A stretch of DNA of 64,000 bases, from NCBI RefSeq assembly GCF_021026315.1, contig NZ_JAJNCX010000005.1, forward strand, positions 186,001 through 250,000. Direction: 5' to 3'. Made by a program: the position numbers and the translations under genes. Within the stretch, counting starts at the first letter, position 1; every line of letters starts with the position of its first letter. The notes below the pieces were generated by a model. It searched no databases and was not told the DNA's origin. It saw only the letters and a program-made list of their open reading frames with translations. This document shows, one piece after another, positions 1-64,000 of this stretch. The stretch comes from Rhizobium sp. C4 (GTDB lineage: Bacteria > Pseudomonadota > Alphaproteobacteria > Rhizobiales > Rhizobiaceae).

Positions 1-332
1 GGCTGGATGACACCGGCCGGGTAGACCTTCTTGAGGATCCAGTATTCGATGTCGGCGATGTCGTAGGAGTTCGGCTGCGTGACGGTGCGCTGGGCTGCGG
101 CGTCGGAGTCCAGAGCCGTCATTTCCAGTGTGATGCCGAGGTCCGCCTTGCACTTTTCGGCAATCGCATTGATATTCGAAACGCCCGTGCCGATCTGCCG
201 GAGCGTGATCGGGTTCTTCGCCCAGATCGTCGGGAAACCGGTGATCACGCCCGTGCCTGCTGCCAGACCGGTGGCTGCCGCGCCGGTCTTCAACAGCGTA
301 CGCCGCGTAATTCCTTGAGACTTCGTGGTCAT
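1..332 (-). CDS. ABC transporter substrate-binding protein, N-terminal part (runs off window)
   Basis: Reading the minus strand from an ATG at 332 gives an open frame to the window edge, about 110 residues. It begins with a twin-arginine signal (TRRTLLKTGAAATGLAAGTG), followed by a mature part containing ITLRQIGTGVSNIN and DSDAAAQRTVTQP. A GGAGAAC ribosome site lies 5 nt upstream. It follows the PotA-like ATPase on the same strand (56 bp gap), so it is most likely the periplasmic binding protein of a spermidine/putrescine-type importer. Export in folded form by Tat is inferred from the RR motif. The ligand cannot be told from this fragment. Confidence 0.8.
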   Translation of the reverse strand, partial: MTTKSQGITRRTLLKTGAAATGLAAGTGVITGFPTIWAKNPITLRQIGTGVSNINAIAEKCKADLGITLEMTALDSDAAAQRTVTQPNSYDIADIEYWILKKVYPAGVIQ

Positions 333-388
333 GCTGAGTTCTCCTTCAGAGGTTTGTTTGGTCATGATTTTTCATCATTTTCTTGTTG

Positions 389-1477
389 TTACTTCGGGAC
401 GCGTCCCAGAATGATCGCATCGTCCTTGCCCCATGACAGCGGCACGGCATCGCCCGCCTTGACCGGACTGCGGTAAAAATCGGCGTCTCGAAGGACGACG
501 GTGAATTCCTCGACACCAGCCCCCGCCACGCTCAGTTTCACACTCGCGCCGAGGTCCTCGACGTTCTGGACAACGGCCGTGAAGCCGAAGCCGGACGTGT
601 CAGATGCAGCCATGCGGATATGGTCGGTGCGCAACGCGAAATCGGCATGCGTATCCTCGTGCTCGGGAACGCCGACGGCGCTGAAGCGCCCGCCACCATT
701 TACTTCAATGGTCGTGAGATCACCCGAGCGTTCGACAATGCGCCCGGAAATCACGTTGTGATTGCCCATGAACTGCGCGACGAAGGCGGTGGCCGGCCGT
801 TCGAAAACCGTGCGCGGGTTCGCCGCCTGTTCGATCCGTCCGTCATTCATCACGACGATCAGGTCTGCCAGCGCCATGGCCTCGTCCTGGCTGTGCGTCA
901 CATGCACGAAGGTCATGCCGAGCGACGTCTGCAGGCTCTTCAGTTCTGCCCGCATCCGGATCTTGAGGAAGGGATCGAGCGCGGAAAGCGGCTCATCGAG
1001 CAGAAGTGCCTGCGGCCGGGTAATCAGCGCGCGGGCCAGCGCGACGCGCTGCTGCTGACCGCCGGACAACTGCGCGGGCCGCCGTGTGGCATAGGGCTCG
1101 AGCTGCATGCGCTTCAGCATCGCAAGAGCAGCGTTGCGTCGCTCCGTCTTGTCGACGCCCTGCATCTTCAGGCTGAAGGCGACATTGTCGACGAGATCGA
1201 GATGGGGGAAGAGCGCGTAGGATTGAAACATCATGGCCGTGCCGCGCCGGGCGGGCGGCAGATCATTCACGATCGTGTTGCCGAGCAGAATGTCTCCCTC
1301 GGAAACTGTCTCGTGACCGGCGATCATCCGCAGCGTCGACGTCTTGCCGCAGCCAGAAGGGCCCAGAAAGCAGCAATAGCTGCCGGCGGGGATCTTGAGG
1401 CTGATTGCATGCACGGCGGTGGTCGTTCCGTAGACTTTGGAAACGGAAGCGAGTTCAATTTCTGCGGCTTGTGACAT
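389..1477 (-). CDS. ABC transporter ATP-binding protein, PotA/spermidine-putrescine type
   Basis: 362 residues, normal for this class. It has Walker A GPSGCGKT near residue 39, the Q-loop in MMFQSYALFPHL, the signature LSGGQQQRVALARAL, Walker B ALLLDEPLSALD and the H-loop HVTHSQDEAMALAD. The last 120 residues form the TOBE-like regulatory domain of CUT1/PotA/FbpC ATPases (NHNVISGRI..). It energises uptake by the importer whose binding protein follows at 332. Family membership is clear; polyamine as substrate is only the commonest option. A GntR regulator is divergent, 265 bp away. Confidence 0.88.
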   Translation of the reverse strand: MSQAAEIELASVSKVYGTTTAVHAISLKIPAGSYCCFLGPSGCGKTSTLRMIAGHETVSEGDILLGNTIVNDLPPARRGTAMMFQSYALFPHLDLVDNVAFSLKMQGVDKTERRNAALAMLKRMQLEPYATRRPAQLSGGQQQRVALARALITRPQALLLDEPLSALDPFLKIRMRAELKSLQTSLGMTFVHVTHSQDEAMALADLIVVMNDGRIEQAANPRTVFERPATAFVAQFMGNHNVISGRIVERSGDLTTIEVNGGGRFSAVGVPEHEDTHADFALRTDHIRMAASDTSGFGFTAVVQNVEDLGASVKLSVAGAGVEEFTVVLRDADFYRSPVKAGDAVPLSWGKDDAIILGRVPK

Positions 1478-1742
1478 GCATCATCCTCGTTCGTGGATGC
1501 GAACATGAATGCATGCTTCGTGCCAGTTCCGGGTGCGCGCCGCTAACAATCTGGATTCGCTTGCGAATATCTTGGTATGCTGAATCGAGGAGCTGCTTCA
1601 ATTTCATGCATGATTAAAAAATAGGCTAGTGTATGCAATCTGGCTGCAATTTTGTGCGCTAAAATTCGGTAGCCTGACTTCGTGACGCTATTTTCTTTCC
1701 GGCAGGCAGGCGCTACAACATGAGGTAACAGGAAGCTTCATC

Positions 1743-2456
1743 ATGACACTGTCCGCCAAGTCTGCACTCACCATGGATGCCAATCAGGAAGATCGTGCCA
1801 AGGCCATTCGCGATGCGCTGCGCGATGCCATCGTCGACAGGCGCCTGGCGCCGGGTACGAAGCTCTCGGAAGCCGAAGTCGGTACGCTTTTTGATGTCAG
1901 CCGCACGGTCGTTCGCTATGCGCTGCAGATGCTGGCATTCGAAGGTCTGGTGCATAGTGAACGAAATAGGGGTGCTTTTGTATCCAATCCGACACCGGAA
2001 GATGCGCGACAGGTATTCGCATCCCGGCGTCTGATCGAGGCCGGGATTGTCGCGGAAGCTGCACGGCGGCTGACGAAGGCGGATGTCGAGGCGTTTCGCC
2101 GTCATCTTGAGGAGGAAGACCGCTACAAGGCAAGCCGTGGCCCGGATGCACGGCGGGCCGAGATCAAGGCATCCGGCGATTTCCATATCATGCTGGCGCG
2201 CGTGGCCGGAAACGCCGTGCTGGAGAAGTTCATGGATGAGCTCGTCGCCCGCTCGTCGCTGGTCATTGCGCTCTATGGCCGCTCCGGCGTCTCAAGCTGC
2301 GGCCACGACGATCACGCGCTGATCCTTGAAGCGCTGCAATCGGGCGATGTCGAACGCGCGACCGAGATGATGCTGCACCATATTGGTCACATCGAGGCGG
2401 ATCTCGATCTGAGAACGGGTGAAAGCCTGACGCTGCGGGAAGCGCTCAACCTCTGA
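1743..2456 (+). CDS. GntR-family (FCD) transcriptional regulator
   Basis: 237 residues: N-terminal winged helix (RDALRDAIVDRRLAPGTKLSEAEVGTLFDVSRTVVRYALQ..) followed by an all-helical FCD ligand-binding domain with metal-ligand type histidines (GDFHIMLARVAGN, MLHHIGHIEADL). It is divergent from the PotA-like ATPase, so the 265-bp spacer (1478-1742) probably holds its operators; that spacer contains short TGCATG-rich palindromes such as TCATGCATGA near 1606. A later ATG (MDANQEDRAKA) is possible as start. The effector is unknown. Confidence 0.85.
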   Translation: MTLSAKSALTMDANQEDRAKAIRDALRDAIVDRRLAPGTKLSEAEVGTLFDVSRTVVRYALQMLAFEGLVHSERNRGAFVSNPTPEDARQVFASRRLIEAGIVAEAARRLTKADVEAFRRHLEEEDRYKASRGPDARRAEIKASGDFHIMLARVAGNAVLEKFMDELVARSSLVIALYGRSGVSSCGHDDHALILEALQSGDVERATEMMLHHIGHIEADLDLRTGESLTLREALNL

Positions 2457-2509
2457 CGCTGCCGATACGCTTAGGCTAGTCCGGGTGCCTAAGTCGACAT
2501 TCCTTTGAA

Positions 2510-3088
2510 TTAAATCGAAAAACCTGCAAGGCGCGCCATCAGGCCGGAAAAGTTCCGGACCTCGAACTTCTTGATCAGGCGTGCGCGATAATCTTCAACG
2601 GTCCGCGGCGACAGACTGAGTTCGCGCGCCGTTTCCTTGCTTGTCATCCCCTTGGCGAGGCATTTGACGACCTGGCGCTCGCGATTGGTCATCGAAATCG
2701 CCGGACGGATGTCGGAGATATCGGCAAAGGACAGGATCGCACGCGCCAGCGGCGCTTCGGCATCGAAGGTGAAGACGCGCACCCGACACCAGAAGATGGA
2801 GCCGTCACGACGCGGCATCAGTCGCTCGTCCATGTAGCGTCCGGCCTCCCGCAACGCCTTGAAGCCGACCTCACGGATCGCTTCGAACTCGCGGCTCGAG
2901 GCATAGAGCATGCGAAACGAATGACCGATCAGGTCGTCGCGCTGATAGCCGAACATGCTGGCGAATTGCCGGTTGCATTGCCGGATCACCCGGTCTTCAG
3001 TCAGGACGATGCCGATCGGCGCAAATTCAAACGCCAATTTCTCCAGATCGTCCGCGTCGTCCATGGCCCCCGCCACATTCATGTGCAT
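2510..3088 (-). CDS. PAS domain - LuxR-type HTH regulator
   Basis: 192 residues. Residues about 15-125 are a PAS domain (LAFEFAPIGIVLTEDRVIRQCNRQFASMFGYQRDDLIGHSFRMLY.. with a PAC-like tail ending ILSFADISDI). Residues 130-190 are a LuxR/GerE helix-turn-helix (LTNRER-like MTNRERQVVKCLAKGMTSKETA, then LSPRTVEDYRARLIKK). No receiver domain or kinase partner is visible. It is divergent from the M20 hydrolase gene with a 69-bp spacer, which makes it the probable regulator of that catabolic operon. The sensed signal is unknown. Confidence 0.85.
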   Translation of the reverse strand: MHMNVAGAMDDADDLEKLAFEFAPIGIVLTEDRVIRQCNRQFASMFGYQRDDLIGHSFRMLYASSREFEAIREVGFKALREAGRYMDERLMPRRDGSIFWCRVRVFTFDAEAPLARAILSFADISDIRPAISMTNRERQVVKCLAKGMTSKETARELSLSPRTVEDYRARLIKKFEVRNFSGLMARLAGFSI

Positions 3089-3157
3089 TTCCGTCGTTCT
3101 TCAGACCCGTATTTTTACAGAATTGTGTCGGCCCCATTCTTTCGTGAAGCTGATGTC

Positions 3158-4498
3158 ATGCAAGTAGATAGCGAAACTATTGGTAAATCAAGGCAATTTC
3201 CGGACGATACAGCTTCTGTAAGGCTGTTGCGGGAAATTGAGGCACGTCGCGACGATCTCGTCACGCTCACATCCGAACTCATCCGCATTCCGACGCTGAA
3301 CCCGCCGGGCGAGGCCTATCTGGAAGTCTGCGAGTATCTGAAACGACGCCTTCAGCCGAAGGGTTTCGCGATCGAGATGATCCGTGCGGTCGACGCACCG
3401 GGCGACAGCGATCGCTATCCACGCTGGAACGTCATTGCACGGCGCGAGGGGCGCTATGCCGGCGAGTGCGTCCATTTCAATTCGCACACCGACGTTGTCG
3501 AACCTGGCAGGGGATGGACGCTTGATCCCTTTGGCGGTGAGGTGAAGGACGGGAAGGTTTACGGCCGTGGCGCCTGCGACATGAAGGGCGGCCTTGCCGC
3601 CTCGATCGTTGCTGCGGAAGCCTTTGTCGATCTCTTCCCCGAATTTTCAGGTGCGATCGAGATTTCCGGCACGGCGGATGAAGAGACCGGTGGCTTCGGT
3701 GGCGTCGCCTATCTGGCGGAAAAGGGATATTTCTCGCCATCGCGCGTGCAGCATGTCATCATACCCGAGCCGTTGAACAAGGATCGCATCTGTCTCGGCC
3801 ACCGTGGTGTTTGGTGGGGAGAGATCGAGACCTTTGGACACATTGCCCATGGTTCCATGCCTTTCCTGGGCGATTGCGCAGTGCGCCACATGGGTGCCGT
3901 TGTCGCAGAGATGGAGCAAAGCCTTTTTCCGGCGCTCGCCGCGCGACAGACCGACATGCCGGTCGTGCCGCCGCTGGCGCGTCGTTCGACGCTCAACATC
4001 AATTCGCTTCATGGTGGCCTCGACGAGCCGAAGGATGGCTTCTCGGGCTTTCCTTCGCCGCTCGTTCCCGACAGCGCGCGCATGGTGCTCGACCGGCGCT
4101 ATTTGATCGAGGAGAGCCCTGACGGCGTGAAGGGCGAAATCGTCGCATTGCTGGAGCGGGTGAAGGCGCAGCGACCGAGCTTCGACTACGAATTGAAGGA
4201 ACTGTGGGGCGTGACCCCGACCATGACGGAGCGCGATGCGCCGGTGGTCAGGACCGTGGCGAGTGCCATCCAGGCGGTATTCGATCGCGAGCCTGAATAT
4301 GTCGCGTCTCCCGGCACCTACGACCAGAAGCACATCGCCCGTATCGGCAAGATGTATAATTGCATCGCCTATGGGCCCGGCATTCTGGACCTTGCCCACC
4401 AACCCGATGAATATGTTGGCATCGATGACATGGTTGACAGCACCAAGGTTATGGCGCTGTCCTTGCTGCAGTTGCTCATGCCGCCCGATGGCGCTTGA
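3158..4498 (+). CDS. M20-family metallopeptidase / ArgE-DapE-like deacylase
   Basis: 446 residues from the chosen ATG; the frame stays open upstream into the divergent regulator, but the first in-frame ATG outside that gene is at 3158. Di-zinc M20 motifs are present: H in FNSHTDVVEPG, D in GACDMKGG, the EE pair in GTADEETGG, and the C-terminal GTYDQKHIARIG block. M20 enzymes of this type hydrolyse N-acyl or peptide amide bonds. The gene leads a peptide-type ABC importer operon (79 bp to the binding protein), so it probably cleaves the imported compound in the cytoplasm. The exact substrate is unknown. Confidence 0.82.
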   Translation: MQVDSETIGKSRQFPDDTASVRLLREIEARRDDLVTLTSELIRIPTLNPPGEAYLEVCEYLKRRLQPKGFAIEMIRAVDAPGDSDRYPRWNVIARREGRYAGECVHFNSHTDVVEPGRGWTLDPFGGEVKDGKVYGRGACDMKGGLAASIVAAEAFVDLFPEFSGAIEISGTADEETGGFGGVAYLAEKGYFSPSRVQHVIIPEPLNKDRICLGHRGVWWGEIETFGHIAHGSMPFLGDCAVRHMGAVVAEMEQSLFPALAARQTDMPVVPPLARRSTLNINSLHGGLDEPKDGFSGFPSPLVPDSARMVLDRRYLIEESPDGVKGEIVALLERVKAQRPSFDYELKELWGVTPTMTERDAPVVRTVASAIQAVFDREPEYVASPGTYDQKHIARIGKMYNCIAYGPGILDLAHQPDEYVGIDDMVDSTKVMALSLLQLLMPPDGA

Positions 4499-4576
4499 GG
4501 AATGGCGAATTGCCGGCTAGGGGTAATGGTCGGCTGATATGCGGAACTTCAAACGCTATCGAGGGGAAGGAAGACT

Positions 4577-6064
4577 ATGAACAACATGTTGAAACTGGTG
4601 ACGACGGCGGCCATTCTGGTTGCGTCCAGCGCGCTCACGCCTGCATTTGCGGCGAATACCGCCATCACGGTCGGAATGGTTCTGGAGCCGCCGAATCTTG
4701 ATCCGACCTCCGGTGCCGCAGCGGCGATCCGCGAAGTCACCTATGCCAACATCTTCCAGGGGCTGACGCGCTTCGACGCCAACGGCGCCATCATTCCGGA
4801 TCTCGCCAAGAGCTGGGACATTTCCGCCGATGGACTGACCTACACGTTCCACCTGGCCACCGGTGTGAAGTTCCACGATGGTTCGCCGTTCAGCGCCGAC
4901 GATGTGAAATTCTCGCTCGATCGTGCGCGTGCGCCGGACTCCACTAACGCCCAGAAGGGTCTCTTCGCAGATATCGCCTCTGTCGACGTTGTGGATCCCG
5001 CAACGGTAAAGGTGACGCTGAAAAAGCCAAATGGCAGCTTCCTGTTCAACATGGCCTGGGGTGATGCCGTCATCCTCTCGCCGAAGAGCATTGCCACCGA
5101 GGCGACGAAGCCCGTGGGCACCGGCCCGTTCAAGTTCGTGAACTGGGTCAAGGGCGACCATGTGGAACTGGGCAAGTTCGACGGCTATTGGGGCACGCCC
5201 GCCAAGCTCGACAAGGTGACGTTCAAGTTCATCTCTGATCCGTCCGCTGCCTTTGCTGCGATGATGGCGGGTGATGTCGATGCGTTCCCGCTGTTCCCGG
5301 CCGCTGAAACGCTGGAGCAGTTCAAGGCCGACCCGCGCTTCACCGTGATTGCCGGCAACACCGAGGGCGAGACGCTTCTGGCCATGAACAACGGCAAGAA
5401 GCCGTTCGACAACATCAAGGTCCGCGAGGCGGTGGCGCATGCCATCAACCGCAAGGAAATCATCGATGGTGCCATGTTCGGCTACGGCACGCCGATCGGC
5501 ACGCATTTCGCGCCGCATAATCCCGACTATGTCGATCTGACCGCGCAGTCGAACTATGATCCGGAAAAGTCGAAGGCGCTCCTCAAGGAAGCCGGCTATC
5601 CCGATGGCTTCACCGTCTCCCTGAAGCTGCCGCCGCCGCCTTACGCGCGTCGCGGGGGTGAAATCATCGCGTCCCAGCTCGCCAAGGTGGGCATCAAGAC
5701 CGAGATCACCAATGTCGAGTGGGCGCAGTGGCTTGAGCAGGTGTTCAAGGGCAAGGATTACGATCTGACGATCGTGTCGCATACCGAGCCGATGGATATC
5801 GATATCTATGGCCGCGACAACTACTACTTCAACTACAAGAGCGATGTCTTCAAGAAGATCATGGCGGACCTTTCCGGCACGACCGATCCGGCCAAGCGCA
5901 GCGAACTCCTGAAGGCCGCGCAGAAGCGCATTGCAGACGACTATGTCAACGCGTTCCTCTTCGAACTGCCGAGGCTGGGCGTTGCCAATGCCAAGATCAT
6001 GGGGCTCTGGAAGAACCAGCCGACCCCGTCGAACGACATGTCCGAAGTTTACTGGAAGGATTGA
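4577..6064 (+). CDS. ABC transporter substrate-binding protein, family 5 (dipeptide/oligopeptide type)
   Basis: 495 residues with a Sec signal peptide (MNNMLKLVTTAAILVASSALTPAFA, cleavage after AFA). The mature part has the family-5 pattern: LDPTSGAAAAIREVTYANIFQGLTRF, the WDISADGLTYTFHL.VKFHDG block, ADDVKFSLDRA, and VGTGPFKFVNW. It captures a peptide-like ligand in the periplasm for the permeases and dual ATPase just downstream. A ribosome site GAGGGGAAGGA precedes the ATG. Family 5 also includes nickel, opine, glutathione and glycoside binders, so the ligand is not fixed. Confidence 0.9.
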   Translation: MNNMLKLVTTAAILVASSALTPAFAANTAITVGMVLEPPNLDPTSGAAAAIREVTYANIFQGLTRFDANGAIIPDLAKSWDISADGLTYTFHLATGVKFHDGSPFSADDVKFSLDRARAPDSTNAQKGLFADIASVDVVDPATVKVTLKKPNGSFLFNMAWGDAVILSPKSIATEATKPVGTGPFKFVNWVKGDHVELGKFDGYWGTPAKLDKVTFKFISDPSAAFAAMMAGDVDAFPLFPAAETLEQFKADPRFTVIAGNTEGETLLAMNNGKKPFDNIKVREAVAHAINRKEIIDGAMFGYGTPIGTHFAPHNPDYVDLTAQSNYDPEKSKALLKEAGYPDGFTVSLKLPPPPYARRGGEIIASQLAKVGIKTEITNVEWAQWLEQVFKGKDYDLTIVSHTEPMDIDIYGRDNYYFNYKSDVFKKIMADLSGTTDPAKRSELLKAAQKRIADDYVNAFLFELPRLGVANAKIMGLWKNQPTPSNDMSEVYWKD

Positions 6065-6071
6065 TCCGCGT

Positions 6072-6100
6072 TGGCCGGAGGCGGCTTTCGCCTCCGGCCA
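6072..6100 (+). terminator. Strong hairpin between binding-protein and permease genes
   Basis: Perfect 12-bp inverted repeat TGGCCGGAGGCG / CGCCTCCGGCCA with loop GCTTT, starting 7 bp after the binding-protein stop. No T-tract follows. It is more likely a partial terminator or 3'-end mRNA stabiliser that keeps binding-protein mRNA in excess than a full transcription stop. Confidence 0.6.
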
Positions 6101-6121
6101 TGCCGATCGCTTGGCACCCAT

Positions 6122-7069
6122 ATGGCCCCCTATCTCCTGAAACGTCTGATCTCCCTTGTGCTGAGCCTGCTCGCTGCAAGCGTCGTGATCTTCCTCGTGC
6201 TTCAGATCGTTCCTGGAGACCCCGCATCCTATATGCTCGGGATGAATGCGCAGCCGGAGACGGTGGAGGCGCTGAGACAGCAGATGGGCCTGAACGAGCC
6301 GGTGGTCTGGCGCTATCTGACCTGGGTCGCAGGCCTCGCGCATGGTGATTTCGGGGTCAGCTACACCTACAAGGTTCCGACGGGCGAACTGATTGCACAA
6401 CGGCTATGGGTGTCCTTGCCGCTGGCACTCTACGCTCTGATCTTGTCGACCGCGATTGCGCTGCCAATTGGCATCATTTCGGCAGCGAAGCGCAATTCTG
6501 CTGCGGACTACGGTATTATGGGGGTCACGCAGCTGGGAATCGCGGTGCCCAATTTCTGGTTCGCCATGCTTCTGGTCCTTCTCTTTTCGATCACGCTCCG
6601 GTGGTTTTCCGCCGGCGGGTTTCCGGGCTGGAACGCAGGCTTCTTCGTTGCGTTGAAGGCGCTGACGCTGCCCGCCATTGCCCTGGCGCTGCCGCAGGCA
6701 TCGATCCTGGCGCGCGTCATGCGTTCAGCGCTGCTCGATACGCTTTCCGAGGACTATATCCGGACGGCCCGGGCAAAGGGTCTGACGCGGGGGCAGACGC
6801 TGGTGCGCCATGCGGTGCGCAATGCCATGATCCCGGTATTGACGATCATCGGGCTGCAATTTTCCTTTCTGCTTGCGGGTGCGATCATCATCGAGAATGT
6901 CTTCTATCTCCCCGGGCTCGGCCGGCTGGTGTTCCAGGGGATCACGCAGCGCGACCTCATCGTCGTTCAGTCGGTAGTGATGCTGCTCGTCTTTGCGGTC
7001 ATCCTGATCACATTTCTGGTCGACATCGCCTATGCGCTGGTCGATCCGCGCCTGAGGAGCCGCGCCTGA
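6122..7069 (+). CDS. ABC transporter permease, DppB/OppB type
   Basis: 315 residues from ATG 6122 (MAPYLLKRLISLV..), which matches the usual short cytoplasmic start of DppB-type proteins. Several hydrophobic segments are visible, with the N-terminal VPGDPASYMLGMNAQPETVEALRQQMGLNEPV block and the EAA loop (RTARAKGLTRGQTLVRHAVRNAMIPVLT) that contacts the ATPase. It pairs with the DppC-type permease; the stop (TGA) and the next start (ATG) share one base. Inner-membrane channel subunit of the importer. Confidence 0.9.
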   Translation: MAPYLLKRLISLVLSLLAASVVIFLVLQIVPGDPASYMLGMNAQPETVEALRQQMGLNEPVVWRYLTWVAGLAHGDFGVSYTYKVPTGELIAQRLWVSLPLALYALILSTAIALPIGIISAAKRNSAADYGIMGVTQLGIAVPNFWFAMLLVLLFSITLRWFSAGGFPGWNAGFFVALKALTLPAIALALPQASILARVMRSALLDTLSEDYIRTARAKGLTRGQTLVRHAVRNAMIPVLTIIGLQFSFLLAGAIIIENVFYLPGLGRLVFQGITQRDLIVVQSVVMLLVFAVILITFLVDIAYALVDPRLRSRA

Positions 7070-7938
7070 TGAATGTCGGTTCCCTGCCTGAGGCAAATCG
7101 CGGCCTTGTCAGCGCTGCCTTCCAGTCGAAGAGCTTTGCGCTGGGCTTTGCGCTGACGGCCCTCTTCATCCTGGCAGCCCTCGTGTCCTTCGTCTGGACG
7201 CCCTATGATGCGACAGCGCTTGCGGTATCTGAGAAACTGCGGGCACCGTCTGCTGTCCACTGGTTTGGGACGGATCATTTCGGACGAGACATCTTTTCGA
7301 TGATCATGGTCGGCGCGCGAACCTCCATTGCAGTCGCCTTCGTCGCCGTCGGGATCGGCATCGCCGCTGGCGTGCCGCTGGGCCTCTGGGCTGCGGCAAA
7401 GCAGGGATCGCTGGTCGACGAAGTCATCATGCGCGCAAATGATCTTGTCTTTGCCTTCCCCGCGCTCCTGATCGCCATTCTGATCACGGCCGTGTTCGGA
7501 CCAAGCGCGATCAACGCCATTATCGCGATCGGCATATTCAATATTCCTGTCTTCGCCCGCCTGGCGCGCGGTGCCGCACTGACACTCTGGACCCGGGAAT
7601 ACATCTTTGCGGCGCGTGTCGCGGGCAAGGGCGCTGTCCGGATTTCCGCCGAACATATCCTGCCCAACATCATGAACCTGCTGATCGTGCAGGGGACGAT
7701 CCAGTTTTCGCTGGGCATTCTTGCCGATGCCGCTCTTTCCTATGTCGGTCTCGGCGCTCAGCCGCCGACGCCCAGCTGGGGCCGTATGCTGTCGGATGCG
7801 CAGACCATGATCAGCCTTGCGCCCCATATGGCGCTGTTTCCGGGTGCTGCCATCGTGCTCACGGTGCTGGGGCTGAACCTGATGGGCGACGGCCTGCGGG
7901 ACATCTTTGATCCCAAGCTCAGGAGGAGCCGCTCATGA
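7069..7938 (+). CDS. ABC transporter permease, DppC/OppC type
   Basis: 289 residues starting at the TGATGA junction with the DppB-type gene. The DppC hallmarks are the cytoplasmic N-terminus and first membrane segment, the [23 protein letters not shown] motif, and the C-terminal [20 protein letters not shown] motif. The EAA loop reads [24 protein letters not shown]. The next gene starts inside the stop codon (ATGA), so translation is coupled. Second membrane subunit of the same importer. Confidence 0.9.
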
Positions 7939-9557
7939 CGCTTCTCCAGATCGAAAATCTGAGTCTGAACATCCTTGGCCTGAAAATCCTGTCAGATGTC
8001 AGGTTCGAGGTAGACCGTGGCGAGGTGGTCGGCGTCATCGGTGAAAGTGGCTCCGGCAAGTCCATGACGGCGCTTTCGGTCATGCAGCTTCTGCCGCATG
8101 GCATGGAAGTTTCCGGCTCCATCCGTCTCGACGGCGAAGAGCTGTTGACCAAAACCGAAAGCCAGATGTGCGCCGTGCGCGGGGCCGATGTCGGGATGGT
8201 GTTTCAGGAACCGATGACCGCGCTCAACCCTGTCAAGACCATTGGTCATCAGGTCGCGGAAACGGTCATGATCCATCGTGGCGCGGGCAGGGCGGAAGCC
8301 CTGTCAATTGCCAGGGAAACGCTGAACCGTGTCGGACTGCCGGAAGAGCGGTTTCCGTTGACGCGCTATCCGCATGAGCTTTCCGGCGGGCAGCGCCAGC
8401 GCGTCGTCATCGCCATGGCAATCGCGCTCCGCCCCAAACTGCTGATCGCCGACGAGCCGACGACCGCACTCGATGTAACGACGCAGGCGCAGATCCTCGC
8501 ACTTCTGAAGAAGCTGGTTGATGAGGACGGAATGGGCCTCATCCTCATCACGCACGATCTTGCCGTTGTGGCCGACATCGCCGACCGCATCGTCATCATG
8601 AAGTCGGGCGAGGTTGTCGAGGCCGGAAAGGCCGTCCAGCTTTTCAGGGCCATGCAGCATCCCTATTCCAGAGCGCTGATGGCCGCGACCAGCCACCAGC
8701 CTGTGCGCAAGCCGCCGCAGGTGGCTTTGGACGCCGTTCCCGTGTTGGAGGTTTCCTCGGTTGTTCGCGAATACGCGCTGCCCCGCAAATCTCTGTTTGT
8801 CCGGGCCGGTGCCTTCCGTGCCGTCAACGATGTCAGCTTCAGGATCCACAAGGGCGAGAATGTCGGCCTTGTCGGGGAAAGTGGCTGCGGCAAGTCGACA
8901 CTCACCCGCGCCATCCTCGCCCTCGAAGCCACGCAGGGAGGGGAGATCCGCGTCGGTGGAGAGCTTGTGACGACGAAGGCTGGTGCAAGTGCCGCCGCCC
9001 GGCGGAAGATGCAGGTTGTCTTCCAGGATCCGTATGGCTCTTTCAATCCGCGCCACAAGGTCCGTCGGCTTGTGACCGAGCCGTTCTATCTCATGGGGTC
9101 GGATGCGCCGACCGGTTCGGCGCTCGACGCACGGATTGCCGAGGCGTTGGAGAATGTCGGACTGCGGGCCAGCGATGCTGACAAATATATTCACGAGTTT
9201 TCCGGCGGGCAGCGTCAGCGCGTTGCGATCGCCCGCGCGCTGATCACACATCCATCGCTCATCGTGCTGGATGAAGCGGTGTCCGCACTCGATGTTTCGA
9301 TCCGCGCACAAATTCTCGATCTTCTCGCTGGTCTCTCCGACCGGCTCGACCTGTCCTATCTCTTCATCTCGCATGACCTGTCGGTGGTGCGCGCCATTAC
9401 CGACCGGGTCATGGTGATGAAGGCTGGGAAGATCGTCGAGACGGGCGAGACCGAGACTGTTTTTTCCAATCCGCAACACGAGTATACGCGGCAGCTCATT
9501 GCCGCGACGCCCGATCTAGAAGCGGCGCTGAAGCGCCGCGAGATCGCGGCTGCCTGA
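7935..9557 (+). CDS. Fused dual ABC ATPase (DppD-DppF type)
   Basis: 540 residues holding two complete ATPase domains. The first has Walker A GESGSGKS, signature [14 protein letters not shown] and Walker [13 protein letters not shown]. The second has Walker A GESGCGKS, signature [14 protein letters not shown] and Walker [13 protein letters not shown], followed by [17 protein letters not shown]. Dipeptide-type importers normally use two separate ATPases; the fused form (as in GsiA) is common in rhizobia. Its start overlaps the DppC stop by 4 bp. It powers the importer encoded at 4577-7938. Confidence 0.9.
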
Positions 9558-9576
9558 TCCCATAAGGAGAGTTCCG

Positions 9577-11025
9577 ATGATTTCGCCGTGGTTTCCAACG
9601 GACAAGTGCTTCATTGACGGCGCCTGGGTCGCACCTGAGAGCGGCGATACGCTGCCGCTGGAAAACCCCTCCGACGGTGAGGTGATCGGCGCGATTGCGC
9701 GCGGTGGCGCTGCCGATGTCGATCGCGCGGTGGATGCCGCCCGCCAGTCGCTTGAAGGCGAGTGGGGTTTCATGCCAGCTTTCGAGCGTGGCAGGCTTTT
9801 GGCCAGGATCGGGCGCGCGGTGCTTGAGAAAGTTGAGGAGCTTGCCAGGCTTGAGGCTGCGGATGTCGGCAAGCCGCTGAAGCAGGCACGCGCGGATGCG
9901 GTCGCATTGGCGCGTTATCTGGAGTTTTACGGCGGCGCCTGCGATAAGTTCCATGGTGAAACAATACCGTATTTGAATGGTTACACTGTCTATACATTGC
10001 GTGAGCCGCATGGCGTGACCGGGCATATCATTCCCTGGAATTACCCGATGCAGATCCTCGGACGCTCGGTTGGCGCGGCATTGGCCATGGGCAATGCCGC
10101 GGTGCTGAAGCCGGCCGAGGAGGCCTGCCTGACGGCGCTTGCATTTGCCGCGATCTGCCACGAGGCCGGATTGCCGAAGGGTGCCCTCAATGTCGTGCCG
10201 GGTCTCGGCGAAGAGGCGGGGGCGGCCCTGTCAGGTCATCCGGGCATCAACCACATTTCATTCACGGGCTCCGTGGGCGTTGGCATCAAGATCCAGGCAG
10301 CGGCGTCGCGCAATGTCGTGCCGGTGACACTCGAGCTCGGTGGCAAATCGCCACAAGTTGTCTTTGCCGATGCCGATCTCGATGCAGCGCTGCCCTTCCT
10401 CGTCAATGCCGGCATCCAGAACGCTGGCCAGACCTGCTCTGCCGCTTCGCGCATCCTGGTTCAGAAGGATGTCTACAAGGAGGTCGTGGCCCGGATGACC
10501 GAGCGCTATCGCTCGCTGAAGGTCGGACCTGCGATTGCCGATCTGGATGTCGGGCCGCTGATTTCGGCGCGGCAGAAGGAGATTGTGGAAGGTTTCATCG
10601 CGCTGGCCGATGAGGCAAGCGTCGCGGCAAGCGGCATCGTCGTTGCCGATGCCCCGAGGGGCGGGAACTATGTGGCGCCGCGCCTGATTGCCGGCCTTGA
10701 TCCGTCGCACCGGCTGGCTCAGGACGAGATCTTCGGGCCAGTTCAGGCCGTCATTCCCTTCGACACGGAAGAAGATGCCATCCGGATCGCCAACGGTACG
10801 GACTACGGTCTGGTTGCAGGTGTGTGGACGCGTGAAGGCGCGCGGCAGATGCGTCTCGCCAAGCGGCTGCGCGCCGGTCAGGTGTTCATCAACAATTACG
10901 GCGCCGGTGGCGGCGTCGAACTGCCCTTCGGTGGCACCGGTAAGTCCGGCCACGGGCGGGAAAAGGGTTTTGAGGCGCTTTATGGCTTTTCGGTCCTGAA
11001 GACCGTGGCCGCGCTGCATGGGTAA
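9577..11025 (+). CDS. NAD(P)-dependent aldehyde dehydrogenase
   Basis: 482 residues, usual for the superfamily. Visible are the cofactor motif IIPWNYPMQI, the glycine motif FTGSVGVG, the catalytic glutamate in VTLELGGKSP and the catalytic cysteine in GQTCSAASR, plus EIFGPVQAVIPF and the C-terminal PFGGTGKSGHGREKG. It oxidises an aldehyde to the acid. It sits 20 bp after the ATPase gene with ribosome site AAGGAGA, so it is probably part of the same catabolic transcript. The substrate is unknown. Confidence 0.9.
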   Translation: MISPWFPTDKCFIDGAWVAPESGDTLPLENPSDGEVIGAIARGGAADVDRAVDAARQSLEGEWGFMPAFERGRLLARIGRAVLEKVEELARLEAADVGKPLKQARADAVALARYLEFYGGACDKFHGETIPYLNGYTVYTLREPHGVTGHIIPWNYPMQILGRSVGAALAMGNAAVLKPAEEACLTALAFAAICHEAGLPKGALNVVPGLGEEAGAALSGHPGINHISFTGSVGVGIKIQAAASRNVVPVTLELGGKSPQVVFADADLDAALPFLVNAGIQNAGQTCSAASRILVQKDVYKEVVARMTERYRSLKVGPAIADLDVGPLISARQKEIVEGFIALADEASVAASGIVVADAPRGGNYVAPRLIAGLDPSHRLAQDEIFGPVQAVIPFDTEEDAIRIANGTDYGLVAGVWTREGARQMRLAKRLRAGQVFINNYGAGGGVELPFGGTGKSGHGREKGFEALYGFSVLKTVAALHG

Positions 11026-11035
11026 GGAGACAATC

Positions 11036-11782
11036 ATGCGTTTGGAAGGCAAGGCGGCCATCGTCACGGGCGGGGCATCGGGTTTCGGCGCAGGCATTGT
11101 GCGCAAGTTCATCGCCGAGGGCGCCAGGGTCATGGTCGCCGATATCAATGGCGCTGCTGCAGAGGCATTTGCCAAGGAGTTTGGTGCTTTTGCCATCGGC
11201 CACCAGGTCGATGTCTCGAAGGATGAAAGCGTGGCGGCCATGGCGAAAGCGGCGCTTGAGGCGTTTGGTCAGGTCGATATCCTCGTCAACAACGCTGGCG
11301 TCACGCATCTGCCGGCGGCAATGGAAGATGTGTCGGAGATGGATTTCGACCGGGTTCTTTCGGTCAACGTAAAGTCTGTCTATCTGACAGCGCGTCATCT
11401 CGTGCCGCATATGAAGGCACGCGGGAAGGGCGCAATCCTCAACGTGGCTTCGACCGGCGGCGTCAGTCCGCGGCCGCGGCTCTCTTGGTATAACGCCTCA
11501 AAGGGCTGGATGATCACGGCAACGCGCGGCATGGCGATCGAGCTTGCGCCTGCTGGCGTGCGCGTCAATGCCATCAACCCGGTGGCCGGTGAAACGCCGC
11601 TGCTCAAGAGCTTCATGGGCGAGGATACCCCCGATGTGCGGGCGAAGTTTCTCGCCTCCATTCCGATCGGACGCTTCTCGACGCCGGAAGACATGGGCAA
11701 CGCCGCCTGCTTCCTCTGCTCAGACGAAGCCTCGATGATCACCGGCGTCGCCATGGAAGTGGATGGCGGCCGCTGCATCTGA
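11036..11782 (+). CDS. Short-chain dehydrogenase/reductase (FabG-like)
   Basis: 248 residues from ATG 11036, chosen because AAGGAGA lies 6 nt upstream; an earlier in-frame ATG at 11018 overlaps the aldehyde dehydrogenase. Rossmann motif TGGASGFGAGI, NNAGVTHLP, catalytic YNASK (S-Y-K set intact) and C-terminal ITGVAMEVDGG. Classical SDR oxidising or reducing an alcohol/ketone with NAD(P). In context it probably handles an intermediate between the aldehyde dehydrogenase and the enoyl-CoA hydratase steps; the order is not known. Confidence 0.87.
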   Translation: MRLEGKAAIVTGGASGFGAGIVRKFIAEGARVMVADINGAAAEAFAKEFGAFAIGHQVDVSKDESVAAMAKAALEAFGQVDILVNNAGVTHLPAAMEDVSEMDFDRVLSVNVKSVYLTARHLVPHMKARGKGAILNVASTGGVSPRPRLSWYNASKGWMITATRGMAIELAPAGVRVNAINPVAGETPLLKSFMGEDTPDVRAKFLASIPIGRFSTPEDMGNAACFLCSDEASMITGVAMEVDGGRCI

Positions 11783-11858
11783 CCTTCGGATGACTTCCCG
11801 GCGCCCCGCTTGCATGCTAGCACTCTGTTCAAACATGAACTGAGTTGGAGGAATACCG

Positions 11859-12632
11859 ATGAGTGACACTGTTCTTCTGGAACGCAAGGGCCGTGTGGCG
11901 CTTCTGACGCTGAACCGTCCGCAGGCGCTGAACGCACTGAATGCGGAGCTTTTGACAACGCTCTGCGCGCATCTCGACGCGTTGAACGACGACGAAAGTG
12001 TGGGCTGCGTTGTCATCACCGGCTCGGAAAAGGCGTTCGCGGCGGGTGCCGATATCAAGGAAATGTCCGGCAAGACCTATATCGATATGAAGAATGCCGA
12101 CTATTTCGGTCGCCGCTTCAGCGCTCTTACCGCGACGAAGCTGCCGATGATTGCCGCCGTCTCGGGCTTTGCGCTCGGTGGTGGCTGCGAACTCGCCATG
12201 ATCTGCGATTTCATCATCGCGTCCGAGAGCGCGAAATTCGGCCAGCCGGAAATCAAGCTCGGCGTCATTCCGGGTATGGGCGGCACGCAGCGGCTGGCGC
12301 GTGCTGTCGGCAAGGCGAAGGCCATGGACCTGGTGTTGACCGGCCGCATGATGGATGCGCAGGAGGCCGAACGCTCCGGGCTTGTCGCGCGCATTGTGCC
12401 GGGAGAGGTGCTGCTCGAAACCGCGCTGGCGGCGGCAGAAGCCATTGCCTCCTATTCTCGGCCTACCGTGGTCACGGCGAAGGAGGCGGTCAACCGCGCC
12501 TTCGAGACGACCCTGACCGAAGGACTGCACTACGAGCAGCGTGTCTTCTATCCGCTCTTTGCGACGGAAGACCAGAAGGAAGGCATGGCCGCCTTCACCG
12601 AGAAGCGGCCGCCGAGTTTCAAGCATCGCTAA
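11859..12632 (+). CDS. Enoyl-CoA hydratase/isomerase family (crotonase)
   Basis: 257 residues. The crotonase oxyanion-hole block AGADIKEM, the first catalytic glutamate in GGGCELAM and the second in [19 protein letters not shown] are all present, so a true hydratase is plausible. It starts 76 bp after the SDR with a TTGGAGGA ribosome site. It would hydrate a 2-enoyl-CoA made from the imported compound. No acyl-CoA ligase is present in the cluster, so the CoA ester must come from elsewhere or the reaction may differ. Confidence 0.9.
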
Positions 12633-12854
12633 ACCTGCGGGTACACAGTTCCCGGAGACGCCTGACCGGGTTTGCCATCTCGGCCACCAAACCTGACAGC
12701 ATCAACCATGCCGGATCGGAAACGCGTCCGGCGTGGCTTGCGTTGATGCAAGTCGAGGATGAACCGCTCGATGAGGTTTGTTCCTCTCCTTTGTCTTCAG
12801 TCCTTCCAGCCTTCACTAACTGACTTCCCAGATGTTTCGAGACGCGCTCGCCGT

Positions 12855-12879
12855 GGAACTTTGGCGATCTGCCGCCGTT
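12855..12879 (+). promoter_or_regulatory. EcfG (general stress) promoter
   Basis: GGAAC at 12855-12859 and CGTT at 12876-12879, separated by exactly 16 bp: a perfect match to the alphaproteobacterial EcfG consensus GGAAC-N16/17-CGTT. It lies 34 bp before the ATG at 12913 and thereby argues against a longer start at 12832. Confidence 0.8.
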
Positions 12880-12912
12880 CTTCCGCCTGGGAAACAACTT
12901 GGGAAGGTTGCC

Positions 12913-13188
12913 ATGGAAGACGCCGAAATGACGAAGCTTCGGGGGCGGTTGAATGCCCATCGGGAACTTCTGATCGAATTGACATCGCTGCTGATGGCGG
13001 AGCGTGGTCACGTTCCCGCAGGTGCACAGGGCGGACCGGGTGAGGACCTCGCCGTCTATGATCAGGAGGAGGATCCGGGCGGCATTCCGACAGACGGATA
13101 TGCCGAGCAGGCGGAGTATGCAGTGGAAGTCCGCGCTATTTTCGATGCGGCACGGGCGCGCATGGAAGCTAGGGGCCGGAAATCATAG
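12913..13188 (+). CDS. Small acidic hypothetical protein of the stress island
   Basis: 91 residues, starting MEDAEMTKLRGRLNAHRELL. The start is chosen because a perfect EcfG promoter lies immediately upstream and GGGAAGG precedes the ATG. It has two predicted helices flanking a Gly/Asp/Glu-rich linker (GGPGEDLAVYDQEEDPGG) and no membrane segment. I do not recognise the family. The promoter makes a stress function likely. Confidence 0.6.
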   Translation: MEDAEMTKLRGRLNAHRELLIELTSLLMAERGHVPAGAQGGPGEDLAVYDQEEDPGGIPTDGYAEQAEYAVEVRAIFDAARARMEARGRKS

Positions 13189-13195
13189 GCCGTGT

Positions 13196-13220
13196 GGAAC
13201 CTAATGCGGCACTGGTGGTT
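13196..13220 (+). promoter_or_regulatory. EcfG-type promoter
   Basis: GGAAC at 13196-13200 and GTTTCC from 13218, 17 bp apart (equivalent to N16-gGTT). It probably drives the BON-domain gene at 13440. The frame beginning at 13229 would start almost at the transcription start. Confidence 0.6.
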
Positions 13221-13228
13221 TCCTCTCC

Positions 13229-13465
13229 ATGACCCAGAATCCCGAACGCCCCAAAGACGTTGAAAAATTCGCAGAAGAAATCCGGCGCCAAGTGATTGCC
13301 TGGGCGCTTCCGGAGGCAACTCCGGCCTTCAATCTTCCACCTTTGCCGAGGTCGCGCCGCACCGATATTCGCGTGCCGGCCTCGTTCTTCCCGAGCGACA
13401 ACCCTGAGCCCGATACGACTTCCAACCCAAGGAGCGACCATGGCCGAACGAAAAAGCCCGCCTGA
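13229..13465 (+). CDS. Possible small protein, doubtful
   Basis: 78 codons (MTQNPERPKDVEKFAEEIRRQ..) overlapping the start of the BON gene in another frame. There is no convincing ribosome site, and the upstream promoter would put the mRNA start only a few bases before its ATG, so it would be near-leaderless. The first 35 residues look helical and protein-like; the rest is Pro/Arg/Ser-rich. It may instead be the leader region of the BON gene. Confidence 0.3.
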   Translation: MTQNPERPKDVEKFAEEIRRQVIAWALPEATPAFNLPPLPRSRRTDIRVPASFFPSDNPEPDTTSNPRSDHGRTKKPA

Positions 13466-13934
13466 GACAGACCGCGAAGAGGACTATCGCGACTACGACA
13501 AGCGTAACATCGGTGAGGGCTGGCCCTATGCCGATGAGGATGGCTTGCCGGCCGATCGCAATGCGCCCTATGGCACCACCGGTTCGAATTTCGACGAATC
13601 CGGACGCGCCGGCGTCGAGATCGGGAACCGCCCGAATATCAGCAGTCACGGCGGCCCGGAGATTTCGGATGCTGGCGAGGGTGGTGTGATTGAAGATGAC
13701 GTGCTCGAGGAGAAAATTACAGAACTCCTGTCGGAGAACGAAAATTTCGACATGCGCCTGATCACGGTTACCGTGCATGAAGGTGTTGCAGTGCTTTCAG
13801 GAGATGTTGAAACGGAACATGCACGAGTTCTCGCGAGCAGACTGACGACCTCAGTCCGCGGAGTGCGTCGGTGCAGAAACGACTTGGTGCTGATCGGTGC
13901 CGACAGCCACATCCCTTCGGACTCCGATATCTGA
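13440..13934 (+). CDS. BON-domain protein
   Basis: 164 residues from ATG 13440 with AAGGAGCGACC upstream. The N-terminal 80 residues are charged and disordered-looking (PETDREEDYRDYDKR..). Residues about 88-155 form a BON domain (DDVLEEKITELLSENENFDMRLITVTVHEG.AVLSGDVETEHARVLASRL). BON domains bind membranes or phospholipids and occur in OsmY-like stress proteins. No signal peptide is seen, so a cytoplasmic location is inferred. Transcribed from the EcfG-type promoter at 13196. Confidence 0.78.
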   Translation: MAERKSPPETDREEDYRDYDKRNIGEGWPYADEDGLPADRNAPYGTTGSNFDESGRAGVEIGNRPNISSHGGPEISDAGEGGVIEDDVLEEKITELLSENENFDMRLITVTVHEGVAVLSGDVETEHARVLASRLTTSVRGVRRCRNDLVLIGADSHIPSDSDI

Positions 13935-14020
13935 GATACTGCAATCGACGGACCGCAAGAGCGGCAATCCGAACAATCGCGGACTGACGCTCAGTAGGAA
14001 TGCTGCACGGAGGCGCCGGA

Positions 14021-14314
14021 TCAATGCTGATCCGGCGTTTCTTCGTTGCCCTGGAGCCCGATGTCGCTCTCAACGGACGCCACCCCCTCCACAGAAAGGG
14101 CAATTTCCTTGCAGCGTTCGACTTCCTCCAGGCTATGGACATGGCCTGCGAGATGAATCCGGTTTCCCTTGGCGATCACCTTCACGCCGGAGGCGTCAAC
14201 AGATCCGCTGGTGGCAAGAAGGTCTGCAACGTGCATCTCGAGATCAGCCTTCACGGGATGCAGGACTTCGACTTCCGATATTGTGTCATGGTTTCGTCTG
14301 GGCTTGTAAACCAT
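14021..14314 (-). CDS. BON-domain protein (second)
   Basis: 97 residues from the ATG preceded by AAGGGGGG (MVYKPRRNHDTISEVEVLHPVKADLEMHVADLL..). The single BON domain covers nearly the whole protein (VDASGVKVIAKGNRIHLAGHVHSLEEVERCKEIALSVEGVASVESDI). A longer start at 14377 is open but has no ribosome site. It is convergent with the BON gene at 13440, and no EcfG promoter could be read upstream. Probably a small stress protein binding membranes or surfaces. Confidence 0.7.
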   Translation of the reverse strand: MVYKPRRNHDTISEVEVLHPVKADLEMHVADLLATSGSVDASGVKVIAKGNRIHLAGHVHSLEEVERCKEIALSVEGVASVESDIGLQGNEETPDQH

Positions 14315-14330
14315 TGGAGTGTGCCCCCCT

Positions 14331-14516
14331 TCAATCGGACGTGTGCTCGGGTTTGCCATTGTGTTTTGTAGAGGCAAGCGCCGTGAGCTCCTTCTCGGTC
14401 ATGGAGTTCTCCATGCTGCGTGAGGCGCCCTTGAGTTGGCTTTTCTTCGTATCGCCGCGCTTTGCCGAAAGTGCAGCGCCTGCTGCCTTCTGCTGCGCCC
14501 TGGATCTGGCTGGCAT
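14331..14516 (-). CDS. DUF3008-family small basic protein
   Basis: 61 residues starting MPARSRAQQKAAGAALSAKR after a GAGGAG ribosome site. The pattern (PARS.AQQ.AAG.AL.AKRG, then KLKGAS.SM..SM.E..L..ASTK..GKPEH) is the DUF3008 signature, a short basic protein common in alphaproteobacterial stress clusters. No function is known for the family. Probably cotranscribed with the BON gene downstream at 14314. Confidence 0.75.
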   Translation of the reverse strand: MPARSRAQQKAAGAALSAKRGDTKKSQLKGASRSMENSMTEKELTALASTKHNGKPEHTSD

Positions 14517-14674
14517 GGCAGTCTCCTCGTTCCGGGGCAAAGAACGCCCACTCTTGCGCATGGGTGAGAAGAGGAAGTCACGTCGCGCTGTTGCGGTTAC
14601 ACTCTTGCTGTGCGAACCGGAGGGCGGCGCGCGCCCTCCCGAAGTCTCCTGAATGCGTTGTTGCATCCGAGAGA

Positions 14675-14953
14675 TCAGTAACGGCGGTTACCCCATCGGT
14701 AGTCGCCGGGGCAGTCGTCAACGATGCGGCGACTGTAGCGGTCCCGGTAGTAGCAGCGGCCGGGCTCGCTGGCTGAACCGATCAGTGCACCGGCGACAGC
14801 ACCCACTGCGCCGCCAACGGCTGCGCCTCCGACATCGCCGGTGACTGCGCCGCCAACAATGGCACCGCCGGCACCACCGATGGCGGCACCTCTCTCAGTC
14901 GCCGTGCAGGATGCCAGCGCCATCAGCGGAAGAATAACGAGCAGGTATTTCAT
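14675..14953 (-). CDS. Glycine-zipper lipoprotein (YMGG/OmpA-like)
   Basis: 92 residues with a lipoprotein signal (MKYLLVILPLMALASC, lipobox LASC, lipidation at Cys16), followed by a long glycine zipper (GGAGGAIVGGAVTGDVGGAAVGG..) that can form a membrane-inserted helix pair. The C-terminal tail (RCYYRDRYSRRIVDDCPGDY) is tyrosine-rich with two cysteines. Start at 14953 is supported by GGAGAAGG. Likely an outer-membrane or periplasmic envelope-stress lipoprotein; an EcfG-type promoter lies upstream on the same strand. Confidence 0.78.
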   Translation of the reverse strand: MKYLLVILPLMALASCTATERGAAIGGAGGAIVGGAVTGDVGGAAVGGAVGAVAGALIGSASEPGRCYYRDRYSRRIVDDCPGDYRWGNRRY

Positions 14954-14995
14954 GACCTTCTCCAAGTGTTTTCGGAAGTGAAGTTACTGAAAGGA

Positions 14996-15020
14996 AACTC
15001 TTGGGCACCGGGCTTGTTCC
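14996..15020 (-). promoter_or_regulatory. EcfG-type promoter for the lipoprotein gene
   Basis: On the minus strand, GGAAC (complement of 15016-15020) and GTTTCC (complement ending at 14998) are separated by 17 bp. The element lies 43 bp upstream of the lipoprotein ATG at 14953. Confidence 0.55.
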
Positions 15021-15042
15021 ACCGCGTCCGAGGCCTTGCATC

Positions 15043-15067
15043 GAAACAATCTGCAAGCTTCCGCGTT
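15043..15067 (+). promoter_or_regulatory. EcfG-like promoter with one -35 mismatch
   Basis: GAAAC at 15043-15047, 16 bp, then CGTT at 15064-15067. It differs from consensus by one base in the -35 and lies 38 bp before the ATG at 15106. Confidence 0.45.
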
Positions 15068-15105
15068 GAGATCAGGAGACAGTTATTTCAGCAAGGAGAC
15101 GCACC

Positions 15106-15405
15106 ATGTCGGACAGCCATATCAATCACCGCCGCAAACAGGAAAACCCGGATGTCATCAACGCCCCTGTCGGCTCGGAGACCGACGTAACGAGCGTGGC
15201 GCTCGATATCACCTCGCCCGACATCAACGCGATCGCGATGGGAGGAGAGCCATTTGGAGACCGCCAGCAGCGCCTCATCGAACTCATTGAGGAGATCGAG
15301 GCGCGAATGGACGCAAGTTCGCGCGGCCAGGATCTCGAACCTCTGCTCCAGGAAGCGCGGACGGCTCTGCGGATTGTCGAGGAGCGGGAGCGCGAAGAAC
15401 GCTGA
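15106..15405 (+). CDS. Hypothetical protein with C-terminal coiled coil
   Basis: 99 residues after an AAGGAG ribosome site. The N-terminal half is polar and low in structure (DSHINHRRKQENPDVINAPVG..). The C-terminal half is a charged amphipathic helix (RQQRLIELIEEIEARMDASSRG.., ARTALRIVEEREREER), probably coiled coil. I do not recognise the family. A near-consensus EcfG promoter lies upstream, consistent with a stress role. Confidence 0.65.
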   Translation: MSDSHINHRRKQENPDVINAPVGSETDVTSVALDITSPDINAIAMGGEPFGDRQQRLIELIEEIEARMDASSRGQDLEPLLQEARTALRIVEEREREER

Positions 15406-15620
15406 CGGCACCGGCAAGGACGGAAGCCTTGCGATGGATCTCGGTGGGGCCATCGCAGGTCCCGTCATCCGAAGCGCACTGACCGTTCCATCGTGTTCCG
15501 AAAGCGGCGGGACCTGGTCACGCGAGGCTAGTATCACGGAGATGCGCAGATCATCGCGCACCGCTTGATGGCAGGGGTTCGCTTGGCCTCGCGCGCGCTG
15601 CCGGCAGCAGCCAAGCTTTG

Positions 15621-16103
15621 CTATTCCTCTGCAACCTCGCCCAGCTCTTCCTTCAGCCGTTGGCGCGCCCGGTTCAGCCTGCTCTTGACCGTGCCGACGG
15701 CGCAATCGCAGATCACTGCTGCGTCTTCGTAGCTTTCGCCCTGAATGACGATCAGAACCAGAATCTCGCGATATTGGTCGGGCAGGCGCATGAGTGCGGT
15801 GTAGACCTCCTTGGCACGCGCCGACCATTCCTGGTTGGGCTGCGATACAAGCGTGTTGGCGCTGTCCGGAGGAAGCCCGATGACCTCCCGCTCGCGCTTG
15901 CGGTAGCGCGTGTTGAAGGTATTTCGCATGATCGTGAAAAGCCACGACTTGAGCCGTGTGCCTTCGGTATATTGGTCGAGATTTGCGATCGCCTTGATCA
16001 ACGTTTCCTGCACGAGATCATCCGCATTTTCCGGCTGGGGGCACAGAATTCTCGCGAAGGCCCGCAATGCGGGAATGAGCTCGACAACTTGTTCACGGCT
16101 CAT
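15621..16103 (-). CDS. ECF sigma factor, EcfG/RpoE2-type general stress sigma
   Basis: 160 residues from ATG 16103 (an upstream in-frame start at 16157 is also open). Sigma region 2 reads LIPALRAFARILCPQPENADDLVQETLIKAIANLDQY..LKSWLFTIMRNTF, and region 4 reads LPDQYREILVLIVIQGESYEDAAVICDCAVGTVKSRLNRARQRL. Both match the EcfG class, which directs RNA polymerase to GGAAC-N16/17-CGTT promoters. Such promoters surround it. EcfG is normally held by NepR and released by PhyR; no PhyR is in the window, and a small divergent gene at 16504 is the only NepR candidate. Confidence 0.87.
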   Translation of the reverse strand: MSREQVVELIPALRAFARILCPQPENADDLVQETLIKAIANLDQYTEGTRLKSWLFTIMRNTFNTRYRKREREVIGLPPDSANTLVSQPNQEWSARAKEVYTALMRLPDQYREILVLIVIQGESYEDAAVICDCAVGTVKSRLNRARQRLKEELGEVAEE

Positions 16104-16503
16104 GTCGGTTTCCACGCCTGGTATTGATCGAGCATTGGCAAGAACGACCCGTGCCAACTGTTAGGACTTCAATACGTGCTCTGACGGTCACGTGCGGGAG
16201 TTCGCGAGACGCGCAGCAAACGCGTTGTCCGCCGATTGACGGAGGCTCGCTGGTGGAAACCGGAAAGGGTGGGGCTCCAACTCGCGCATGGCGCAGTTCC
16301 TCCTCTTTGTGCTCACGTGATGAATGTCGAGCTATGTCCGGTAATGCCCGTGCGGATGCCATTGTTCCGCGTCGATGCCGTCTATATTTAGGGGTGACTA
16401 AAATTATGCTGGATATTGCGGCGCTGATTGATCTGCCGCATGAACACGGCCGTAAAACCAATGTCGAGTAAAGGAACACGAAACGTGTTAGCGCGAGGCC
16501 GAA
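16104..16503. other. 400-bp spacer upstream of the sigma gene
   Basis: It separates the divergent sigma gene and the small gene at 16504. Short open frames exist on both strands but have no ribosome site or recognisable protein pattern. I could not read a good EcfG promoter for the sigma gene here. Confidence 0.4.
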
Positions 16504-16686
16504 TTGGCTCAATCATCCGATGACAACACCGAATGCGCCGAACATGCCGAGGTTGAACGGCTCGTGAAAGAACTGGCTTCCGAAATCGGTGCCGCGGAGA
16601 TGCCTGACGAGATCCACATGCTTGCCGTTAAGCTTCAGACGCTGATCGACGAACCATCCACAAGGACCGAGCCGCATTTGCCCTGA
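16504..16686 (+). CDS. Small protein divergent from the sigma gene, candidate NepR-like anti-sigma factor
   Basis: 60 residues with a TTG start preceded by GCGAGG. The core (VERLVKELASEIGAAEMPDEIHMLAVKLQTLIDE) is two amphipathic helices joined by a proline, which resembles NepR in size, acidity and helix-Pro-helix layout; the NepR consensus is only weakly matched. NepR genes typically lie next to ecfG. Seen: size, layout and location. Inferred: function. It could equally be an unrelated small stress protein. Confidence 0.4.
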   Translation: MAQSSDDNTECAEHAEVERLVKELASEIGAAEMPDEIHMLAVKLQTLIDEPSTRTEPHLP

Positions 16687-16878
16687 CGTATGAGATCAGA
16701 GGGGGGGACTCTGGAGACGGCATCCTAGAAAGGCGGCTCATGCCGGGCGAGCTTGGGTCGGCGGGCGATGACCGACGATCGCGCTGCGGGTGCACGGTGC
16801 CCGCTCTTGGTGATGAGTACCAGAAATTTCATATAACCGCGTCCGCAGCTGTGGCCCAAGTTCACCGACACGATCGGC

Positions 16879-17142
16879 CTAGCCGCGCTCGATGAACTTG
16901 TTGAAGCGGCTTCTTTCTCCGCTCGCCGTTTGTTCCTGGTAGAGGAAGGCGAGGTGGGACTCCTCGAAGATCCTGAAGAAGTCGTCCCAGTCGACTTCGG
17001 TCAGATCCTCATCCTTCTCCCGGAAATCGACACGCAGAATTCCACTCTTGCCGTCGCCGGCGACCGTTGAAGGCCGGCCTTTGCGGGTCGCGATCCAGTC
17101 CCGGATCGTCTGGTGGTCCGTTGTCTGTTGTGCTTTTGGCAT
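16879..17142 (-). CDS. Small hypothetical protein of the stress island
   Basis: 87 residues starting MPKAQQTTDHQTIRDWIATR after GGAGG. The central segment (GRPSTVAGDGKSGILRVDFREKDEDLTEVDWDDFFRIFEESHLAFLYQE) is compact and acidic with several aromatic residues. No signal peptide. It resembles small rhizobial proteins found with stress genes, for which I know no function. No EcfG promoter could be read upstream. Confidence 0.65.
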   Translation of the reverse strand: MPKAQQTTDHQTIRDWIATRKGRPSTVAGDGKSGILRVDFREKDEDLTEVDWDDFFRIFEESHLAFLYQEQTASGERSRFNKFIERG

Positions 17143-17362
17143 TGTGGTCCTCCATTTCTTCAAGATGGTATTCCTCGCGGTGCAGGCTGTCGTGAAACCG
17201 CCTGGCCGATCGTTGCGGAATGCACCTTGTTCGGAGTTCAAACTCGGCAGGTATGGCAAGGTTCCAGAGGATGCCGAAGTTCAATCAGTCCTAGCGATGA
17301 CGGCCATGTGGACCCCTTTGCGGTGCTGTCGGCGTTTGCGGAACGAGGGCAACCGTGAGGCT

Positions 17363-17387
17363 GGAACAATTGGTTGGTCCACCAGTT
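17363..17387 (+). promoter_or_regulatory. EcfG-type promoter for the DUF892 gene
   Basis: GGAAC at 17363-17367 and GTT at 17385-17387, 17 bp apart (N16-aGTT). It lies 38 bp before the ATG at 17426. Confidence 0.55.
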
Positions 17388-17425
17388 CGACGGAGGCAAG
17401 AAACATAAAACAAAGGAACCTTCCC

Positions 17426-17926
17426 ATGGCAGACAAGACCCTCAATGACCTCTTCCACGAGACACTTCGCGACATCTATTACGCGGAGCGGAAAATCCTG
17501 AAATCGCTGCCGAAAATGGCGCGTAGCGCGCAGAGCGAGAAGCTCAGGGGTGCGTTCCAGAAGCATCGCGACGAGACCGAAGGGCAGGTGGAACGACTGC
17601 AGCAGGTCTTCGAAATCATCGGCAAGGCGGCCCGCGGCAAGACATGCGCGGCCATCGACGGCATCGTCGAGGAGGCGGAAGAGATCATGGACGAGTTCAA
17701 GGGATCGCCGGCGCTCGACGCAGGGCTTCTCGCGGTCGCCCAGGCCGTCGAGCATTACGAGATCAGCCGCTACGGCACGCTCGCCAGCTGGGCGCGCGAG
17801 CTGGGTTTGAAGGACGCGGTCACGCTGCTCGAACAGACCCTTGCAGAGGAGACCAAGACCGACCAGGCCCTGACCAAGCTGGCCGAAACCGCAGTCAATC
17901 AGGCGGCTCAGAAGAAGGCTGCCTGA
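17426..17926 (+). CDS. DUF892 (YciE/YciF-type) ferritin-like protein
   Basis: 166 residues from ATG 17426. It has the DUF892 pattern LNDLFHETLRDIYYAERKILKSLPKMARSA, then FQKHRDETEGQVERLQQVFE and AVEHYEISRYGTLASWARELG, finishing in LLEQTLAEETKTDQALTKLAE. The spaced E/H residues on four helices match the di-iron ligand arrangement of ferritin-like folds. The family is strongly stress-induced in bacteria; its reaction is unknown. EcfG-type promoter upstream and a clear terminator downstream make it a single-gene unit. Confidence 0.88.
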   Translation: MADKTLNDLFHETLRDIYYAERKILKSLPKMARSAQSEKLRGAFQKHRDETEGQVERLQQVFEIIGKAARGKTCAAIDGIVEEAEEIMDEFKGSPALDAGLLAVAQAVEHYEISRYGTLASWARELGLKDAVTLLEQTLAEETKTDQALTKLAETAVNQAAQKKAA

Positions 17927-17966
17927 CTGCTGCTTAAGTCGGTCTGATCGTTGATTGATCAAGAAG

Positions 17967-17995
17967 AACCCGGCGGATGTCCCCGCCGGGTTTTT
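17967..17995 (+). terminator. Rho-independent terminator
   Basis: Stem AACCCGGCGG / CCGCCGGGTT with loop ATGTCC and a T-run overlapping the 3' arm, 40 bp after the DUF892 gene. It can also serve the convergent gene ending at 18039. Confidence 0.85.
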
Positions 17996-18038
17996 GCTTG
18001 TCTTCCTCGTTCCTTGATCGCGTCGAACAACCTTGCAT

Positions 18039-18404
18039 TCAGCCGGTCTCGGTTCCGCGTTTGGGAAGCGTCGAGGTCACGATGGTCGCAACCGGATCAC
18101 TGGCGGGAAATGAATCCTCCAGCCCCTGGTTCAGCTGGTCCTCAAGTTCTGCGAGGTTCTGCGCAGTGCGAGCGCTGGACGCACCACCATCCAGTCCCCG
18201 GCTGGCGCGTTCCGCCTCAGCGGAGCCGGAGAGGGCGGTCAGGGCGGAAAGCGCCCGATTGATGGGGTCCACCTCTGCTTCCGATGCCGACAACGGCATG
18301 TTGACGATCAACGTCATGTGGTCGTCGGTGGTGAACTCGACTACCGGGCCGTGCCAGTTGTCGCCGGGATCGGCGAGGCGGCTTGTGGCAATCTTCGGGG
18401 TCAT
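18039..18404 (-). CDS. Hypothetical stress-island protein with GLEDSFPASDP motif
   Basis: 121 residues from the ATG preceded by GGAGGACAGAC (MTPKIATSRLADPGDNWHGPVVEFTTDDHMTLIVNMPL..). The C-terminus ends EDQLNQGLEDSFPASDPVATIVTS, a motif that recurs in small rhizobial stress proteins of unknown function. No membrane segment. It has one of the two perfect EcfG promoters of the island, 63 bp upstream, which supports the chosen start and a general-stress role. Confidence 0.7.
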   Translation of the reverse strand: MTPKIATSRLADPGDNWHGPVVEFTTDDHMTLIVNMPLSASEAEVDPINRALSALTALSGSAEAERASRGLDGGASSARTAQNLAELEDQLNQGLEDSFPASDPVATIVTSTLPKRGTETG

Positions 18405-18466
18405 ATGTCTGTCCTCCTTGAGTGGCGTCAAAGCGCGGCATGTCGATGCCTGTGCGCTCAATCCGG

Positions 18467-18491
18467 AACGCCTTGGTCAAGGTTCGGTTCC
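18467..18491 (-). promoter_or_regulatory. EcfG promoter, perfect consensus
   Basis: On the minus strand GGAAC (complement of 18487-18491), 16 bp, then CGTT (complement of 18467-18470). The sequence is nearly symmetrical, so GGAAC-N17-GTT can also be read on the plus strand from 18465. Confidence 0.8.
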
Positions 18492-18505
18492 CTTAAACAG
18501 CGCGT

Positions 18506-18531
18506 GGAACAAGTGCGGCGCGCCATTTGTT
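18506..18531 (+). promoter_or_regulatory. Possible EcfG promoter
   Basis: GGAAC at 18506-18510 and TGTT ending at 18531, with 17 bp between; 35 bp upstream of the ATG at 18567. Confidence 0.45.
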
Positions 18532-18566
18532 GATCCCAAGGCTGCCAGCCGTTGAAGAGGAGCAAA

Positions 18567-18899
18567 ATGATCATGCGCATTTACCGGCTGTTTCCCGTCG
18601 CAGATCCGGAGGATCCCAACTGGGCAGTGTCTCCCTGCCAGGGAGAAGTTGTTGTCCGTGCGAAAAGCAGAAGCGATGCTCGGACCGTCGCGACGACAGC
18701 AGAGGCGGACTTTCAGGGCAAAAGTGTGAAAAAAGGTGAGGGGACTTTGACGACCGGGGCAGCGGCCTTTCTCAACGAGAGCCTCTACACCGTCATTGAA
18801 GATATGACAGGTCGGTATCCCAATGAGGGGCCGCGCGCGATTCTGAGCGGTTCACCTGCCCTCGGTGTCATCTTACCGCTCGTTGCGCCTGATCAATGA
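18567..18899 (+). CDS. Hypothetical protein (stress island)
   Basis: 110 residues starting MIMRIYRLFPVADPEDPNW after AGAGGAGC. The sequence (GEVVVRAKSRSDARTVATTAEADFQ.., then LYTVIEDMTGRYPNEGPRAIL) looks like a small alpha/beta protein. I do not recognise a family, though similar short proteins beginning MRIYRL.. are common in rhizobia. A possible EcfG promoter lies upstream, and the perfect promoter of the divergent gene is close by. Confidence 0.65.
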   Translation: MIMRIYRLFPVADPEDPNWAVSPCQGEVVVRAKSRSDARTVATTAEADFQGKSVKKGEGTLTTGAAAFLNESLYTVIEDMTGRYPNEGPRAILSGSPALGVILPLVAPDQ

Positions 18900-18928
18900 C
18901 ATTTGGCGCCCGAAGTTCCACATGCTGG

Positions 18929-18953
18929 GGAACCTTTCTATGCGGGCCGAGTT
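18929..18953 (+). promoter_or_regulatory. EcfG-type promoter for the DUF982 gene
   Basis: GGAAC at 18929-18933 and GTTTT from 18951, 17 bp apart (N16-aGTT), 22 bp before the ATG at 18976. Confidence 0.55.
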
Positions 18954-18975
18954 TTGAGGGTTGGAGGTAGCGCAC

Positions 18976-19302
18976 ATGCTCACATTCGATATCAAATGGA
19001 TTGCACCTATTCGCATCGGTCTCTTTTCCGACGATGCCATGGTCGTCGAGGGGCCTACGCAGGCGCTCGCGCTTCTGCATGACGATTGGCCTTCATCTGG
19101 CGGCAAGCATCATCAGGCTGCCGTGCATGAATGCAAGCTCGCATGCCACGAGCTGGGCAGGTCGGAAAACGCCCGGGAAGCCTTCATGGCCGCTGCGCTT
19201 GAGGCAGGCATTCTCGCTTCGGCGCACGACACTGCAAACGGCCGCATTCGCGCGCTGCCGCGAAAGAGTGTCGGCGACCAGCGGATAGCGCTGCCGGTCT
19301 GA
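18976..19302 (+). CDS. DUF982 domain protein
   Basis: 108 residues from ATG 18976 with TTGGAGG upstream. The DUF982 pattern is clear: W-x-PIRIGLF near the start, V.GPTQALALLHDDWPSSGGKHHQAAVHECKLACHELGRSENAREAFMAAALEAGI. The family is almost restricted to Rhizobiales and is of unknown function. It is the last recognisable gene of the stress island before the replication genes. Confidence 0.8.
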   Translation: MLTFDIKWIAPIRIGLFSDDAMVVEGPTQALALLHDDWPSSGGKHHQAAVHECKLACHELGRSENAREAFMAAALEAGILASAHDTANGRIRALPRKSVGDQRIALPV

Positions 19303-19303
19303 A

Positions 19304-19337
19304 CATAAATCGATACATATCATAAATCGATACATAT
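19304..19337. repeat. Two perfect tandem 17-bp repeats
   Basis: CATAAATCGATACATAT at 19304-19320 is repeated without a gap at 19321-19337. Each copy contains the palindrome ATCGAT. The location, just before a hairpin and 500 bp upstream of a repB gene, is compatible with an iteron or centromere-like site, but nothing proves this. Confidence 0.6.
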
Positions 19338-19344
19338 ATTGATT

Positions 19345-19369
19345 GCGGCCCGCGCACTGCGCGGGCCGC
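19345..19369 (+). terminator. GC-rich hairpin, probable terminator of the stress island
   Basis: Perfect 11-bp stem GCGGCCCGCGC / GCGCGGGCCGC with loop ACT, followed 5 bp later by TTTT. It is 43 bp after the DUF982 stop. Confidence 0.65.
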
Positions 19370-19836
19370 AATGCGTTTTGGGATACGATCTCTTCGAATC
19401 CGGCCGTTCAATGATGCATCGGACGATGGTGTGCATTCTCCATGGCAGCGAGTGCCGGGCTTCCATCCGGAAATATGGCCATTATCGTCTTCGTTGCATT
19501 TGAAAATGGAATCTGCCCCGCACCATATTCAAATCTCATAAGGTATGTTATGGAACAATCAGATCAGGCGCTGCGAATGTCTGCCTGACTAAGTATACAC
19601 TCGATCGCGTCGCTTTGTCGCCGACGGGCTGGACGCGGGACAAGAATCGTGGCCTATCTGATAGTTGTGCCTTTTTTGGCGCTGTCAGGATCAAGGTGCA
19701 TTATACGGATGCGATGGAGTCGCGTAAAATCTGGGAACGACGCGGTGGCGGCTTTTGACCGAGCCGTACTTGTGCGTTCAGATTTCATGGCGCTCCATTC
19801 CTCAGGCCGCAATGTGCTTTATTCACGAGGTGCGCA
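19370..19836. other. 467-bp spacer before repB, no repA
   Basis: The position where repA would be expected contains no ParA motif in any frame that I could read, only short unsupported frames. The sequence is less GC-rich than its surroundings. Confidence 0.6.
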
Positions 19837-20805
19837 ATGAGCCGTCGAAAACTCGCGGGCTCCGCGTTCAGCCTTGTTCCGGCACCAGACTCGGCCAAGC
19901 AGCAAAGCTCGAAGCCGAAGAAGCCCGAGTTGGCGGCGTCCCCTTCCCCCAGCGTTTCACACATCGACGAGCTTCTCCAGCTTGATACGGCGCTCATCGA
20001 GCCGTCGCCGTTTGCCGACCGGCTGACGGATGACGATCACGAGCAGTTTGAGGCGTTTGTGAAGAGCATCGCAGAGCACGGTCAGCAGGTTCCGATCCGT
20101 GTTCGACCTCACCCGGATCAGCCAGACCGATATCAGGTTGTCTATGGCCATCGAAGGCTCGCGGCTGCGCAAAAGCTGAAAATTCCTGTAAATGCTCATG
20201 TCCTCGAGATCGGTGATCGCGAACTGGCCGTCGCACAGGGTATAGAAAACAGCGCCCGGCAGGATCTCTCGTGGATCGAGCGAGCGCTCTTCGCTCGGCG
20301 CATGGATGATGCCAAATTTCGCCCTCGCGATATCTATACGGCTCTTTCGATTGATGATGCCGAACTCGCCCGCATGCGCGGTGTCTGCCGGCATGTCCCG
20401 ATCGATATCATCGAAGCGATCGGGCGGGCGCCGAAGATCGGCCGACCGCGCTGGGTGGCGCTGGCGAAATCCTTTGCAAAAAATTCAAATGCGGTCCAAA
20501 ACATCCGCGACATGCTGCAGTCCGAACGGATTCGCAAGATGGGTTCAGACGCCCGCTTTTCTTGGGTTCACGAACTCATTGCTGAATCCCGTGCCCTGGG
20601 AACCGGTAACTCGCCGCTGCGCGAGGCTGACGGATTTGGGCTCGGAGAGATCAAGTATACGAGTAAAGAGTTGCGTATCGTTGCCGCCAATGAGCGTGGC
20701 AGAGCCTTTGCCGATTTCGTCCGGACAGAGTTGCCTCGCCTGCTCGACGAGTTCAGCGCGCTCGATATCGTAACGCCGAAGAACCTGTCACCTGACAGTC
20801 AATAG
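19837..20805 (+). CDS. repB: Plasmid partition protein RepB (ParB family), copy 1
   Basis: 322 residues. ParB/Spo0J N-terminal domain: IEPSPFADRLTDDDHEQFEAFVKSIAEHGQQVPIRVRPHP, then YQVVYGHRRLAAAQKL and AVAQGIENSARQDLSWIERALFARRM, followed by a helix-turn-helix region and RepB C-terminus. RepB binds parS centromeres and works with the ATPase RepA in segregation and autorepression. Here repA is absent upstream; repC follows after the antisense-RNA spacer. The protein is full length with no visible damage. The N-terminal 45 residues are basic and Pro/Ser-rich, as in RepB. Confidence 0.88.
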   Translation: MSRRKLAGSAFSLVPAPDSAKQQSSKPKKPELAASPSPSVSHIDELLQLDTALIEPSPFADRLTDDDHEQFEAFVKSIAEHGQQVPIRVRPHPDQPDRYQVVYGHRRLAAAQKLKIPVNAHVLEIGDRELAVAQGIENSARQDLSWIERALFARRMDDAKFRPRDIYTALSIDDAELARMRGVCRHVPIDIIEAIGRAPKIGRPRWVALAKSFAKNSNAVQNIRDMLQSERIRKMGSDARFSWVHELIAESRALGTGNSPLREADGFGLGEIKYTSKELRIVAANERGRAFADFVRTELPRLLDEFSALDIVTPKNLSPDSQ

Positions 20806-20866
20806 GATAAACGAACGCCCGGTTTCCGGGTCGAAGTGGACAATACCGAAAGGAATTCAATCCGGT

Positions 20867-20960
20867 AAAAGAAAAGCTCCCAGAACGTCGCCGTCGCGGA
20901 AGCCTCTCTCTAAGTGTCGCAACTTGAGAATCGCATTTCCCCGAATCACAGTCAAGAGTT
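20867..20960 (-). ncRNA. Antisense counter-transcribed RNA (incA/ctRNA) of the repB-repC spacer
   Basis: The 208-bp spacer between repB and repC holds the conserved block of repABC plasmids (CTCTCTAAGTGTCGCAACTT). Read on the minus strand, it ends in a terminator stem GCTTCC / GGGAGC (complement of 20898-20903 and 20876-20881) followed by TTTTCTTTT. In known repABC plasmids this RNA pairs with the repC leader and lowers RepC synthesis. Downstream on the plus strand, CGCCA-TTCA-TGGCG (20966-20979) may be the leader hairpin. The 5' end is approximate. Confidence 0.75.
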
Positions 20961-21013
20961 TTTGGCGCCATTCATGGCGGGTGGGTTCTTTTGCCTTTTA
21001 GAAAGGTAGAAAG

Positions 21014-22330
21014 ATGTACACGGGGAATGTGACGACGCCCTTTGGGCGGCGGCCGATGACCTATGGCATGCTCGCAGATCAGCTGGCGGCCCAGGCAATC
21101 GACGAAAATGCGTGTGTTGACAAATGGAAGCTCTATCGCTGGCTTTGCGAGGCCCGTCCGAGGTTGAATATCTCGGACCGGGCGCTTTCGTTGCTCAACG
21201 CATTGCTCAGCTTTTATCCGAAATCAGAGTTGCGAGGCGGTGACAGCCTCATCGTCTTTCCCTCCAATGCACAGCTCTCTTTGCGGGCTCATGGCATGGC
21301 CGAGGCGACGATCCGCCGTCACATCGCCGCGCTCGTCGAGGTTGGTTTGCTGATCCGCCGAGACAGCGCCAATGGGAAGCGCTTCGCACGCCGTGACAGC
21401 GAGGGCGATATCGGCCAGGCATTTGGCTTTTCGCTTGCCCCCCTTCTCCAGCGTGCTGCAGAATTCGAAGCGCTGGCCGCTGCCGTGGTTGCGGAAAGGC
21501 TTCAATATCAGGCGCTGAAGGAGCGGTTGACGATCTGCAGGCGCGACATTGTCAAATTGCTTCAGGCTGCGATTGATGAGGATGGAGGCGATGAAGACGA
21601 GAACATTGCCCAGATGCGCGATCTCTATCGTGATGTGATGTCGAGCCTTCCTCGTCATCCTGAGGCAGCAGAACTCGACGCGATCCTGATCGTGCTCGAC
21701 GCCCTTCGCGAAAACCTGGCCAAGTTCATGACGGAGCGTCAGAATTCTCCAAATTATAGCGGCAATCACGATCATTCTGAGCGGCACAAACAGAATTCAA
21801 ATACACAACCTCAATATGAACTTGAACCTAGCTTCGAAAAGAAGCAGGAGCGAAATCCGGTTGCGGCAAATTCGCCGAAGGTCCAATTGGATGAACCGAT
21901 GGACGGACAGCCAGGTACAATGCGGGCAGCCATGAGACAGCCTGTCAGCTACCCGGATAGTGGGCCATCCGCTGAGGCCATGATGAAGCCCTTCCCGCTC
22001 GCGATGGTCTTGTCGGCCTGCCCGGAGATTTGCGACTATGGTCCGGGCGGCGCTATTTCGAGCTGGCGTGAATTCCTCGGTGCGGCGGTTGTCGTGAGGT
22101 CGATGCTGGGCGTTTCTCCGAGCGCCTTTGAAGAGGCATGCGCCGTGATGGGTCCTGAAAATGCGGCGACGGCCATTGCCTGCATCCTGGAACGGGCAGG
22201 CCACATCAATTCGGCGGGCGGCTATCTGCGAGATCTGACACGTCGAGCCGAGCGTGGTGAATTCTCACTCGGGCCGATGCTGATGGCGCAGCTGCGGGCA
22301 AATGGCGAAATCGGGGTGAAGCGCGCATGA
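21014..22330 (+). CDS. repC: Replication initiator RepC
   Basis: 438 residues, slightly longer than usual (about 400-430). Starts MYTGNVTTPFGRRPMTYGML and has the RepC blocks DKWKLYRWLCEARPRLNISDRALSLLNALLSFYP, VFPSNAQLSLRAHGMAEATIRRHIAALVEVGLLIRRDS.NGKRFARR and LTICRRDIVKLL; the C-terminal domain includes ISSWREFLGAAVVVRSMLG and AGHINSAGGYLRDLTRRAERGEFS. RepC is the initiator of repABC replicons and acts in cis on an origin inside its gene. It is the only repC in the window. Confidence 0.92.
   Translation: MYTGNVTTPFGRRPMTYGMLADQLAAQAIDENACVDKWKLYRWLCEARPRLNISDRALSLLNALLSFYPKSELRGGDSLIVFPSNAQLSLRAHGMAEATIRRHIAALVEVGLLIRRDSANGKRFARRDSEGDIGQAFGFSLAPLLQRAAEFEALAAAVVAERLQYQALKERLTICRRDIVKLLQAAIDEDGGDEDENIAQMRDLYRDVMSSLPRHPEAAELDAILIVLDALRENLAKFMTERQNSPNYSGNHDHSERHKQNSNTQPQYELEPSFEKKQERNPVAANSPKVQLDEPMDGQPGTMRAAMRQPVSYPDSGPSAEAMMKPFPLAMVLSACPEICDYGPGGAISSWREFLGAAVVVRSMLGVSPSAFEEACAVMGPENAATAIACILERAGHINSAGGYLRDLTRRAERGEFSLGPMLMAQLRANGEIGVKRA
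21740..21850. other. Putative origin of replication (AT-rich segment inside repC)
   Basis: The middle of repC contains an AT-rich stretch (around AATTCTCCAAATTATAG and CAGAATTCAAATACACAACC) encoding a low-complexity Asn/Gln/Ser linker. In studied repABC plasmids the origin lies in such an AT-rich part of repC. Function here is inferred from that precedent. Confidence 0.45.
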
Positions 22331-22358
22331 AAAACGCCGCGATGATCCATCGCGGCGT
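22330..22358 (-). terminator. Terminator of the fucose operon
   Basis: Stem ACGCCGCGAT / ATCGCGGCGT with a 5-nt loop. On the minus strand it is followed by TTTTT, so it ends the operon whose last gene stops at 22399. It abuts the repC stop codon. Confidence 0.8.
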
Positions 22359-22398
22359 CGGCTGTTTCGATGCGGCTCTGAAAGGAGACCGGATCCGG

Positions 22399-23250
22399 TC
22401 AGCCAATGACCCGTTGCGTCTGAACACCGAGGCGCTCGATGCCCAGCGACATCACCTCGCCCCCCTTCAGGTATTTCGGCGGCTTCTGGCCCATGCCGAC
22501 ACCCGGGGGCGTGCCTGTGGAAATGACATCACCCGGCTGCAGGCTCATGAACCGGCTGAGATAGGAGATGAGGAACGGAACCTTGTAGACCATGGTCTTC
22601 GTCGATCCGTTCTGGTAGCGATGCCCATCGACATCGAGCCACATCTTGAGGTCATCGAAATCGCCGACTTCATCAGGCGTAACCAGCCAGGGACCAAGTG
22701 GGCCGAACGTGTCGCAGCCCTTGCCCTTGTCCCAGGTCCCTGCCCGTTCCAGCTGATACTCGCGCTCGGACACATCGTTGATGACGCAGAAGCCCGCGAC
22801 GTGCGACATGGCATCCGCTTCGTCGATGTAGCTTCCGCCCTTCCCGATCACGACACCGAGTTCGACTTCCCAGTCGGTCTTGACGGATCCGCGCGGGATT
22901 TTCACGTCGTCATCGGGGCCGACAATCGCCGAGGTCCATTTGTTGAAGACGACGGGCTCCGGCGGAACGGTTGCACCTGTCTCGGCCGCGTGGTCTGCAT
23001 AGTTGAGACCGATGCAGATGAATTTGCCGACCTGTCCGACACAAGGCCCGATCCGGACATCCTTCTGAGGCGCGCCGGCAACGACAGGCAAGGCGTTTAT
23101 GTCCAGCGCCATGAGGCGCTCCATGGTTTCCGGCAGGAGCGAAGAACCGGCCAGATCGGGTATGACAGCTGACAGGTCGCGAATTTGTCCGCGGTCATCC
23201 AAGAGACCAGGTTTTTCCTGTCCGGCGGGACCGTAGCGCAGCAATTTCAT
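22399..23250 (-). CDS. Fumarylacetoacetate hydrolase-family enzyme, probable 2,4-diketo-3-deoxy-L-fuconate hydrolase
   Basis: 283 residues. FAH-family motifs: GKFICIGLNYADHAAETG, PVVFNKWTSAIVGP, metal ligands in TDWEVELGVVIGKGG, GFCVINDVSEREYQ, and the C-terminal LQPGDVISTGTPPGVGMGQKPPKYLKGGE. In the non-phosphorylative L-fucose pathway this family splits 2,4-diketo-3-deoxy-L-fuconate into pyruvate and L-lactate. It is the last gene of an operon with sugar importer, SDR and dehydratase. Substrate assignment is by context; ureidoglycolate or other diketo acids are alternatives. Confidence 0.82.
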   Translation of the reverse strand: MKLLRYGPAGQEKPGLLDDRGQIRDLSAVIPDLAGSSLLPETMERLMALDINALPVVAGAPQKDVRIGPCVGQVGKFICIGLNYADHAAETGATVPPEPVVFNKWTSAIVGPDDDVKIPRGSVKTDWEVELGVVIGKGGSYIDEADAMSHVAGFCVINDVSEREYQLERAGTWDKGKGCDTFGPLGPWLVTPDEVGDFDDLKMWLDVDGHRYQNGSTKTMVYKVPFLISYLSRFMSLQPGDVISTGTPPGVGMGQKPPKYLKGGEVMSLGIERLGVQTQRVIG

Positions 23251-23278
23251 GGGGGTCTTTCTCCTGTTTAACGCAATA

Positions 23279-23303
23279 GGCCCGGCGCAGCTAGCACCGG
23301 GCC
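23279..23303 (-). terminator. Hairpin after the sugar-binding-protein gene
   Basis: Ten-base arms GGCCCGGCGC / GCACCGGGCC (one wobble pair) with a 5-nt loop, in the 75-bp gap between the binding protein and the FAH gene. It lacks a T-tract; probably a partial terminator or mRNA stabiliser. Confidence 0.5.
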
Positions 23304-23325
23304 ATCTTAGGATTGGCGGGGCCGA

Positions 23326-24273
23326 TCAATCGTAGAGGACCGCCGCGATCTTGGGATCGGTGATGTTGCTCTTATCGTACCAATAGAAGCCGGTGTCGAT
23401 ATGCTTCTGAACCGGCTGGCCCTTCACGGCAGCAAGAGCAGCCTTGACGGTTTCGTAGCCGATGCCGACCGGGTTCTGCGTGATGGCGCCAGACATGATG
23501 CCATCCATGATCGCCTGCTTCTGAGCCTTGCCAGAGTCATAGCCGATGATGACGATCTTCGACTTCTTGGATTCCTTGACGCCGTTGACAACGCCGATTG
23601 CCGAGCCTTCGTTTGCACCGAAGAAGCCCTTGATGTCTGGATGAGCCGTGATGATCGACTTGGTGATTTCCGTCGATTGAAGCTGGTCGCCGGCACCATA
23701 CTGGATGTCGACGATCTGGATCTTCGGATACTTCGCCTTGATCTGGTTGACGAAGCCATCGCGACGGTCGATGCCGGTGCGCGATGTCTGGTCGTGAACG
23801 ACGAGGGCGACCTTTCCTTCATTGCCGATCAGGGCAGCCATCTTGTCAGCTGCCAGGGCTGCGGCGGCTACGTTGTCCGTCGAGCAGGTGGTGACCGGAA
23901 TATCGCTGTCGACGCCGGAGTCGAAGGCGATCACCGGGATCTTCTCGGACTGGGCTTTCTTCAGCAGCGGAATGGCCGCCTTGCTGTCGAGTGCGGCAAA
24001 GCCGATGGCAGATGGATGCTTGGCGAGTGCTGCACTCAGCATGTCGATCTGCTTGTCGACCTGTGCCTCGGTGTCCGGCCCCTCGAAGGTCACCTGGATA
24101 TCGAATTCCTTTGCCGCCTTGTCGGCGCCAGCCTTCACGGCTTGCCAGAACTGGTGCTGGAAGCCCTTGGAAATCAGCGGAATGTAGATCTTATCTGCGG
24201 CTTTGGCGACACCGGTCGCTGCAACCACGGCCGTGGCGCTGACTGCGCCCAGGAATGTACGTCTTGTGAACAT
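23326..24273 (-). CDS. Sugar ABC transporter periplasmic binding protein, RbsB type (probable L-fucose)
   Basis: 315 residues with an N-terminal signal (MFTRRTFLGAVSATAVVAATGVAKAA; RR-T-F-L suggests Tat). The mature part is of the ribose-binding class: YIPLISKGFQHQFWQAVKAGADKAAKEF, ITFEGPDTEAQVDKQIDM, VIAFDSGVDSDIPVTTCSTDN, SRTGIDRRDGFVNQIKAKYP, GFFGANEGSAIGVVNGV. It captures a monosaccharide for the RbsC/RbsA proteins encoded upstream. L-fucose is inferred from the surrounding FucU, dehydrogenase and dehydratase genes. Confidence 0.87.
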   Translation of the reverse strand: MFTRRTFLGAVSATAVVAATGVAKAADKIYIPLISKGFQHQFWQAVKAGADKAAKEFDIQVTFEGPDTEAQVDKQIDMLSAALAKHPSAIGFAALDSKAAIPLLKKAQSEKIPVIAFDSGVDSDIPVTTCSTDNVAAAALAADKMAALIGNEGKVALVVHDQTSRTGIDRRDGFVNQIKAKYPKIQIVDIQYGAGDQLQSTEITKSIITAHPDIKGFFGANEGSAIGVVNGVKESKKSKIVIIGYDSGKAQKQAIMDGIMSGAITQNPVGIGYETVKAALAAVKGQPVQKHIDTGFYWYDKSNITDPKIAAVLYD

Positions 24274-24360
24274 GATCTCCTCCTCAGGTTAGTTCACTAT
24301 AATTAGTCTTTCAGTTCCCCCGGGGTTCCTCCACCCTCGCGGTTCTTTATCTCGGACGGC

Positions 24361-25368
24361 CTAGGCCTTCCGCTTTCGCATCATGTCCGCGTAGACGGCG
24401 ATGATGATGATTGAGCCAGTGACGACTGTCTGCCATTCCTGTGGCATGGACAGAATTCGCAATCCGTTGAGCAGAACGGACATGATGAGCGCGCCGATGA
24501 CTGTTCCGAGAATGGTGCCGCGACCGCCGGTCAGTGAGGTCCCCCCGATGACCACTGCTGCAATCGCGTCGAGCTCATAGCCTTGGCCGAGCGCCGGTTG
24601 TGCGGAATTGAGGCGGGACGCGATGACCAGTCCGGCAATGCCACAGATCCCGCCGGACAGAGAATAGACCGCCATTTTCCAGTTATCGACACTGACGCCT
24701 GAGAGTCGTGCGGCTTCCTCATTCGACCCCAAGGCAAAGCAATAGCGGCCCAGGACAGTGCGACCCAGGATATAAGATGCAAGTCCTGCAACGAGAAAGA
24801 GCACCAGAACACCGTTGGGCACGGGTACGCCAGGAATGACATCGCCCACGATCGAGCCAGTCGAGATGACCGGGAAGGATGGGGTGTCGTTGAAATAGAT
24901 CGGCTTGGTGCCGGAAATGACCAGCGACAGGCCCTTCAGGATCAGCATCATGCCGAGCGTTGCGATAAACGGCGGGATCTTCATCTTGGCGATGATCGCG
25001 CCAGATGTCAGCCCGACGGCCGATCCGGTCAGGATGGCTGCAGCAATGCCAATTGGCAGCGGCAATCCCCAGTAGGTGAGGACAACACCGGCGATAACGG
25101 CGGTGAACGTCATCAATGTGCCAACCGAAAGGTCAATCCCGCCGGTAATGATGACAAGCGTTGCGGCGACGGCGAGAATGCCGTTCACGCTGGTTGCTTG
25201 CAGAATGGCCAGGATGTTTGACGTTTGCATGAAGTTCGGCGAGGCCAGGCTGAAGCCGATCAACAGGACGATCAGTGTTCCGAAAGCCAAAAGCTTCTGC
25301 TGGGCGCCAGAAAACCGGCCTTTGGTGGTCGTGGCGGCCATAGGGGCCGAGATATCGGTGTTGGTCAC
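24361..25368 (-). CDS. Sugar ABC transporter permease, RbsC type
   Basis: 335 residues from a GTG at 25368, chosen because it overlaps the ATPase stop (GTGA) and GAGGAGGGTAGG lies just upstream; the frame is open further upstream inside the ATPase gene. About eight hydrophobic segments; family blocks [67 protein letters not shown] and [25 protein letters not shown]. Forms the inner-membrane channel, probably as a homodimer. Confidence 0.88.
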
Positions 25369-26906
25369 CCTACCCTCCTCTGCGTGTCCGTATCGGTCTC
25401 TATGACCATCGATTCTCGCTGCGTGGCGAGATGCATGATGTCTTCCTGTTTGGTCGCTGCTCCGCCGGGCAGGATCCCGGTGAGGCGGCCTTCGCACATG
25501 ACGGCGATACGGTGCGACAGGCGCATGACCTCCGGCAGCTCCGAGCTGATGACGATGATCGCCTTCCCGCTCTTTGAGAGGTCCATCAGCAGCTGATAGA
25601 TTTCCGATTTCGCCCCGACATCGATGCCGCGGGTGGGTTCGTCGAAGATCAGGATGTCGCAGTTTCGCAGCAGCCACTTGGCGATGACGACCTTCTGCTG
25701 GTTTCCGCCTGAGAGCAGCTTCACCTCCTGGGTGTCTGAGGGGGTGCGGATACCGAGCTTCTGGATGTATTCCTGCGCCACTTTTTTCATCGCATTTTCA
25801 TCAAGAAGGCCCGAAAACTTCGTGAAAGACTTCAATGACGCAAGAGCAATGTTGTTGCGGACATCCATGGGCAGCGCGAGGCCGAAATGCTTACGGTCCT
25901 CCGACAGGTAGCCGATCCCTGCCTTGACTGCGTCATGCGGCGTGCGGATCGTCAGGCTCTTACCGTGCACGAAGATCTCGCCTGCTTCGAGCGGGTCTGC
26001 GCCGAAGATGGCGCGCGCAACTTCGGTCCGGCCCGCACCCATGAGGCCGGCGAAGCCGAGAATTTCGCCCCGAGAGAGCGTGAAGCTTACATCCTTGATT
26101 TCACGTCCGCGCCTAAGTCCGCGTACTTCCAAGGCAATCGGGTTCTTGGAGGTGTCAGGGACCTGCAGCGGCTCGTCTTTCACTTCTCGCCCGACCATCT
26201 TGGTGATGATCGTGCTGATGGGTGTGTTGGCCGCAGGTACGGTGTCGACATATTCGCCATCGCGCATGATCGTCACCCGGTCGGCGATGCGCTTCAGCTC
26301 ATCCATCTTGTGGCTGATATAGACGATGCCGACGCCTTGCGCCTTCAGGTCGCGGATGATCGAAAACAGGTCGGCAATTTCCGCGTCGTTCAGTGCCGCC
26401 GTCGGTTCGTCCATGATGAGGACACGGAACTTGTAGGATAGAGCCTTGGCGATCTCGACCATCTGCTGCTTGGCAATGGTCAGGGAACCGACGGTCACCT
26501 GCGGATCCATCTTGAGCCGCATTGCCTGGAAGATCTCGGCTGCCTGTTGATTGAGAAGGCGTTCATCGAGGCGGCCGAACGCCTTGCGGGGTTCGCGGCC
26601 TATGAAGATGTTTTGTGCTGCGGTGAGATCATTCATCAGGCTCAGTTCCTGGTGAATGATGCCGATCCCGGCGGTCTGGGCGCTGCGCGGATCCGTCAGC
26701 TCAAGCTGCTCGCCTTCCATGAAGATTTCACCTGCGTCGGGCTGGTAGATGCCCGCAAGAATCTTCATGAGTGTGGACTTGCCTGCCCCGTTCTCGCCCA
26801 TGAGGGCATGAACTTCTCCCTCACGTAAATCGAAGCGTGCGGACTTCAGGGCATGGACACCCGGAAATCGCTTTTCGATCCCCCTCATCTCGATGATTGT
26901 CTTCAT
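25365..26906 (-). CDS. Sugar ABC transporter ATP-binding protein, RbsA/CUT2 type
   Basis: 513 residues with the duplicated ATPase arrangement of RbsA. The first domain has Walker A GENGAGKS and Walker [12 protein letters not shown]. The second has a degenerate Walker A (GLMGAGRT), signature [15 protein letters not shown] and [19 protein letters not shown]. The degenerate second P-loop is normal for CUT2 ATPases. It energises the RbsB/RbsC-type importer and overlaps the permease start by 4 bp. Confidence 0.9.
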
Positions 26907-26943
26907 TCGGCAGCCCTCCCAAGCCGCACAGACGCTTGCGAGG

Positions 26944-27693
26944 TTAGATGGTGACGCCTCCGTCGACCAACATGGCCTGCCCGCTCACAAAGCGACTCTC
27001 CGGCGACAAGAGATAGATGACCATTGGCGTGATGTCGTCGACACTCGCCAGGCGCCCCATGGGCTGGCGTGCGATAAAGTCCTTCTCGGCCTGGATCGGA
27101 TCGGCTGAAGCTGCAATGCGGCCGCGCAGCGAAGGCGTATCAACCGTTCCTGGGCAGAGTGCATTGCAACGGATGCCCTGCTTGACGAAATCTGCTGCGA
27201 TGGACTTGGTCAGGCCAATGACCGCCGCCTTGGTCGCTCCATAGGACGCCCTGTTCGGGAAACCCTTGATGGAGGATGCCATCGAGGCCATGTTCAAGAC
27301 CGAGGCCGTGCCGGTTTCGGCGGCACGGTCGATCATTCCTGGCAGGAATGCGCGACACATGCGCATCATCGCCGTGACATTGAGTTCGAAGGCGAAGGCC
27401 CAATCCGCATCTGCGATGTCGATCACCGTCCCGTTGTGAACGACACCTGCGCAATTAAACAGACCATCGAGTTTGGGCAGTTTCGCTGCCAAATCGTCGA
27501 TTTCAGCTTGCTTCGTGACATCAAGGCGCGATGTGCTAATGCTTGAATTCTCAGCAGAAAGTGACTCCAGGGCTTCAGTATTGATATCCGTCGCGTAGAC
27601 GGTCGCGCCCTCTGCTGCTGCGGCGAGCGCGGAAGCGCGTCCGATCCCCTGCCCTGCCGCCGTCACCAATATATTCAAGCCTTTGAGGCGCAT
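26944..27693 (-). CDS. SDR, probable 2-keto-3-deoxy-L-fuconate dehydrogenase
   Basis: 249 residues from the ATG after AAAGG ([29 protein letters not shown]..). NAD-binding [18 protein letters not shown], catalytic Ser in MASMASS, catalytic YGATK and the C-terminal [12 protein letters not shown]. The opening segment resembles 2-keto-3-deoxy-L-fuconate 4-dehydrogenases, which feed the FAH-family hydrolase. Its place between dehydratase and hydrolase genes fits this step. An alternative is another hydroxy-acid SDR. Confidence 0.8.
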
Positions 27694-27762
27694 AGCTAAA
27701 CCTTTACACGAGCTATTCTTGAAGCAGTGCATTAAATTAAAGTAATTTGTCACGCGAGAGTG

Positions 27763-29286
27763 TTACATCACGGCACCAATTTGCCATGGAACGAACTCTG
27801 CACCTCCGAAGCCTAGTTCTTCGCTCTTAGTCCGCTCGCCGGACGCGACACGGATAATGAGCTCAAAAAGCTCCTGCCCCTTCTCCTCAATGCTGACCCC
27901 ATCGGTGACTATATCCCCACAGTTGAGATCCATATCCTCTGCCAGTTTCGCGTACATCTCCGAGTTCGTCGCGAGCTTGATGCAGGGGGTCGGTTTGTAG
28001 CCCGACACAGATCCGCGGCCTGTGGTGAAGACGATGAGGTTGGCGCCGGAGGCGACCTGGCCGGTCACGGAGCACGGGTCGAAACCCGGACTATCCATGA
28101 AGACAAAACCCTTTGCGTCGATTTTCTCACCGAATTTGTAAACACCGCTCAGCGGGGCCGTGCCGCCCTTGGCGACGGCGCCGAGGGACTTTTCGAGGAT
28201 GGTCGTCAAGCCGCCACGCTTGTTTCCAGGAGACGGATTGTTGTCCATTTCACCGCCGTTGCGGGCCGTGTAATCCTCCCACCAGCGAATGCGCTCGATG
28301 AGCTTTTCGCCGATTTCGATCGTCTCCGCACGGCGCGTCAGCAGGTGTTCTGCACCGTAGATTTCGGAAGTCTCCGACAGGATTGTGGTGCCGCCATGGC
28401 GGACCAGAAGGTCGGATGCATAGCCCAATGCGGGGTTTGCTGTAATGCCGGAATATCCATCAGAACCGCCACATTGCAGCCCAATTGTGATCTCAGAAAC
28501 GGAAATTGGCTCCCGTACGGCCTTGTTGGCGTATTCTGCGACGCCTCTAAGGGCCTCCAGGCCGCGTTCGATCGTGCGGCGCGTTCCACCCTCCTGCTGG
28601 ATCGTCATGTACTGCAGAGCGCCATCTGCGCGGATTTTACGGCCGCCTACGAGCTCGGGGATCTGCATGACTTCGCAGCCGAGGCCGAGCAGCAGGATGC
28701 CTCCGAAATTGGGGTTCTGCGCATAGCCTGACAGGGTCCGGAACAGCGTGGCATAGCCTTCGCCCTCCCCTGACATGCCGCAGCCGGTCGAGTGAACGAT
28801 CGGAACGATACCATCAATGTTCGCGTATTGGTTGAGAAAACCCGCCTTCTCCGCTGCTTCCGCAATGAATTTTGCGACCGAGCCGGAACAGTTCACAGTG
28901 GTCAGGATGCCGATGTAATTACGGGTGCCGGCCTTGCCATCGGCGCGACGGTAGCCCTGGAACGTACGTTGTTCGTTGGCAGGGGCAAGACGCTCACTTT
29001 GTGTCGCGTGACCATAATCCTGATGGTGTTCGCCCATGCCGAGATTGTGAACGTGCACATGGTCGCCGGCGTGGATATCTGCCTTTGCCTGCCCGATGAT
29101 CTGTCCGTATCGATAAACGTTTTCGCCCGCGGAGATATCCCGGGTCGCTATTTTATGGCCGCGCGGAACTGCAAGCTTGAGGGGCATGGAAATCTCGTCG
29201 AGGCGTTCGCCCGCGGCCAGATCGCGCAATGCGATGGCCACGTTGTCATTCGAATGCAGGCGAATCAATCTAGCGCCTCGGTCCAT
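27763..29286 (-). CDS. UxaA-family (altronate/galactarate dehydratase type) sugar-acid dehydratase
   Basis: 507 residues. The N-terminal SAF domain (IRLHSNDNVAIALRDLAAGERL.., GENVYRYGQIIGQAKADIHAGDHVHVHNL) is followed by the UxaA catalytic domain (GKAGTRNYIGILTTVNCSGSVAKFIAE, STGCGMSGEGEGYATLFRTLSGYAQNPNFGG, GLQCGGSDGYSGITANPALGYASDL). Members dehydrate sugar acids such as D-altronate. In this operon L-fuconate to 2-keto-3-deoxy-L-fuconate is the obvious reaction. First gene of the minus-strand operon. Confidence 0.82.
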   Translation of the reverse strand: MDRGARLIRLHSNDNVAIALRDLAAGERLDEISMPLKLAVPRGHKIATRDISAGENVYRYGQIIGQAKADIHAGDHVHVHNLGMGEHHQDYGHATQSERLAPANEQRTFQGYRRADGKAGTRNYIGILTTVNCSGSVAKFIAEAAEKAGFLNQYANIDGIVPIVHSTGCGMSGEGEGYATLFRTLSGYAQNPNFGGILLLGLGCEVMQIPELVGGRKIRADGALQYMTIQQEGGTRRTIERGLEALRGVAEYANKAVREPISVSEITIGLQCGGSDGYSGITANPALGYASDLLVRHGGTTILSETSEIYGAEHLLTRRAETIEIGEKLIERIRWWEDYTARNGGEMDNNPSPGNKRGGLTTILEKSLGAVAKGGTAPLSGVYKFGEKIDAKGFVFMDSPGFDPCSVTGQVASGANLIVFTTGRGSVSGYKPTPCIKLATNSEMYAKLAEDMDLNCGDIVTDGVSIEEKGQELFELIIRVASGERTKSEELGFGGAEFVPWQIGAVM

Positions 29287-29341
29287 TCCTGTACATCCTC
29301 CCCCTTGAATTCTTGGTTTTCTTGGCCTCTGGCGTCTACTG

Positions 29342-29401
29342 ACATCAGATGTTAAATAGAGTTCTATCTTGACTAGTACACAGTGTCAACTAACATGTTA
29401 G
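29342..29401. promoter_or_regulatory. Divergent promoter region with GntR-like palindromes
   Basis: Between the dehydratase and the GntR gene lie CTAACATGTTAG (29390-29401, perfect 12-bp palindrome) and ACAT-CAG-ATGT (29342-29352). Both are plausible operators for the GntR protein controlling the divergent fucose operons. Spacing of the half sites differs, so they may not be the same site type. Confidence 0.45.
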
Positions 29402-29427
29402 ACATTGATCGAGGAGATTCGACGGGG

Positions 29428-30144
29428 ATGACGCAGGCTTTTAACGCACGAGCATTGACCGCAATTGATGATTTACCGGGGTCGCTGTCGCAGCGTGTCT
29501 ATCAATCGCTTCAGGAAGCGATCATGTCGCTGACGTTCCCGCCGGGCGCTTTGATCCGCAAAGGCGCCATCTGCGACGAGCTCGGCGTGTCGCGGTCGCC
29601 CGTCTCCGAAGCGATCACACGGTTGGCATCCGAGGGCCTTGTTGATGTGATCCCGCAAAGCGGCACGCGTGTGGCGCGGTTCTCCATCGAGGAAATTCGC
29701 GAGGCTGCTTTCATGCGCGAGGCGCTCGAAGTGGCGGCTGTCGAAAAGGTGGCGCGCGACCATACGTCCGAACAATATGCCAAACTGGCGCGCAATGTTC
29801 GGTTGCAGGCCATGCTGGTCGAAGATCACGACACGGCCGGCTTCTATCAGGCGGACGAAGAGTTTCACGCCTTGCTGATGGAGTTTACCGGCTTCCCCGG
29901 TGTGGCTGCCACGGTTGCCACTATTGCGCTGAAACTGAAGCGGCCGCGCATGCTTCTTCTGCCGGAGCCTGGTCGCAACGATGACGCGGTGCGCGAGCAT
30001 CTGGCCATCGTCGAAGCCATTCGTGATCGGAACCCGGACGAAGCCCGCTCGGCCATGCGCTATCACCTCGCCCAGCTGGTCAGCCGCTTTGATCCGCTGG
30101 AGAAGGAACATCCGGAGTTCTTCCGCTCCAGGCAATCCCACTAA
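29428..30144 (+). CDS. GntR-family (FCD) regulator of the fucose island
   Basis: 238 residues from ATG 29428, preferred because GAGGAG precedes it; starts at 29383 (GTG) and 29395 lie in or before the palindrome. Winged helix LSQRVYQSLQEAIMSLTFPPGALIRKGAICDELGVSRSPVSEAITRLASEGLVDVIPQSGTRV. The FCD domain carries metal-type ligands (EFHALLMEFTG, HLAIVEAIRDRNPDEARSAMRYHL). It probably represses both divergent units until a pathway intermediate binds. Followed directly by the aldose dehydrogenase and FucU genes. Confidence 0.85.
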   Translation: MTQAFNARALTAIDDLPGSLSQRVYQSLQEAIMSLTFPPGALIRKGAICDELGVSRSPVSEAITRLASEGLVDVIPQSGTRVARFSIEEIREAAFMREALEVAAVEKVARDHTSEQYAKLARNVRLQAMLVEDHDTAGFYQADEEFHALLMEFTGFPGVAATVATIALKLKRPRMLLLPEPGRNDDAVREHLAIVEAIRDRNPDEARSAMRYHLAQLVSRFDPLEKEHPEFFRSRQSH

Positions 30145-30181
30145 GCGCCCTCCCCTCTTTATATATAGAGAGAGCCTCTTC

Positions 30182-31222
30182 ATGAAACTGACAGACCTCA
30201 TCCCGTTGAACGGGCGAACGAAGCGCCCTGTTCATCTCACCCGCATGGGCTTTGGCGGTGCGCCACTCGGCAACCTTTATCGCAAGGTGAGCGATGAGGA
30301 TGCGCAGGATGCTCTCCTCTCCGCTTTTGATGTGGGCATCCGTTATTTCGACACGGCGCCGCAATATGGGCTTGGCCGCTCCGAGGAGCGTTTCGGTCGC
30401 GCCATGCAGATGTTCGGTGCCGGCAACATTGTTCTTTCAACAAAGGTCGGTCGTCTCCTTCTCGATTGCGAGCCGGACGAAGTGACACCCGAGAGCTTTG
30501 TCGATGTCCCGCAGAAGCGGATCGTCTTCGACTATACCTATGACGGAGTGATGCGCAGCTATGAAGCCAGCAAGTCGCGGCTGAATATCGATCACGCAGA
30601 TATCCTCCTCGTCCACGACGTCTGCGCCTTTTCGCAAGGGTCGCAGGAGGCGAGTGACGTGAAGGTGCGGGAGCTTTTCGACGGTGGCGGATACCGGGCA
30701 CTGGTCGAGTTGCGGGACGCCGGTGACATTTCGGCGATTGGTGCAGGGGTCAACGAGTGGCAGGTCTGCGAGACGCTTCTGGGTCTTGGCGACTTCGACT
30801 GCTTTCTGCTCGCCGGCCGATATACACTTCTTGAGCAGGAAGCGCTGGAAACATTTCTGCCGCTCTGCGAACGCCGCGATGTCGGGATCATTCTGGGCGG
30901 CCCGTATAATTCCGGAATTCTGGCCACAGGTGCGGTTGAGGGGGCACGGTACAATTATGTGCCCGCCCCTGCCCCGATCCTGGAGCGGGTTCGAAAGATC
31001 GAATCAGTCTGTCAGGCGCATGGCACGCCATTGATCGCCGCCGCCCTGCAGTTCGTCTTCGGACATCCGTGCGTGAAGACGGTGATTCCCGGTGCCGTTA
31101 GTCGCGGAGAGCTTCTGGCCAATGCGAGGCTCTTGGAAGTGGATATCCCTGCAGGCCTCTGGACGGACTTGAAGCGTGAGGGTCTTATCCGGGCTGACGC
31201 ACCCGTGCCAAAGGATAACTGA
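30182..31222 (+). CDS. Aldo/keto reductase-family D-threo-aldose 1-dehydrogenase (L-fucose dehydrogenase)
   Basis: 346 residues. AKR barrel pattern: MGFGGAPLGNLYRKVSDEDAQDALLSAFDVGIRYFDTAPQYGLGRSEERFGRAM, catalytic Tyr in APQYGLG, Lys in STKVGRLL, VHDVCAFSQGS, GAGVNEW and the C-terminal VIPGAVSRGEL. This AKR subgroup oxidises L-fucose or D-arabinose to the 1,5-lactone with NAD(P). It is the first step of the non-phosphorylative pathway and lies one base before fucU. Confidence 0.85.
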   Translation: MKLTDLIPLNGRTKRPVHLTRMGFGGAPLGNLYRKVSDEDAQDALLSAFDVGIRYFDTAPQYGLGRSEERFGRAMQMFGAGNIVLSTKVGRLLLDCEPDEVTPESFVDVPQKRIVFDYTYDGVMRSYEASKSRLNIDHADILLVHDVCAFSQGSQEASDVKVRELFDGGGYRALVELRDAGDISAIGAGVNEWQVCETLLGLGDFDCFLLAGRYTLLEQEALETFLPLCERRDVGIILGGPYNSGILATGAVEGARYNYVPAPAPILERVRKIESVCQAHGTPLIAAALQFVFGHPCVKTVIPGAVSRGELLANARLLEVDIPAGLWTDLKREGLIRADAPVPKDN

Positions 31223-31223
31223 C

Positions 31224-31652
31224 ATGCTCCGCAACATCCCACCGATTCTCTCCCCCGACCTGCTTCACGCGCTGGCCGCCATGGGCCATGGCGACGACAT
31301 CGTGATTGCGGACGCCAATTTTCCGGCTGAAAGTTCCGGTGTGCCCTGCATCCGGCTCGATGGCATTTCAGCCACGGATGCGCTGGAAGCGATTCTCTCC
31401 TTGCTTCCGCTCGACAGCTTTGTTCCCGATCCGGCTCTGGTCATGCAGGTTGTCGGTGATCCGACGGCTGTTCCGGAGGTGGTCAGCGAGTTCCAGTCGA
31501 TCATCGATCGCGTCGCTGATAATCCGGCTAACATTGGCAGCCTGGAGCGGTTTGAATTCTATGATCGGGCCAGCAATGCATTTGCCGTGGTTCAGACTGG
31601 CGAACGCAGACTCTATGGAAACATCATCCTCAAGAAGGGTGTCATCAAGTAA
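31224..31652 (+). CDS. fucU: L-fucose mutarotase FucU (RbsD/FucU family)
   Basis: 142 residues starting MLRNIPPILSPDLLHALAAMGHGDDIVIADANFPAESSG, the RbsD/FucU signature including the catalytic His in MGHGDDI. C-terminal block RFEFYDRASNAFAVVQTGERRLYGNIILKKGV is FucU-like. Interconverts alpha- and beta-anomers of L-fucose, feeding the dehydrogenase encoded 1 bp upstream. RbsD (ribose) is the alternative, but the neighbours favour fucose. Confidence 0.87.
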   Translation: MLRNIPPILSPDLLHALAAMGHGDDIVIADANFPAESSGVPCIRLDGISATDALEAILSLLPLDSFVPDPALVMQVVGDPTAVPEVVSEFQSIIDRVADNPANIGSLERFEFYDRASNAFAVVQTGERRLYGNIILKKGVIK

Positions 31653-31792
31653 AGGGTCTCTCCCGTCAGGGGAGATGTGACGGCGTCGGAAGCACGGACT
31701 TTCGATCGTAAGCCGGATAAGGTGTTGGCCCGTCGGCGGGCCTTCACCGATCATTAACGGTGTTGCCTTGCGCAATCCCGCGAATCTGCAAT

Positions 31793-31833
31793 AATAACGA
31801 TTATTCAAACCGCCTCGCCCGAAAATCGTTATT
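31793..31833. promoter_or_regulatory. Inverted repeat upstream of repA (candidate RepA/RepB operator)
   Basis: AATAACGATT at 31793-31802 and its exact reverse complement AATCGTTATT at 31824-31833, 21 bp apart, ending 15 bp before the repA start. RepA (with RepB) represses its own operon in repABC plasmids; this is the best visible candidate operator. Confidence 0.6.
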
Positions 31834-31848
31834 TGGAATTCAGACTCG

Positions 31849-33060
31849 ATGAACGCCGTTACCTCAGCAGCGACAGACCGCGCAGCCTTTCACTTTGAGG
31901 ACGAGATTCTCGAACAGGGCGACCTGATCTCGAAGAAGCTTCACCTGCTCAGCCTGCAGCGTTTTCCGCCAACGGCCCACAAGACCCTGCGGACGTTTTC
32001 GCTGGCAGAAGTTGCGCATTTCCTCGGTGTCTCCCAGAGTACGCTGAAGAAACTGCATCTGGAGGGCAAAGGCCCCCTGCCCCAGACATCGCCGTCCGGA
32101 CGCCGATCCTACTCGGCGCAGCAGATGGCGGAGCTTCGCGATTATCTCAGCCAGCATGGCCGATCGGACGTGAAGGATTATTCGCCACGCCGGCGACCCG
32201 GGGACAAGCTTCAGGTGGTCGCCGTCGTCAACTTCAAGGGTGGCTCCGCGAAGACAACGACTGCCGCGCACCTTGCGCAGCATCTCGCGCTGACTGGTCA
32301 TCGCGTGCTTGCGATCGATCTAGACCCGCAGGCCTCCCTCACCTCTCTGCACGGCTTCCAGCCCGAGCTCGATCAGACGCAATCGCTGTATGAAGCGATC
32401 CGCTATGACGAGGAGCGCAAGCCGATCAAGGACGTCATTCGGCAGACGAATTTTCCGGGCCTGGACATCGTACCTGCCAATCTCGAACTGCAGGAATTCG
32501 AGTACGACACGCCGCTCGCCATGGCGAACCGGAACTCCAACGAAGGCAAGACCTTCTTCACACGTATATCCCGCGCGCTGGCCGATGTTGACGATCAATA
32601 TGATGTTGTCGTCATCGATTGCCCGCCGCAGCTGGGTTACCTGACGATTACGGCGCTGGTGGCAGCGACGAGCGTGCTGATTACCATTCATCCGCAGATG
32701 CTTGACGTGATGTCCATGGGGCAGTTTCTGCTGATGCTGGGCGGGATTCTGAAGCCGATCCGTCAGGCCGGCGCCGAGGTGAACCTCGCATGGTATCGCT
32801 ATCTCGTGACGCGCTATGAGCCGACGGACGTGCCCCAGGCGCAGATGGTCGGGTTCATGCAGACACTGTTCAACGAGTTCATGCTGAAGAACCAGATGCT
32901 GAAGTCGACGGCGATTTCAGACGCCGGCATTACCAAGCAGACGCTTTATGAAGTTGAGCGGACGCAGATGACGCGCTCGACCTATGACCGTGCCATGGAG
33001 GCACTGGAGTCGGTGAATGCCGAAGTGACGGAGCTCATTCACGGGGCTTGGGGTCGCTGA
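31849..33060 (+). CDS. repA: Plasmid partitioning ATPase RepA (ParA family)
   Basis: 403 residues. The N-terminal helix-turn-helix (TFSLAEVAHFLGVSQSTLKKLHLEGKGPLPQ) is followed by the ParA ATPase: deviant Walker A VVNFKGGSAKTTTAAHLAQHL, ALDLDPQA-type VLAIDLDPQASLTSLHG, and VVVIDCPPQLGYLT. RepA drives plasmid segregation with RepB and autoregulates the operon. No frameshift or truncation. Only repB follows; the repC expected third is missing. Confidence 0.93.
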   Translation: MNAVTSAATDRAAFHFEDEILEQGDLISKKLHLLSLQRFPPTAHKTLRTFSLAEVAHFLGVSQSTLKKLHLEGKGPLPQTSPSGRRSYSAQQMAELRDYLSQHGRSDVKDYSPRRRPGDKLQVVAVVNFKGGSAKTTTAAHLAQHLALTGHRVLAIDLDPQASLTSLHGFQPELDQTQSLYEAIRYDEERKPIKDVIRQTNFPGLDIVPANLELQEFEYDTPLAMANRNSNEGKTFFTRISRALADVDDQYDVVVIDCPPQLGYLTITALVAATSVLITIHPQMLDVMSMGQFLLMLGGILKPIRQAGAEVNLAWYRYLVTRYEPTDVPQAQMVGFMQTLFNEFMLKNQMLKSTAISDAGITKQTLYEVERTQMTRSTYDRAMEALESVNAEVTELIHGAWGR

Positions 33061-33082
33061 AGTTGTCGGCTGACAAAAACAG

Positions 33083-33101
33083 GGAAATATTGAATATTTC
33101 C
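33083..33101. promoter_or_regulatory. Perfect 19-bp palindrome between repA and repB (candidate parS)
   Basis: GGAAATATTGAATATTTCC: 9-bp arms around a single G, in the 63-bp repA-repB gap. Several repABC plasmids carry a centromere in this gap. It does not fit the common GTT-N4-GC-N4-AAC repABC parS form, so the assignment is tentative. Confidence 0.5.
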
Positions 33102-33123
33102 AGTGATATAGGGGTGACAAACA

Positions 33124-34098
33124 ATGGCGCGTAAGAATCTCCTTGCCGGATTGGCCGATTCCGAGGAAGCAGCGCCCGCCGCGGCGGCAGCTTATCCCAT
33201 GCGGGGCGCGTCGAAGACCATGATCCGGTCTCTCGACGAGCTTGCGCGTCAGGCCGACAAGTTTCTTGAGGGTGAGGCCGTCATCGATATCGATCCGTCA
33301 GACATCGATGGGTCCTTCGTTTCGGATCGTCTGGAGGATGACGCCGAGCAGTTCGAGGCGCTGAAGGCGGCGATCGCGGAGCGTGGTCAGGACTCGCCTG
33401 TCCTGCTCCGGCCCCATCCGGATCGTGCCGGCCGATATCAGATCGTGTTCGGTCATCGTCGCGTGCGCGCTGCGCGGGAGCTGGGGCGCTCCGTTCGTGC
33501 GGTCGTCAAGGCGATCGATGATCGGTCGCATGTGATTGCCCAGGGGCAGGAAAATTCAGCCCGCGCCAATCTCAGCTTCATTGAGCGCGCGCTCTTTGCC
33601 AAGAGGCTGGAAGACCTCGGCTATGGCCGTGATGTCATCGGTTCGGCACTGGCGGCCAATGCTGCGGCTCTTTCGAAGATGGTGTCGGTGACGTCGCGGA
33701 TCAACGAAGACGTCCTTTTCGCGATTGGCCCAGCCCGCGGCGTAGGTCGCGAGCGGTGGGTCGAGCTTTCATTGTTAGCCGGCAAGGAATCGAATGCATC
33801 CCGGATCGAAGACGTTGTTTCAGATCCGTCGTTCAAGGCACAGTCGAGCGATGAGCGCTTCAACGGTCTCTATCTTGCGCTGAAGCAGGGAGGCAAGCCG
33901 GTCAAGAAAAGCAAGCCTGCGACGAAGCTCGACACGTGGCAGGCAAAGGACAAGCTGGTTACCGCTCAGTTTTCGCAAGGAGCCAATGCGTTCTCGTTGA
34001 CCCTGAAGGCGAAGGCGGCACCGGAGTTCGGCCGTTACGTTACCGAAAATCTGGACCGTCTCTATTCGGAATATCTGTCGGGAAGGCGAGGCCGGTAA
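33124..34098 (+). CDS. repB: Plasmid partition protein RepB (ParB family), copy 2
   Basis: 324 residues starting MARKNLLAGLADSEEAAP. ParB domain: DPSDIDGSFVSDRLEDDAEQFEALKAAIAERGQDSPVLLRPHPD, RYQIVFGHRRVRAARELG, VIAQGQENSARANLSFIERALFAKRLEDLGYGRDVIGSAL, then the RepB C-terminal region. Clearly homologous to the RepB at 19837 but diverged along its length, so the two are not a recent duplication. Cognate to the adjacent RepA. The gene is followed by a second antisense-RNA block but no repC. Confidence 0.9.
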   Translation: MARKNLLAGLADSEEAAPAAAAAYPMRGASKTMIRSLDELARQADKFLEGEAVIDIDPSDIDGSFVSDRLEDDAEQFEALKAAIAERGQDSPVLLRPHPDRAGRYQIVFGHRRVRAARELGRSVRAVVKAIDDRSHVIAQGQENSARANLSFIERALFAKRLEDLGYGRDVIGSALAANAAALSKMVSVTSRINEDVLFAIGPARGVGRERWVELSLLAGKESNASRIEDVVSDPSFKAQSSDERFNGLYLALKQGGKPVKKSKPATKLDTWQAKDKLVTAQFSQGANAFSLTLKAKAAPEFGRYVTENLDRLYSEYLSGRRGR

Positions 34099-34099
34099 A

Positions 34100-34190
34100 A
34101 AGAAAGGCCCCCAGACGTCGCCGTCGTGGAAGCCCCTCTCTAAGTGTCGCAGCTTATGGGTCGCACGTCCTCGATTAGGCGTCAAGAGTC
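34100..34190 (-). ncRNA. Second antisense RNA (ctRNA) block, orphaned from repC
   Basis: Right after repB copy 2 lies a sequence nearly matching the repB-repC spacer at 20867-20960 (shared CTCTCTAAGTGTCGCA, ACGTCGCCGTCG, GTCAAGAGT). Its minus-strand terminator has complementary arms TGGAAGCC (34127-34134) and GGCCCCCA (34106-34113), followed on the RNA by TTTCTTTTT. It has every visible element of a repABC counter-transcribed RNA but no repC downstream. Whether it is transcribed is unknown. Confidence 0.65.
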
Positions 34191-34228
34191 CGCATCGGTT
34201 TTCATGCCGATGCGGACTATTTTTTTTG
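34187..34228 (+). terminator. Strong terminator in the repC leader position
   Basis: Perfect 12-bp stem AGTCCGCATCGG / CCGATGCGGACT, loop of 8, then ATTTTTTTT. It starts in the conserved GTCAAGAGT block. It may be the native leader hairpin of the lost repC and now ends repAB transcription. Confidence 0.85.
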
Positions 34229-35517
34229 AAGATCCGGGTTCGCGGCATCATCTGATGCCGGGCGCCGGCGGCATGATTTCCTTATGTTCCAGGGAAGGGG
34301 AGGGGCGTTCTCGTCAGAACGAGAGGCTTGCCCGCCCGGCGCTTAAGGCTGCCCTGTCGCGTCCCGGGTGCGTTGACGGCGACCATGTGCCCGGCGCCCC
34401 TCTCCGCTCGATATATGGTCAACAGACGCCTAATGTGCTTGATCCTGAAGATGTTGTGACCTCTTGCTCCTGGTGGCTCCAGAAGCTGCTCCATGGACTG
34501 TCTCCGTATGCCCACGGACGACGACCTTGTTCGCGGCGGCAGGTGGGCTGGGGAGCACTAGGCGGCTGCTTTCCGCCTGTGGAAGCCCTGCTGATGGCTC
34601 GCTGCGTCTGCAGGGTTAGCCCGGTTTCCCGTGGACTCCATTGGATCCATGGCGGTGCGGGCAGGGGTCACATCGCGGAGGGGCGTCAATGTGTCGATAA
34701 GTCGTGCGTTTGGTGTGCCGGTCGTGGGTGGCGTCTCCCGAGGTTGGTCTCAATGGAGCGTGTTGACGTACCGGATGGAGAGACCTTCTGTGCGAAATCA
34801 ACGCCGCTGAAATCGATCCGTTCTGGGGCCTCGCAGGACGTCGAATTTCGAGGTGGTTTGGTTTTTCTCTGCCATCGAACTCCGCCGTTGCCTACCCAGC
34901 TCAGGAAGCGGTGTGTTAGAACGCGGGATGGCGTTGGGAAGGGTTTTAAGACGCTGCGTGCTTTCGTGAGCGGCGGGTCTTGTCTGGGGACGGGGCAGGG
35001 GCTTGTGCACGCTTGCAGCCAGGGCATTTGCCGAGCCTCAGCGGGTGCTGCTTTGTCTCAGATGCCGCGCCAGCGGGTCTGGCGGATGCGCATTGGGCGT
35101 AGAAAATTGCATGTGGAGGGTGTCTTGGGCTCCATTCTTCGGCCTCTTAGGGGGCGGAGAATAGTTTGTCGAGGGAGGTAAGCGTCCACATACGGAAAGT
35201 AAAACATCAGATGGCTTTCAATATGGATTTTTATCTCGGTATCGTAAGGATATAGAGAAGTCTAGTGCAGGTAGATCGTTGGTGTGTGGGGCAAATTTGG
35301 CACCGATTCACTGGGCAACGGTGATGGTGCGGCTGGAAGGATGACGTTGCCGCCGGCTGCGCCATCCTCAATCGAGTGCTGACATGCGCCCGCCCAAAAT
35401 CCATCCGCCGCAAGATCAAAAGCAGCATCAAAGACGGAAATTCGCTCTTTCCGAGACACATGCGCCAAGGCCTGTCAGATCCGACATTTCACGCCGAAGC
35501 ACGCATGGATTTCTGCG
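34229..35517. other. 1.3-kb region without recognisable gene
   Basis: Lies between the repAB terminator and the NACHT-FGE gene. A 345-codon plus-strand frame (34144-35181) starts inside the antisense-RNA block and crosses the terminator; its product is rich in Cys, Trp, Arg and Gly with no domain pattern. The plus strand is G-rich (runs such as GGGAAGGGGAGGGG). No repC remnant, tRNA or insertion-sequence ends were seen. Confidence 0.5.
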
Positions 35518-37581
35518 TCAGGGGCGTCGATCCGGGGAGGGGGATACTACGATCCGGAATCCATTGCCGCGCCAGAAGCCGTCCGGTTCAAGACTGCCGC
35601 GATAGGTGCAGCATGCCTTTTGTTGGCCACTGCTGAAACAGCCGCCGCGCAGGACACGACGGACTGCCGGTAGCGCATCCTGCGCTTCGCGCCCGTCGTA
35701 GCGATAGGGATAAAGGAAGCTGGGTGTTGCCATGTCCTCTCCCCAGAGCGTCGTGCACCATTCCCAGACTTGCCCGGTCATGTCGTAGCAGCCATAGGGA
35801 GAGCGCCCCTTCGGAAAAAGCCCCACGGTGCAGGTGTTGTTGAAGCCGGCCTCTTCCGAATTGGAGGCATCCTCCAGCCATTCGCCACCCCAAGGGTATA
35901 TGATCACGTCTCCTTCATCCGGCTGGTCGCCGCGCGCGGCGCGCTCCCATTCGGGTTCTGTCGGAAGACGCACGATCTCCGTGTCGGCAAGGCGGCCATC
36001 CCGTTTCCACTGCTCCGTCAGCCATGCGCAATAGGCATTGGCGTCGCGCCAGGTCAGGTCGGTCGCCGGCGCGCTGCGGCGCTCGGGAACGAGGCCATCC
36101 GGGCCGAGCCAGATGCGGTTGGTGGCGTGCACAAATTCCGCGTAATGACCGTTGGTCACGGGGTAGAGGCCGATGCGGAAGGGCTCGACAGTCACCTCAT
36201 GCGGCGGCGCGGAATTCGGATGCGTATCCGAGCCCATTGTGAAGGTGCCGCCGGGCACGAAGGCGAGAGCCTCCAGATCGCGCTGGTCGCCCCATGCGGC
36301 CAGCGACCGGCCCGCCTGTTCGCGTTCGCTTGGCGTCAATGCGCCGGTCTCCACAATTCGCAGCAAGTTTTCAGCCAGCCGCTGTCGCGAAGCGTCATCG
36401 ACTGCAAATTCCGATGCCAGCAGCGCGCCGCGAAGGGCCGCATCGCCATCGCCGTCGATCAGGCTTTCGACAAGAGCGGCGAGTGCCGCAGTGCCGGCAA
36501 GTCTTACCGCAAGGCTCCTGATCACGGGAGCCCAGAGCGGCGGGTTGGTGCGGAAGGAGCTCGCGACCGATGCTGGCGCTTCACCCACCAGATGGCGAGC
36601 CGCTAGAAGCTGGCGCACCCGCGTGACCGGCAGCACTTCGAGATCGTCCAGAGCACCGGTCAGGCCGTCATGTCCGAGCCCACATAGAAACGTCGACATC
36701 TGCGGATCGCCCGCGACCTTCTTCAGCCAGGCATCAACGATCTCTTCCGGCGAATTGCCGTCGACCGCAGCGCCAAGGGCCATGGCAAACTGCGCCGGAT
36801 TGCCGGCTGCTTTCCCCAAACCCACGCCGGTTTGCTGGATATCGAGGCCCGCAATCTTTTGCGCGGCATCGACCCGTTGCGCCTTGAGAAGGGGCAGAAG
36901 TGAAAAGCGCGCGAAGGGCGCGGGAGGAACGAGACCCACCGTGGCATCCTGCTCCGCCAGGGCAGTCAGACGTATGCGCGGATATGTCTCCTGAAGATGC
37001 ACGGCCTCGGCAAGCAGCCGGGGTGCATCACGGCCGGCGTTTTCAAGCGCATCGAGAATGATAACGAGCGTCCAGTCCGAATCTGCCCACGCGCGTGAGG
37101 CGAGCAGGGCGGTCATTCCGGGCGCAGCAGCGTCTATCAAGCCCTGAAAGCCCTGGTCTTTCGATACCTTGAGATAAAGCGGGATCACCCGACCGGCGTC
37201 CCAGATCTCATCCTGACGCGCGCCGAACTCGTTGCGGGCCACTGCCTGCGGCCCGTCGGCTTGCCTTGCCAGCCTGCAGGCCAGATGTCGCGCAAACGTC
37301 GTCTTGCCGCTCCCGGTCTCGCCGATCAGCAAGAGGGCTGGGTAGTCGCGCACCATTTCAAGGGCTGAGAAATAGACCGGGGGTTCGGGCTCGGCCCTGT
37401 CCTTCAGCTTGCGAAGCCCCTTCGCAGCCTTGTCCTCTGCGGTGAAGTTCACGAGCAGCGGAATATAGCTTTCATCAAGCGAAGCCGGGCTTCCATCGGG
37501 GCGCGCCATCAAGGGCATTGCGCCATAAGCGAGTGCCTCCTCGACGAGAGCCTTGCGCAAGCTGTCCAGAGAGGTGTTCAT
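35518..37581 (-). CDS. NACHT/STAND-type NTPase fused to a formylglycine-generating-enzyme-like (FGE-sulfatase) domain
   Basis: 687 residues. Residues 80-215 form a P-loop NTPase: Walker A GETGSGKT (87-94), Walker B LVIILDALE (172-180), with a following PRIRLTALAEQD strand, as in NACHT ATPases. Residues about 220-430 are helical. Residues 441-680 are an FGE/SUMF1-like domain: FVPGGTFTMGS, YPVTNGHYAEF, VRLPTEPEWERAARG, YDMTGQVWEW, VLRGGCFSS, NGFRIV. The Cys-x4-Cys pair of active FGE is not reproduced (only C648, C657, C658), so oxidase activity is doubtful. No signal peptide. It is the last gene of a peptide-ABC/VOC operon, starting 12 bp after the VOC stop with GAGGAG. Role unknown; STAND proteins act as ligand-triggered switches. 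Confidence 0.82.
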   Translation of the reverse strand: MNTSLDSLRKALVEEALAYGAMPLMARPDGSPASLDESYIPLLVNFTAEDKAAKGLRKLKDRAEPEPPVYFSALEMVRDYPALLLIGETGSGKTTFARHLACRLARQADGPQAVARNEFGARQDEIWDAGRVIPLYLKVSKDQGFQGLIDAAAPGMTALLASRAWADSDWTLVIILDALENAGRDAPRLLAEAVHLQETYPRIRLTALAEQDATVGLVPPAPFARFSLLPLLKAQRVDAAQKIAGLDIQQTGVGLGKAAGNPAQFAMALGAAVDGNSPEEIVDAWLKKVAGDPQMSTFLCGLGHDGLTGALDDLEVLPVTRVRQLLAARHLVGEAPASVASSFRTNPPLWAPVIRSLAVRLAGTAALAALVESLIDGDGDAALRGALLASEFAVDDASRQRLAENLLRIVETGALTPSEREQAGRSLAAWGDQRDLEALAFVPGGTFTMGSDTHPNSAPPHEVTVEPFRIGLYPVTNGHYAEFVHATNRIWLGPDGLVPERRSAPATDLTWRDANAYCAWLTEQWKRDGRLADTEIVRLPTEPEWERAARGDQPDEGDVIIYPWGGEWLEDASNSEEAGFNNTCTVGLFPKGRSPYGCYDMTGQVWEWCTTLWGEDMATPSFLYPYRYDGREAQDALPAVRRVLRGGCFSSGQQKACCTYRGSLEPDGFWRGNGFRIVVSPSPDRRP

Positions 37582-37593
37582 CCGCTTGTCTCC

Positions 37594-37974
37594 TCAGAAA
37601 AGCTTGGCGACGTCGGGATTGTGAAAGCGCTGGATCTCGATGGCATAGCCTGCCGGATCTTCGAAGAAGAAATGCTCGCAGAACCGGCCGCGCAGCAGAT
37701 CGGAAAGACCCGGAACGCCGGCAGCCTTCAGCCTCGCATGCCAGCCCTCGACATCCTGCGATACGATCGTCAGGAGAACTGCGCTCTTTTCCTGATGTTT
37801 CAGGTGACCGCGATTGCCATCCACGATGCCGAAATAGCATTGGCCGGCAATGCGGTAGATGCGGGCGAGCCCCTGGTCGAGGACCAGTTCGAACCCGAGA
37901 ACGTTCTCGTAGAACGGGACCACGGCGTGGATGTCGTCGTAGTAGAAGAAGGTGATCGCGTAGTCGCGTTCCAT
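37594..37974 (-). CDS. VOC-superfamily (glyoxalase/bleomycin-resistance fold) protein
   Basis: 126 residues, one VOC module pair: AITFFYYDDIHAVVPFYENVLGFELVLDQG, YFGIVDGNRGHL, DVEGWHARLKAAGVPG, and FFFEDPAGYAIEIQRF with a C-terminal Glu that is usually a metal ligand. The usual N-terminal metal His is not obvious (TFFYYDD). Such proteins are isomerases, lyases, dioxygenases or simple binding proteins. Cotranscribed with the transporter genes (12-bp gaps on both sides, GGGAG ribosome site). Substrate unknown. Confidence 0.75.
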   Translation of the reverse strand: MERDYAITFFYYDDIHAVVPFYENVLGFELVLDQGLARIYRIAGQCYFGIVDGNRGHLKHQEKSAVLLTIVSQDVEGWHARLKAAGVPGLSDLLRGRFCEHFFFEDPAGYAIEIQRFHNPDVAKLF

Positions 37975-37986
37975 GATGGAGACTCC

Positions 37987-39375
37987 CTAGAGAATGTTCA
38001 GCGTGCCCTTGTGGTCGATCGCAAGGCCCGCAATGTTCGGCTTGGCCGCAAAGACATCGATCGGATGAACGATATAGAGCCAGGGCGGATTGACCTGCAG
38101 ACGCGTCAGGCAGCGCGCATAGGCGGCCTCACGCGCGCTATCATCGATCGCCTCGTTGGCCGCAGTGATGAGCGCTTCGGTCTCGGCATCTTCATAGCCC
38201 TGCCACCAGACAGCGCGGGGGCCGCTGGAAATCTTGTCGTTCAGCACCCGATAGGTGCTTTGCGGCGATGAATCAAACATCGCCATGTCGCCCATTTCCT
38301 TGCGGCCGATCTGGCGCGCATATTCCGGTCGATCGGTTTCCGTTTCCACCTCAACCGTCAGCCCGATCGCCTCCAGCGATGAGGCGACGAACCGGCTGAC
38401 CTCCGGTGCGCGTTCCGGCATGAAGGTCGGCGTCCGCAAGCGCACGGCACCACTGCCGATATCGACCGTGTCGAGCAGCCGGCGGGCGGTATCGGGATCG
38501 TAAGCGATGGGTTTCAAATCCGCCTTGGCGGCACCCAGATGAAACGGGCTGACGATCGTCGCCGATGGTACGGCAAGCCCATGATAGATGTCCGCAGCGA
38601 TCGCTGCCGTGTCAACGGCATGGTTGACCGCCAGGCGGGCTGCGGCCGAGCTGAAGAGTCCGCTTCCGCAATTGAGGTAATACATGACGGAGAGGGTGTT
38701 CACCGCTCGCCCCCACTGGAATTGCTCCTCGAAATGAAGGCGATGCTCCGTGCGTTCCAGATTGAGCGCTGCATCGACGGTTCCCGCTTTCAGCAGGTCG
38801 TATCGCGCATCCGCATTCTTGCAGGCGGTCGCAACGATGCGATCCGGGCCCTGCATCCGGGGCATTTTTTCCAGAACGGCTTTTTGACCGCTGTCGATCT
38901 CCGCCACGCGGTATCGCCCGGTTCCAAGAATGGGCCGCCCATCCGCGTCGCGGCGGCAGATATAGAATTCGGAGAAGATATCTAGGATGTCGGCAAAGGG
39001 TCGCGGATTTCGAACCTCGACGACATCAGGAGCCACGGCGCTGATCACCGCGTCCTGAAGATAACGCGCATAGGACCATTTCATCCCGAATGTATCGACG
39101 GCCTGCAGGATGCCGTCGATGAATTCCAGGATATCGGCGGCGATACAGGGCTTGGCATCGTGAAACATCGCCCCCTCGCGGATGAAGAAACGCCAGACAC
39201 GGCCATCGGGAGAATGCGTCCAGGCGCGAAACAGGGCTGGCTGCACCAGACCGTCATTCCAGCGCAGCAGCGGTTCGAAGACTAGGTTCTTCAATGTCAG
39301 CACGCTTGTGTCGTCGGTCACGCGATCCGGCGGCAGGAAGTCGATCTTCTCGAGCGTGATATGCAGGCTTTCCAC
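37987..39375 (-). CDS. Family-5 solute-binding-protein homologue without signal peptide
   Basis: 462 residues from a GTG at 39375 that lies 10 bp after the upstream permease stop; the frame is open further into that permease, but those residues are not protein-like. The sequence begins VESLHITLEKIDFLPPDRVTDDTSVLTLKNLVFEPLLRW and has family-5 features (LFRAWTHSPDGRVWRFFIREGAMFHDAKPCIAADILEFI, ILGTGRYRVAEI, ARLAVNHAVDTAAIAADIYHG). It lacks any hydrophobic N-terminus, so it should remain cytoplasmic. A separate, normally exported binding protein exists in the operon (42921). It might be an intracellular ligand sensor or carrier, as in SgrR-type regulators but without a DNA-binding domain. Confidence 0.72.
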   Translation of the reverse strand: MESLHITLEKIDFLPPDRVTDDTSVLTLKNLVFEPLLRWNDGLVQPALFRAWTHSPDGRVWRFFIREGAMFHDAKPCIAADILEFIDGILQAVDTFGMKWSYARYLQDAVISAVAPDVVEVRNPRPFADILDIFSEFYICRRDADGRPILGTGRYRVAEIDSGQKAVLEKMPRMQGPDRIVATACKNADARYDLLKAGTVDAALNLERTEHRLHFEEQFQWGRAVNTLSVMYYLNCGSGLFSSAAARLAVNHAVDTAAIAADIYHGLAVPSATIVSPFHLGAAKADLKPIAYDPDTARRLLDTVDIGSGAVRLRTPTFMPERAPEVSRFVASSLEAIGLTVEVETETDRPEYARQIGRKEMGDMAMFDSSPQSTYRVLNDKISSGPRAVWWQGYEDAETEALITAANEAIDDSAREAAYARCLTRLQVNPPWLYIVHPIDVFAAKPNIAGLAIDHKGTLNIL

Positions 39376-39385
39376 GGATGATGTC

Positions 39386-40225
39386 CTAGTCGATCTCGCT
39401 GCGGCGGCGCGGATTGAACCAGTCGGCAAGCGAGTCACCGATCAGGTTAAAGGAGAGAACAGCGAGCAGGATGGCCATGCCCGGAGCAAGGGCAACCCAG
39501 GCGGCGCTGCGAACATATTGAAGGTTGGCGGAGACGTCGGCGCCCCATTCCGGCAGTGGCGGCTGGGCACCGAGACCTAGAAAGCCGAGGCTGGCAGTCT
39601 GCAAGATGGCGCTGCCCAGGGCCAATGTGGATTGCACGAGAAGCGGACCCAATCCATTGACGAAAACATACGATATCAGGATCCGGTGCGCCGGCAGCCC
39701 GAGCGAGCTTGCGGCCTCGACATAAGGCTTGACCGAGATGCTGAGGGCCTGGCTGCGGGCGACACGGGCAAATTGCGGGGCAAGTGTGATGGCGACCGCC
39801 AGCATGGCGTTTTGCAGGCTCGGACCAAAGGCGGCCGAAAGCGCAATTGCAAGAACCAGAGCCGGGAACGCGAGGATCGCGTCAACGATGCGCATGATCA
39901 GGCTGTCGATCCAGCCCCCGGCAAATCCTGCCACCGTGCCAAAGGACACGCCGACCGCGAAGGCGAGGACGACGACACCCAGGCCGATCGCCAGGGTGGC
40001 GCGTCCGCCATACATGATGCGGGTCAGGACATCGCGCCCGAAAGCATCGGTTCCGAGCCAGTGATCGAGGCTTGGCGCTGCCAGCTTGTGCAGAATGTCG
40101 AGCTTGGTCGGGGAGTAGCTGGTGACGAGGGGGCCGATGGCGATGAAGCCGACCAGCAGAAGCAGAATGACAAGGCCGACAACAGCCAGCGTGTTGCGTC
40201 TCAGGAAAAGCAGGATCTCACGCAT
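39386..40225 (-). CDS. ABC transporter permease, DppC type
   Basis: 279 residues from ATG 40225 (MREILLFLRRNTLAVVGL..), 4 bp after the DppB-type stop; a longer open frame upstream overlaps that gene. DppC motifs HWLGTDAFGRDVLTRIMYGGRATL and ASLGFLGLGAQPPLPEWGADV, with the EAA loop AASSLGLPAHRILISYVFVNGLG. Membrane subunit of the importer with the 40230 permease and the dual ATPase at 44080. Confidence 0.88.
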   Translation of the reverse strand: MREILLFLRRNTLAVVGLVILLLLVGFIAIGPLVTSYSPTKLDILHKLAAPSLDHWLGTDAFGRDVLTRIMYGGRATLAIGLGVVVLAFAVGVSFGTVAGFAGGWIDSLIMRIVDAILAFPALVLAIALSAAFGPSLQNAMLAVAITLAPQFARVARSQALSISVKPYVEAASSLGLPAHRILISYVFVNGLGPLLVQSTLALGSAILQTASLGFLGLGAQPPLPEWGADVSANLQYVRSAAWVALAPGMAILLAVLSFNLIGDSLADWFNPRRRSEID

Positions 40226-40229
40226 CGTC

Positions 40230-41240
40230 TCATCCCATCTTCCGGCGCACGCGCGGATCAAGAACGCTGTAAAGAACGTCCACAAGGATGGATGTCAGCA
40301 CGAAGAGCAGCGCGAAGACGAGGGTCGTGCCCTGGATGACCGGGTAATCACGGTTCTTGATCGCCTCGAACATGTAGCGTCCGATCCCAGGCCACGCGAA
40401 AATCGTTTCCGTCAGGATCGCGCCGCCCAGCATTTCCGCGAATTTCAGGCCGATGATGGTGACGGCCGGCAGAAGTGAATTGCGCAGGCCATGGTTCAGC
40501 ACGATGTCGTGCCGACGCAGACCCTTGGCCTTGGCGGTCCGTATGAAATCCTCGCCCATGACGTCGAGCATGGTGTTGCGGACGAAGCGGCCGAGCGTTG
40601 CTGCGAGAAACGCGGCCAGAACCGCAGTCGGCAGGATGAGATGTTGGACGGCGCCGAGTGCTCCCTGGAAATTATGCGTCAGGAGACCATCGAGGATTGC
40701 AAAACCCGTCATCGTTTCGACCGGCATATAGGGACTGAAACGCCCGGAGACCGGCAGCCAGCCAAGATAGTTCGCGAAGACAAGCTGCAGCACAAGCGCC
40801 AGCAGGAAAGCCGGCATGGAGACCCCGAGCAGCGAGACGACACGGGTGACGTGGTCAAAAAAGGAGTTGGGACGTGTGGCCGAGAGAACGCCGATCGGGA
40901 TGCCGACAATGATGGCAGCGATCATGGCCAGAACCGAAAGCTCAATGGTGGCCGGCAACCGCGCCAGTATTTCCGCCGCAACCGGCTGGCCTGTTTTCAG
41001 CGAATAGCCAAAGTCGCCCATGAACAGGCCGACGACATAATGATAAAATTGCAGGACCACAGGTTCGTTCAGATTGAGCTGCGCCCGCAAGGCATCAATC
41101 TGCTGTTGCGTTGCGCCGGGCCCCAACAGGGTCGTGGCCGGATCGCCGGGGATGATCCGCACCAGCGAAAAGACAATCACAAGCACGATGAACATGACCG
41201 GGATCAAGGCAATCAGGCGACGTATGATGAAACTCGCCAT
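40230..41240 (-). CDS. ABC transporter permease, DppB type
   Basis: 336 residues. DppB features: MASFIIRRLIALIPVMFIVLVIVFSLVRIIPGDPATTLLGPGATQQQIDALRAQLNLNEP, GYSLKTGQPV, and the EAA loop RTAKAKGLRRHDIVLNHGLRNSLLPAVTIIG. About six hydrophobic segments. Follows the binding-protein gene after 118 bp containing a strong hairpin. Confidence 0.88.
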   Translation of the reverse strand: MASFIIRRLIALIPVMFIVLVIVFSLVRIIPGDPATTLLGPGATQQQIDALRAQLNLNEPVVLQFYHYVVGLFMGDFGYSLKTGQPVAAEILARLPATIELSVLAMIAAIIVGIPIGVLSATRPNSFFDHVTRVVSLLGVSMPAFLLALVLQLVFANYLGWLPVSGRFSPYMPVETMTGFAILDGLLTHNFQGALGAVQHLILPTAVLAAFLAATLGRFVRNTMLDVMGEDFIRTAKAKGLRRHDIVLNHGLRNSLLPAVTIIGLKFAEMLGGAILTETIFAWPGIGRYMFEAIKNRDYPVIQGTTLVFALLFVLTSILVDVLYSVLDPRVRRKMG

Positions 41241-41318
41241 ATCCCGTCCTCAACCTTTCTCTTCGTGCTGGGCCATGAATGACCAGGATTAGATTGCGTG
41301 AATGCCAAATGCAGGAAT

Positions 41319-41346
41319 GCGCCGGCGGCCTCGCGGCCGCCGGCGC
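41319..41346 (-). terminator. Strong hairpin between binding-protein and permease genes
   Basis: Perfect 12-bp stem GCGCCGGCGGCC / GGCCGCCGGCGC with loop TCGC, 12 bp after the binding-protein stop. No T-tract, so probably a partial terminator or RNA stabiliser. Confidence 0.6.
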
Positions 41347-41358
41347 TCCTATCTGATC

Positions 41359-42921
41359 TTATTTCTTGTAAACGGACCAGTATTCGTTCAGCGGCGGTGC
41401 GCTGTTGACGACGAGGCCCTCGACGTTCGAGCGGGTGAAGACAATCAGCTTCGGGCTGAACAGATAGGCGCCCGGAACACGCTTGGCGATCTCTTCCTGG
41501 ATCGTGAAATAGAGCTGCTTGCGCGCCTCCAAGTCCGGCGTCTGCTGTGCCTTCAGGATGAGGTCGTCAAGCTGCTTGTCGGCAGGCATGCGGAACGTCA
41601 TGGCCGTGTTGGCGAGCGACGACAGATAGCCGATGGTGATGTGGGCGTCCGGATCGTTATACCACGGCTGGCGGCCGTCCAGCGCAACGTCGAACTGGCC
41701 AGACGTCTGGAGCGTACGAAGGGCAGGGAACTCGGTCTGCTCGATCGTGGCATTGATGCCGATATCGGCGAGGTTTGCCTGGACGAAGGTTGCCACCGCG
41801 CCCCAGAGCGGACCCTGGAAGCTGTAGAGCTTGAGGTTCAAGGACGACGGATTGACGCCTGCCTCGGCCAGCAGCTTCTTGGCAAGCGCCGGATCGTATT
41901 TCGGCGCAAGGTCCTTCATCTTCGGGTTGAAGGCCCAGTTGTTGGACGGCAGCGGACCATAGACACGCTCGGCCGTTCCTCCGAACACACCCTTCAGAAG
42001 CCCGTCATAGTCGATGGCGTGGGTGATGGCCTCGCGCGCCTTCACGTTTGCAAAGGGGCCGTCGGTCTTGCTGTTATTGAATTCCAGCTGGCGGATGATC
42101 TGGCTGGAGGATTCCAGGACCTTCACGTCCTTGTTAGCCTTGAGCGCTTCGATATCTTCTGCCGCGATCGCAGAAAGCTGGCCCTGCTGCTGCACGATAT
42201 CAACGCCGCCGCCTTCCAGTTCGAGACGGCGCGTGGAGGCGTCGGGAATGACGCGATAGATGATCTGCGAAAGCTTCGGAGCGCCACGGAAATAATCCGG
42301 GTTTGCTTCCAGAACGACATTGGTATCGGCCTGCGCACTCTTGAACGCAAACGGTCCCGTTCCGACCGGATGGGCGGCGAACTTGTCGCCGTATTTTGCA
42401 ACAGCGGCCGGGCTGACAATGCCTGCCTGCGGCTGGGCAAGGATCGACAGGAAGGCCGGGTAGGATCCCGAAAGCGTGATCTTCAACTCCGTCGGCGAGA
42501 CGACCGTGATCTCCTTGATCAGATCGAATGTCGCCTTCACGTAAGGATTGGTCGCCTTGGTCCGCTCCAGCGAGAACTTGACCGCTGCCGCATCGAACGC
42601 GGTACCATCCTGGAACTTGACGCCTTCACGCAATGTGAAATCGAAGACTTTGCCGTCGCTGGAGACGGTCCAGCTCTTGGCAAGTCGACCTTCCAGAACC
42701 TTGAAGTCCGGCGCGGTCCACGCCACCAGCGTATCAAAGACGTTCAGGATGATTTCGCTGCCGATGGGCTCGGCCTTGTTGGTGCCGGGCTCCAGACTGA
42801 CCGGGTCAGACGGAACGGCGACCACAAGCGTTTTCAGCTTTGCGCTATCGTCTGCATAAGCGCCGGAGAACAGCAACGGCAAGGCCGCCGCGGCTATGGC
42901 AATTCCATTCCAAATCTTCAT
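41359..42921 (-). CDS. ABC transporter substrate-binding protein, family 5
   Basis: 520 residues with a Sec signal peptide (MKIWNGIAIAAAALPLLFSGAYA). Family-5 pattern: VPSDPVSLEPGTNKAEPIGSEIILNVFDTLVAW, WTVSSDGKVFDFTLREGVKFQDG, AAAVKFSLERT, VGTGPFAFKSAQ, NNSKTDGPFANVKAREAITHAIDYDGLL. Captures the ligand of the GntR-controlled cluster. A degenerate copy of the cluster operator lies 66 bp upstream. The ligand is unknown; neighbours suggest a nitrogen- and sulfur-containing small molecule. Confidence 0.9.
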   Translation of the reverse strand: MKIWNGIAIAAAALPLLFSGAYADDSAKLKTLVVAVPSDPVSLEPGTNKAEPIGSEIILNVFDTLVAWTAPDFKVLEGRLAKSWTVSSDGKVFDFTLREGVKFQDGTAFDAAAVKFSLERTKATNPYVKATFDLIKEITVVSPTELKITLSGSYPAFLSILAQPQAGIVSPAAVAKYGDKFAAHPVGTGPFAFKSAQADTNVVLEANPDYFRGAPKLSQIIYRVIPDASTRRLELEGGGVDIVQQQGQLSAIAAEDIEALKANKDVKVLESSSQIIRQLEFNNSKTDGPFANVKAREAITHAIDYDGLLKGVFGGTAERVYGPLPSNNWAFNPKMKDLAPKYDPALAKKLLAEAGVNPSSLNLKLYSFQGPLWGAVATFVQANLADIGINATIEQTEFPALRTLQTSGQFDVALDGRQPWYNDPDAHITIGYLSSLANTAMTFRMPADKQLDDLILKAQQTPDLEARKQLYFTIQEEIAKRVPGAYLFSPKLIVFTRSNVEGLVVNSAPPLNEYWSVYKK

Positions 42922-42986
42922 TGCTTCACCCCTTTATGTCTTCGATCAAGGAACGCTGAGCCCGCGGACGGGTGGCGAAATTCGTA

Positions 42987-43004
42987 GTATATCACGAAAT
43001 ATAT
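42987..43004. promoter_or_regulatory. Degenerate copy of the 18-bp cluster operator
   Basis: GTATATCACGAAATATAT, matching ATATACTACGTAATATAT at 14 of 18 positions, 66 bp upstream of the binding-protein start. Confidence 0.55.
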
Positions 43005-43056
43005 CATGGCGGATCGTGCTGTAAAGCCTGTCTGGCGTTAATTTGGCCACGATGTC

Positions 43057-43941
43057 CTACTGCCTAGAATTTGTGCTGTATCCGTGCGGCTGCGCGCCGG
43101 TCACGACCGGGCGTCCCGGATCATGGACCCATGCCGACCAGGATCCCGGATACATGGATGCGGTCACGCCAATGGATGCCAGGGCCAGCACGGTATGGGC
43201 GGCCGACATGCCCGCTCCGCAATAGACGCCAACCGGCCTTTGCCCATCCACGCCGAGTGCGGCGTACATTTCCCGAAGCGTCGCAGCATCGGTGAAATTG
43301 CCATAGTCCGTCACGTTATCGGGCGCCGGCGCACTGACCGCGCCTGGAATATGACCCCGCGGCGGGAGCCCTTGGCCAACCGGCCCTCCGATATAGTTCG
43401 GCCGGATCCGTGCATCGAGCAGCACACCTTCGCTTGCAAAGCGCGCGGCGTCTTCGGCGCCAAATTCCGGCATATGCCCGGCGCTCAGCACAATGTCGCT
43501 TGACGACGGCTGGACAGTCTCCGTCGTCGTGGGCAGTCCGGCGGCGATCCAGCCCGGAAGCCCTCCATCCAGAACCCTGACATCGGGGAGCCCCGCCCAT
43601 TTCAACACCCACCAGGCGCGCGCCGCGGTCATGCTGCGATCTGCATCATAGATGACGATCATGCCCTCGCGCCTCAGGCCCCATGCGCGCGCTTTGGCTT
43701 GCAGGACGTCGATTTGCGGCAAGGGCCTCTGCCCGTGCTCAGGTGAGCCGGGCGACTGGAAGTCCTCGTAGGCTTGTGTGTCTATGGCGCCGGGGATACG
43801 CTCACCGGTAAACGACGGCCTGCCCGTATAGGGATTGATGGATTGCACGGCGAGGATCGTGACATCATCACGGTTCTGCAGACGCTCGTGCAATTGCTGC
43901 GGAGTTAGCAAGGCGCTGCTTCGGATTTGCTCAGGCGTCAT
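43057..43941 (-). CDS. Tandem-rhodanese sulfurtransferase (thiosulfate/3-mercaptopyruvate type)
   Basis: 294 residues from the ATG preceded by GGGAGGCGGC. Two rhodanese modules: the first is catalytically inactive (YDADRSMTAARAWWVLKWAGLPDVRVLDGGLPGW), the second carries the active-site loop YCGAGMSAAHTVLAL with the catalytic Cys. Motifs HIPGAVSAPAPDNV and MYPGSWSAW are typical. It transfers sulfane sulfur to cyanide or a thiol. Its location beside a C-S lyase cluster, with a shared operator in the divergent promoter, suggests handling of sulfur released from the imported compound. Confidence 0.85.
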   Translation of the reverse strand: MTPEQIRSSALLTPQQLHERLQNRDDVTILAVQSINPYTGRPSFTGERIPGAIDTQAYEDFQSPGSPEHGQRPLPQIDVLQAKARAWGLRREGMIVIYDADRSMTAARAWWVLKWAGLPDVRVLDGGLPGWIAAGLPTTTETVQPSSSDIVLSAGHMPEFGAEDAARFASEGVLLDARIRPNYIGGPVGQGLPPRGHIPGAVSAPAPDNVTDYGNFTDAATLREMYAALGVDGQRPVGVYCGAGMSAAHTVLALASIGVTASMYPGSWSAWVHDPGRPVVTGAQPHGYSTNSRQ

Positions 43942-44008
43942 GCCGCCTCCCAATTTTCAGGTTTCAGCAGTGTAGCTTCGAACACAACAAGGCGCTTGGC
44001 AAGTTAAA

Positions 44009-44026
44009 ATATATTACGTAGTATAT
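44009..44026. promoter_or_regulatory. 18-bp GntR-type operator in the rhodanese/ATPase divergent promoter
   Basis: ATATATTACGTAGTATAT, the exact reverse complement of the site at 46736. It is a near-perfect palindrome centred on ACGT, 54 bp before the ATPase ATG and 68 bp before the rhodanese ATG. Confidence 0.75.
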
Positions 44027-44079
44027 TAGAAAAAATTGCCTTGACCGCCCGCAATCGCAGTCTTTGGAATCTATCAGCC

Positions 44080-45873
44080 ATGAACATCCTTTCGGTCCGC
44101 AATCTGACGACGTCCTTCCGCCGCAACGGCGAGTGGCATGCGGTGGTGAACGATGTCAGCCTGGAGGTGAACACCGGCGAAACCGTCGCGATCGTCGGCG
44201 AATCCGGCTCGGGCAAGAGCGTCACCGCCATGTCGATCATGCGCCTGCTTCCTGAAAAGACATCGCGTGTCACCGGCGAGGTCAGACTGGAGGGACGGGA
44301 CCTTCTGGGCCTCACCGACCGCGAGATGGAAGATGTCCGCGGCAACCAGATCGCCATGATCTTTCAGGAGCCGATGACATCGCTCAACCCCGTCATGACG
44401 GTGGGGCGGCAGATTTCGGAAGCCATTCGCCGACATCGCAATGTCTCCGTCGATGAGGCGCGCCGGCAGTCCATCGCCCTTCTGGACTGGGTGCGCATTC
44501 CATCCGCCGCGAGCCGCTTCGAGGAATATCCGCATCAGCTGTCCGGCGGCACCTTGCAGCGCGTGATGATCGCGATGGCGCTCGCCTGCCGGCCGCGCCT
44601 GCTGATTGCCGACGAGCCCACAACCGCACTCGACGTCACCGTTCAGGCCGAAATCCTGCAGCTGATCAAGTCACTGCAGGACGAGGAGGAGATGGGGGTG
44701 CTTTTCATCACGCATGACATGGGTGTCGTCGCCGAGATCGCGGATCGCACCACCGTCATGTTCCGGAGCCGTTCGCTGGAAACGGGGGCGACGGAGGAGA
44801 TTTTCAGGGCGCCGCAGCATCCCTACACCCGCGCTCTGCTTTCAGCCGTACCCCGGCTCGGCTCCATGGAGGGGCGGACCAATCCGGCGACCTTCGCTCT
44901 GCTGGATACCGAGACGGCATCCGCCGTGCCGGAGCGCGAGATGCCTGCCGCCGGAACCCGAACCGTTCTTGAAGTCCGCAATCTCGTGACTCGCTTTGAC
45001 AACAAGAGCGGCTTGCTCGGCCGGGTGAAGAGCCGTGTCCACGCCGTCGAGGACGTTTCCTTCGACCTGCGGGAAGTGGAGACCCTGGCGCTTGTGGGGG
45101 AATCCGGCTGCGGGAAGTCCACGACAGGCCGGTCGGTGCTCCGGCTGGTCAATCCGACGAGCGGCACGATCCGCGTCAATGGCGAAGATATCCAGGCCCT
45201 GTCGAAGACGGAGCTGAAGGATCGCCGCAAGCAGATGCAGATGATCTTTCAGGATCCGTTTTCCAGCCTCAATCCCCGGATGCGTGTGGGCGAGGCCATT
45301 GCCGAGCCGATGATTGTTCACAAGTTGGCCAACAAGCGCGACGCCATGGCGAAGGCGACGGAACTCCTTGAGAAGGTGGGGCTCACGGCCGATATGGGGC
45401 GGCGCTTTCCGCACGAGTTTTCGGGAGGCCAGCGTCAGCGCATCAGCATTGCGCGCGCCCTGACGCTCAATCCCGGTCTGATCGTCGCCGACGAGGCGGT
45501 GTCGGCTCTCGATGTCTCGATCAAGGCGCAGGTCGTCAACCTGATGCTGGAGTTGCAGGAAAGCCTTCGGATCGCCTATCTCTTCATCAGCCACGATATG
45601 GCCGTGGTGGAGCGGGTCAGCCACCGGGTGGCTGTCATGTATCTCGGCGAGATCGTGGAAATCGGGGCGCGTGAACAGATCTTTGGCGACCCGCAGCATC
45701 CCTATACGCGCCGGCTTCTGGACGCGGTTCCGATTGCCGATCCGTCGCGCAGAAGCAACCGTCGGGTCCGGGCCGAATTCGAGCTGGGCAGTGCTGTGCG
45801 TCCGGCGGATTTCGTCCCGGTCAAAGCCAGCTACCGGGAGCATGCGCCCGGCCATCTGGTGAAGCAGAACTGA
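44080..45873 (+). CDS. Fused dual ABC ATPase (DppD-DppF type)
   Basis: 597 residues from ATG 44080 ([13 protein letters not shown]..); a TTG at 44041 is possible but adds non-conserved residues next to the operator. Domain 1: Walker A GESGSGKS, signature [14 protein letters not shown], Walker [13 protein letters not shown]. Domain 2: Walker A GESGCGKS, signature [14 protein letters not shown], Walker [13 protein letters not shown]. Signature 1 has TLQ where GGQRQ is usual. Supplies ATPase function to the permeases at 39386-41240. Confidence 0.9.
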
Positions 45874-45903
45874 ATGAAGGTGGCGCCCGCCCTTGACCTG
45901 TCT

Positions 45904-46605
45904 TCACAGGGTCAGTTCGGCGCGACCGTTGGCAATGAGCGCCGCCAACAGCCCTTTGCGGGTGTTTTCGTTATGCTCCATGATCGCCAGTCGCGCCTTT
46001 TCCGCATCGCGCGCCCGCAAATGCGCAAGGATGCGGTGATGGTCGTTGCTGGTCTCCGGATTGATGTCGCGAAGCCGCGTGCCCATGTAGAAGAGCCTGG
46101 CACATTCCTCGAGATGGCTCATCACCAGCGCGTAGAGCCGTTGATTGCGCGACCCTTGGGCGATCAGCGCGTGAAAGCCTTCGTTGCGCGACACGAAGGT
46201 GCGCGTACTGACTTCCTCGCCCATCACATAGCTGGCGTCGGCCAGTTCATCCAGCTGGTCCAGCTCTTCGACCGTCAGATTTTCGGCGGCCAGCCCCGCA
46301 GCCGTGCCCTCCAGCACGCCGCGAACCGAGAAGAGGTCGTTCATGTCCTTGATCGTCACCGGGCTGACGCGGTAGCCGCGACGCGGATAGGCTTCCATGA
46401 AGCCTTCAACGCAAAGCCGCCCCAGCGCTTCGCGCACCGGCGTCTTGCTCATCTCCAAATGTTCGGCGAGTTCCGGCTCGGAGACCTCGGTGCCGGGTGC
46501 CAGATCGCCGGTGATGATTCGCTCGCGCAAGATCGCATAGGCCTGTTCCGTCAGCGATTTGGTGCGCTTTTCAGCCCCCGCGTAAGCTTGCCCCATGCCT
46601 CTCAC
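45904..46605 (-). CDS. GntR-family (FCD) regulator of the C-S lyase/hydantoinase cluster
   Basis: 233 residues from a GTG with GGAGAC upstream (ATG 46596 is the alternative). Winged helix SLTEQAYAILRERIITGDLAPGTEVSEPELAEHLEMSKTPVREALGRLCVEGFMEAYPRRGYRVSPV, then an FCD domain (FHALIAQGSRNQRLYALV, DHHRILAHLRARDAEKARLAIMEHNENTRKG) with metal-type His/Asn. Divergent from the racemase gene with a perfect operator between them. Likely binds that 18-bp site and its copies. Confidence 0.87.
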   Translation of the reverse strand: MRGMGQAYAGAEKRTKSLTEQAYAILRERIITGDLAPGTEVSEPELAEHLEMSKTPVREALGRLCVEGFMEAYPRRGYRVSPVTIKDMNDLFSVRGVLEGTAAGLAAENLTVEELDQLDELADASYVMGEEVSTRTFVSRNEGFHALIAQGSRNQRLYALVMSHLEECARLFYMGTRLRDINPETSNDHHRILAHLRARDAEKARLAIMEHNENTRKGLLAALIANGRAELTL

Positions 46606-46735
46606 GTTCAGTCTCCTTGGGCCCGAACCGGGCGTTGTCTTCTCTTGTTACGATCAATCGGGCCGATGTCAAAAAGTTTCGTATCTTTCCGCTTGGCGCG
46701 GGCGCTTCATCCGCTTTGACACGTTGCTTCCTGTG

Positions 46736-46753
46736 ATATACTACGTAATATAT
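46736..46753. promoter_or_regulatory. 18-bp GntR-type operator in the GntR/racemase divergent promoter
   Basis: ATATACTACGTAATATAT, identical (inverted) to 44009-44026 and continuing the match for two more T residues. 43 bp before the racemase ATG. Confidence 0.75.
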
Positions 46754-46796
46754 TTAGTTCCAGAACGCTATGGCGGCCAGCCCCTTGGAGCGCAAC

Positions 46797-47450
46797 ATGT
46801 CGAAAATCCTCGTCATCAATCCCAACAGCTCCGTATCCGTCACGCGATCGATGGAGGCGTGTCTTGCGCCGGTACGCGCGGCCACCCGCCACGAAATCCT
46901 TTGCACGGAACTGGCAAAATCGCCCCCCGGGATCGAAACTGACGACCATGTCGCGCAGGTGATCCCGAATATTCTGGAAGCCGTTGCGTCGTCCGATGCT
47001 GACGCTTTTGTCCTCGGCTGCTTCTCCGATCCGGGCATTGACCGCGTCCGGGCTGCCACGGGCAAGCCGGTGACGGGTATCGCGGAATCCGCCTATCTGG
47101 CGGCGCTTTCCCTCGGCAAGCGCTTCGGCATCATCTCGCTCGGCCCATCCTCGATCGCACGGCATCTTCGCTATCTGCAAAGCCTTGAGCTTCACCACCG
47201 ACTGGCAGGCGATCGATCGATCGACATGACGGTCGTGCAGTTGATGGCAACCGATGTCGTGGAAACGGTTGCCCGCACTGCGCGCCTTCTTCGCGATGAG
47301 GACAAGGCTGATGTAATCATTCTGGGCTGCGCGGGACTGGGCTCTTATCGCGCGTCGCTGCAGGACGCCTTGGGACTGCCGATTATCGATCCCGTGCAGG
47401 CAGGCGTATCCCTCGCCGCCAATCATCTTGATATGTCCTACTGGAGGTAA
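46797..47450 (+). CDS. Asp/Glu/hydantoin racemase family protein
   Basis: 217 residues from ATG 46797 with TTGGAG upstream. Begins KILVINPNSSVSVTRSMEACL as in hydantoin racemases, and both catalytic cysteines are present (FVLGCFSDPG and IILGCAGLGSY). Such enzymes racemise 5-substituted hydantoins by a two-base cysteine mechanism. It lies 5 bp before a hydantoinase-like gene, a pairing typical of hydantoin degradation. Actual substrate not determinable. Confidence 0.85.
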   Translation: MSKILVINPNSSVSVTRSMEACLAPVRAATRHEILCTELAKSPPGIETDDHVAQVIPNILEAVASSDADAFVLGCFSDPGIDRVRAATGKPVTGIAESAYLAALSLGKRFGIISLGPSSIARHLRYLQSLELHHRLAGDRSIDMTVVQLMATDVVETVARTARLLRDEDKADVIILGCAGLGSYRASLQDALGLPIIDPVQAGVSLAANHLDMSYWR

Positions 47451-47455
47451 CACCC

Positions 47456-48820
47456 ATGTCCTTCGACCTCGTCATCCGCGGCACCGCGGTCCTGCCAGAT
47501 GGACCGCTGGAGGATGCCTGGATCGGCATCACGGCCGGCAAGATCAGTGCCATTGGCACAGGCGATGCTCCGCAAGCGGCGGCTGTGCATGACTGCGGCG
47601 AGGATCTGATCCTGCCGGGTGTGATCGACGGACAAACACATGCCTGCAGCTATGGCGGGCTTCCGGGAATTCGTTCAACGACCCGCTCGGCCATTGCCGG
47701 CGGCGTGACCACGATCGTGGACATGCCCTATGACAATCCGGCCCCGCTCAACGATACTGCGCGGCTGGCGGACAAGGTTTCGGCGATTGAAGAGCATGCG
47801 CATTCGCATGTCGCGCTCTACGGCACGATCATGCCGGGCCAATCGACGGATGCGATCGCAAGTTTGATCGACGGCGGCGTGGTTGCCTTCAAGATCTCGA
47901 CCTTCGAGAGCAGCCCGACGCGCTTTCCCCGCATTGGATCGGATCAGATCTTCGATATTTTCCACGCGCTCGCCGATACGCCCGTTCCGCTGGGCGTCCA
48001 TAATGAAGACCAGGAAATCGTCCGTGCCTATATCGCAGCGGCAAGAGCTTCCGGTCAGAACGGGATAGAAGCCCATTCGGCGAGCCGCCCGCCCGCCGCC
48101 GAACTCGCGGCCACGGCACTCTTCCTTGAACTTGGTGCCGCTGCCGGTGCCCATGCTCATATCGTGCATCTGACGACCGCGCGCGGCTTCCAGCTCGTCG
48201 ACAATTACCTGACGGACGGGTTTCGGGCGACGGGCGAGCTTTGCGTCCACTATCTCTGGTTCGATCCTGATCGGGACGGCGCGGCACTGGGTGCCCGCAT
48301 GAAGGTCAATCCGCCCATCCGTCCGGGCCAGATCGATGCACTGTGGGATGAGATACTCTCGGGCCGTGTCGCCTTCGTCAGTTCGGACCATTCAAGCTGG
48401 CCAATCGACAACAAGCTGACTGATTCCATTTTCGATGCCGGCGCCGGCGTGCCGGGACTGGAAACCCTTCTCCCGGCCTTCTGGACCGCAGCAGAGGAAC
48501 GCGGACTGGACGCCGCGAGCCTGACGGTCGACATGTTGTGCGAGCGTCCCGCCAAGTTCTTCGGTCTCTGGCCCCATAAGGGCGCGATCCGGGTCGGCGC
48601 GGATGCGGATCTTGCGATTGTGAGCCGGACGGCCCAGACCTGGGATGCGCAAAATGCCCATGACGCGTTGCAATGGAGCCCGTTCGACGGACGCCGTTTC
48701 ACCATCACGGTCGAGCGCACCTATCTCTCAGGCCACCTCGCATTCGACGGTCGGACCGTTCTCAACAAGCCGGGCGACGGGCGCTATGTCCGCCGCGACC
48801 AATCCCACTGGTTCGAATAG
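47456..48820 (+). CDS. Hydantoinase/allantoinase-like cyclic amidohydrolase with altered metal motif
   Basis: 454 residues. Amidohydrolase barrel: LILPGVIDGQTHACSYGG near residue 52, GGVTTIVDMPYDNP, the carbamylated-Lys position in VVAFKISTFESS, HNEDQE, HIVHLTTARG and SSDHSSW. The usual D-x-H-x-H metal motif reads D-G-Q-T-H, so the first metal-binding His is Gln. The remaining ligands are intact. It probably opens a cyclic amide, perhaps with one metal. Cotranscribed with the racemase and the aldolase. Confidence 0.83.
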   Translation: MSFDLVIRGTAVLPDGPLEDAWIGITAGKISAIGTGDAPQAAAVHDCGEDLILPGVIDGQTHACSYGGLPGIRSTTRSAIAGGVTTIVDMPYDNPAPLNDTARLADKVSAIEEHAHSHVALYGTIMPGQSTDAIASLIDGGVVAFKISTFESSPTRFPRIGSDQIFDIFHALADTPVPLGVHNEDQEIVRAYIAAARASGQNGIEAHSASRPPAAELAATALFLELGAAAGAHAHIVHLTTARGFQLVDNYLTDGFRATGELCVHYLWFDPDRDGAALGARMKVNPPIRPGQIDALWDEILSGRVAFVSSDHSSWPIDNKLTDSIFDAGAGVPGLETLLPAFWTAAEERGLDAASLTVDMLCERPAKFFGLWPHKGAIRVGADADLAIVSRTAQTWDAQNAHDALQWSPFDGRRFTITVERTYLSGHLAFDGRTVLNKPGDGRYVRRDQSHWFE

Positions 48821-48831
48821 GAAGATTTGCA

Positions 48832-49758
48832 ATGACACTCATCACAGCAGATTCCAAAGGCGTCTTCGTGATTGCCGTAACGCCGTTTACGGAGACCGGT
48901 GCGCTCGATCACGCCAGCATCGACCGGATGGTCGATTTTTACGAGGACAAGGGCGCTGATGGCCTGACAATCCTTGGCATGATGGGCGAGGCGCCGAAGC
49001 TGACGCAGGCGGAATCGATCGAGGTGACACGGCGAACCATGGCGCGTGCCGGTGGCAAGCCGGTCGTGGTCGGCGTGTCCGCTCCCGGTCTTGCCGCCAT
49101 CGGCGAACTCACCAAGGCCGTCATGGATCTCGGCGCTGCCGGGGTCATGGTTGCGCCGCCCTCGACGTTGCGGACGGATGAGCAGATCATCGCCTATTAC
49201 CGCAACGTCGTGGAAACGGTTGGCGAAGCCGTGCCGGTTGTGCTGCAGGATTTTCCGCTGTCGACCGGCGTACAGATTTCCACCAAGACGCTCGGCGTGA
49301 TCTTCGAGGCGCAGCCGAGCATCGTCATGCTGAAGCATGAGGATTGGCCGGGCCTGCAAAAGATTTCCGATCTTCGTAAGGCCGAAGCAAACGGAAGGCG
49401 CCGCATTTCCATCCTGTGCGGCAATGCCGGCGTGTTCCTGCCTGAGGAAATGCAGCGCGGGGCCGACGGCGCGATGACGGGTTTCGCTTACCCCGAAATG
49501 ATGGCGGATGTCGTGCGTCTGAGCAATGATGGCAAGCTGGATGCCGCCCAGGACCTGTTCGACGCCTATCTGCCGCTCGTGCGCTATGAGCAGCAGCCGG
49601 GCGTAGGCTTGGCCGTGCGCAAGTACATTCTCGCCAAGCGCGGCGCCATCGCCAGTGCCGCGCAGCGCCGTCCCGGCGCGTCTTTGAACGCCGCCGCCAT
49701 GGCGGAAATCGACAGATTGATCGCGCGTCAGACGCGCAAGCTGGAGGCACTGGCCTGA
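48832..49758 (+). CDS. Dihydrodipicolinate synthase (DapA)-family aldolase/lyase
   Basis: 308 residues from ATG 48832 (AGGAAGATTTGCA upstream). TIM-barrel features: IAVTPFTETGALDHASIDRMVDFYEDKGADGLTILGMMGEAPKLT, and the Schiff-base Lys in IVMLKHEDWPG. The DapA-type Tyr (L-Y-N-V-P) is replaced (VVLQDFPLSTG), so it is not a DapA. Family members are pyruvate-dependent aldolases, dehydratases or decarboxylases. Ends at the TGATGG junction with the SDR gene, so the two are coupled. Confidence 0.82.
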   Translation: MTLITADSKGVFVIAVTPFTETGALDHASIDRMVDFYEDKGADGLTILGMMGEAPKLTQAESIEVTRRTMARAGGKPVVVGVSAPGLAAIGELTKAVMDLGAAGVMVAPPSTLRTDEQIIAYYRNVVETVGEAVPVVLQDFPLSTGVQISTKTLGVIFEAQPSIVMLKHEDWPGLQKISDLRKAEANGRRRISILCGNAGVFLPEEMQRGADGAMTGFAYPEMMADVVRLSNDGKLDAAQDLFDAYLPLVRYEQQPGVGLAVRKYILAKRGAIASAAQRRPGASLNAAAMAEIDRLIARQTRKLEALA

Positions 49759-50516
49759 TGGATCTCAATATTTCCGGAAAGAAGGCGCTCGTTCTGGGGG
49801 CCAGCCGTGGCCTTGGCGCCGCGATTGCGCAAGCGCTTGCCGCAGAGGGCGTGACCGTTTTCGCCGCCGCCCGCAACGTGGATGCGATCCCCGCACAGTG
49901 CAACATCAAGCCGATGCGTGTCGATCTGGCGGACGAGACATCCGTGAACGACCTCATTGCATCTGTTCGAGAGCAGGGTGGGGTGGACATTCTTGTCAAC
50001 AACACGGGCGGCCCGAAGGCCGGTCCGGCGATGGGGCAGACGCGCGAGGCCTGGCAGTCGGCCTTCCAGATGATGGCCACCTCGATTTTCGCGATCACCG
50101 ACGCGCTTCTGCCGGTCATGATCGAGAAGAAATGGGGCCGCATCATCACGATCGGCTCCTCCGGTGTCGTTCAGCCGATCGTCAATCTCGCGCTCTCCAA
50201 CGGCGTGCGCGCCGCCATTGCGGGCTGGTCGAAGACGCTGGCCGGCGAAGTCGGTCGGCATGGGATCACGGTCAACATGATCCTCCCGGGGCGCATCGAT
50301 ACCGATCGCGTCCGCGAACTCGATACGATCAAGGCGGAAAAGACCGGCGCCAGCCTCTCGGCCGTCCAGGAAGCGTCCAGAAACGATATCCCGGTCGGCC
50401 GTTATGGGCGGCCAGAGGAATTTGCCGCCGTTGCGGCCTTTCTTGCCAGCGCACAGGCAAGCTATATCAACGGCTCCACCATCCGCGTCGATGGCGGCAT
50501 GATCCGGGGATTGTAA
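49758..50516 (+). CDS. SDR-family protein lacking the canonical Tyr-x3-Lys
   Basis: 252 residues. Rossmann motif LGASRGLGAAIAQALAAEG, NNTGGPKAGP and C-terminal YINGSTIRVDGGMIRGL are normal. Where classical SDRs have YxxxK, this protein reads SNGVR (NLALSNGVRAAIAGWSKTLA); SS-G in IGSSGVV keeps the Ser. This SNxxR pattern occurs in a divergent SDR subgroup of uncertain chemistry. Its place in the operon suggests oxidation or reduction of the pathway intermediate. Confidence 0.82.
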   Translation: MDLNISGKKALVLGASRGLGAAIAQALAAEGVTVFAAARNVDAIPAQCNIKPMRVDLADETSVNDLIASVREQGGVDILVNNTGGPKAGPAMGQTREAWQSAFQMMATSIFAITDALLPVMIEKKWGRIITIGSSGVVQPIVNLALSNGVRAAIAGWSKTLAGEVGRHGITVNMILPGRIDTDRVRELDTIKAEKTGASLSAVQEASRNDIPVGRYGRPEEFAAVAAFLASAQASYINGSTIRVDGGMIRGL

Positions 50517-50518
50517 AC

Positions 50519-51679
50519 ATGACGAGCTTCGACACCGTACCGAACCGTCTGGGCACTGGAAGCTCCAAATGGAGCCGCTATGCCGAGGACGTTCTGCCCA
50601 TGTGGGTTGCGGATATGGATTTTCCCGCCGCGCCGGCGATCATCGAGGCTCTTCAAAAACGTCTCGAGCATCCCGTCCTTGGTTACGGCGTGGCCCGCGA
50701 TGAATTGCGCGACCAGATCGTCGCGGACATGGCGATGCTCTATGGCTGGGCGATTACGCGGGACGACATTGTTTTCCTGCCGGGCGTGGAGCCGGGTTTC
50801 AACATGGCGCTCAAGGCCATGCTGTCGCCGGGTGATTCCGTCGTCGTCCAGACGCCGATCTATCGTCCCATCCTGAATGCCCCTGGCCACTGGGGGCTTG
50901 TTCGTGAAGACGCTGCGCTCGCGCCATCCCCTTCGGGATGGATGATCGATAAGGACGCCTTTTCTTCCAAACTTGCCTCGTCGAAGGCGCTCCTGTTCTG
51001 CAATCCGCACAATCCGACTGGAAAGGTCTTCACACGCGACGAGCTGACCTGGATTGCGGGCGAGTGCCAAACGCACGACACTCTCATCATTTCCGATGAA
51101 ATCCATTGCGACCTGCTTCTGGATGGCCGCCGGCACATTCCGATCGCAACCCTTTCGCCTGACGCCGCGCAGCGGACGATCACGCTGATGGCTGCCAGCA
51201 AGACCTATAATATTGCCGGCATGAAGACCGCTTTCGCCATCATTCAAAACCCGCAAACCAGAGAAAAATTCGCGTCTTCCAGACTGGGCATGGTCGACAG
51301 TGTCAACATTCTCGGGCTGGAGGCGACACTTGCGGCCTTTCGTGGTGCGACGGTCTGGAAAGCTGAGCTTCTGGCCTATCTTCAGTCAAACCGTGATTTC
51401 CTGATGGGCGAGATTGCAAGACGCTTTCCGGCCATCCGCTGTGTTGCGCCAGAGGGAACGTTCCTCGCCTGGCTCGACTGTAGCGCGCTTCAGCTGACAC
51501 CCGATCCCCAATCCTTCTTCCTCGAAAAGGGGAAGGTCGCATTCAGCGCGGGGTCCGAGTTTGGCTCTGCCTACCGGGACTATGTTCGCCTGAATTTCGG
51601 ATGTTCCAGAGCGTCGCTGGAAGAAGGCCTTCGTCGGATGGAGACCGCGCTTCTCGCCCGGACGGCAGGGGAGCAGTGA
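50519..51679 (+). CDS. PLP-dependent C-S lyase, PatB/MalY type (cystathionine beta-lyase-like)
   Basis: 386 residues from ATG 50519, two bases after the SDR stop. MalY/PatB signature at the start (RLGTGSSKWSRYAEDVLPMWVADMDFPAAPAI), then LFCNPHNPTGKVF, IISDEIHCDLLLDG, PLP lysine in ASKTYNIAGMK and the C-terminal YRDYVRLNFGCSRASLEEGL. These enzymes cleave C-beta-S bonds of cysteine derivatives, giving pyruvate, ammonia and a thiol. Together with the rhodanese this points to a sulfur-containing substrate. Last gene of the plus-strand operon. Confidence 0.88.
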   Translation: MTSFDTVPNRLGTGSSKWSRYAEDVLPMWVADMDFPAAPAIIEALQKRLEHPVLGYGVARDELRDQIVADMAMLYGWAITRDDIVFLPGVEPGFNMALKAMLSPGDSVVVQTPIYRPILNAPGHWGLVREDAALAPSPSGWMIDKDAFSSKLASSKALLFCNPHNPTGKVFTRDELTWIAGECQTHDTLIISDEIHCDLLLDGRRHIPIATLSPDAAQRTITLMAASKTYNIAGMKTAFAIIQNPQTREKFASSRLGMVDSVNILGLEATLAAFRGATVWKAELLAYLQSNRDFLMGEIARRFPAIRCVAPEGTFLAWLDCSALQLTPDPQSFFLEKGKVAFSAGSEFGSAYRDYVRLNFGCSRASLEEGLRRMETALLARTAGEQ

Positions 51680-52076
51680 AGTGGGATTACCCCAGTTATG
51701 CACGGTCCCTTTTCTGGGGATCTGAACAATCGGTGTGATCAAGCACGAGTGCGATGATCCGCTCCCCTATATCGTCGGGTCGGGCAGTCTTTCTGGATAC
51801 GCTAATGGACGGCGTGGGAGGCTTAATCGATCTTTCCCTCGTCGCTTCAGAGCATCCGCGTCGACGTTGCCGAATTCGGATGAGGGTTGCCGATCGGCTG
51901 ATCGCTGCCTCGCAGGGCTGTTTGGTTCTCAAGTCTGCAATCAGCGGGTAGGAATTTCCAGCCAGGTCGGCAATGTTGAAAGCATGTACCTTTTGTACAT
52001 AAAATCTATAAATATTATATATTATTAAAGAAGAGGCCTCTTCTTCATCCGATTTATATTTTTAGGAGATGAGAAG
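51680..52076. other. 397-bp spacer with an 18-bp palindrome before the APC permease
   Basis: No gene recognised. The right end is AT-rich (TAAATATTATATATTATTAAAG) and contains the perfect palindrome AAGAAGAGGCCTCTTCTT (52028-52045), 31 bp before the permease start, a likely regulator site. CCCCAG..CTGGGG near 51694-51722 could form a weak hairpin after the lyase gene. Confidence 0.5.
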
Positions 52077-53531
52077 ATGACGACGCCTGTTACAGAAACG
52101 ACAAGAATCCGGGAGGGTGCGCAAGCGCGAGGTCATCTCGCCCGCGGACGTCTTTCCCTGCCGGAGGTGATCGCCCAGTCGATTGGCACGGTCGCGCCAT
52201 CCGGAACGCCTGCATTGGTCATTCCGGTGGTTTTCGCGGTGGCCGGCAATGCGACCTGGGTCGCCTACCTGTTTGCCACGATTGCCTTGCTGTTCGTCTC
52301 CTGGAACATCAACCAGTTCGCCCGCCGCACCGCCAATCCCGGTGCTCTCTATGTGTTCGCAGGGCAGGGGCTCGGTGGGTTCTGGGGTGTGATTGCCGGC
52401 TGGTCTCTGCTGATCGCCTATCTGTTCACCGCCGGGGCGGTGATCGGCGGTTCGGTCAATTCGCTGCTCGTTCTGGTCCACACATTCGGTATAGCCGGGG
52501 CCGACAGACTTCTCACGATCGTTATCAGCCTCGCCGTGATCCTCGGCGCCTGGTGGATTGCCTATCGCGATATCGTCCTTTCAACGCGGGCCATATTGGC
52601 CATTGAACTGGCGACGGTTGTGCTGATCCTCATCGTCGTGATCGGCTCGATCCTGACCGTCGGACCTGTCGTCGATCCCGCGCAGACGCATTTCGATGGT
52701 GTCAGCGCCGATACATTGCGCCTGGGTCTGGTCCTCGCCTTTTTCAGCTTCGTCGGTTTTGAAAGCGCCACGACACTGGGTTCGGAGGCCAAGTCGCCGT
52801 ATCAGTCCATCCCGCGCGCTGTGATCATCAGCGTCGTCTCGATCGGCCTGCTCTTCGTGATCAGCTCCTATGGATTGACGAAAGCGTTTCACGGTCTGCC
52901 GGTCTCGCTCGACAAGGCCGAGGCGCCGTTGACCACCGCTGCGGGCCAGCTCGGGATCAGCTTTGTTGGCAGCCTGATCGATCTGGGCGTTGCGCTCAGC
53001 TTCTTTGCCTGCACGTTGGGCAGCCTCAATGCGGGTGGACGCGTGCTCTTCGCCTTGTCGCGCCATGGTCTCTTCCACAAATCGGCCAGCAGCGCGCATG
53101 CGGTCAATGCGACACCTCATGTCGCCGTGACCATTCTCGCCATCATCGCGGCCTTCTTGTCGCTTGCGCTGACGCAATCCGGTTATGGTCTGCTTGATAC
53201 ATTCGGTCTGCTCGGCACCATCGCCACCTATGGCTTCCTGTTTGCCTATATCCTTGTAGCGGCCGGAACCATGTTCTTTCTCAAGCGCATTGGCGTGCTG
53301 AAGCCATGGCATGTGCTTGTCAGCGTCATCACGGTCCTGCTTCTGCTGATCCCGCTGATCGGCAGCATCTATCCCGTGCCGGCATGGCCGTTCTCGATCC
53401 TGCCTTATATTTTCCTGGCGCTGCTGGCTCTGGGCGTGGCATGGTTTGTCTTCATCAAGACCACGGCGCCACAGGAACTCGCGGCCCTTGAGGCCGATCT
53501 GCTGGCCACAGACGGTGAGGTACAGAAATGA
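52077..53531 (+). CDS. APC-superfamily amino acid permease
   Basis: 484 residues with about twelve hydrophobic segments. N-terminal consensus LSLPEVIAQSIGTVAPSGTPALVIPVVFAVAGNATWVAYLFATIALLFVSW, then ANPGALYVFAGQGLGGFWGVIAGWSLLIAYLF, FVGFESATTLGSEAKSPYQSIPRAV and RVLFALSRHGLFHK. APC proteins are proton-coupled amino acid or amine carriers. Overlaps the hydrolase start by 4 bp, so the carrier probably imports the hydrolase's substrate or exports a product. Confidence 0.88.
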   Translation: MTTPVTETTRIREGAQARGHLARGRLSLPEVIAQSIGTVAPSGTPALVIPVVFAVAGNATWVAYLFATIALLFVSWNINQFARRTANPGALYVFAGQGLGGFWGVIAGWSLLIAYLFTAGAVIGGSVNSLLVLVHTFGIAGADRLLTIVISLAVILGAWWIAYRDIVLSTRAILAIELATVVLILIVVIGSILTVGPVVDPAQTHFDGVSADTLRLGLVLAFFSFVGFESATTLGSEAKSPYQSIPRAVIISVVSIGLLFVISSYGLTKAFHGLPVSLDKAEAPLTTAAGQLGISFVGSLIDLGVALSFFACTLGSLNAGGRVLFALSRHGLFHKSASSAHAVNATPHVAVTILAIIAAFLSLALTQSGYGLLDTFGLLGTIATYGFLFAYILVAAGTMFFLKRIGVLKPWHVLVSVITVLLLLIPLIGSIYPVPAWPFSILPYIFLALLALGVAWFVFIKTTAPQELAALEADLLATDGEVQK

Positions 53532-54388
53532 GCGCGCCGGCAACATCGCAGACTATTGCAAGCCATGTCACAACGCTCCCGAATGGTCAGACGCTGCGCT
53601 ATGTCGATAACGGTGCCGGCGGCCCGGTCATCGTCTTTCTGCATGGTTATACCGACAGCTGGCGCAGTTTCGAGCCTCTGTTTTCCCTGTTGCCTGCCGC
53701 GTTTCGTCTGATCGCGCCCGATCAGCGTGGGCACGGGACGTCCGGGCGCGCGGCGCGCTACAGCATCGCAGACTTCACAAGCGATGGCATTGCCTTCATC
53801 GAGCAATTGGCGGTCGGCCCCGTGCATCTGATTGGTCATTCTCTGGGGAGTATCGTTGCCCAGAGAGTTGCAGAGAAACGCCCGGATCTTCTGGCGAGCC
53901 TGACCCTGATCGGCCCGACACGGACGGCAAGGGCGCATCCCGGGCTTCTCGAGTTCCGCGAAGAGCTCAAGCAACTGGCGGATCCGGTGCCGGCCGATTT
54001 CATCGAGCAGTTTCAGTCAAGCACAACACATACACCGTTGTCGGACACGCAACTGGCGGTGTTAGTTGGCGAAAGCGCGAAGCTTGATCTGGAGACCTGG
54101 CGCGGTGCTCTCGACGGGTTGATCGAGGAGCCTTCCGACTTTCCAGCTTTGCCCGCTGACGTCGCAGTTCTCTCCTTGTGGGGAGAAGAGGACGCGATCT
54201 TCGACCGCGAGGCGCAATTGGCGCTGTCGCAGGCGGCACCCCGGCATACCGAAATAACCTATCCTGATGTCGGACACGCGCCCCATTGGGAAATTCCGTC
54301 ACGCGTCGCTGAGGACATCAGGGACTTCGTGCTGACGCATCACCGTCCAGCAAATGCTGCAAAGGGAGCTGAGAAAACCAATGCCTAA
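53528..54388 (+). CDS. Alpha/beta-fold hydrolase
   Basis: 286 residues. Catalytic triad visible: nucleophile in IGHSLGSIVAQ, acid in LSLWGEEDAIFD, His in DVGHAPHWE; oxyanion HGYTDSWRSF and DQRGHGTSG. No signal peptide, so cytoplasmic. Could be an esterase, amidase, lactonase or dehalogenase-like enzyme; the sequence does not decide. Translationally coupled to the permease (ATGA) and overlapping the TPR gene by 8 bp. Confidence 0.87.
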   Translation: MSAPATSQTIASHVTTLPNGQTLRYVDNGAGGPVIVFLHGYTDSWRSFEPLFSLLPAAFRLIAPDQRGHGTSGRAARYSIADFTSDGIAFIEQLAVGPVHLIGHSLGSIVAQRVAEKRPDLLASLTLIGPTRTARAHPGLLEFREELKQLADPVPADFIEQFQSSTTHTPLSDTQLAVLVGESAKLDLETWRGALDGLIEEPSDFPALPADVAVLSLWGEEDAIFDREAQLALSQAAPRHTEITYPDVGHAPHWEIPSRVAEDIRDFVLTHHRPANAAKGAEKTNA

Positions 54389-55715
54389 GGACGCACAGGG
54401 ACTTGTCGTAACAGGAACAGCCGGCTCGACGGATTTGCTCGATCGGGCCATCGCCGACTACTACGCCTGGAAGGGCGATCCGATTGCCCTTCTGCGGGAA
54501 GCGACGGAGCGCGATCCGGGTTTCAGCCTCGGTCACAGCGCAATCGCTTCGCTTCTGACCCTCAATGGCGTTCGCGGCGACAATCCTCTGGTGACAGAGG
54601 CGATCGCAGCCGCTGAGGCGAGCATCGGCGGGGCGACCGGCCGCGAGCGCCTTCATCTCTCCGCCGCCAAAGCCTGGGCGGGCGGGCGTATCATCGACGC
54701 CGCCGGGATCTGGGAGGATATTCTCCTCGACAATCCGACCGACGCCCTGGCTCTGCGCTTTGCCCATGACACCTATTTCTATCTCGGCCATTCCCTGAAT
54801 ATTCGCGATTCCGTCGCGCGCGTGCTGCCCGCATGGGACCAGCAGAGCGACACCTACGGCTTTGTGCTCGGCCAATATGCCTTCGGTCTGGAAGAGGCCG
54901 GCGAAACGAAGCGGGCGGAGCAGGTCGGTCTGGAGGCCATTCGCCGCAATGCGGAGGACGGCTGGGCCGTTCATGCGGTCGCCCATGTGCTGGAGACCGA
55001 AAGCCGGCAGAGCGAGGGCATTGCGTTTCTGAAAGCGTCCCAGCCGGCCTGGAGCAAGGCGCATGCGCTTTCGATCCATAATGGCTGGCATCTGGCGCTC
55101 TATCTGATCGAGGAAGGCCGGATCGCCGAGGTGCTGGCCGATTACGATCGTTACATCGCGCCCCGGCTCGCAGAGGACTCGCTTCTGGATCTGGTGGATG
55201 CCTCAGCGCTTCTCTGGCGCATCGAACTGGCGGGCGGCGATGTGGGCGATCGCTGGGGGCCGGTCGCCGCACAGTGGCTGACGCATGTCGACGACCATGT
55301 GCTGGTGTTCAATGACCTGCACATCGCCTTGGCCGTCTCGCGGGCTGGCGATCCTGCCGGCGTCGAACAGCTCCGGCATTCGCTGGACGTCTACGCCCGT
55401 GATGGACAGGGCGACAATCACGAGATCACGATCGATGTCGGTCGGCGTATTATCGATGGCGTGCTCGCCTTCGCGGAAGAAGACTATGCGCGTGCAATCG
55501 AGCGGCTTCTGCCGGTGCGCTACAAGATCATCCGCATCGGCGGCAGCCACGCGCAGCGCGACCTCCTGACGCAGACGCTGATTGTTGCGGCGGAACGCGC
55601 AGGCCAGCAGACCCTTGCTCGCGCGCTTCTCAACGAAAGGCTGGCTGTCCGGCCAACCGCCCGCACCCAAGCCGACCTTAGCCGCGTCTCAGGCGCAACT
55701 GCGTTGCACAGTTAG
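54381..55715 (+). CDS. TTC38-like tetratricopeptide protein
   Basis: 444 residues from ATG 54381. TPR38-type features: ERLHLSAAKAWAGGRIIDAAGIWEDILLDNPTDALALRFAHDTYFYLGHSLNIRDSVARVLPAW, YGFVLGQYAFGLEEAGETKRAEQVGLEAIRRNAEDGWAVHAVAHVLETESRQSEGI and HNGWHLALYLIEEGRI. Helical repeats throughout, no signal or membrane segment. The family occurs from bacteria to man (TTC38) without an assigned reaction; conserved His (AVHAVAHV, HNGWH) hint at more than scaffolding. Operon with permease and hydrolase. Confidence 0.8.
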   Translation: MPKDAQGLVVTGTAGSTDLLDRAIADYYAWKGDPIALLREATERDPGFSLGHSAIASLLTLNGVRGDNPLVTEAIAAAEASIGGATGRERLHLSAAKAWAGGRIIDAAGIWEDILLDNPTDALALRFAHDTYFYLGHSLNIRDSVARVLPAWDQQSDTYGFVLGQYAFGLEEAGETKRAEQVGLEAIRRNAEDGWAVHAVAHVLETESRQSEGIAFLKASQPAWSKAHALSIHNGWHLALYLIEEGRIAEVLADYDRYIAPRLAEDSLLDLVDASALLWRIELAGGDVGDRWGPVAAQWLTHVDDHVLVFNDLHIALAVSRAGDPAGVEQLRHSLDVYARDGQGDNHEITIDVGRRIIDGVLAFAEEDYARAIERLLPVRYKIIRIGGSHAQRDLLTQTLIVAAERAGQQTLARALLNERLAVRPTARTQADLSRVSGATALHS

Positions 55716-55838
55716 CGAGCCGCGGCGCTATCGTAAGCCTAACGGGAACGTTTGTGATGCGCTGGAGCTAAAGCATGTCTAACGGCTGAAAAGACCGGTC
55801 CGAAACGATGTGCGCTGGCGACAGATCGGAACCCTGCA

Positions 55839-57236
55839 TCACGCGTTCCCGCCGAATGCCATCTTTTGGGAATGCAGAAGCGCCAGTTCATCTGTGGCAG
55901 ATGCCGTCAACCCGCGGGCGCGGTGCAGATAGTAGGCTTCGAGCGCCGTGAGGACCGGTGACGGGCTGCCATGCGGCGCGTCCAGACAGTCGCCAAGCTC
56001 CGGCCAGTCTTTCGGCAGATGCCGGGTGATGACGAGCTGGCGCAAATGCGCTTCGAGGAAACCTTCGTATGTGGTTGCGTCAAGCATCGGGTGAGGCGCC
56101 CCTGCGGTGCCGGTTTCGGCTGCATACGCTGCGAAGGCGACATTGAAGCCGGGCGTGTCGGGCATGGACACGGTCTCGATGTCGACCGTCTCATTTTCTA
56201 CCTGAACGATGACATAGCCACCGGGATAGGCAACAGGTGACGGGACGGCGATATTGGTCAGGCCATCGAGAGTGACATGGCCAGCAACATGCATATGCCC
56301 GCTGAAATGCCAGCGCAGGCCCGCCTTTGCCAGACGCCGACCACTTTCCAGCGAGGGCATGCGGGAGAGCCATTCCGGTGTGCCGATGGCGGCAACTTCG
56401 GAGCCCTTGCCGGATAGAGCCAGCGGCAGCGCGGGATAATGTGAGAAGGCAAGCAACGTCTTACCAAGTCGCGCGGCGCGGCGCGCCACGTCCTCGATCC
56501 AGCCAGGGAGATAGGACCGTCTTGCCAGGACATGGTCCCAGGCGGCATTCGCCTCGACCTGCCAGCCGCCCTCGACCTTCGAGAAGACATTGGCATCCAG
56601 CACGAGGAGCCACAGCCCCTCCTGCGGCTCGACGAGATAGGATGCATCCGGCTGTGTGGGATCGCCCCCCGGCGGATAGCGCTCATCGAGTCCGGTCCGG
56701 TCGCCGAAAGGCGTTTCCCAGTGGAACACCTCCTTTGGCCGCACCAGACCGCAATCCGCCATCGCCTTCATGGCCTCAGCCGTCGACATGCCGCGCATGA
56801 ACGGGCTTGCGATGGCAGGTGGGGCCGCACCTTCATCGCTCGTCACGAGCGTGCGACTGCGACCCTCTCCGAGGTTCAGACGCTTGGCCTGTTCTCTCGC
56901 TGCGGGACCGAAGCAATCGTGATTGCCGAAGGTGGCAAAGAAGCGCAAGTCATGCCGAGTTTCGTAATGCGACAGGATTTCCTTCAGGGCAGCGACCGCG
57001 GCCGGCTGTCCGTCGTCGGAATAATCACCCAGCAGCACGACATCGCGCAGGCCGCGGCGGGCGATGTCGTCCAGAGTTGCGATCAGGGCGGGATAGCTCT
57101 CGTTGAACACGCGGGTGGAGGCAACCGTGTCCTCGAATGTGCGAAAGGCAAACGCACGCCCCTGTCCGTCATTGAGCCCGTAGCCGCCATGAAGATCGTG
57201 CAGATGAATATCGGCGACGACGGCAATATTCTTCAT
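55839..57236 (-). CDS. Calcineurin-like metallophosphoesterase
   Basis: 465 residues. The metallophosphatase ligand series is complete: VVADIHLHD, LLGDYSDDG, FGNHDCFG, FSHYPALP and SGHMHVAGH. The N-terminal 300 residues hold the catalytic core; the C-terminal 150 are a separate segment typical of larger secreted-type phosphatases, but no signal peptide is present. Starts on the last base of the GDPD gene (stop/start overlap). Probably removes phosphate from a product of the preceding phosphodiesterase. Confidence 0.86.
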   Translation of the reverse strand: MKNIAVVADIHLHDLHGGYGLNDGQGRAFAFRTFEDTVASTRVFNESYPALIATLDDIARRGLRDVVLLGDYSDDGQPAAVAALKEILSHYETRHDLRFFATFGNHDCFGPAAREQAKRLNLGEGRSRTLVTSDEGAAPPAIASPFMRGMSTAEAMKAMADCGLVRPKEVFHWETPFGDRTGLDERYPPGGDPTQPDASYLVEPQEGLWLLVLDANVFSKVEGGWQVEANAAWDHVLARRSYLPGWIEDVARRAARLGKTLLAFSHYPALPLALSGKGSEVAAIGTPEWLSRMPSLESGRRLAKAGLRWHFSGHMHVAGHVTLDGLTNIAVPSPVAYPGGYVIVQVENETVDIETVSMPDTPGFNVAFAAYAAETGTAGAPHPMLDATTYEGFLEAHLRQLVITRHLPKDWPELGDCLDAPHGSPSPVLTALEAYYLHRARGLTASATDELALLHSQKMAFGGNA

Positions 57237-57958
57237 CAGGCGGCGGCTCCGCGAAGTGCCCGCCGCGCCGCATCGAACATGTCCGGACGGTCGAGATTGA
57301 CATAATCGACGCCTGCCTCGGCGATCTCCTGATGGACGGCCATGTCGTCCCCGCCATAATAGACCATGACCTCAAGGCCCGCCTTGCGGCTCGCCTCGAC
57401 AATGCCCGGACGACGCATCTGATCCACGGTCATCTCGATGATCGAGGCATGATGAACTGCGCCAATCAATGATGGCGACTTCGCGATGTTGAGGGTCATC
57501 ATCTTGCGGAACTCCGGCGCGATCTCGACCAGACCGCGTCGCATCTCTTCGGAGAAGGAGAAATAGAAGGTCTCGCGCACCATGCCAAGATCGCGCACGG
57601 TCGCCACCAGCTTGGCCGGATCACAGTATTTCAGCTCAAGATAGACGCCGGCGCGACCGCGCAGATGTTCGAGATAGGCGTCGAGGCGCGGAACGACGGC
57701 GCCTTTGAACTTCGCACCAAACCAGCTTCCTGCGTCGAGCATGTCGATGTCGCGGGCAAGCGCGTGGCCGATCGGCCCCTTGCCATTGGTCGTGCGCTCG
57801 AAGGTTTCGTCATGCAGGACATAAAGCACGCCGTCGGCGCTCTCGCGCACGTCCAGCTCGATATAGTCTGCGCCCTGTTCCAGCGCGAGATCGGCGGCAG
57901 CAAAGGTGTTTTCCGGCGCGAAATGGTTTGCGCCGCGATGGGAGACGATCTTGGTCAA
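57236..57958 (-). CDS. Glycerophosphodiester phosphodiesterase (GDPD/UgpQ type)
   Basis: 240 residues from a TTG at 57958 (LTKIVSHRGANHFAPENTF..), chosen because the protein pattern starts here and AGGACA precedes it; the frame is open upstream inside the ATPase gene. GDPD motifs: SHRG, APENT, GADYIELDVRESADGVLYVLHDETFERTTNGKG, and YVNLDRPD at the end. Hydrolyses glycerophosphodiesters to glycerol-3-phosphate and an alcohol. Directly follows the importer ATPase, as ugpQ follows ugpC. Confidence 0.86.
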   Translation of the reverse strand: MTKIVSHRGANHFAPENTFAAADLALEQGADYIELDVRESADGVLYVLHDETFERTTNGKGPIGHALARDIDMLDAGSWFGAKFKGAVVPRLDAYLEHLRGRAGVYLELKYCDPAKLVATVRDLGMVRETFYFSFSEEMRRGLVEIAPEFRKMMTLNIAKSPSLIGAVHHASIIEMTVDQMRRPGIVEASRKAGLEVMVYYGGDDMAVHQEIAEAGVDYVNLDRPDMFDAARRALRGAAA

Positions 57959-57971
57959 GGGGAATGTCCTG

Positions 57972-59084
<1,113 letters not shown>

Positions 59085-59089
59085 GGCGA

Positions 59090-60154
59090 TTATCCCTTGA
59101 TGCCGCCGAAACTCATCTGCGTGATGTATTTCTGCGTGAAGGTGTAAAGGATGAGCACAGGCAGGAGGTAGACGACGCCGACGGCGGCCACCATTCCATA
59201 GTCCACGCCCATATTGTCGTGAGAGACGAAGAAGAGATAAAGGCTCATCGTCATCCGGCTCTTGTCGATCAGCAGGGTCTGGACGAAGACATATTCCTCC
59301 CAGCCCCTGAGAAAGGTGAAGGTGGCGACCGCAATCAGCCCGGCGCGCACCTGCGGCAGCACGACCATGCGAAACGCCTGTGCCCGCGTCGCGCCATCGG
59401 TCACCGCGCTCATTTCGATGTCCCACGGCACGTTGTCGAAAAAGCCCTTGAGCACGAAGATCGCGTAAGGCAGTTCGAGCGCGCTCAGCACGAGCACGAC
59501 GCCGGCAAGGCTGTTGAGCAATCCCATGTAATAAAGCTGCACGAAGACCGCGACGGTGAGGGCGAGCGCCGGAAACGCATGCAGGATCAGGAGACCGCGC
59601 AGGAATGTCTCGCGGCCGGCAAAGGCAAAGCGCGAGAGCGCATAGGCGGCGGGTGTCGCAACCAGCGTGACGATCGTGGTCTGCGCGATGGCAAACATCA
59701 GTGAGCTGCTGAGCGCCGACCAGACAGACGGCATCAGGTCGGTCCGGTTCGTCCCCGTTCCGTTGATGTCGCTGTTCCAGAGAAAACGATAGTTCACAAA
59801 GGTCAGATAGGGCGCAACGAAGAGTGCCACCAGAATGGTTATGGCAACACCGAGCACGGTCCAGGCAAGCCACACGCGCGGCATCCGCGTCGCCACAAGG
59901 CTCAGGCCCAGCGCACCAAGATAGGCCACCGCAACAATCGCGCCACTGCGCCAGAGCACCATGTGGCTGACCTTGTCGTCGGACAGCGTCAGCGATTTAA
60001 CCAGCAGCCACAGATAGGGCAGTAGGACCGGGATGGAGACGAGCGTCAGGAAGACGAGAATGAAGGCGACAAACCCCGCCCGATTGACCATTCCTCGCCG
60101 TTCCAGACGTGCCCAATCGGTGTTGGCGGGCATATGTGTTTCAGCCACAGCCAT
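59090..60154 (-). CDS. Carbohydrate-type ABC permease (MalG/UgpE class)
   Basis: 354 residues from ATG 60154, inside the stop of the preceding permease gene (ATGA). Membrane segments at both ends with an extended periplasmic loop (FVNYRFLWNSDINGTGTNRTDLMPSVWSALSSSLMFAIAQTT), and the EAA motif EMSAVTDGATRAQAFRMVVLPQVRAGLIAVATF. The central insertion makes it longer than the usual 280 residues of this class. Confidence 0.86.
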   Translation of the reverse strand: MAVAETHMPANTDWARLERRGMVNRAGFVAFILVFLTLVSIPVLLPYLWLLVKSLTLSDDKVSHMVLWRSGAIVAVAYLGALGLSLVATRMPRVWLAWTVLGVAITILVALFVAPYLTFVNYRFLWNSDINGTGTNRTDLMPSVWSALSSSLMFAIAQTTIVTLVATPAAYALSRFAFAGRETFLRGLLILHAFPALALTVAVFVQLYYMGLLNSLAGVVLVLSALELPYAIFVLKGFFDNVPWDIEMSAVTDGATRAQAFRMVVLPQVRAGLIAVATFTFLRGWEEYVFVQTLLIDKSRMTMSLYLFFVSHDNMGVDYGMVAAVGVVYLLPVLILYTFTQKYITQMSFGGIKG

Positions 60155-61065
60155 CACAGCACCTCGATCTTCGGTGCGGCAAAGGTCGAACGCATGTCGG
60201 TGAGCCGCCATTGCAGCAGCGTGACGACGATGCCGATCACCATCAGGCCGAGCGCCAGCGCCGCGCCATAGGCGTAAGCGCCGTTCTCGAAGGCGCGGCG
60301 ATAGATGTAGAGCGCATAGGGCGTGGAATCATAGACCGGACCGCCGCCGGTGATCAGCAGGATATATTCATAGGTCGTCATCAGCGAGAGCGCCTGATAG
60401 AGGGTGATGAAACGGATGGGCTGCGACAGGGCGGGCGCCACGACATGGCGCAGAACGCCCCATTCGCTCGCGCCATCGACGCGCGCCGCATTCGACAGAT
60501 GCGATGGGATCGAGCGCACTGCCGAAGTCAGGATCACCATGGCGAAGGATGCTCCGACGATGCCGTTTGCCAGAATGATGAGAAACAGCGGAAAGTCGTT
60601 GCGCAGATTGAGCACCGGCAAGCCGAAAGCGGATGTCACCTGCGCGAGAAGTCCTGTCGGTGTCGGATCGGCAATCCAGATCCACAAGATGCCATAGAGA
60701 ACGGCCGGGCTCATGCGCGGCAGCAGCCAAAGGCCGCGGAAGAAGCTGCCGAGCCGCTCGGGGATAGCGGTCGTCGTGATGGCCAGCAGCGCGCCGAGCC
60801 CGACATTGAAGAAGAACAAGGTGGCGCCGACATAGATCAGCGTTGTCAGGAGCACTGTCGGGATGCGCGCGTCGCGCTGAACGATCCGCTCGAAATTCAG
60901 GAGCGTGAACTTCCCGATACGCAGGTTCTCGCCCATATCCGTGAAAGCGATCACGCCATTGACGATGATCGGCCCGAGGAAGAAGACCGTTAGAAGGCCG
61001 ATTGCAGGCAGAAGATAAAGGACCGGCCTGGCTGGACGATGCGTCCGAAGGTTCGGTGTGGCCAT
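60154..61065 (-). CDS. Carbohydrate-type ABC permease (MalF/UgpA class)
   Basis: 303 residues. Begins ARPVLYLLPAIGLLTVFFLGPIIVNGVIAFTDMG, typical of UgpA-like permeases; the EAA loop is NAARVDGASEWGVLRHVVAPALSQPIRFIT, followed by EYILLITGGGPVYDSTPYALYIYRRAFENGAYAYGAALALG. Pairs with the MalG-class permease next to it. Confidence 0.88.
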   Translation of the reverse strand: MATPNLRTHRPARPVLYLLPAIGLLTVFFLGPIIVNGVIAFTDMGENLRIGKFTLLNFERIVQRDARIPTVLLTTLIYVGATLFFFNVGLGALLAITTTAIPERLGSFFRGLWLLPRMSPAVLYGILWIWIADPTPTGLLAQVTSAFGLPVLNLRNDFPLFLIILANGIVGASFAMVILTSAVRSIPSHLSNAARVDGASEWGVLRHVVAPALSQPIRFITLYQALSLMTTYEYILLITGGGPVYDSTPYALYIYRRAFENGAYAYGAALALGLMVIGIVVTLLQWRLTDMRSTFAAPKIEVL

Positions 61066-61112
61066 GAGTTGTCAATCCGGAGACGGCGAGACGCCGCAGT
61101 TTCTTGAAGAAT

Positions 61113-61139
61113 GCCGGAAGCCATCTTCTGGCTTCCGGC
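61113..61139 (-). terminator. Hairpin after the binding-protein gene
   Basis: Perfect 10-bp arms GCCGGAAGCC / GGCTTCCGGC around a 7-nt loop, between binding protein and permease genes. Lacks a good T-tract on the minus strand. Confidence 0.55.
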
Positions 61140-61173
61140 GGAAGAGCGTTTTTCTCAGCAGAAAGAGACGCGC

Positions 61174-62547
61174 TTAGTTGCTGACGGCTTCGCGGATCTC
61201 GACATCGGCGCCGAATTGCAGGCCAAGCTCGTCGGCAATGAAATCGACGGCTTGAGCGGCCGTCATCTTGCCCGTCTCGACGGCCTGCAGACCGCTGAAC
61301 AGCACCTTGTTGTAGCTGCCGAACTGGGTGTGGTTCGGGACGAACTGCGCATGCGCCATCATCGGAGACGCTGCGGAAAGCACCCAGTTCTCCTTGTATT
61401 TCGGCATGGCGGTCTGAGCGTTGCTGATGGCAGTGTGGTAGGAGGCGACATCATGTTCGGTGTTGAAATAGGGCAGCGTTGCCAGCGCAACGAGATCGGC
61501 GGCGAGATCCGCGTTCTTGCTCTTGGCGTTGACGGTGTAGAGAAGCGGATGCGAGAGGTTCGCAGGCTTGCCACCCTTTTCTGCAGCCGGCGCCGGGATC
61601 CAGCCGATCTTGTGGAAATATCCGTCCTTGTCCGTCGGCCAGGTGGCGCCGTTCTTGTCGCCCAGCTGCCAGGCCACAGCCCAGACACCCTGATGGAAGA
61701 TGAAGGCCTTTTCCTGCTTGAAGGCGCCCTGGATGGCATCCCAGCTCATCGCGGTATTGTCGGCCGGCGTGACGCCCTGACGCGCGTTGCGCTCGTACCA
61801 GCCAAGCGCCTTCAACATTTCGGCCTTGGGGAACATGAGCTTGCCGGTCTTGTCGTCCATGAACTTCACGCCATAGGACTGGAAGACCATCAGGTAGTCG
61901 ATGCCGACATTCGGACGGTGCAGCATGCCGTACTGGGCGGCCTTGCCGTCGACAACCTGCTTGGAGAGAGCGGTCAGATCATCAAGCGTGAATTCGCCCG
62001 CTTCGACCTTGGCCGGCAGGCTCTCGATGAAGGCCTCGTCCTTGCCGATCTTGCGCAGCATGTCCTTGTTGTAGAAGAACATGCGGATTTCGGCGTCCTG
62101 CGGGATGCCATAGATCTTGCCGTCCTTCGCCTTGGCGGCGGTCCACAGAACCGGCAGGATATCGGCATAGGCCCAGGGGTTTGCGGCAATCTTGCTATCC
62201 ATCGGCAGGGCATTGCCGTCCTCGGCGAACTTGCCGATCCATTCATGCGGCAGAACGTAGATGTCGGGACCCTGACCGACGGAAAATGCCTTCATGTCTT
62301 CCAGCGCCAGATCGTCCCATCCCTTGGCGGCGCTGACATTCGTCTCGACGACAATATGCTTGTCGATGCCGGCGGCCTTGAACTGGTCATTGATGATGGC
62401 GGCGGCAGCCTCGATATTGGTGACGCGGGCCGGTGCGGTCTTGTCCACAAGCGTCGAGAGCTTGATCTTGATGTCTTCGGCTTGCGCCATTCCGGCGACG
62501 AGAGCGGAAAGCGCAACGGTGGCGAAGAGGGCGAAAGTCTTGGTCAT
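61174..62547 (-). CDS. Extracellular solute-binding protein, family 1 (carbohydrate type)
   Basis: 457 residues with Sec signal (MTKTFALFATVALSALVAGMAQA). Family-1 features: ALEDMKAFSVGQGPDIYVLPHEWIGKFAEDG, KIYGIPQDAEIRMFFYNKDMLRKIG, TLDDLTALSKQVVDG, FKQEKAFIFHQGVWAVAWQLGDKNG and ALATLPYFNTEHDV. First gene of the importer operon. The downstream GDPD and phosphatase suggest a glycerophosphodiester or phosphorylated polyol, but a sugar ligand is equally possible. Confidence 0.88.
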   Translation of the reverse strand: MTKTFALFATVALSALVAGMAQAEDIKIKLSTLVDKTAPARVTNIEAAAAIINDQFKAAGIDKHIVVETNVSAAKGWDDLALEDMKAFSVGQGPDIYVLPHEWIGKFAEDGNALPMDSKIAANPWAYADILPVLWTAAKAKDGKIYGIPQDAEIRMFFYNKDMLRKIGKDEAFIESLPAKVEAGEFTLDDLTALSKQVVDGKAAQYGMLHRPNVGIDYLMVFQSYGVKFMDDKTGKLMFPKAEMLKALGWYERNARQGVTPADNTAMSWDAIQGAFKQEKAFIFHQGVWAVAWQLGDKNGATWPTDKDGYFHKIGWIPAPAAEKGGKPANLSHPLLYTVNAKSKNADLAADLVALATLPYFNTEHDVASYHTAISNAQTAMPKYKENWVLSAASPMMAHAQFVPNHTQFGSYNKVLFSGLQAVETGKMTAAQAVDFIADELGLQFGADVEIREAVSN

Positions 62548-62576
62548 GGGTGATCGATCCCGGTTGATGATTTTTC

Positions 62577-62599
62577 TTTAATTAAGTTGCTTAAATAAA
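62577..62599. promoter_or_regulatory. Inverted repeat, probable ROK operator
   Basis: TTTAATTAAG-TTG-CTTAAATAAA: 10-bp arms with one mismatch around 3 bp, in the 92-bp divergent promoter between the binding-protein gene and the ROK regulator. Confidence 0.65.
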
Positions 62600-62639
62600 A
62601 CTTTCATGACATCGGCTGTGAAATCATCGGAGCGATCGC

Positions 62640-63776
62640 ATGCTGACGAGACAGCGTCCCTTTGACGGCATCGGACGGACACAGGTGGAAATGCTGAGGC
62701 ACCTGCGAAGGAAAGGTGCTGCCTCGCGCGGCGATCTGGCGGATATCTGTGGCGTGACAGCCGCGGCTGTCAGCATGCTCGCGCGTGACCTGATCGAGCG
62801 CGGCATCGTCGTGGAAGGCGCGCGGCGGTCAGGCGCGCGCGGTGCGCCGCATGTCGATCTTATGCTTGCCGACAAGGTTGGCTACGCACTGGGCATTCAC
62901 GCCAACCGGTTCACCGCCACCCTTGTCCTGCTCGACTTTCGCGGCGCGCGTATCGATGAGCGGAGCAAGCAAGGTCCGTTCGACAGCGTTACAGATCTGA
63001 CATCGGCCATTGAAGCGCTCAAGTCCGAGCTTCTGGGCATGAACAGGATCGATGAGCGCTTGCTGATCGGCGCGGGCATTGCCATGCCCACGCGCTTCCG
63101 CCAGGGGCAGGGGTTTCTCGATCTCGCCGATGAAGTGATCGGCTGGGCCGAGGTCGACTTTGCGTCCACCCTGCAGCATGCGCTCGGCTGCCCGATCGTC
63201 ATCGAGAACGATGCCAATGCGGCGGCGATGGGCGAAGTGGCGCTGGGCAATTCCGCCGATCACGAAAACTTCGTCTATCTCTACCTCTCCGAAGGGATCG
63301 GCAGCGGCGTGATCATCAACAAGGAACTCTATCGCGGCCATACCGGCAATGCGGGGGAGGTTGGCGCATTGCGGGCGCGGGGGTTGCCCCGCCCATCCTT
63401 CGAAGATCTCGCTGCATGGTCTCTGGCGCGTGTCGGCCATATTCCCGAAGGTCGCTCCAGCGAAGAATGGAGCAGCTATTTCGACCGCCATGGCGCGGTG
63501 CTGGAAGCCTGGCTGGAGCGCGCCGGCCCTGAAACAGCAAGACTGGCCTTCATGATGGCCGCAATCCTTGCGCCAGCCGCGATCTATCTCGGCGGCACTC
63601 TGCCCTGGGTCGTGCGACACCGGCTGGCTGATTGGCTGGATTTCCGAAAATCCGACCCGTTCGCAGGTGCCCGGGTTCTTCAACCCGAAATCATTGTGCC
63701 GCAGAGTTCCGCGACCGATGCCGTGGCCTTCGGCGCGGCAGCGATGATCCTGCACGACCTCCCCGGCGCGGATTGA
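62640..63776 (+). CDS. ROK-family transcriptional regulator (NagC/XylR type) without zinc motif
   Basis: 378 residues. Winged helix (QVEMLRHLRRKGAASRGDLADICGVTAAAVSMLARDLIERGIVVEGARR), then the ROK sugar-kinase fold: VIENDANAAAMGEVALG, YLSEGIGSGVIINKELYRGHTGNAGEVGALRA. The C-x-C-G-x2-G-C zinc-binding motif of most ROK proteins is absent (GLPRPSFEDLAAW instead). Likely represses the divergent importer operon and is released by a sugar or polyol ligand. Confidence 0.86.
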   Translation: MLTRQRPFDGIGRTQVEMLRHLRRKGAASRGDLADICGVTAAAVSMLARDLIERGIVVEGARRSGARGAPHVDLMLADKVGYALGIHANRFTATLVLLDFRGARIDERSKQGPFDSVTDLTSAIEALKSELLGMNRIDERLLIGAGIAMPTRFRQGQGFLDLADEVIGWAEVDFASTLQHALGCPIVIENDANAAAMGEVALGNSADHENFVYLYLSEGIGSGVIINKELYRGHTGNAGEVGALRARGLPRPSFEDLAAWSLARVGHIPEGRSSEEWSSYFDRHGAVLEAWLERAGPETARLAFMMAAILAPAAIYLGGTLPWVVRHRLADWLDFRKSDPFAGARVLQPEIIVPQSSATDAVAFGAAAMILHDLPGAD

Positions 63777-63931
63777 TCAAGCTGTGACATGAGACCGTTG
63801 CGTCCGCAACGGCTTCCGGGCTTCTAAAGGCAGCAGCCAGCGACAGGCATGGGACGTCGCAAAAACACGACGATGATCGTCATCGACCCTACACAGTCCT
63901 CCTTCATGATCGGAATGAAGGATATTGCCGC

Positions 63932-64000
63932 ATGTCCACCCGAACCAGTGTCACCGCAAACCGTCTCCTTGATGCCTGCCAGGCCCTGCTATGCGAAACC
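63932..64000 (+). CDS. 5' end of an unidentified gene (runs off window)
   Basis: ATG at 63932 with AAGGATA upstream; 23 codons (MSTRTSVTANRLLDACQALL..) stay open to the window edge. Too short to identify. Confidence 0.45.
   Translation, partial: MSTRTSVTANRLLDACQALLCET

Follow-up and report, generated by a model that had tools for sequence, protein, structure and literature searches.

Background

Symbiosis plasmids, tumour plasmids and secondary chromosomes in the Rhizobiales are carried by repABC replicons. In the normal operon repC is under RepA's control, which it shares because it lies on the same mRNA. A survey with the RepB Pfam profile gave, among the matches listed, a match in 77 of 121 genomes of the family. 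The available passages of a 2009 study of 49 operons, chosen by strict criteria, stress that the structure of the operon persists even where individual genes have been swapped (PMC2783167).

Besides canonical repABC replicons, the closest known systems include replicons with more than one set of rep genes. As excerpted, the report on the cointegrate pTiAB2/73 likewise describes a single plasmid with a pair of repABC units, one of which is damaged, but there one unit is intact, the other was truncated, probably by transposable elements, and a single strain is concerned (PMC8554961). The plasmid pMM259 of Martelella mediterranea likewise arose by fusion in nature and has a mosaic repABC (A2B2C1), but it contains two complete modules and a solitary repC, according to the accessible sections (PMC5613091). 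The passages on pSmeLPU88b describe a complete repABC and a repC unit that both replicate when cloned, the repC unit being the less stable of the two (PMC10194956). The 1.59-Mb replicon pB of Ensifer adhaerens NER9 carries the same two repABC lineages as the present locus, and its pNGR234a-type unit has lost repC; its other repABC, however, is complete (repA1 is kept), 50 kb separates the two units, which are encoded on opposite strands, and the unit without repC has a cut ctRNA. A literature search for split repABC loci, covering titles, starts of abstracts and passages, recognised none with the arrangement reported here.

Organization of the split locus

The window (the whole stretch of DNA analysed, 64,000 nucleotides from Rhizobium sp. 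C4) contains the protein families of a canonical repABC operon together with ctRNA, an S-element and parS-like sites, with each half of the locus related to a portion of an operon of this type. Whereas the canonical operon is contiguous, the genes here form two units 9.5 kb apart (19837-22330 and 31849-34228), separated by a sugar-catabolism island: repB1-ctRNA1-repC lacks repA, and repA-repB2-ctRNA2 lacks repC. A single repA and a single repC are accompanied by two RepBs from different lineages and by two ctRNA sequences that share one specificity. The first-pass annotation had described two such half-cassettes, and Pfam, NCBIfam and Rfam bear this out, the Pfam and NCBIfam profiles identifying RepB1, RepC, RepA and RepB2:

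19837-20805, plus strand: repB1, ParB-type protein (Pfam RepB and ParB_N), no repA alongside
21014-22330, plus strand: repC, predicted initiator with N- and C-terminal domains (PF03428, PF11800; NF040974)
22399-31652: probable L-fucose-type catabolic island, between the halves
31849-33060, plus strand: repA, ParA-type ATPase (TIGR03453, 613 bits, over the cut-off)
33124-34098, plus strand: repB2, complete RepB (TIGR03454 positions 1-323)

RepC has both its domains and stands behind repB1 at the usual spacing with an antisense ctRNA and an S-element, repA being located elsewhere. RepA, a ParA-family protein, shares 95-97% identity with its counterparts in four relatives; there are two copies of RepB, from the ParB family, RepB2 complete and RepB1 shortened but over the cut-off. 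The island encodes members of the RbsD/FucU, SDR and galactarate/altronate-dehydratase families, an FAH-type hydrolase, an aldo/keto reductase, a GntR regulator and a sugar ABC transporter, the last absent in two of four relatives. The earlier label of a fucose island is reasonable from these families, which suggest the substrate.

The genome is a draft of 50 contigs. A whole-genome search, which the first-pass annotation had called for, found five repC, six repB and five full-length repA genes. Contigs C3, C4, C16 and C49 each have one repA, one repB and one repC, while C45, the window's own contig (332,554 bp, unclosed), has one repA, one repC and two repB, with no second repA or repC. The contig with the split locus in a relative (G001:C2, 579,762 bp) has four rep genes (a repA, two repB and a repC), with none found outside the split locus, and is probably a circle, its ends holding the two parts of a LysR-type gene. 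No complete repABC elsewhere on the same replicon, an arrangement that would speak against the annotation, was found on this probably circular contig. A composite of two complete repABC operons is likewise not what these contigs show, each having a single repA and a single repC, C45 being unclosed. A repC2 hidden in the open reading frame at 34144-35181 was ruled out: the frame has no Pfam match and is mostly unconserved, and only its first 28-62 codons, which cover the ctRNA/terminator stretch, align in four relatives.

Conservation and selection

The two units are kept as such in five of the six genomes compared from this Rhizobiaceae genus, the window's own included, so that the split is common to five species-level genomes; in G003 the reading is interrupted at contig ends. 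This conservation excludes the misassembly between 22 and 32 kb about which doubt had been raised. The draft state of the assembly and the near-repeat character of the two ctRNAs could have favoured a misjoin, but the same order occurs in five separate genomes, one of only six contigs, with shared island genes between the halves. An identical error in all five assemblies would be needed, which makes an artefact a negligible prospect. Spread of the split plasmid by transfer is possible.

All four Rep proteins are under purifying selection. By the NG86 method, dN/dS is 0.016-0.032 for RepA, 0.026-0.061 for RepB2 and 0.087-0.146 for RepC, with dS across the four proteins from 0.70 to about 3. For RepB1 it is 0.05-0.11 in nine of ten pairs, the tenth being saturated and left uncounted, at dS of 1.1 to about 3. 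Conservation in five genomes and purifying selection support the proposal, already put forward as an option in the first-pass annotation, that RepA/RepB2 would segregate the replicon and RepC would initiate its replication.

Two repABC ancestries

RepB1 and RepB2 fall into separate clades of a RepB tree. RepB1 belongs with pRLN3-type repABC, and RepA/RepB2 with the pNGR234a/pSinB/pRetTAL182e group. The RepB tree is a quick one of 62 of 113 collected rows (only a third of loci L052-L127 taken) with SH-aLRT support only, and it warns of long branches meeting, one of them on the RepB1-RepB2 side. The two proteins are 42% identical over 219 positions. A simple duplication of repB is ruled out on both counts, in agreement with the divergence noted earlier. 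In a tree of 53 of 115 rows (a third of loci L052-L127, fragments and duplicates removed), RepC clusters with the RepCs encoded by other plasmids of this genus, and is thus not simply assignable to 'plasmid 1'.

Among 80 RepB1-type loci, those kept from 135 relatives, 77 have repA just upstream (only part of it in L089), and the three without it belong to this genus. No hidden repA1 remnant was found before repB1 by tblastn with four RepA queries in five genomes (best E 0.1; no better than E 2.0 in the genome of the window). A conserved block nevertheless lies there:

19629-19664, plus strand: old repA-upstream block CTGGACG...AAGAATCGTGGCCTAtCT with a GANTC site, conserved in 5/5 split loci

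In some RepB1-type operons that are intact, the block with AAGAATCGTGGCCTAtCT precedes repA by about 80-110 bases. It was aligned before repA in L095, L083, L098, L102 and L114 and matched also in L103 and L120; beyond these seven, no RepB1-type locus outside the split loci gave a match at the thresholds used. It probably belonged to the promoter region of the ancestral repABC and now precedes repB1. These comparisons support an origin of the halves from two repABC lineages, joined with loss of repA1 and repC2. The fusion of two repABC plasmids with loss of one repA and one repC, as first proposed, is in keeping with the separate RepB1 and RepA/RepB2 groups, with the block before repB1 and with E. 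adhaerens NER9 pB.

A ParB-type protein without its RepA

In alignments RepB1 lacks the N-terminal segment RVGAGVIGAxxRxIxxIRxERDRLKA, which is found in every RepB1-family row listed. TIGR03454 aligns only from profile position 63, the first 62 positions being absent, though the match is still over the cut-off. RepB1 keeps the conserved N-terminal tip MSRRK, owing to which some contact with RepA is possible, and the motifs GHRR and ENSAR, presumably part of the ParB CTP site.

Three candidate partition or operator sequences lie around the rep genes:

20785-20798: putative parS1-like site CTGTCANNTGACAG at the 3' end of repB1
31794-31832: inverted repeat ATAACGATTAT...AATCGTTAT upstream of repA, present in 5/5 genomes
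33063-33076: parS2 candidate TTGTCGGCTGACAA in the repA-repB2 gap, a single copy there in five of six genus genomes

The parS candidates were taken from group-specific palindromes. The published GTTN4GCN4AAC consensus was not used for them: it hits the window once, by chance, within the island (30412), and nowhere in near-palindromic form. In relatives, the 3' end of repB holds the RepB1-type palindromes; the parS1-like sequence is off-palindrome at its centre, as in L121, with one further mismatch in G005. TTGTCGGCTGACAA is also present in TAL182 and Shinella relatives. Read as GTTGTCGGCTGACAAA, the parS2 candidate has one mismatch to GTTNNCNGCNGNNAAC, the parS consensus quoted in PMC9040568; it falls short of a near-perfect palindrome, failing a 14-of-16 test. 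The inverted repeat, not found upstream of repB1, is a probable RepA operator.

RepA might be thought to serve RepB1 at parS1 as well as RepB2 at parS2. The retained GHRR and ENSAR motifs, the conserved N-terminal tip and the parS1-like arms persisting at the 3' end of repB1 would fit such double duty. RepB1, however, is without the N-terminal segment of its family, and the kind of RepA found alongside its relatives (69-81% identity to G003 RepA) is absent, the resident RepA being only 47% identical to that type. Double duty is therefore highly improbable.

ctRNA sequences and the end of the repA-repB2 unit

The antisense RNA sequences and associated elements are as follows:

20865-20909, minus strand: ctRNA1, antisense to the repC leader (Rfam RF00489, 53.7 bits)
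20950-21016, plus strand: S-element in the repC leader (Rfam RF00490, 48.6 bits)
34096-34139, minus strand: ctRNA2 gene or ctRNA-target sequence with no repC behind it (Rfam RF00489, 52.3 bits)
34157-34185, minus strand: altered ctRNA2 promoter, -35 TTGACG (34180-34185) kept, -10 GACCCA (34157-34162)
34187-34228, plus strand: strong terminator-like hairpin of 13 pairs, which would close the repA-repB2 transcript where the repC leader normally follows

The ctRNA1 promoter is canonical (TTGACT-N17-GATTCT). In this register ctRNA2 has GACCCA as its -10 in place of GATTCT, but has kept a conserved -35 and, in its own terminator, a conserved T-run. In a survey of 78 distinct ctRNA-like sites, one without a -35, the GANTC test was failed by the five ctRNA2 rows and three others, two of these probably from a misplaced -35. 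GANTC sites in repE promoters are not a new observation, having been placed there in the accessible text of a 2024 CcrM paper (PMC11514494).

The stretch from ctRNA2 to the terminator is 97% identical over 131 columns in five genomes; the hairpin is kept in 5/5, and the sequence beyond is not alignable. The repC leader matches this level (97% over 152 columns), so strong conservation is the norm for leaders of this kind. The 35-base recognition stretch of ctRNA2 is nearly equal to that of ctRNA1, and of 394 genomes of the family only 5 contain the motif (at most three mismatches), each with two copies, every one of which lies in the split locus. This resemblance of the two ctRNAs may be no more than a legacy of the fusion. 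In five genomes the computed pairing energy of ctRNA2 with the repC leader lies between -105 and -115 kcal/mol; ten other ctRNAs give -59 to -91 and ctRNA1 gives -133 to -135. Such linear duplex energies have poor discrimination: another plasmid of this genome (contig C4) encodes a ctRNA whose pairing with the ctRNA2-side leader reaches -102 kcal/mol, near the values counted as a match. RNAalifold found no compensatory changes in the ctRNA2 fold, variation being too small for covariation support.

The locus could be a passive relic of a cointegrate, with RepB1 and the ctRNA2 unit as leftovers nearing loss and the plasmid running on RepC and RepA/RepB2. Precedents are the full repABC of NER9 pB beside a repAB that has lost repC, L121 with its repAB without repC, and the truncated second repABC in the excerpted account of pTiAB2/73 (PMC8554961). 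The low dN/dS of RepB1 at large synonymous distances and the identity of the ctRNA2-terminator stretch, ending where alignment fails, argue against decay, and the ctRNA present here is cut in the repC-less repAB of E. adhaerens pB and not seen in that of L121. A relic is accordingly an improbable explanation.

Two independent modules are rather unlikely as well. Here repC with ctRNA1 would replicate by itself, RepA/RepB2 would only partition, and the ctRNA2 stretch would end repAB transcription without effect on repC. The strong, conserved terminator and the altered -10 speak for this reading, but a terminator alone leaves unexplained the conserved 35-base stretch matching ctRNA1, found nowhere else in 394 genomes, and the conserved T-run and -35 of ctRNA2.

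A proposed hybrid replication-partition system

The locus is probably a working hybrid replication-partition system that arose when two repABC plasmids joined and repA1 and repC2 were lost. RepA, RepB2 and parS2 would form the working partition half, autoregulated at the repA operator, and RepC would be the single initiator. The repC mRNA would start at the remains of the old repA1 promoter and stay under ctRNA1. RepB1, no longer serving a RepA of its own, may have been retained for ParB-like DNA binding, with a probably local action at parS1 and on the expression of repC.

The lost cis link between repAB and repC may be replaced in trans by RNA, a coupling whose existence and sign we infer. 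The repA-repB2 transcript is predicted to end in a ctRNA1 recognition site and the strong terminator, so that the repAB 3' end could soak up ctRNA1; alternatively, antisense ctRNA2 could pair with the repC leader. The loss of the usual -10 of ctRNA2 argues against a trans-acting antisense RNA, while the conserved -35 and T-run are odd for a pure sense-strand sponge.

More specifically, and only tentatively, the split operon may have been re-wired by RNA, the repAB 3' end acting as a ctRNA1 sponge so that partition expression controls initiation in trans. The ctRNA1 binding site and terminator on the repA-repB2 mRNA and the seemingly disabled antisense promoter would suit such a role. When the replicon is scarce, RepA self-repression would be relieved and repAB mRNA would rise, titrating ctRNA1 and allowing RepC to be made; RepB1, a ParB-type protein freed from ParA, would have turned to local control.

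In the hybrid system proposed here, a natural split set across most of a genus lends itself to testing which of the links between partition and initiation must be in cis, and whether ctRNA pairing can take their place. RepB1 is a ParB-family protein that selection has retained minus its ParA partner and one N-terminal segment.

Parts of the split rep locus

Pfam, NCBIfam and Rfam recover both half-sets listed in the first-pass annotation, one without repA and one without repC, on either side of a sugar-catabolism ('fucose') island. The window spans bases 186001-250000 of contig C45 (332,554 bases); in window coordinates the parts are as follows.

19837-22330: repB1, ctRNA1, S-element and repC (Pfam, NCBIfam, Rfam)
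31849-34139: repA, repB2 and ctRNA2 (Pfam, NCBIfam, Rfam)
between repA and repB2: parS2 candidate TTGTCGGCTGACAA, present in all five split loci of the genus
34187-34228: terminator-like hairpin (13 pairs and a T-run), 3' of ctRNA2

No repC directly follows ctRNA2; the hairpin occupies its place. Searches across the 5.2-Mb assembly (50 contigs) yield five repC, six repB and five full-length repA: there is a single copy of every one of the three genes on contigs C3, C4, C16 and C49, whereas C45 has two repB alongside a single repA and a single repC. RepC C-terminal sequence occurs both at C3:2-325, the contig start, and at C3:103015-103299 behind a repC N-terminal part, which suggests that C3 is circular, a plasmid of about 103 kb whose contig ends overlap. 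Just past the rep locus, at 35518-37581 on the minus strand, is a gene for a 687-aa protein with a formylglycine-generating-enzyme-like domain; its STAND/AAA NTPase matches are weak and under the cut-off.

The arrangement across the genus

RepB1 and RepB2 are encoded on a single contig and a common strand, with 11.2-13.4 kb between them, in five of the six genomes examined for the genus (this one counted), and the relatives have the intervening island genes in common, most of them 81-97% identical. This recurrence rules out the assembly artefact considered in the first-pass annotation. The island has two exceptions: G004 and G001 lack the ABC transporter genes, and in G004 the aldo/keto reductase aligns in poor pieces only. 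The gap, of three sugar ABC transporter genes, lies at L042:7009-8778 in G004, with no ORF of at least 100 aa inside, and at L043:10704-12487 in G001, with three overlapping or partly overlapping ORFs, the longest of which (11578-12363) has no Pfam match. In the sixth genome, G003, the contigs are cut at the relevant places: contigs G003:C3, C4, C5 and C6 hold two repAB units, plus two pieces of repC, each stopping at a contig end near the ctRNA or within repC.

The G001 split locus is on a contig of 579,762 bases that starts with a LysR helix-turn-helix running outwards and ends with a LysR substrate domain that aligns to its profile from position 52 on. These ends would fit one LysR gene cut where a circle was opened, with some residues unaccounted for. 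A complete repABC elsewhere on the replicon was looked for on this contig; searches find on it a single repA, a single repC and a pair of repB genes, every one inside the split locus.

Pairwise dS among the five genomes ranges from 0.70 to about 3 (NG86), and dN/dS is 0.016-0.032 for RepA, 0.026-0.061 for RepB2, 0.087-0.146 for RepC and 0.05-0.11 for RepB1 (one RepB1 pair saturated). By these substitution rates the split locus is old and under selection; low dN/dS at large dS marks RepB1 as a retained protein. The distribution of the split locus may reflect either descent or old plasmid transfer.

Origin of the two halves

The locus has a double origin. In a quick tree the five RepB1 proteins group as a single clade, next to RepBs including that of pRLN3, and RepB2 falls among relatives of pNGR234a, pSinB and pRetTAL182e, as expected from the fusion of two repABC plasmids first proposed. 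RepC clusters with RepCs from other plasmids of the genus, in line with known repC swapping. The accompanying loss of one repA and one repC also agrees with the locus, where repA is absent 5' of repB1 and the hairpin replaces repC behind ctRNA2. When GTDB genomes were scanned with RepB1, 77 of the 80 loci retained have repA immediately 5' (one partial); the other three are all from the present genus, and the sequence of one (L049) begins 327 bases before repB1. A block found shortly 5' of repA in seven RepB1-type operons (hosts include Bosea, Ancylobacter and Mesorhizobium), with no match in other RepB1-type loci at the thresholds used, stands 5' of repB1 here. So repA1 has been lost, and part of its upstream region seems to be left. 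A RepA-operator-like repeat precedes repA in all five split loci and repB1 in none.

RepB1 lacks the segment RVGAGVIGAxxRxIxxIRxERDRLKA, present in every RepB1-family row listed in the alignment, and no in-frame extension 5' of repB1 restores it; the NCBIfam RepB model alignment starts at position 63 in RepB1 versus 1 in RepB2. We infer that this segment formerly served RepA. The parS2 candidate is the sole exact pattern match on the contigs of the five split loci, and the palindrome that RepB1-type repB genes carry at their 3' end persists here in degenerate form.

In Ensifer adhaerens NER9 pB a RepB1-type repABC is complete, and at a distance of 50 kb lies a repAB of pNGR234a type that has a cut ctRNA and has lost repC. 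From its gene content it looks like an intermediate toward the split state. The stretch (L159, L181) is common to two further E. adhaerens records. In Rhizobium sp. NFR03, repA-repB (L121:8607-10900) is followed by a parS-like CCTGTCATCTGACAGG; no repC and no ctRNA pattern match was found in this 20.8-kb locus. Of these two repC-less repAB units, one has a cut ctRNA and the other shows none, unlike the split locus.

A possible RNA link

In the known model, ctRNA-leader pairing leads to a terminator ahead of repC (as outlined in PMC6090056). From ctRNA2 to its terminator the five genomes are 97% identical over 131 columns, a conservation equal to that of the true repC leader, and sequence past this terminator is unalignable. 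The recognition part of ctRNA2 is unlike that of its nearest repAB2 relatives and differs from ctRNA1 by one fixed difference and two positions variable among ctRNA1s. A search for the motif as a 35-base pattern, allowing up to 3 mismatches, finds it in five of 394 family genomes, in two copies apiece, all at the split locus. By calculation, ctRNA2 pairs with the repC leader at -105 to -115 kcal/mol; ctRNA1 reaches -133 to -135, and ten comparison ctRNAs (three from this genome, seven from relatives) give -59 to -91; pairing energy by itself is weak evidence, since the C4 ctRNA reaches -102 kcal/mol with the ctRNA2-side leader. RNAalifold finds no covariation in ctRNA2.

Among 78 distinct ctRNA-like sites in the fetched loci, 77 have a recognised -35, and 69 of these have a GANTC-containing -10, GANTCT, whose N varies (T, G, A, C). 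With this pattern it looks as if the CcrM site as such is what is conserved; the presence of GANTC in repE promoters has been published before (PMC11514494). The -10 of all five ctRNA2 is GACCCA or CACCCA. Because the -10 is altered, and a GANTC change at the repE -10 of Agrobacterium chromosome 2 abolished most promoter activity (reported in PMC11514494), ctRNA2 may be silent and its sense 3' end may act as a ctRNA1 sponge; the conserved -35 and T-run count against this view. RNA coupling between the halves is proposed as a specific, testable idea, acting via either a sense-strand sponge or antisense ctRNA2.

The contiguous repABC operon, a defining feature, is absent at the split locus, which is therefore named a split descendant of repABC rather than a canonical replicon of that kind. 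With the arrangement kept in five genomes under selection, the functional hybrid raised as an option in the first-pass annotation is taken as the best reading: a working hybrid of two repABC lineages.
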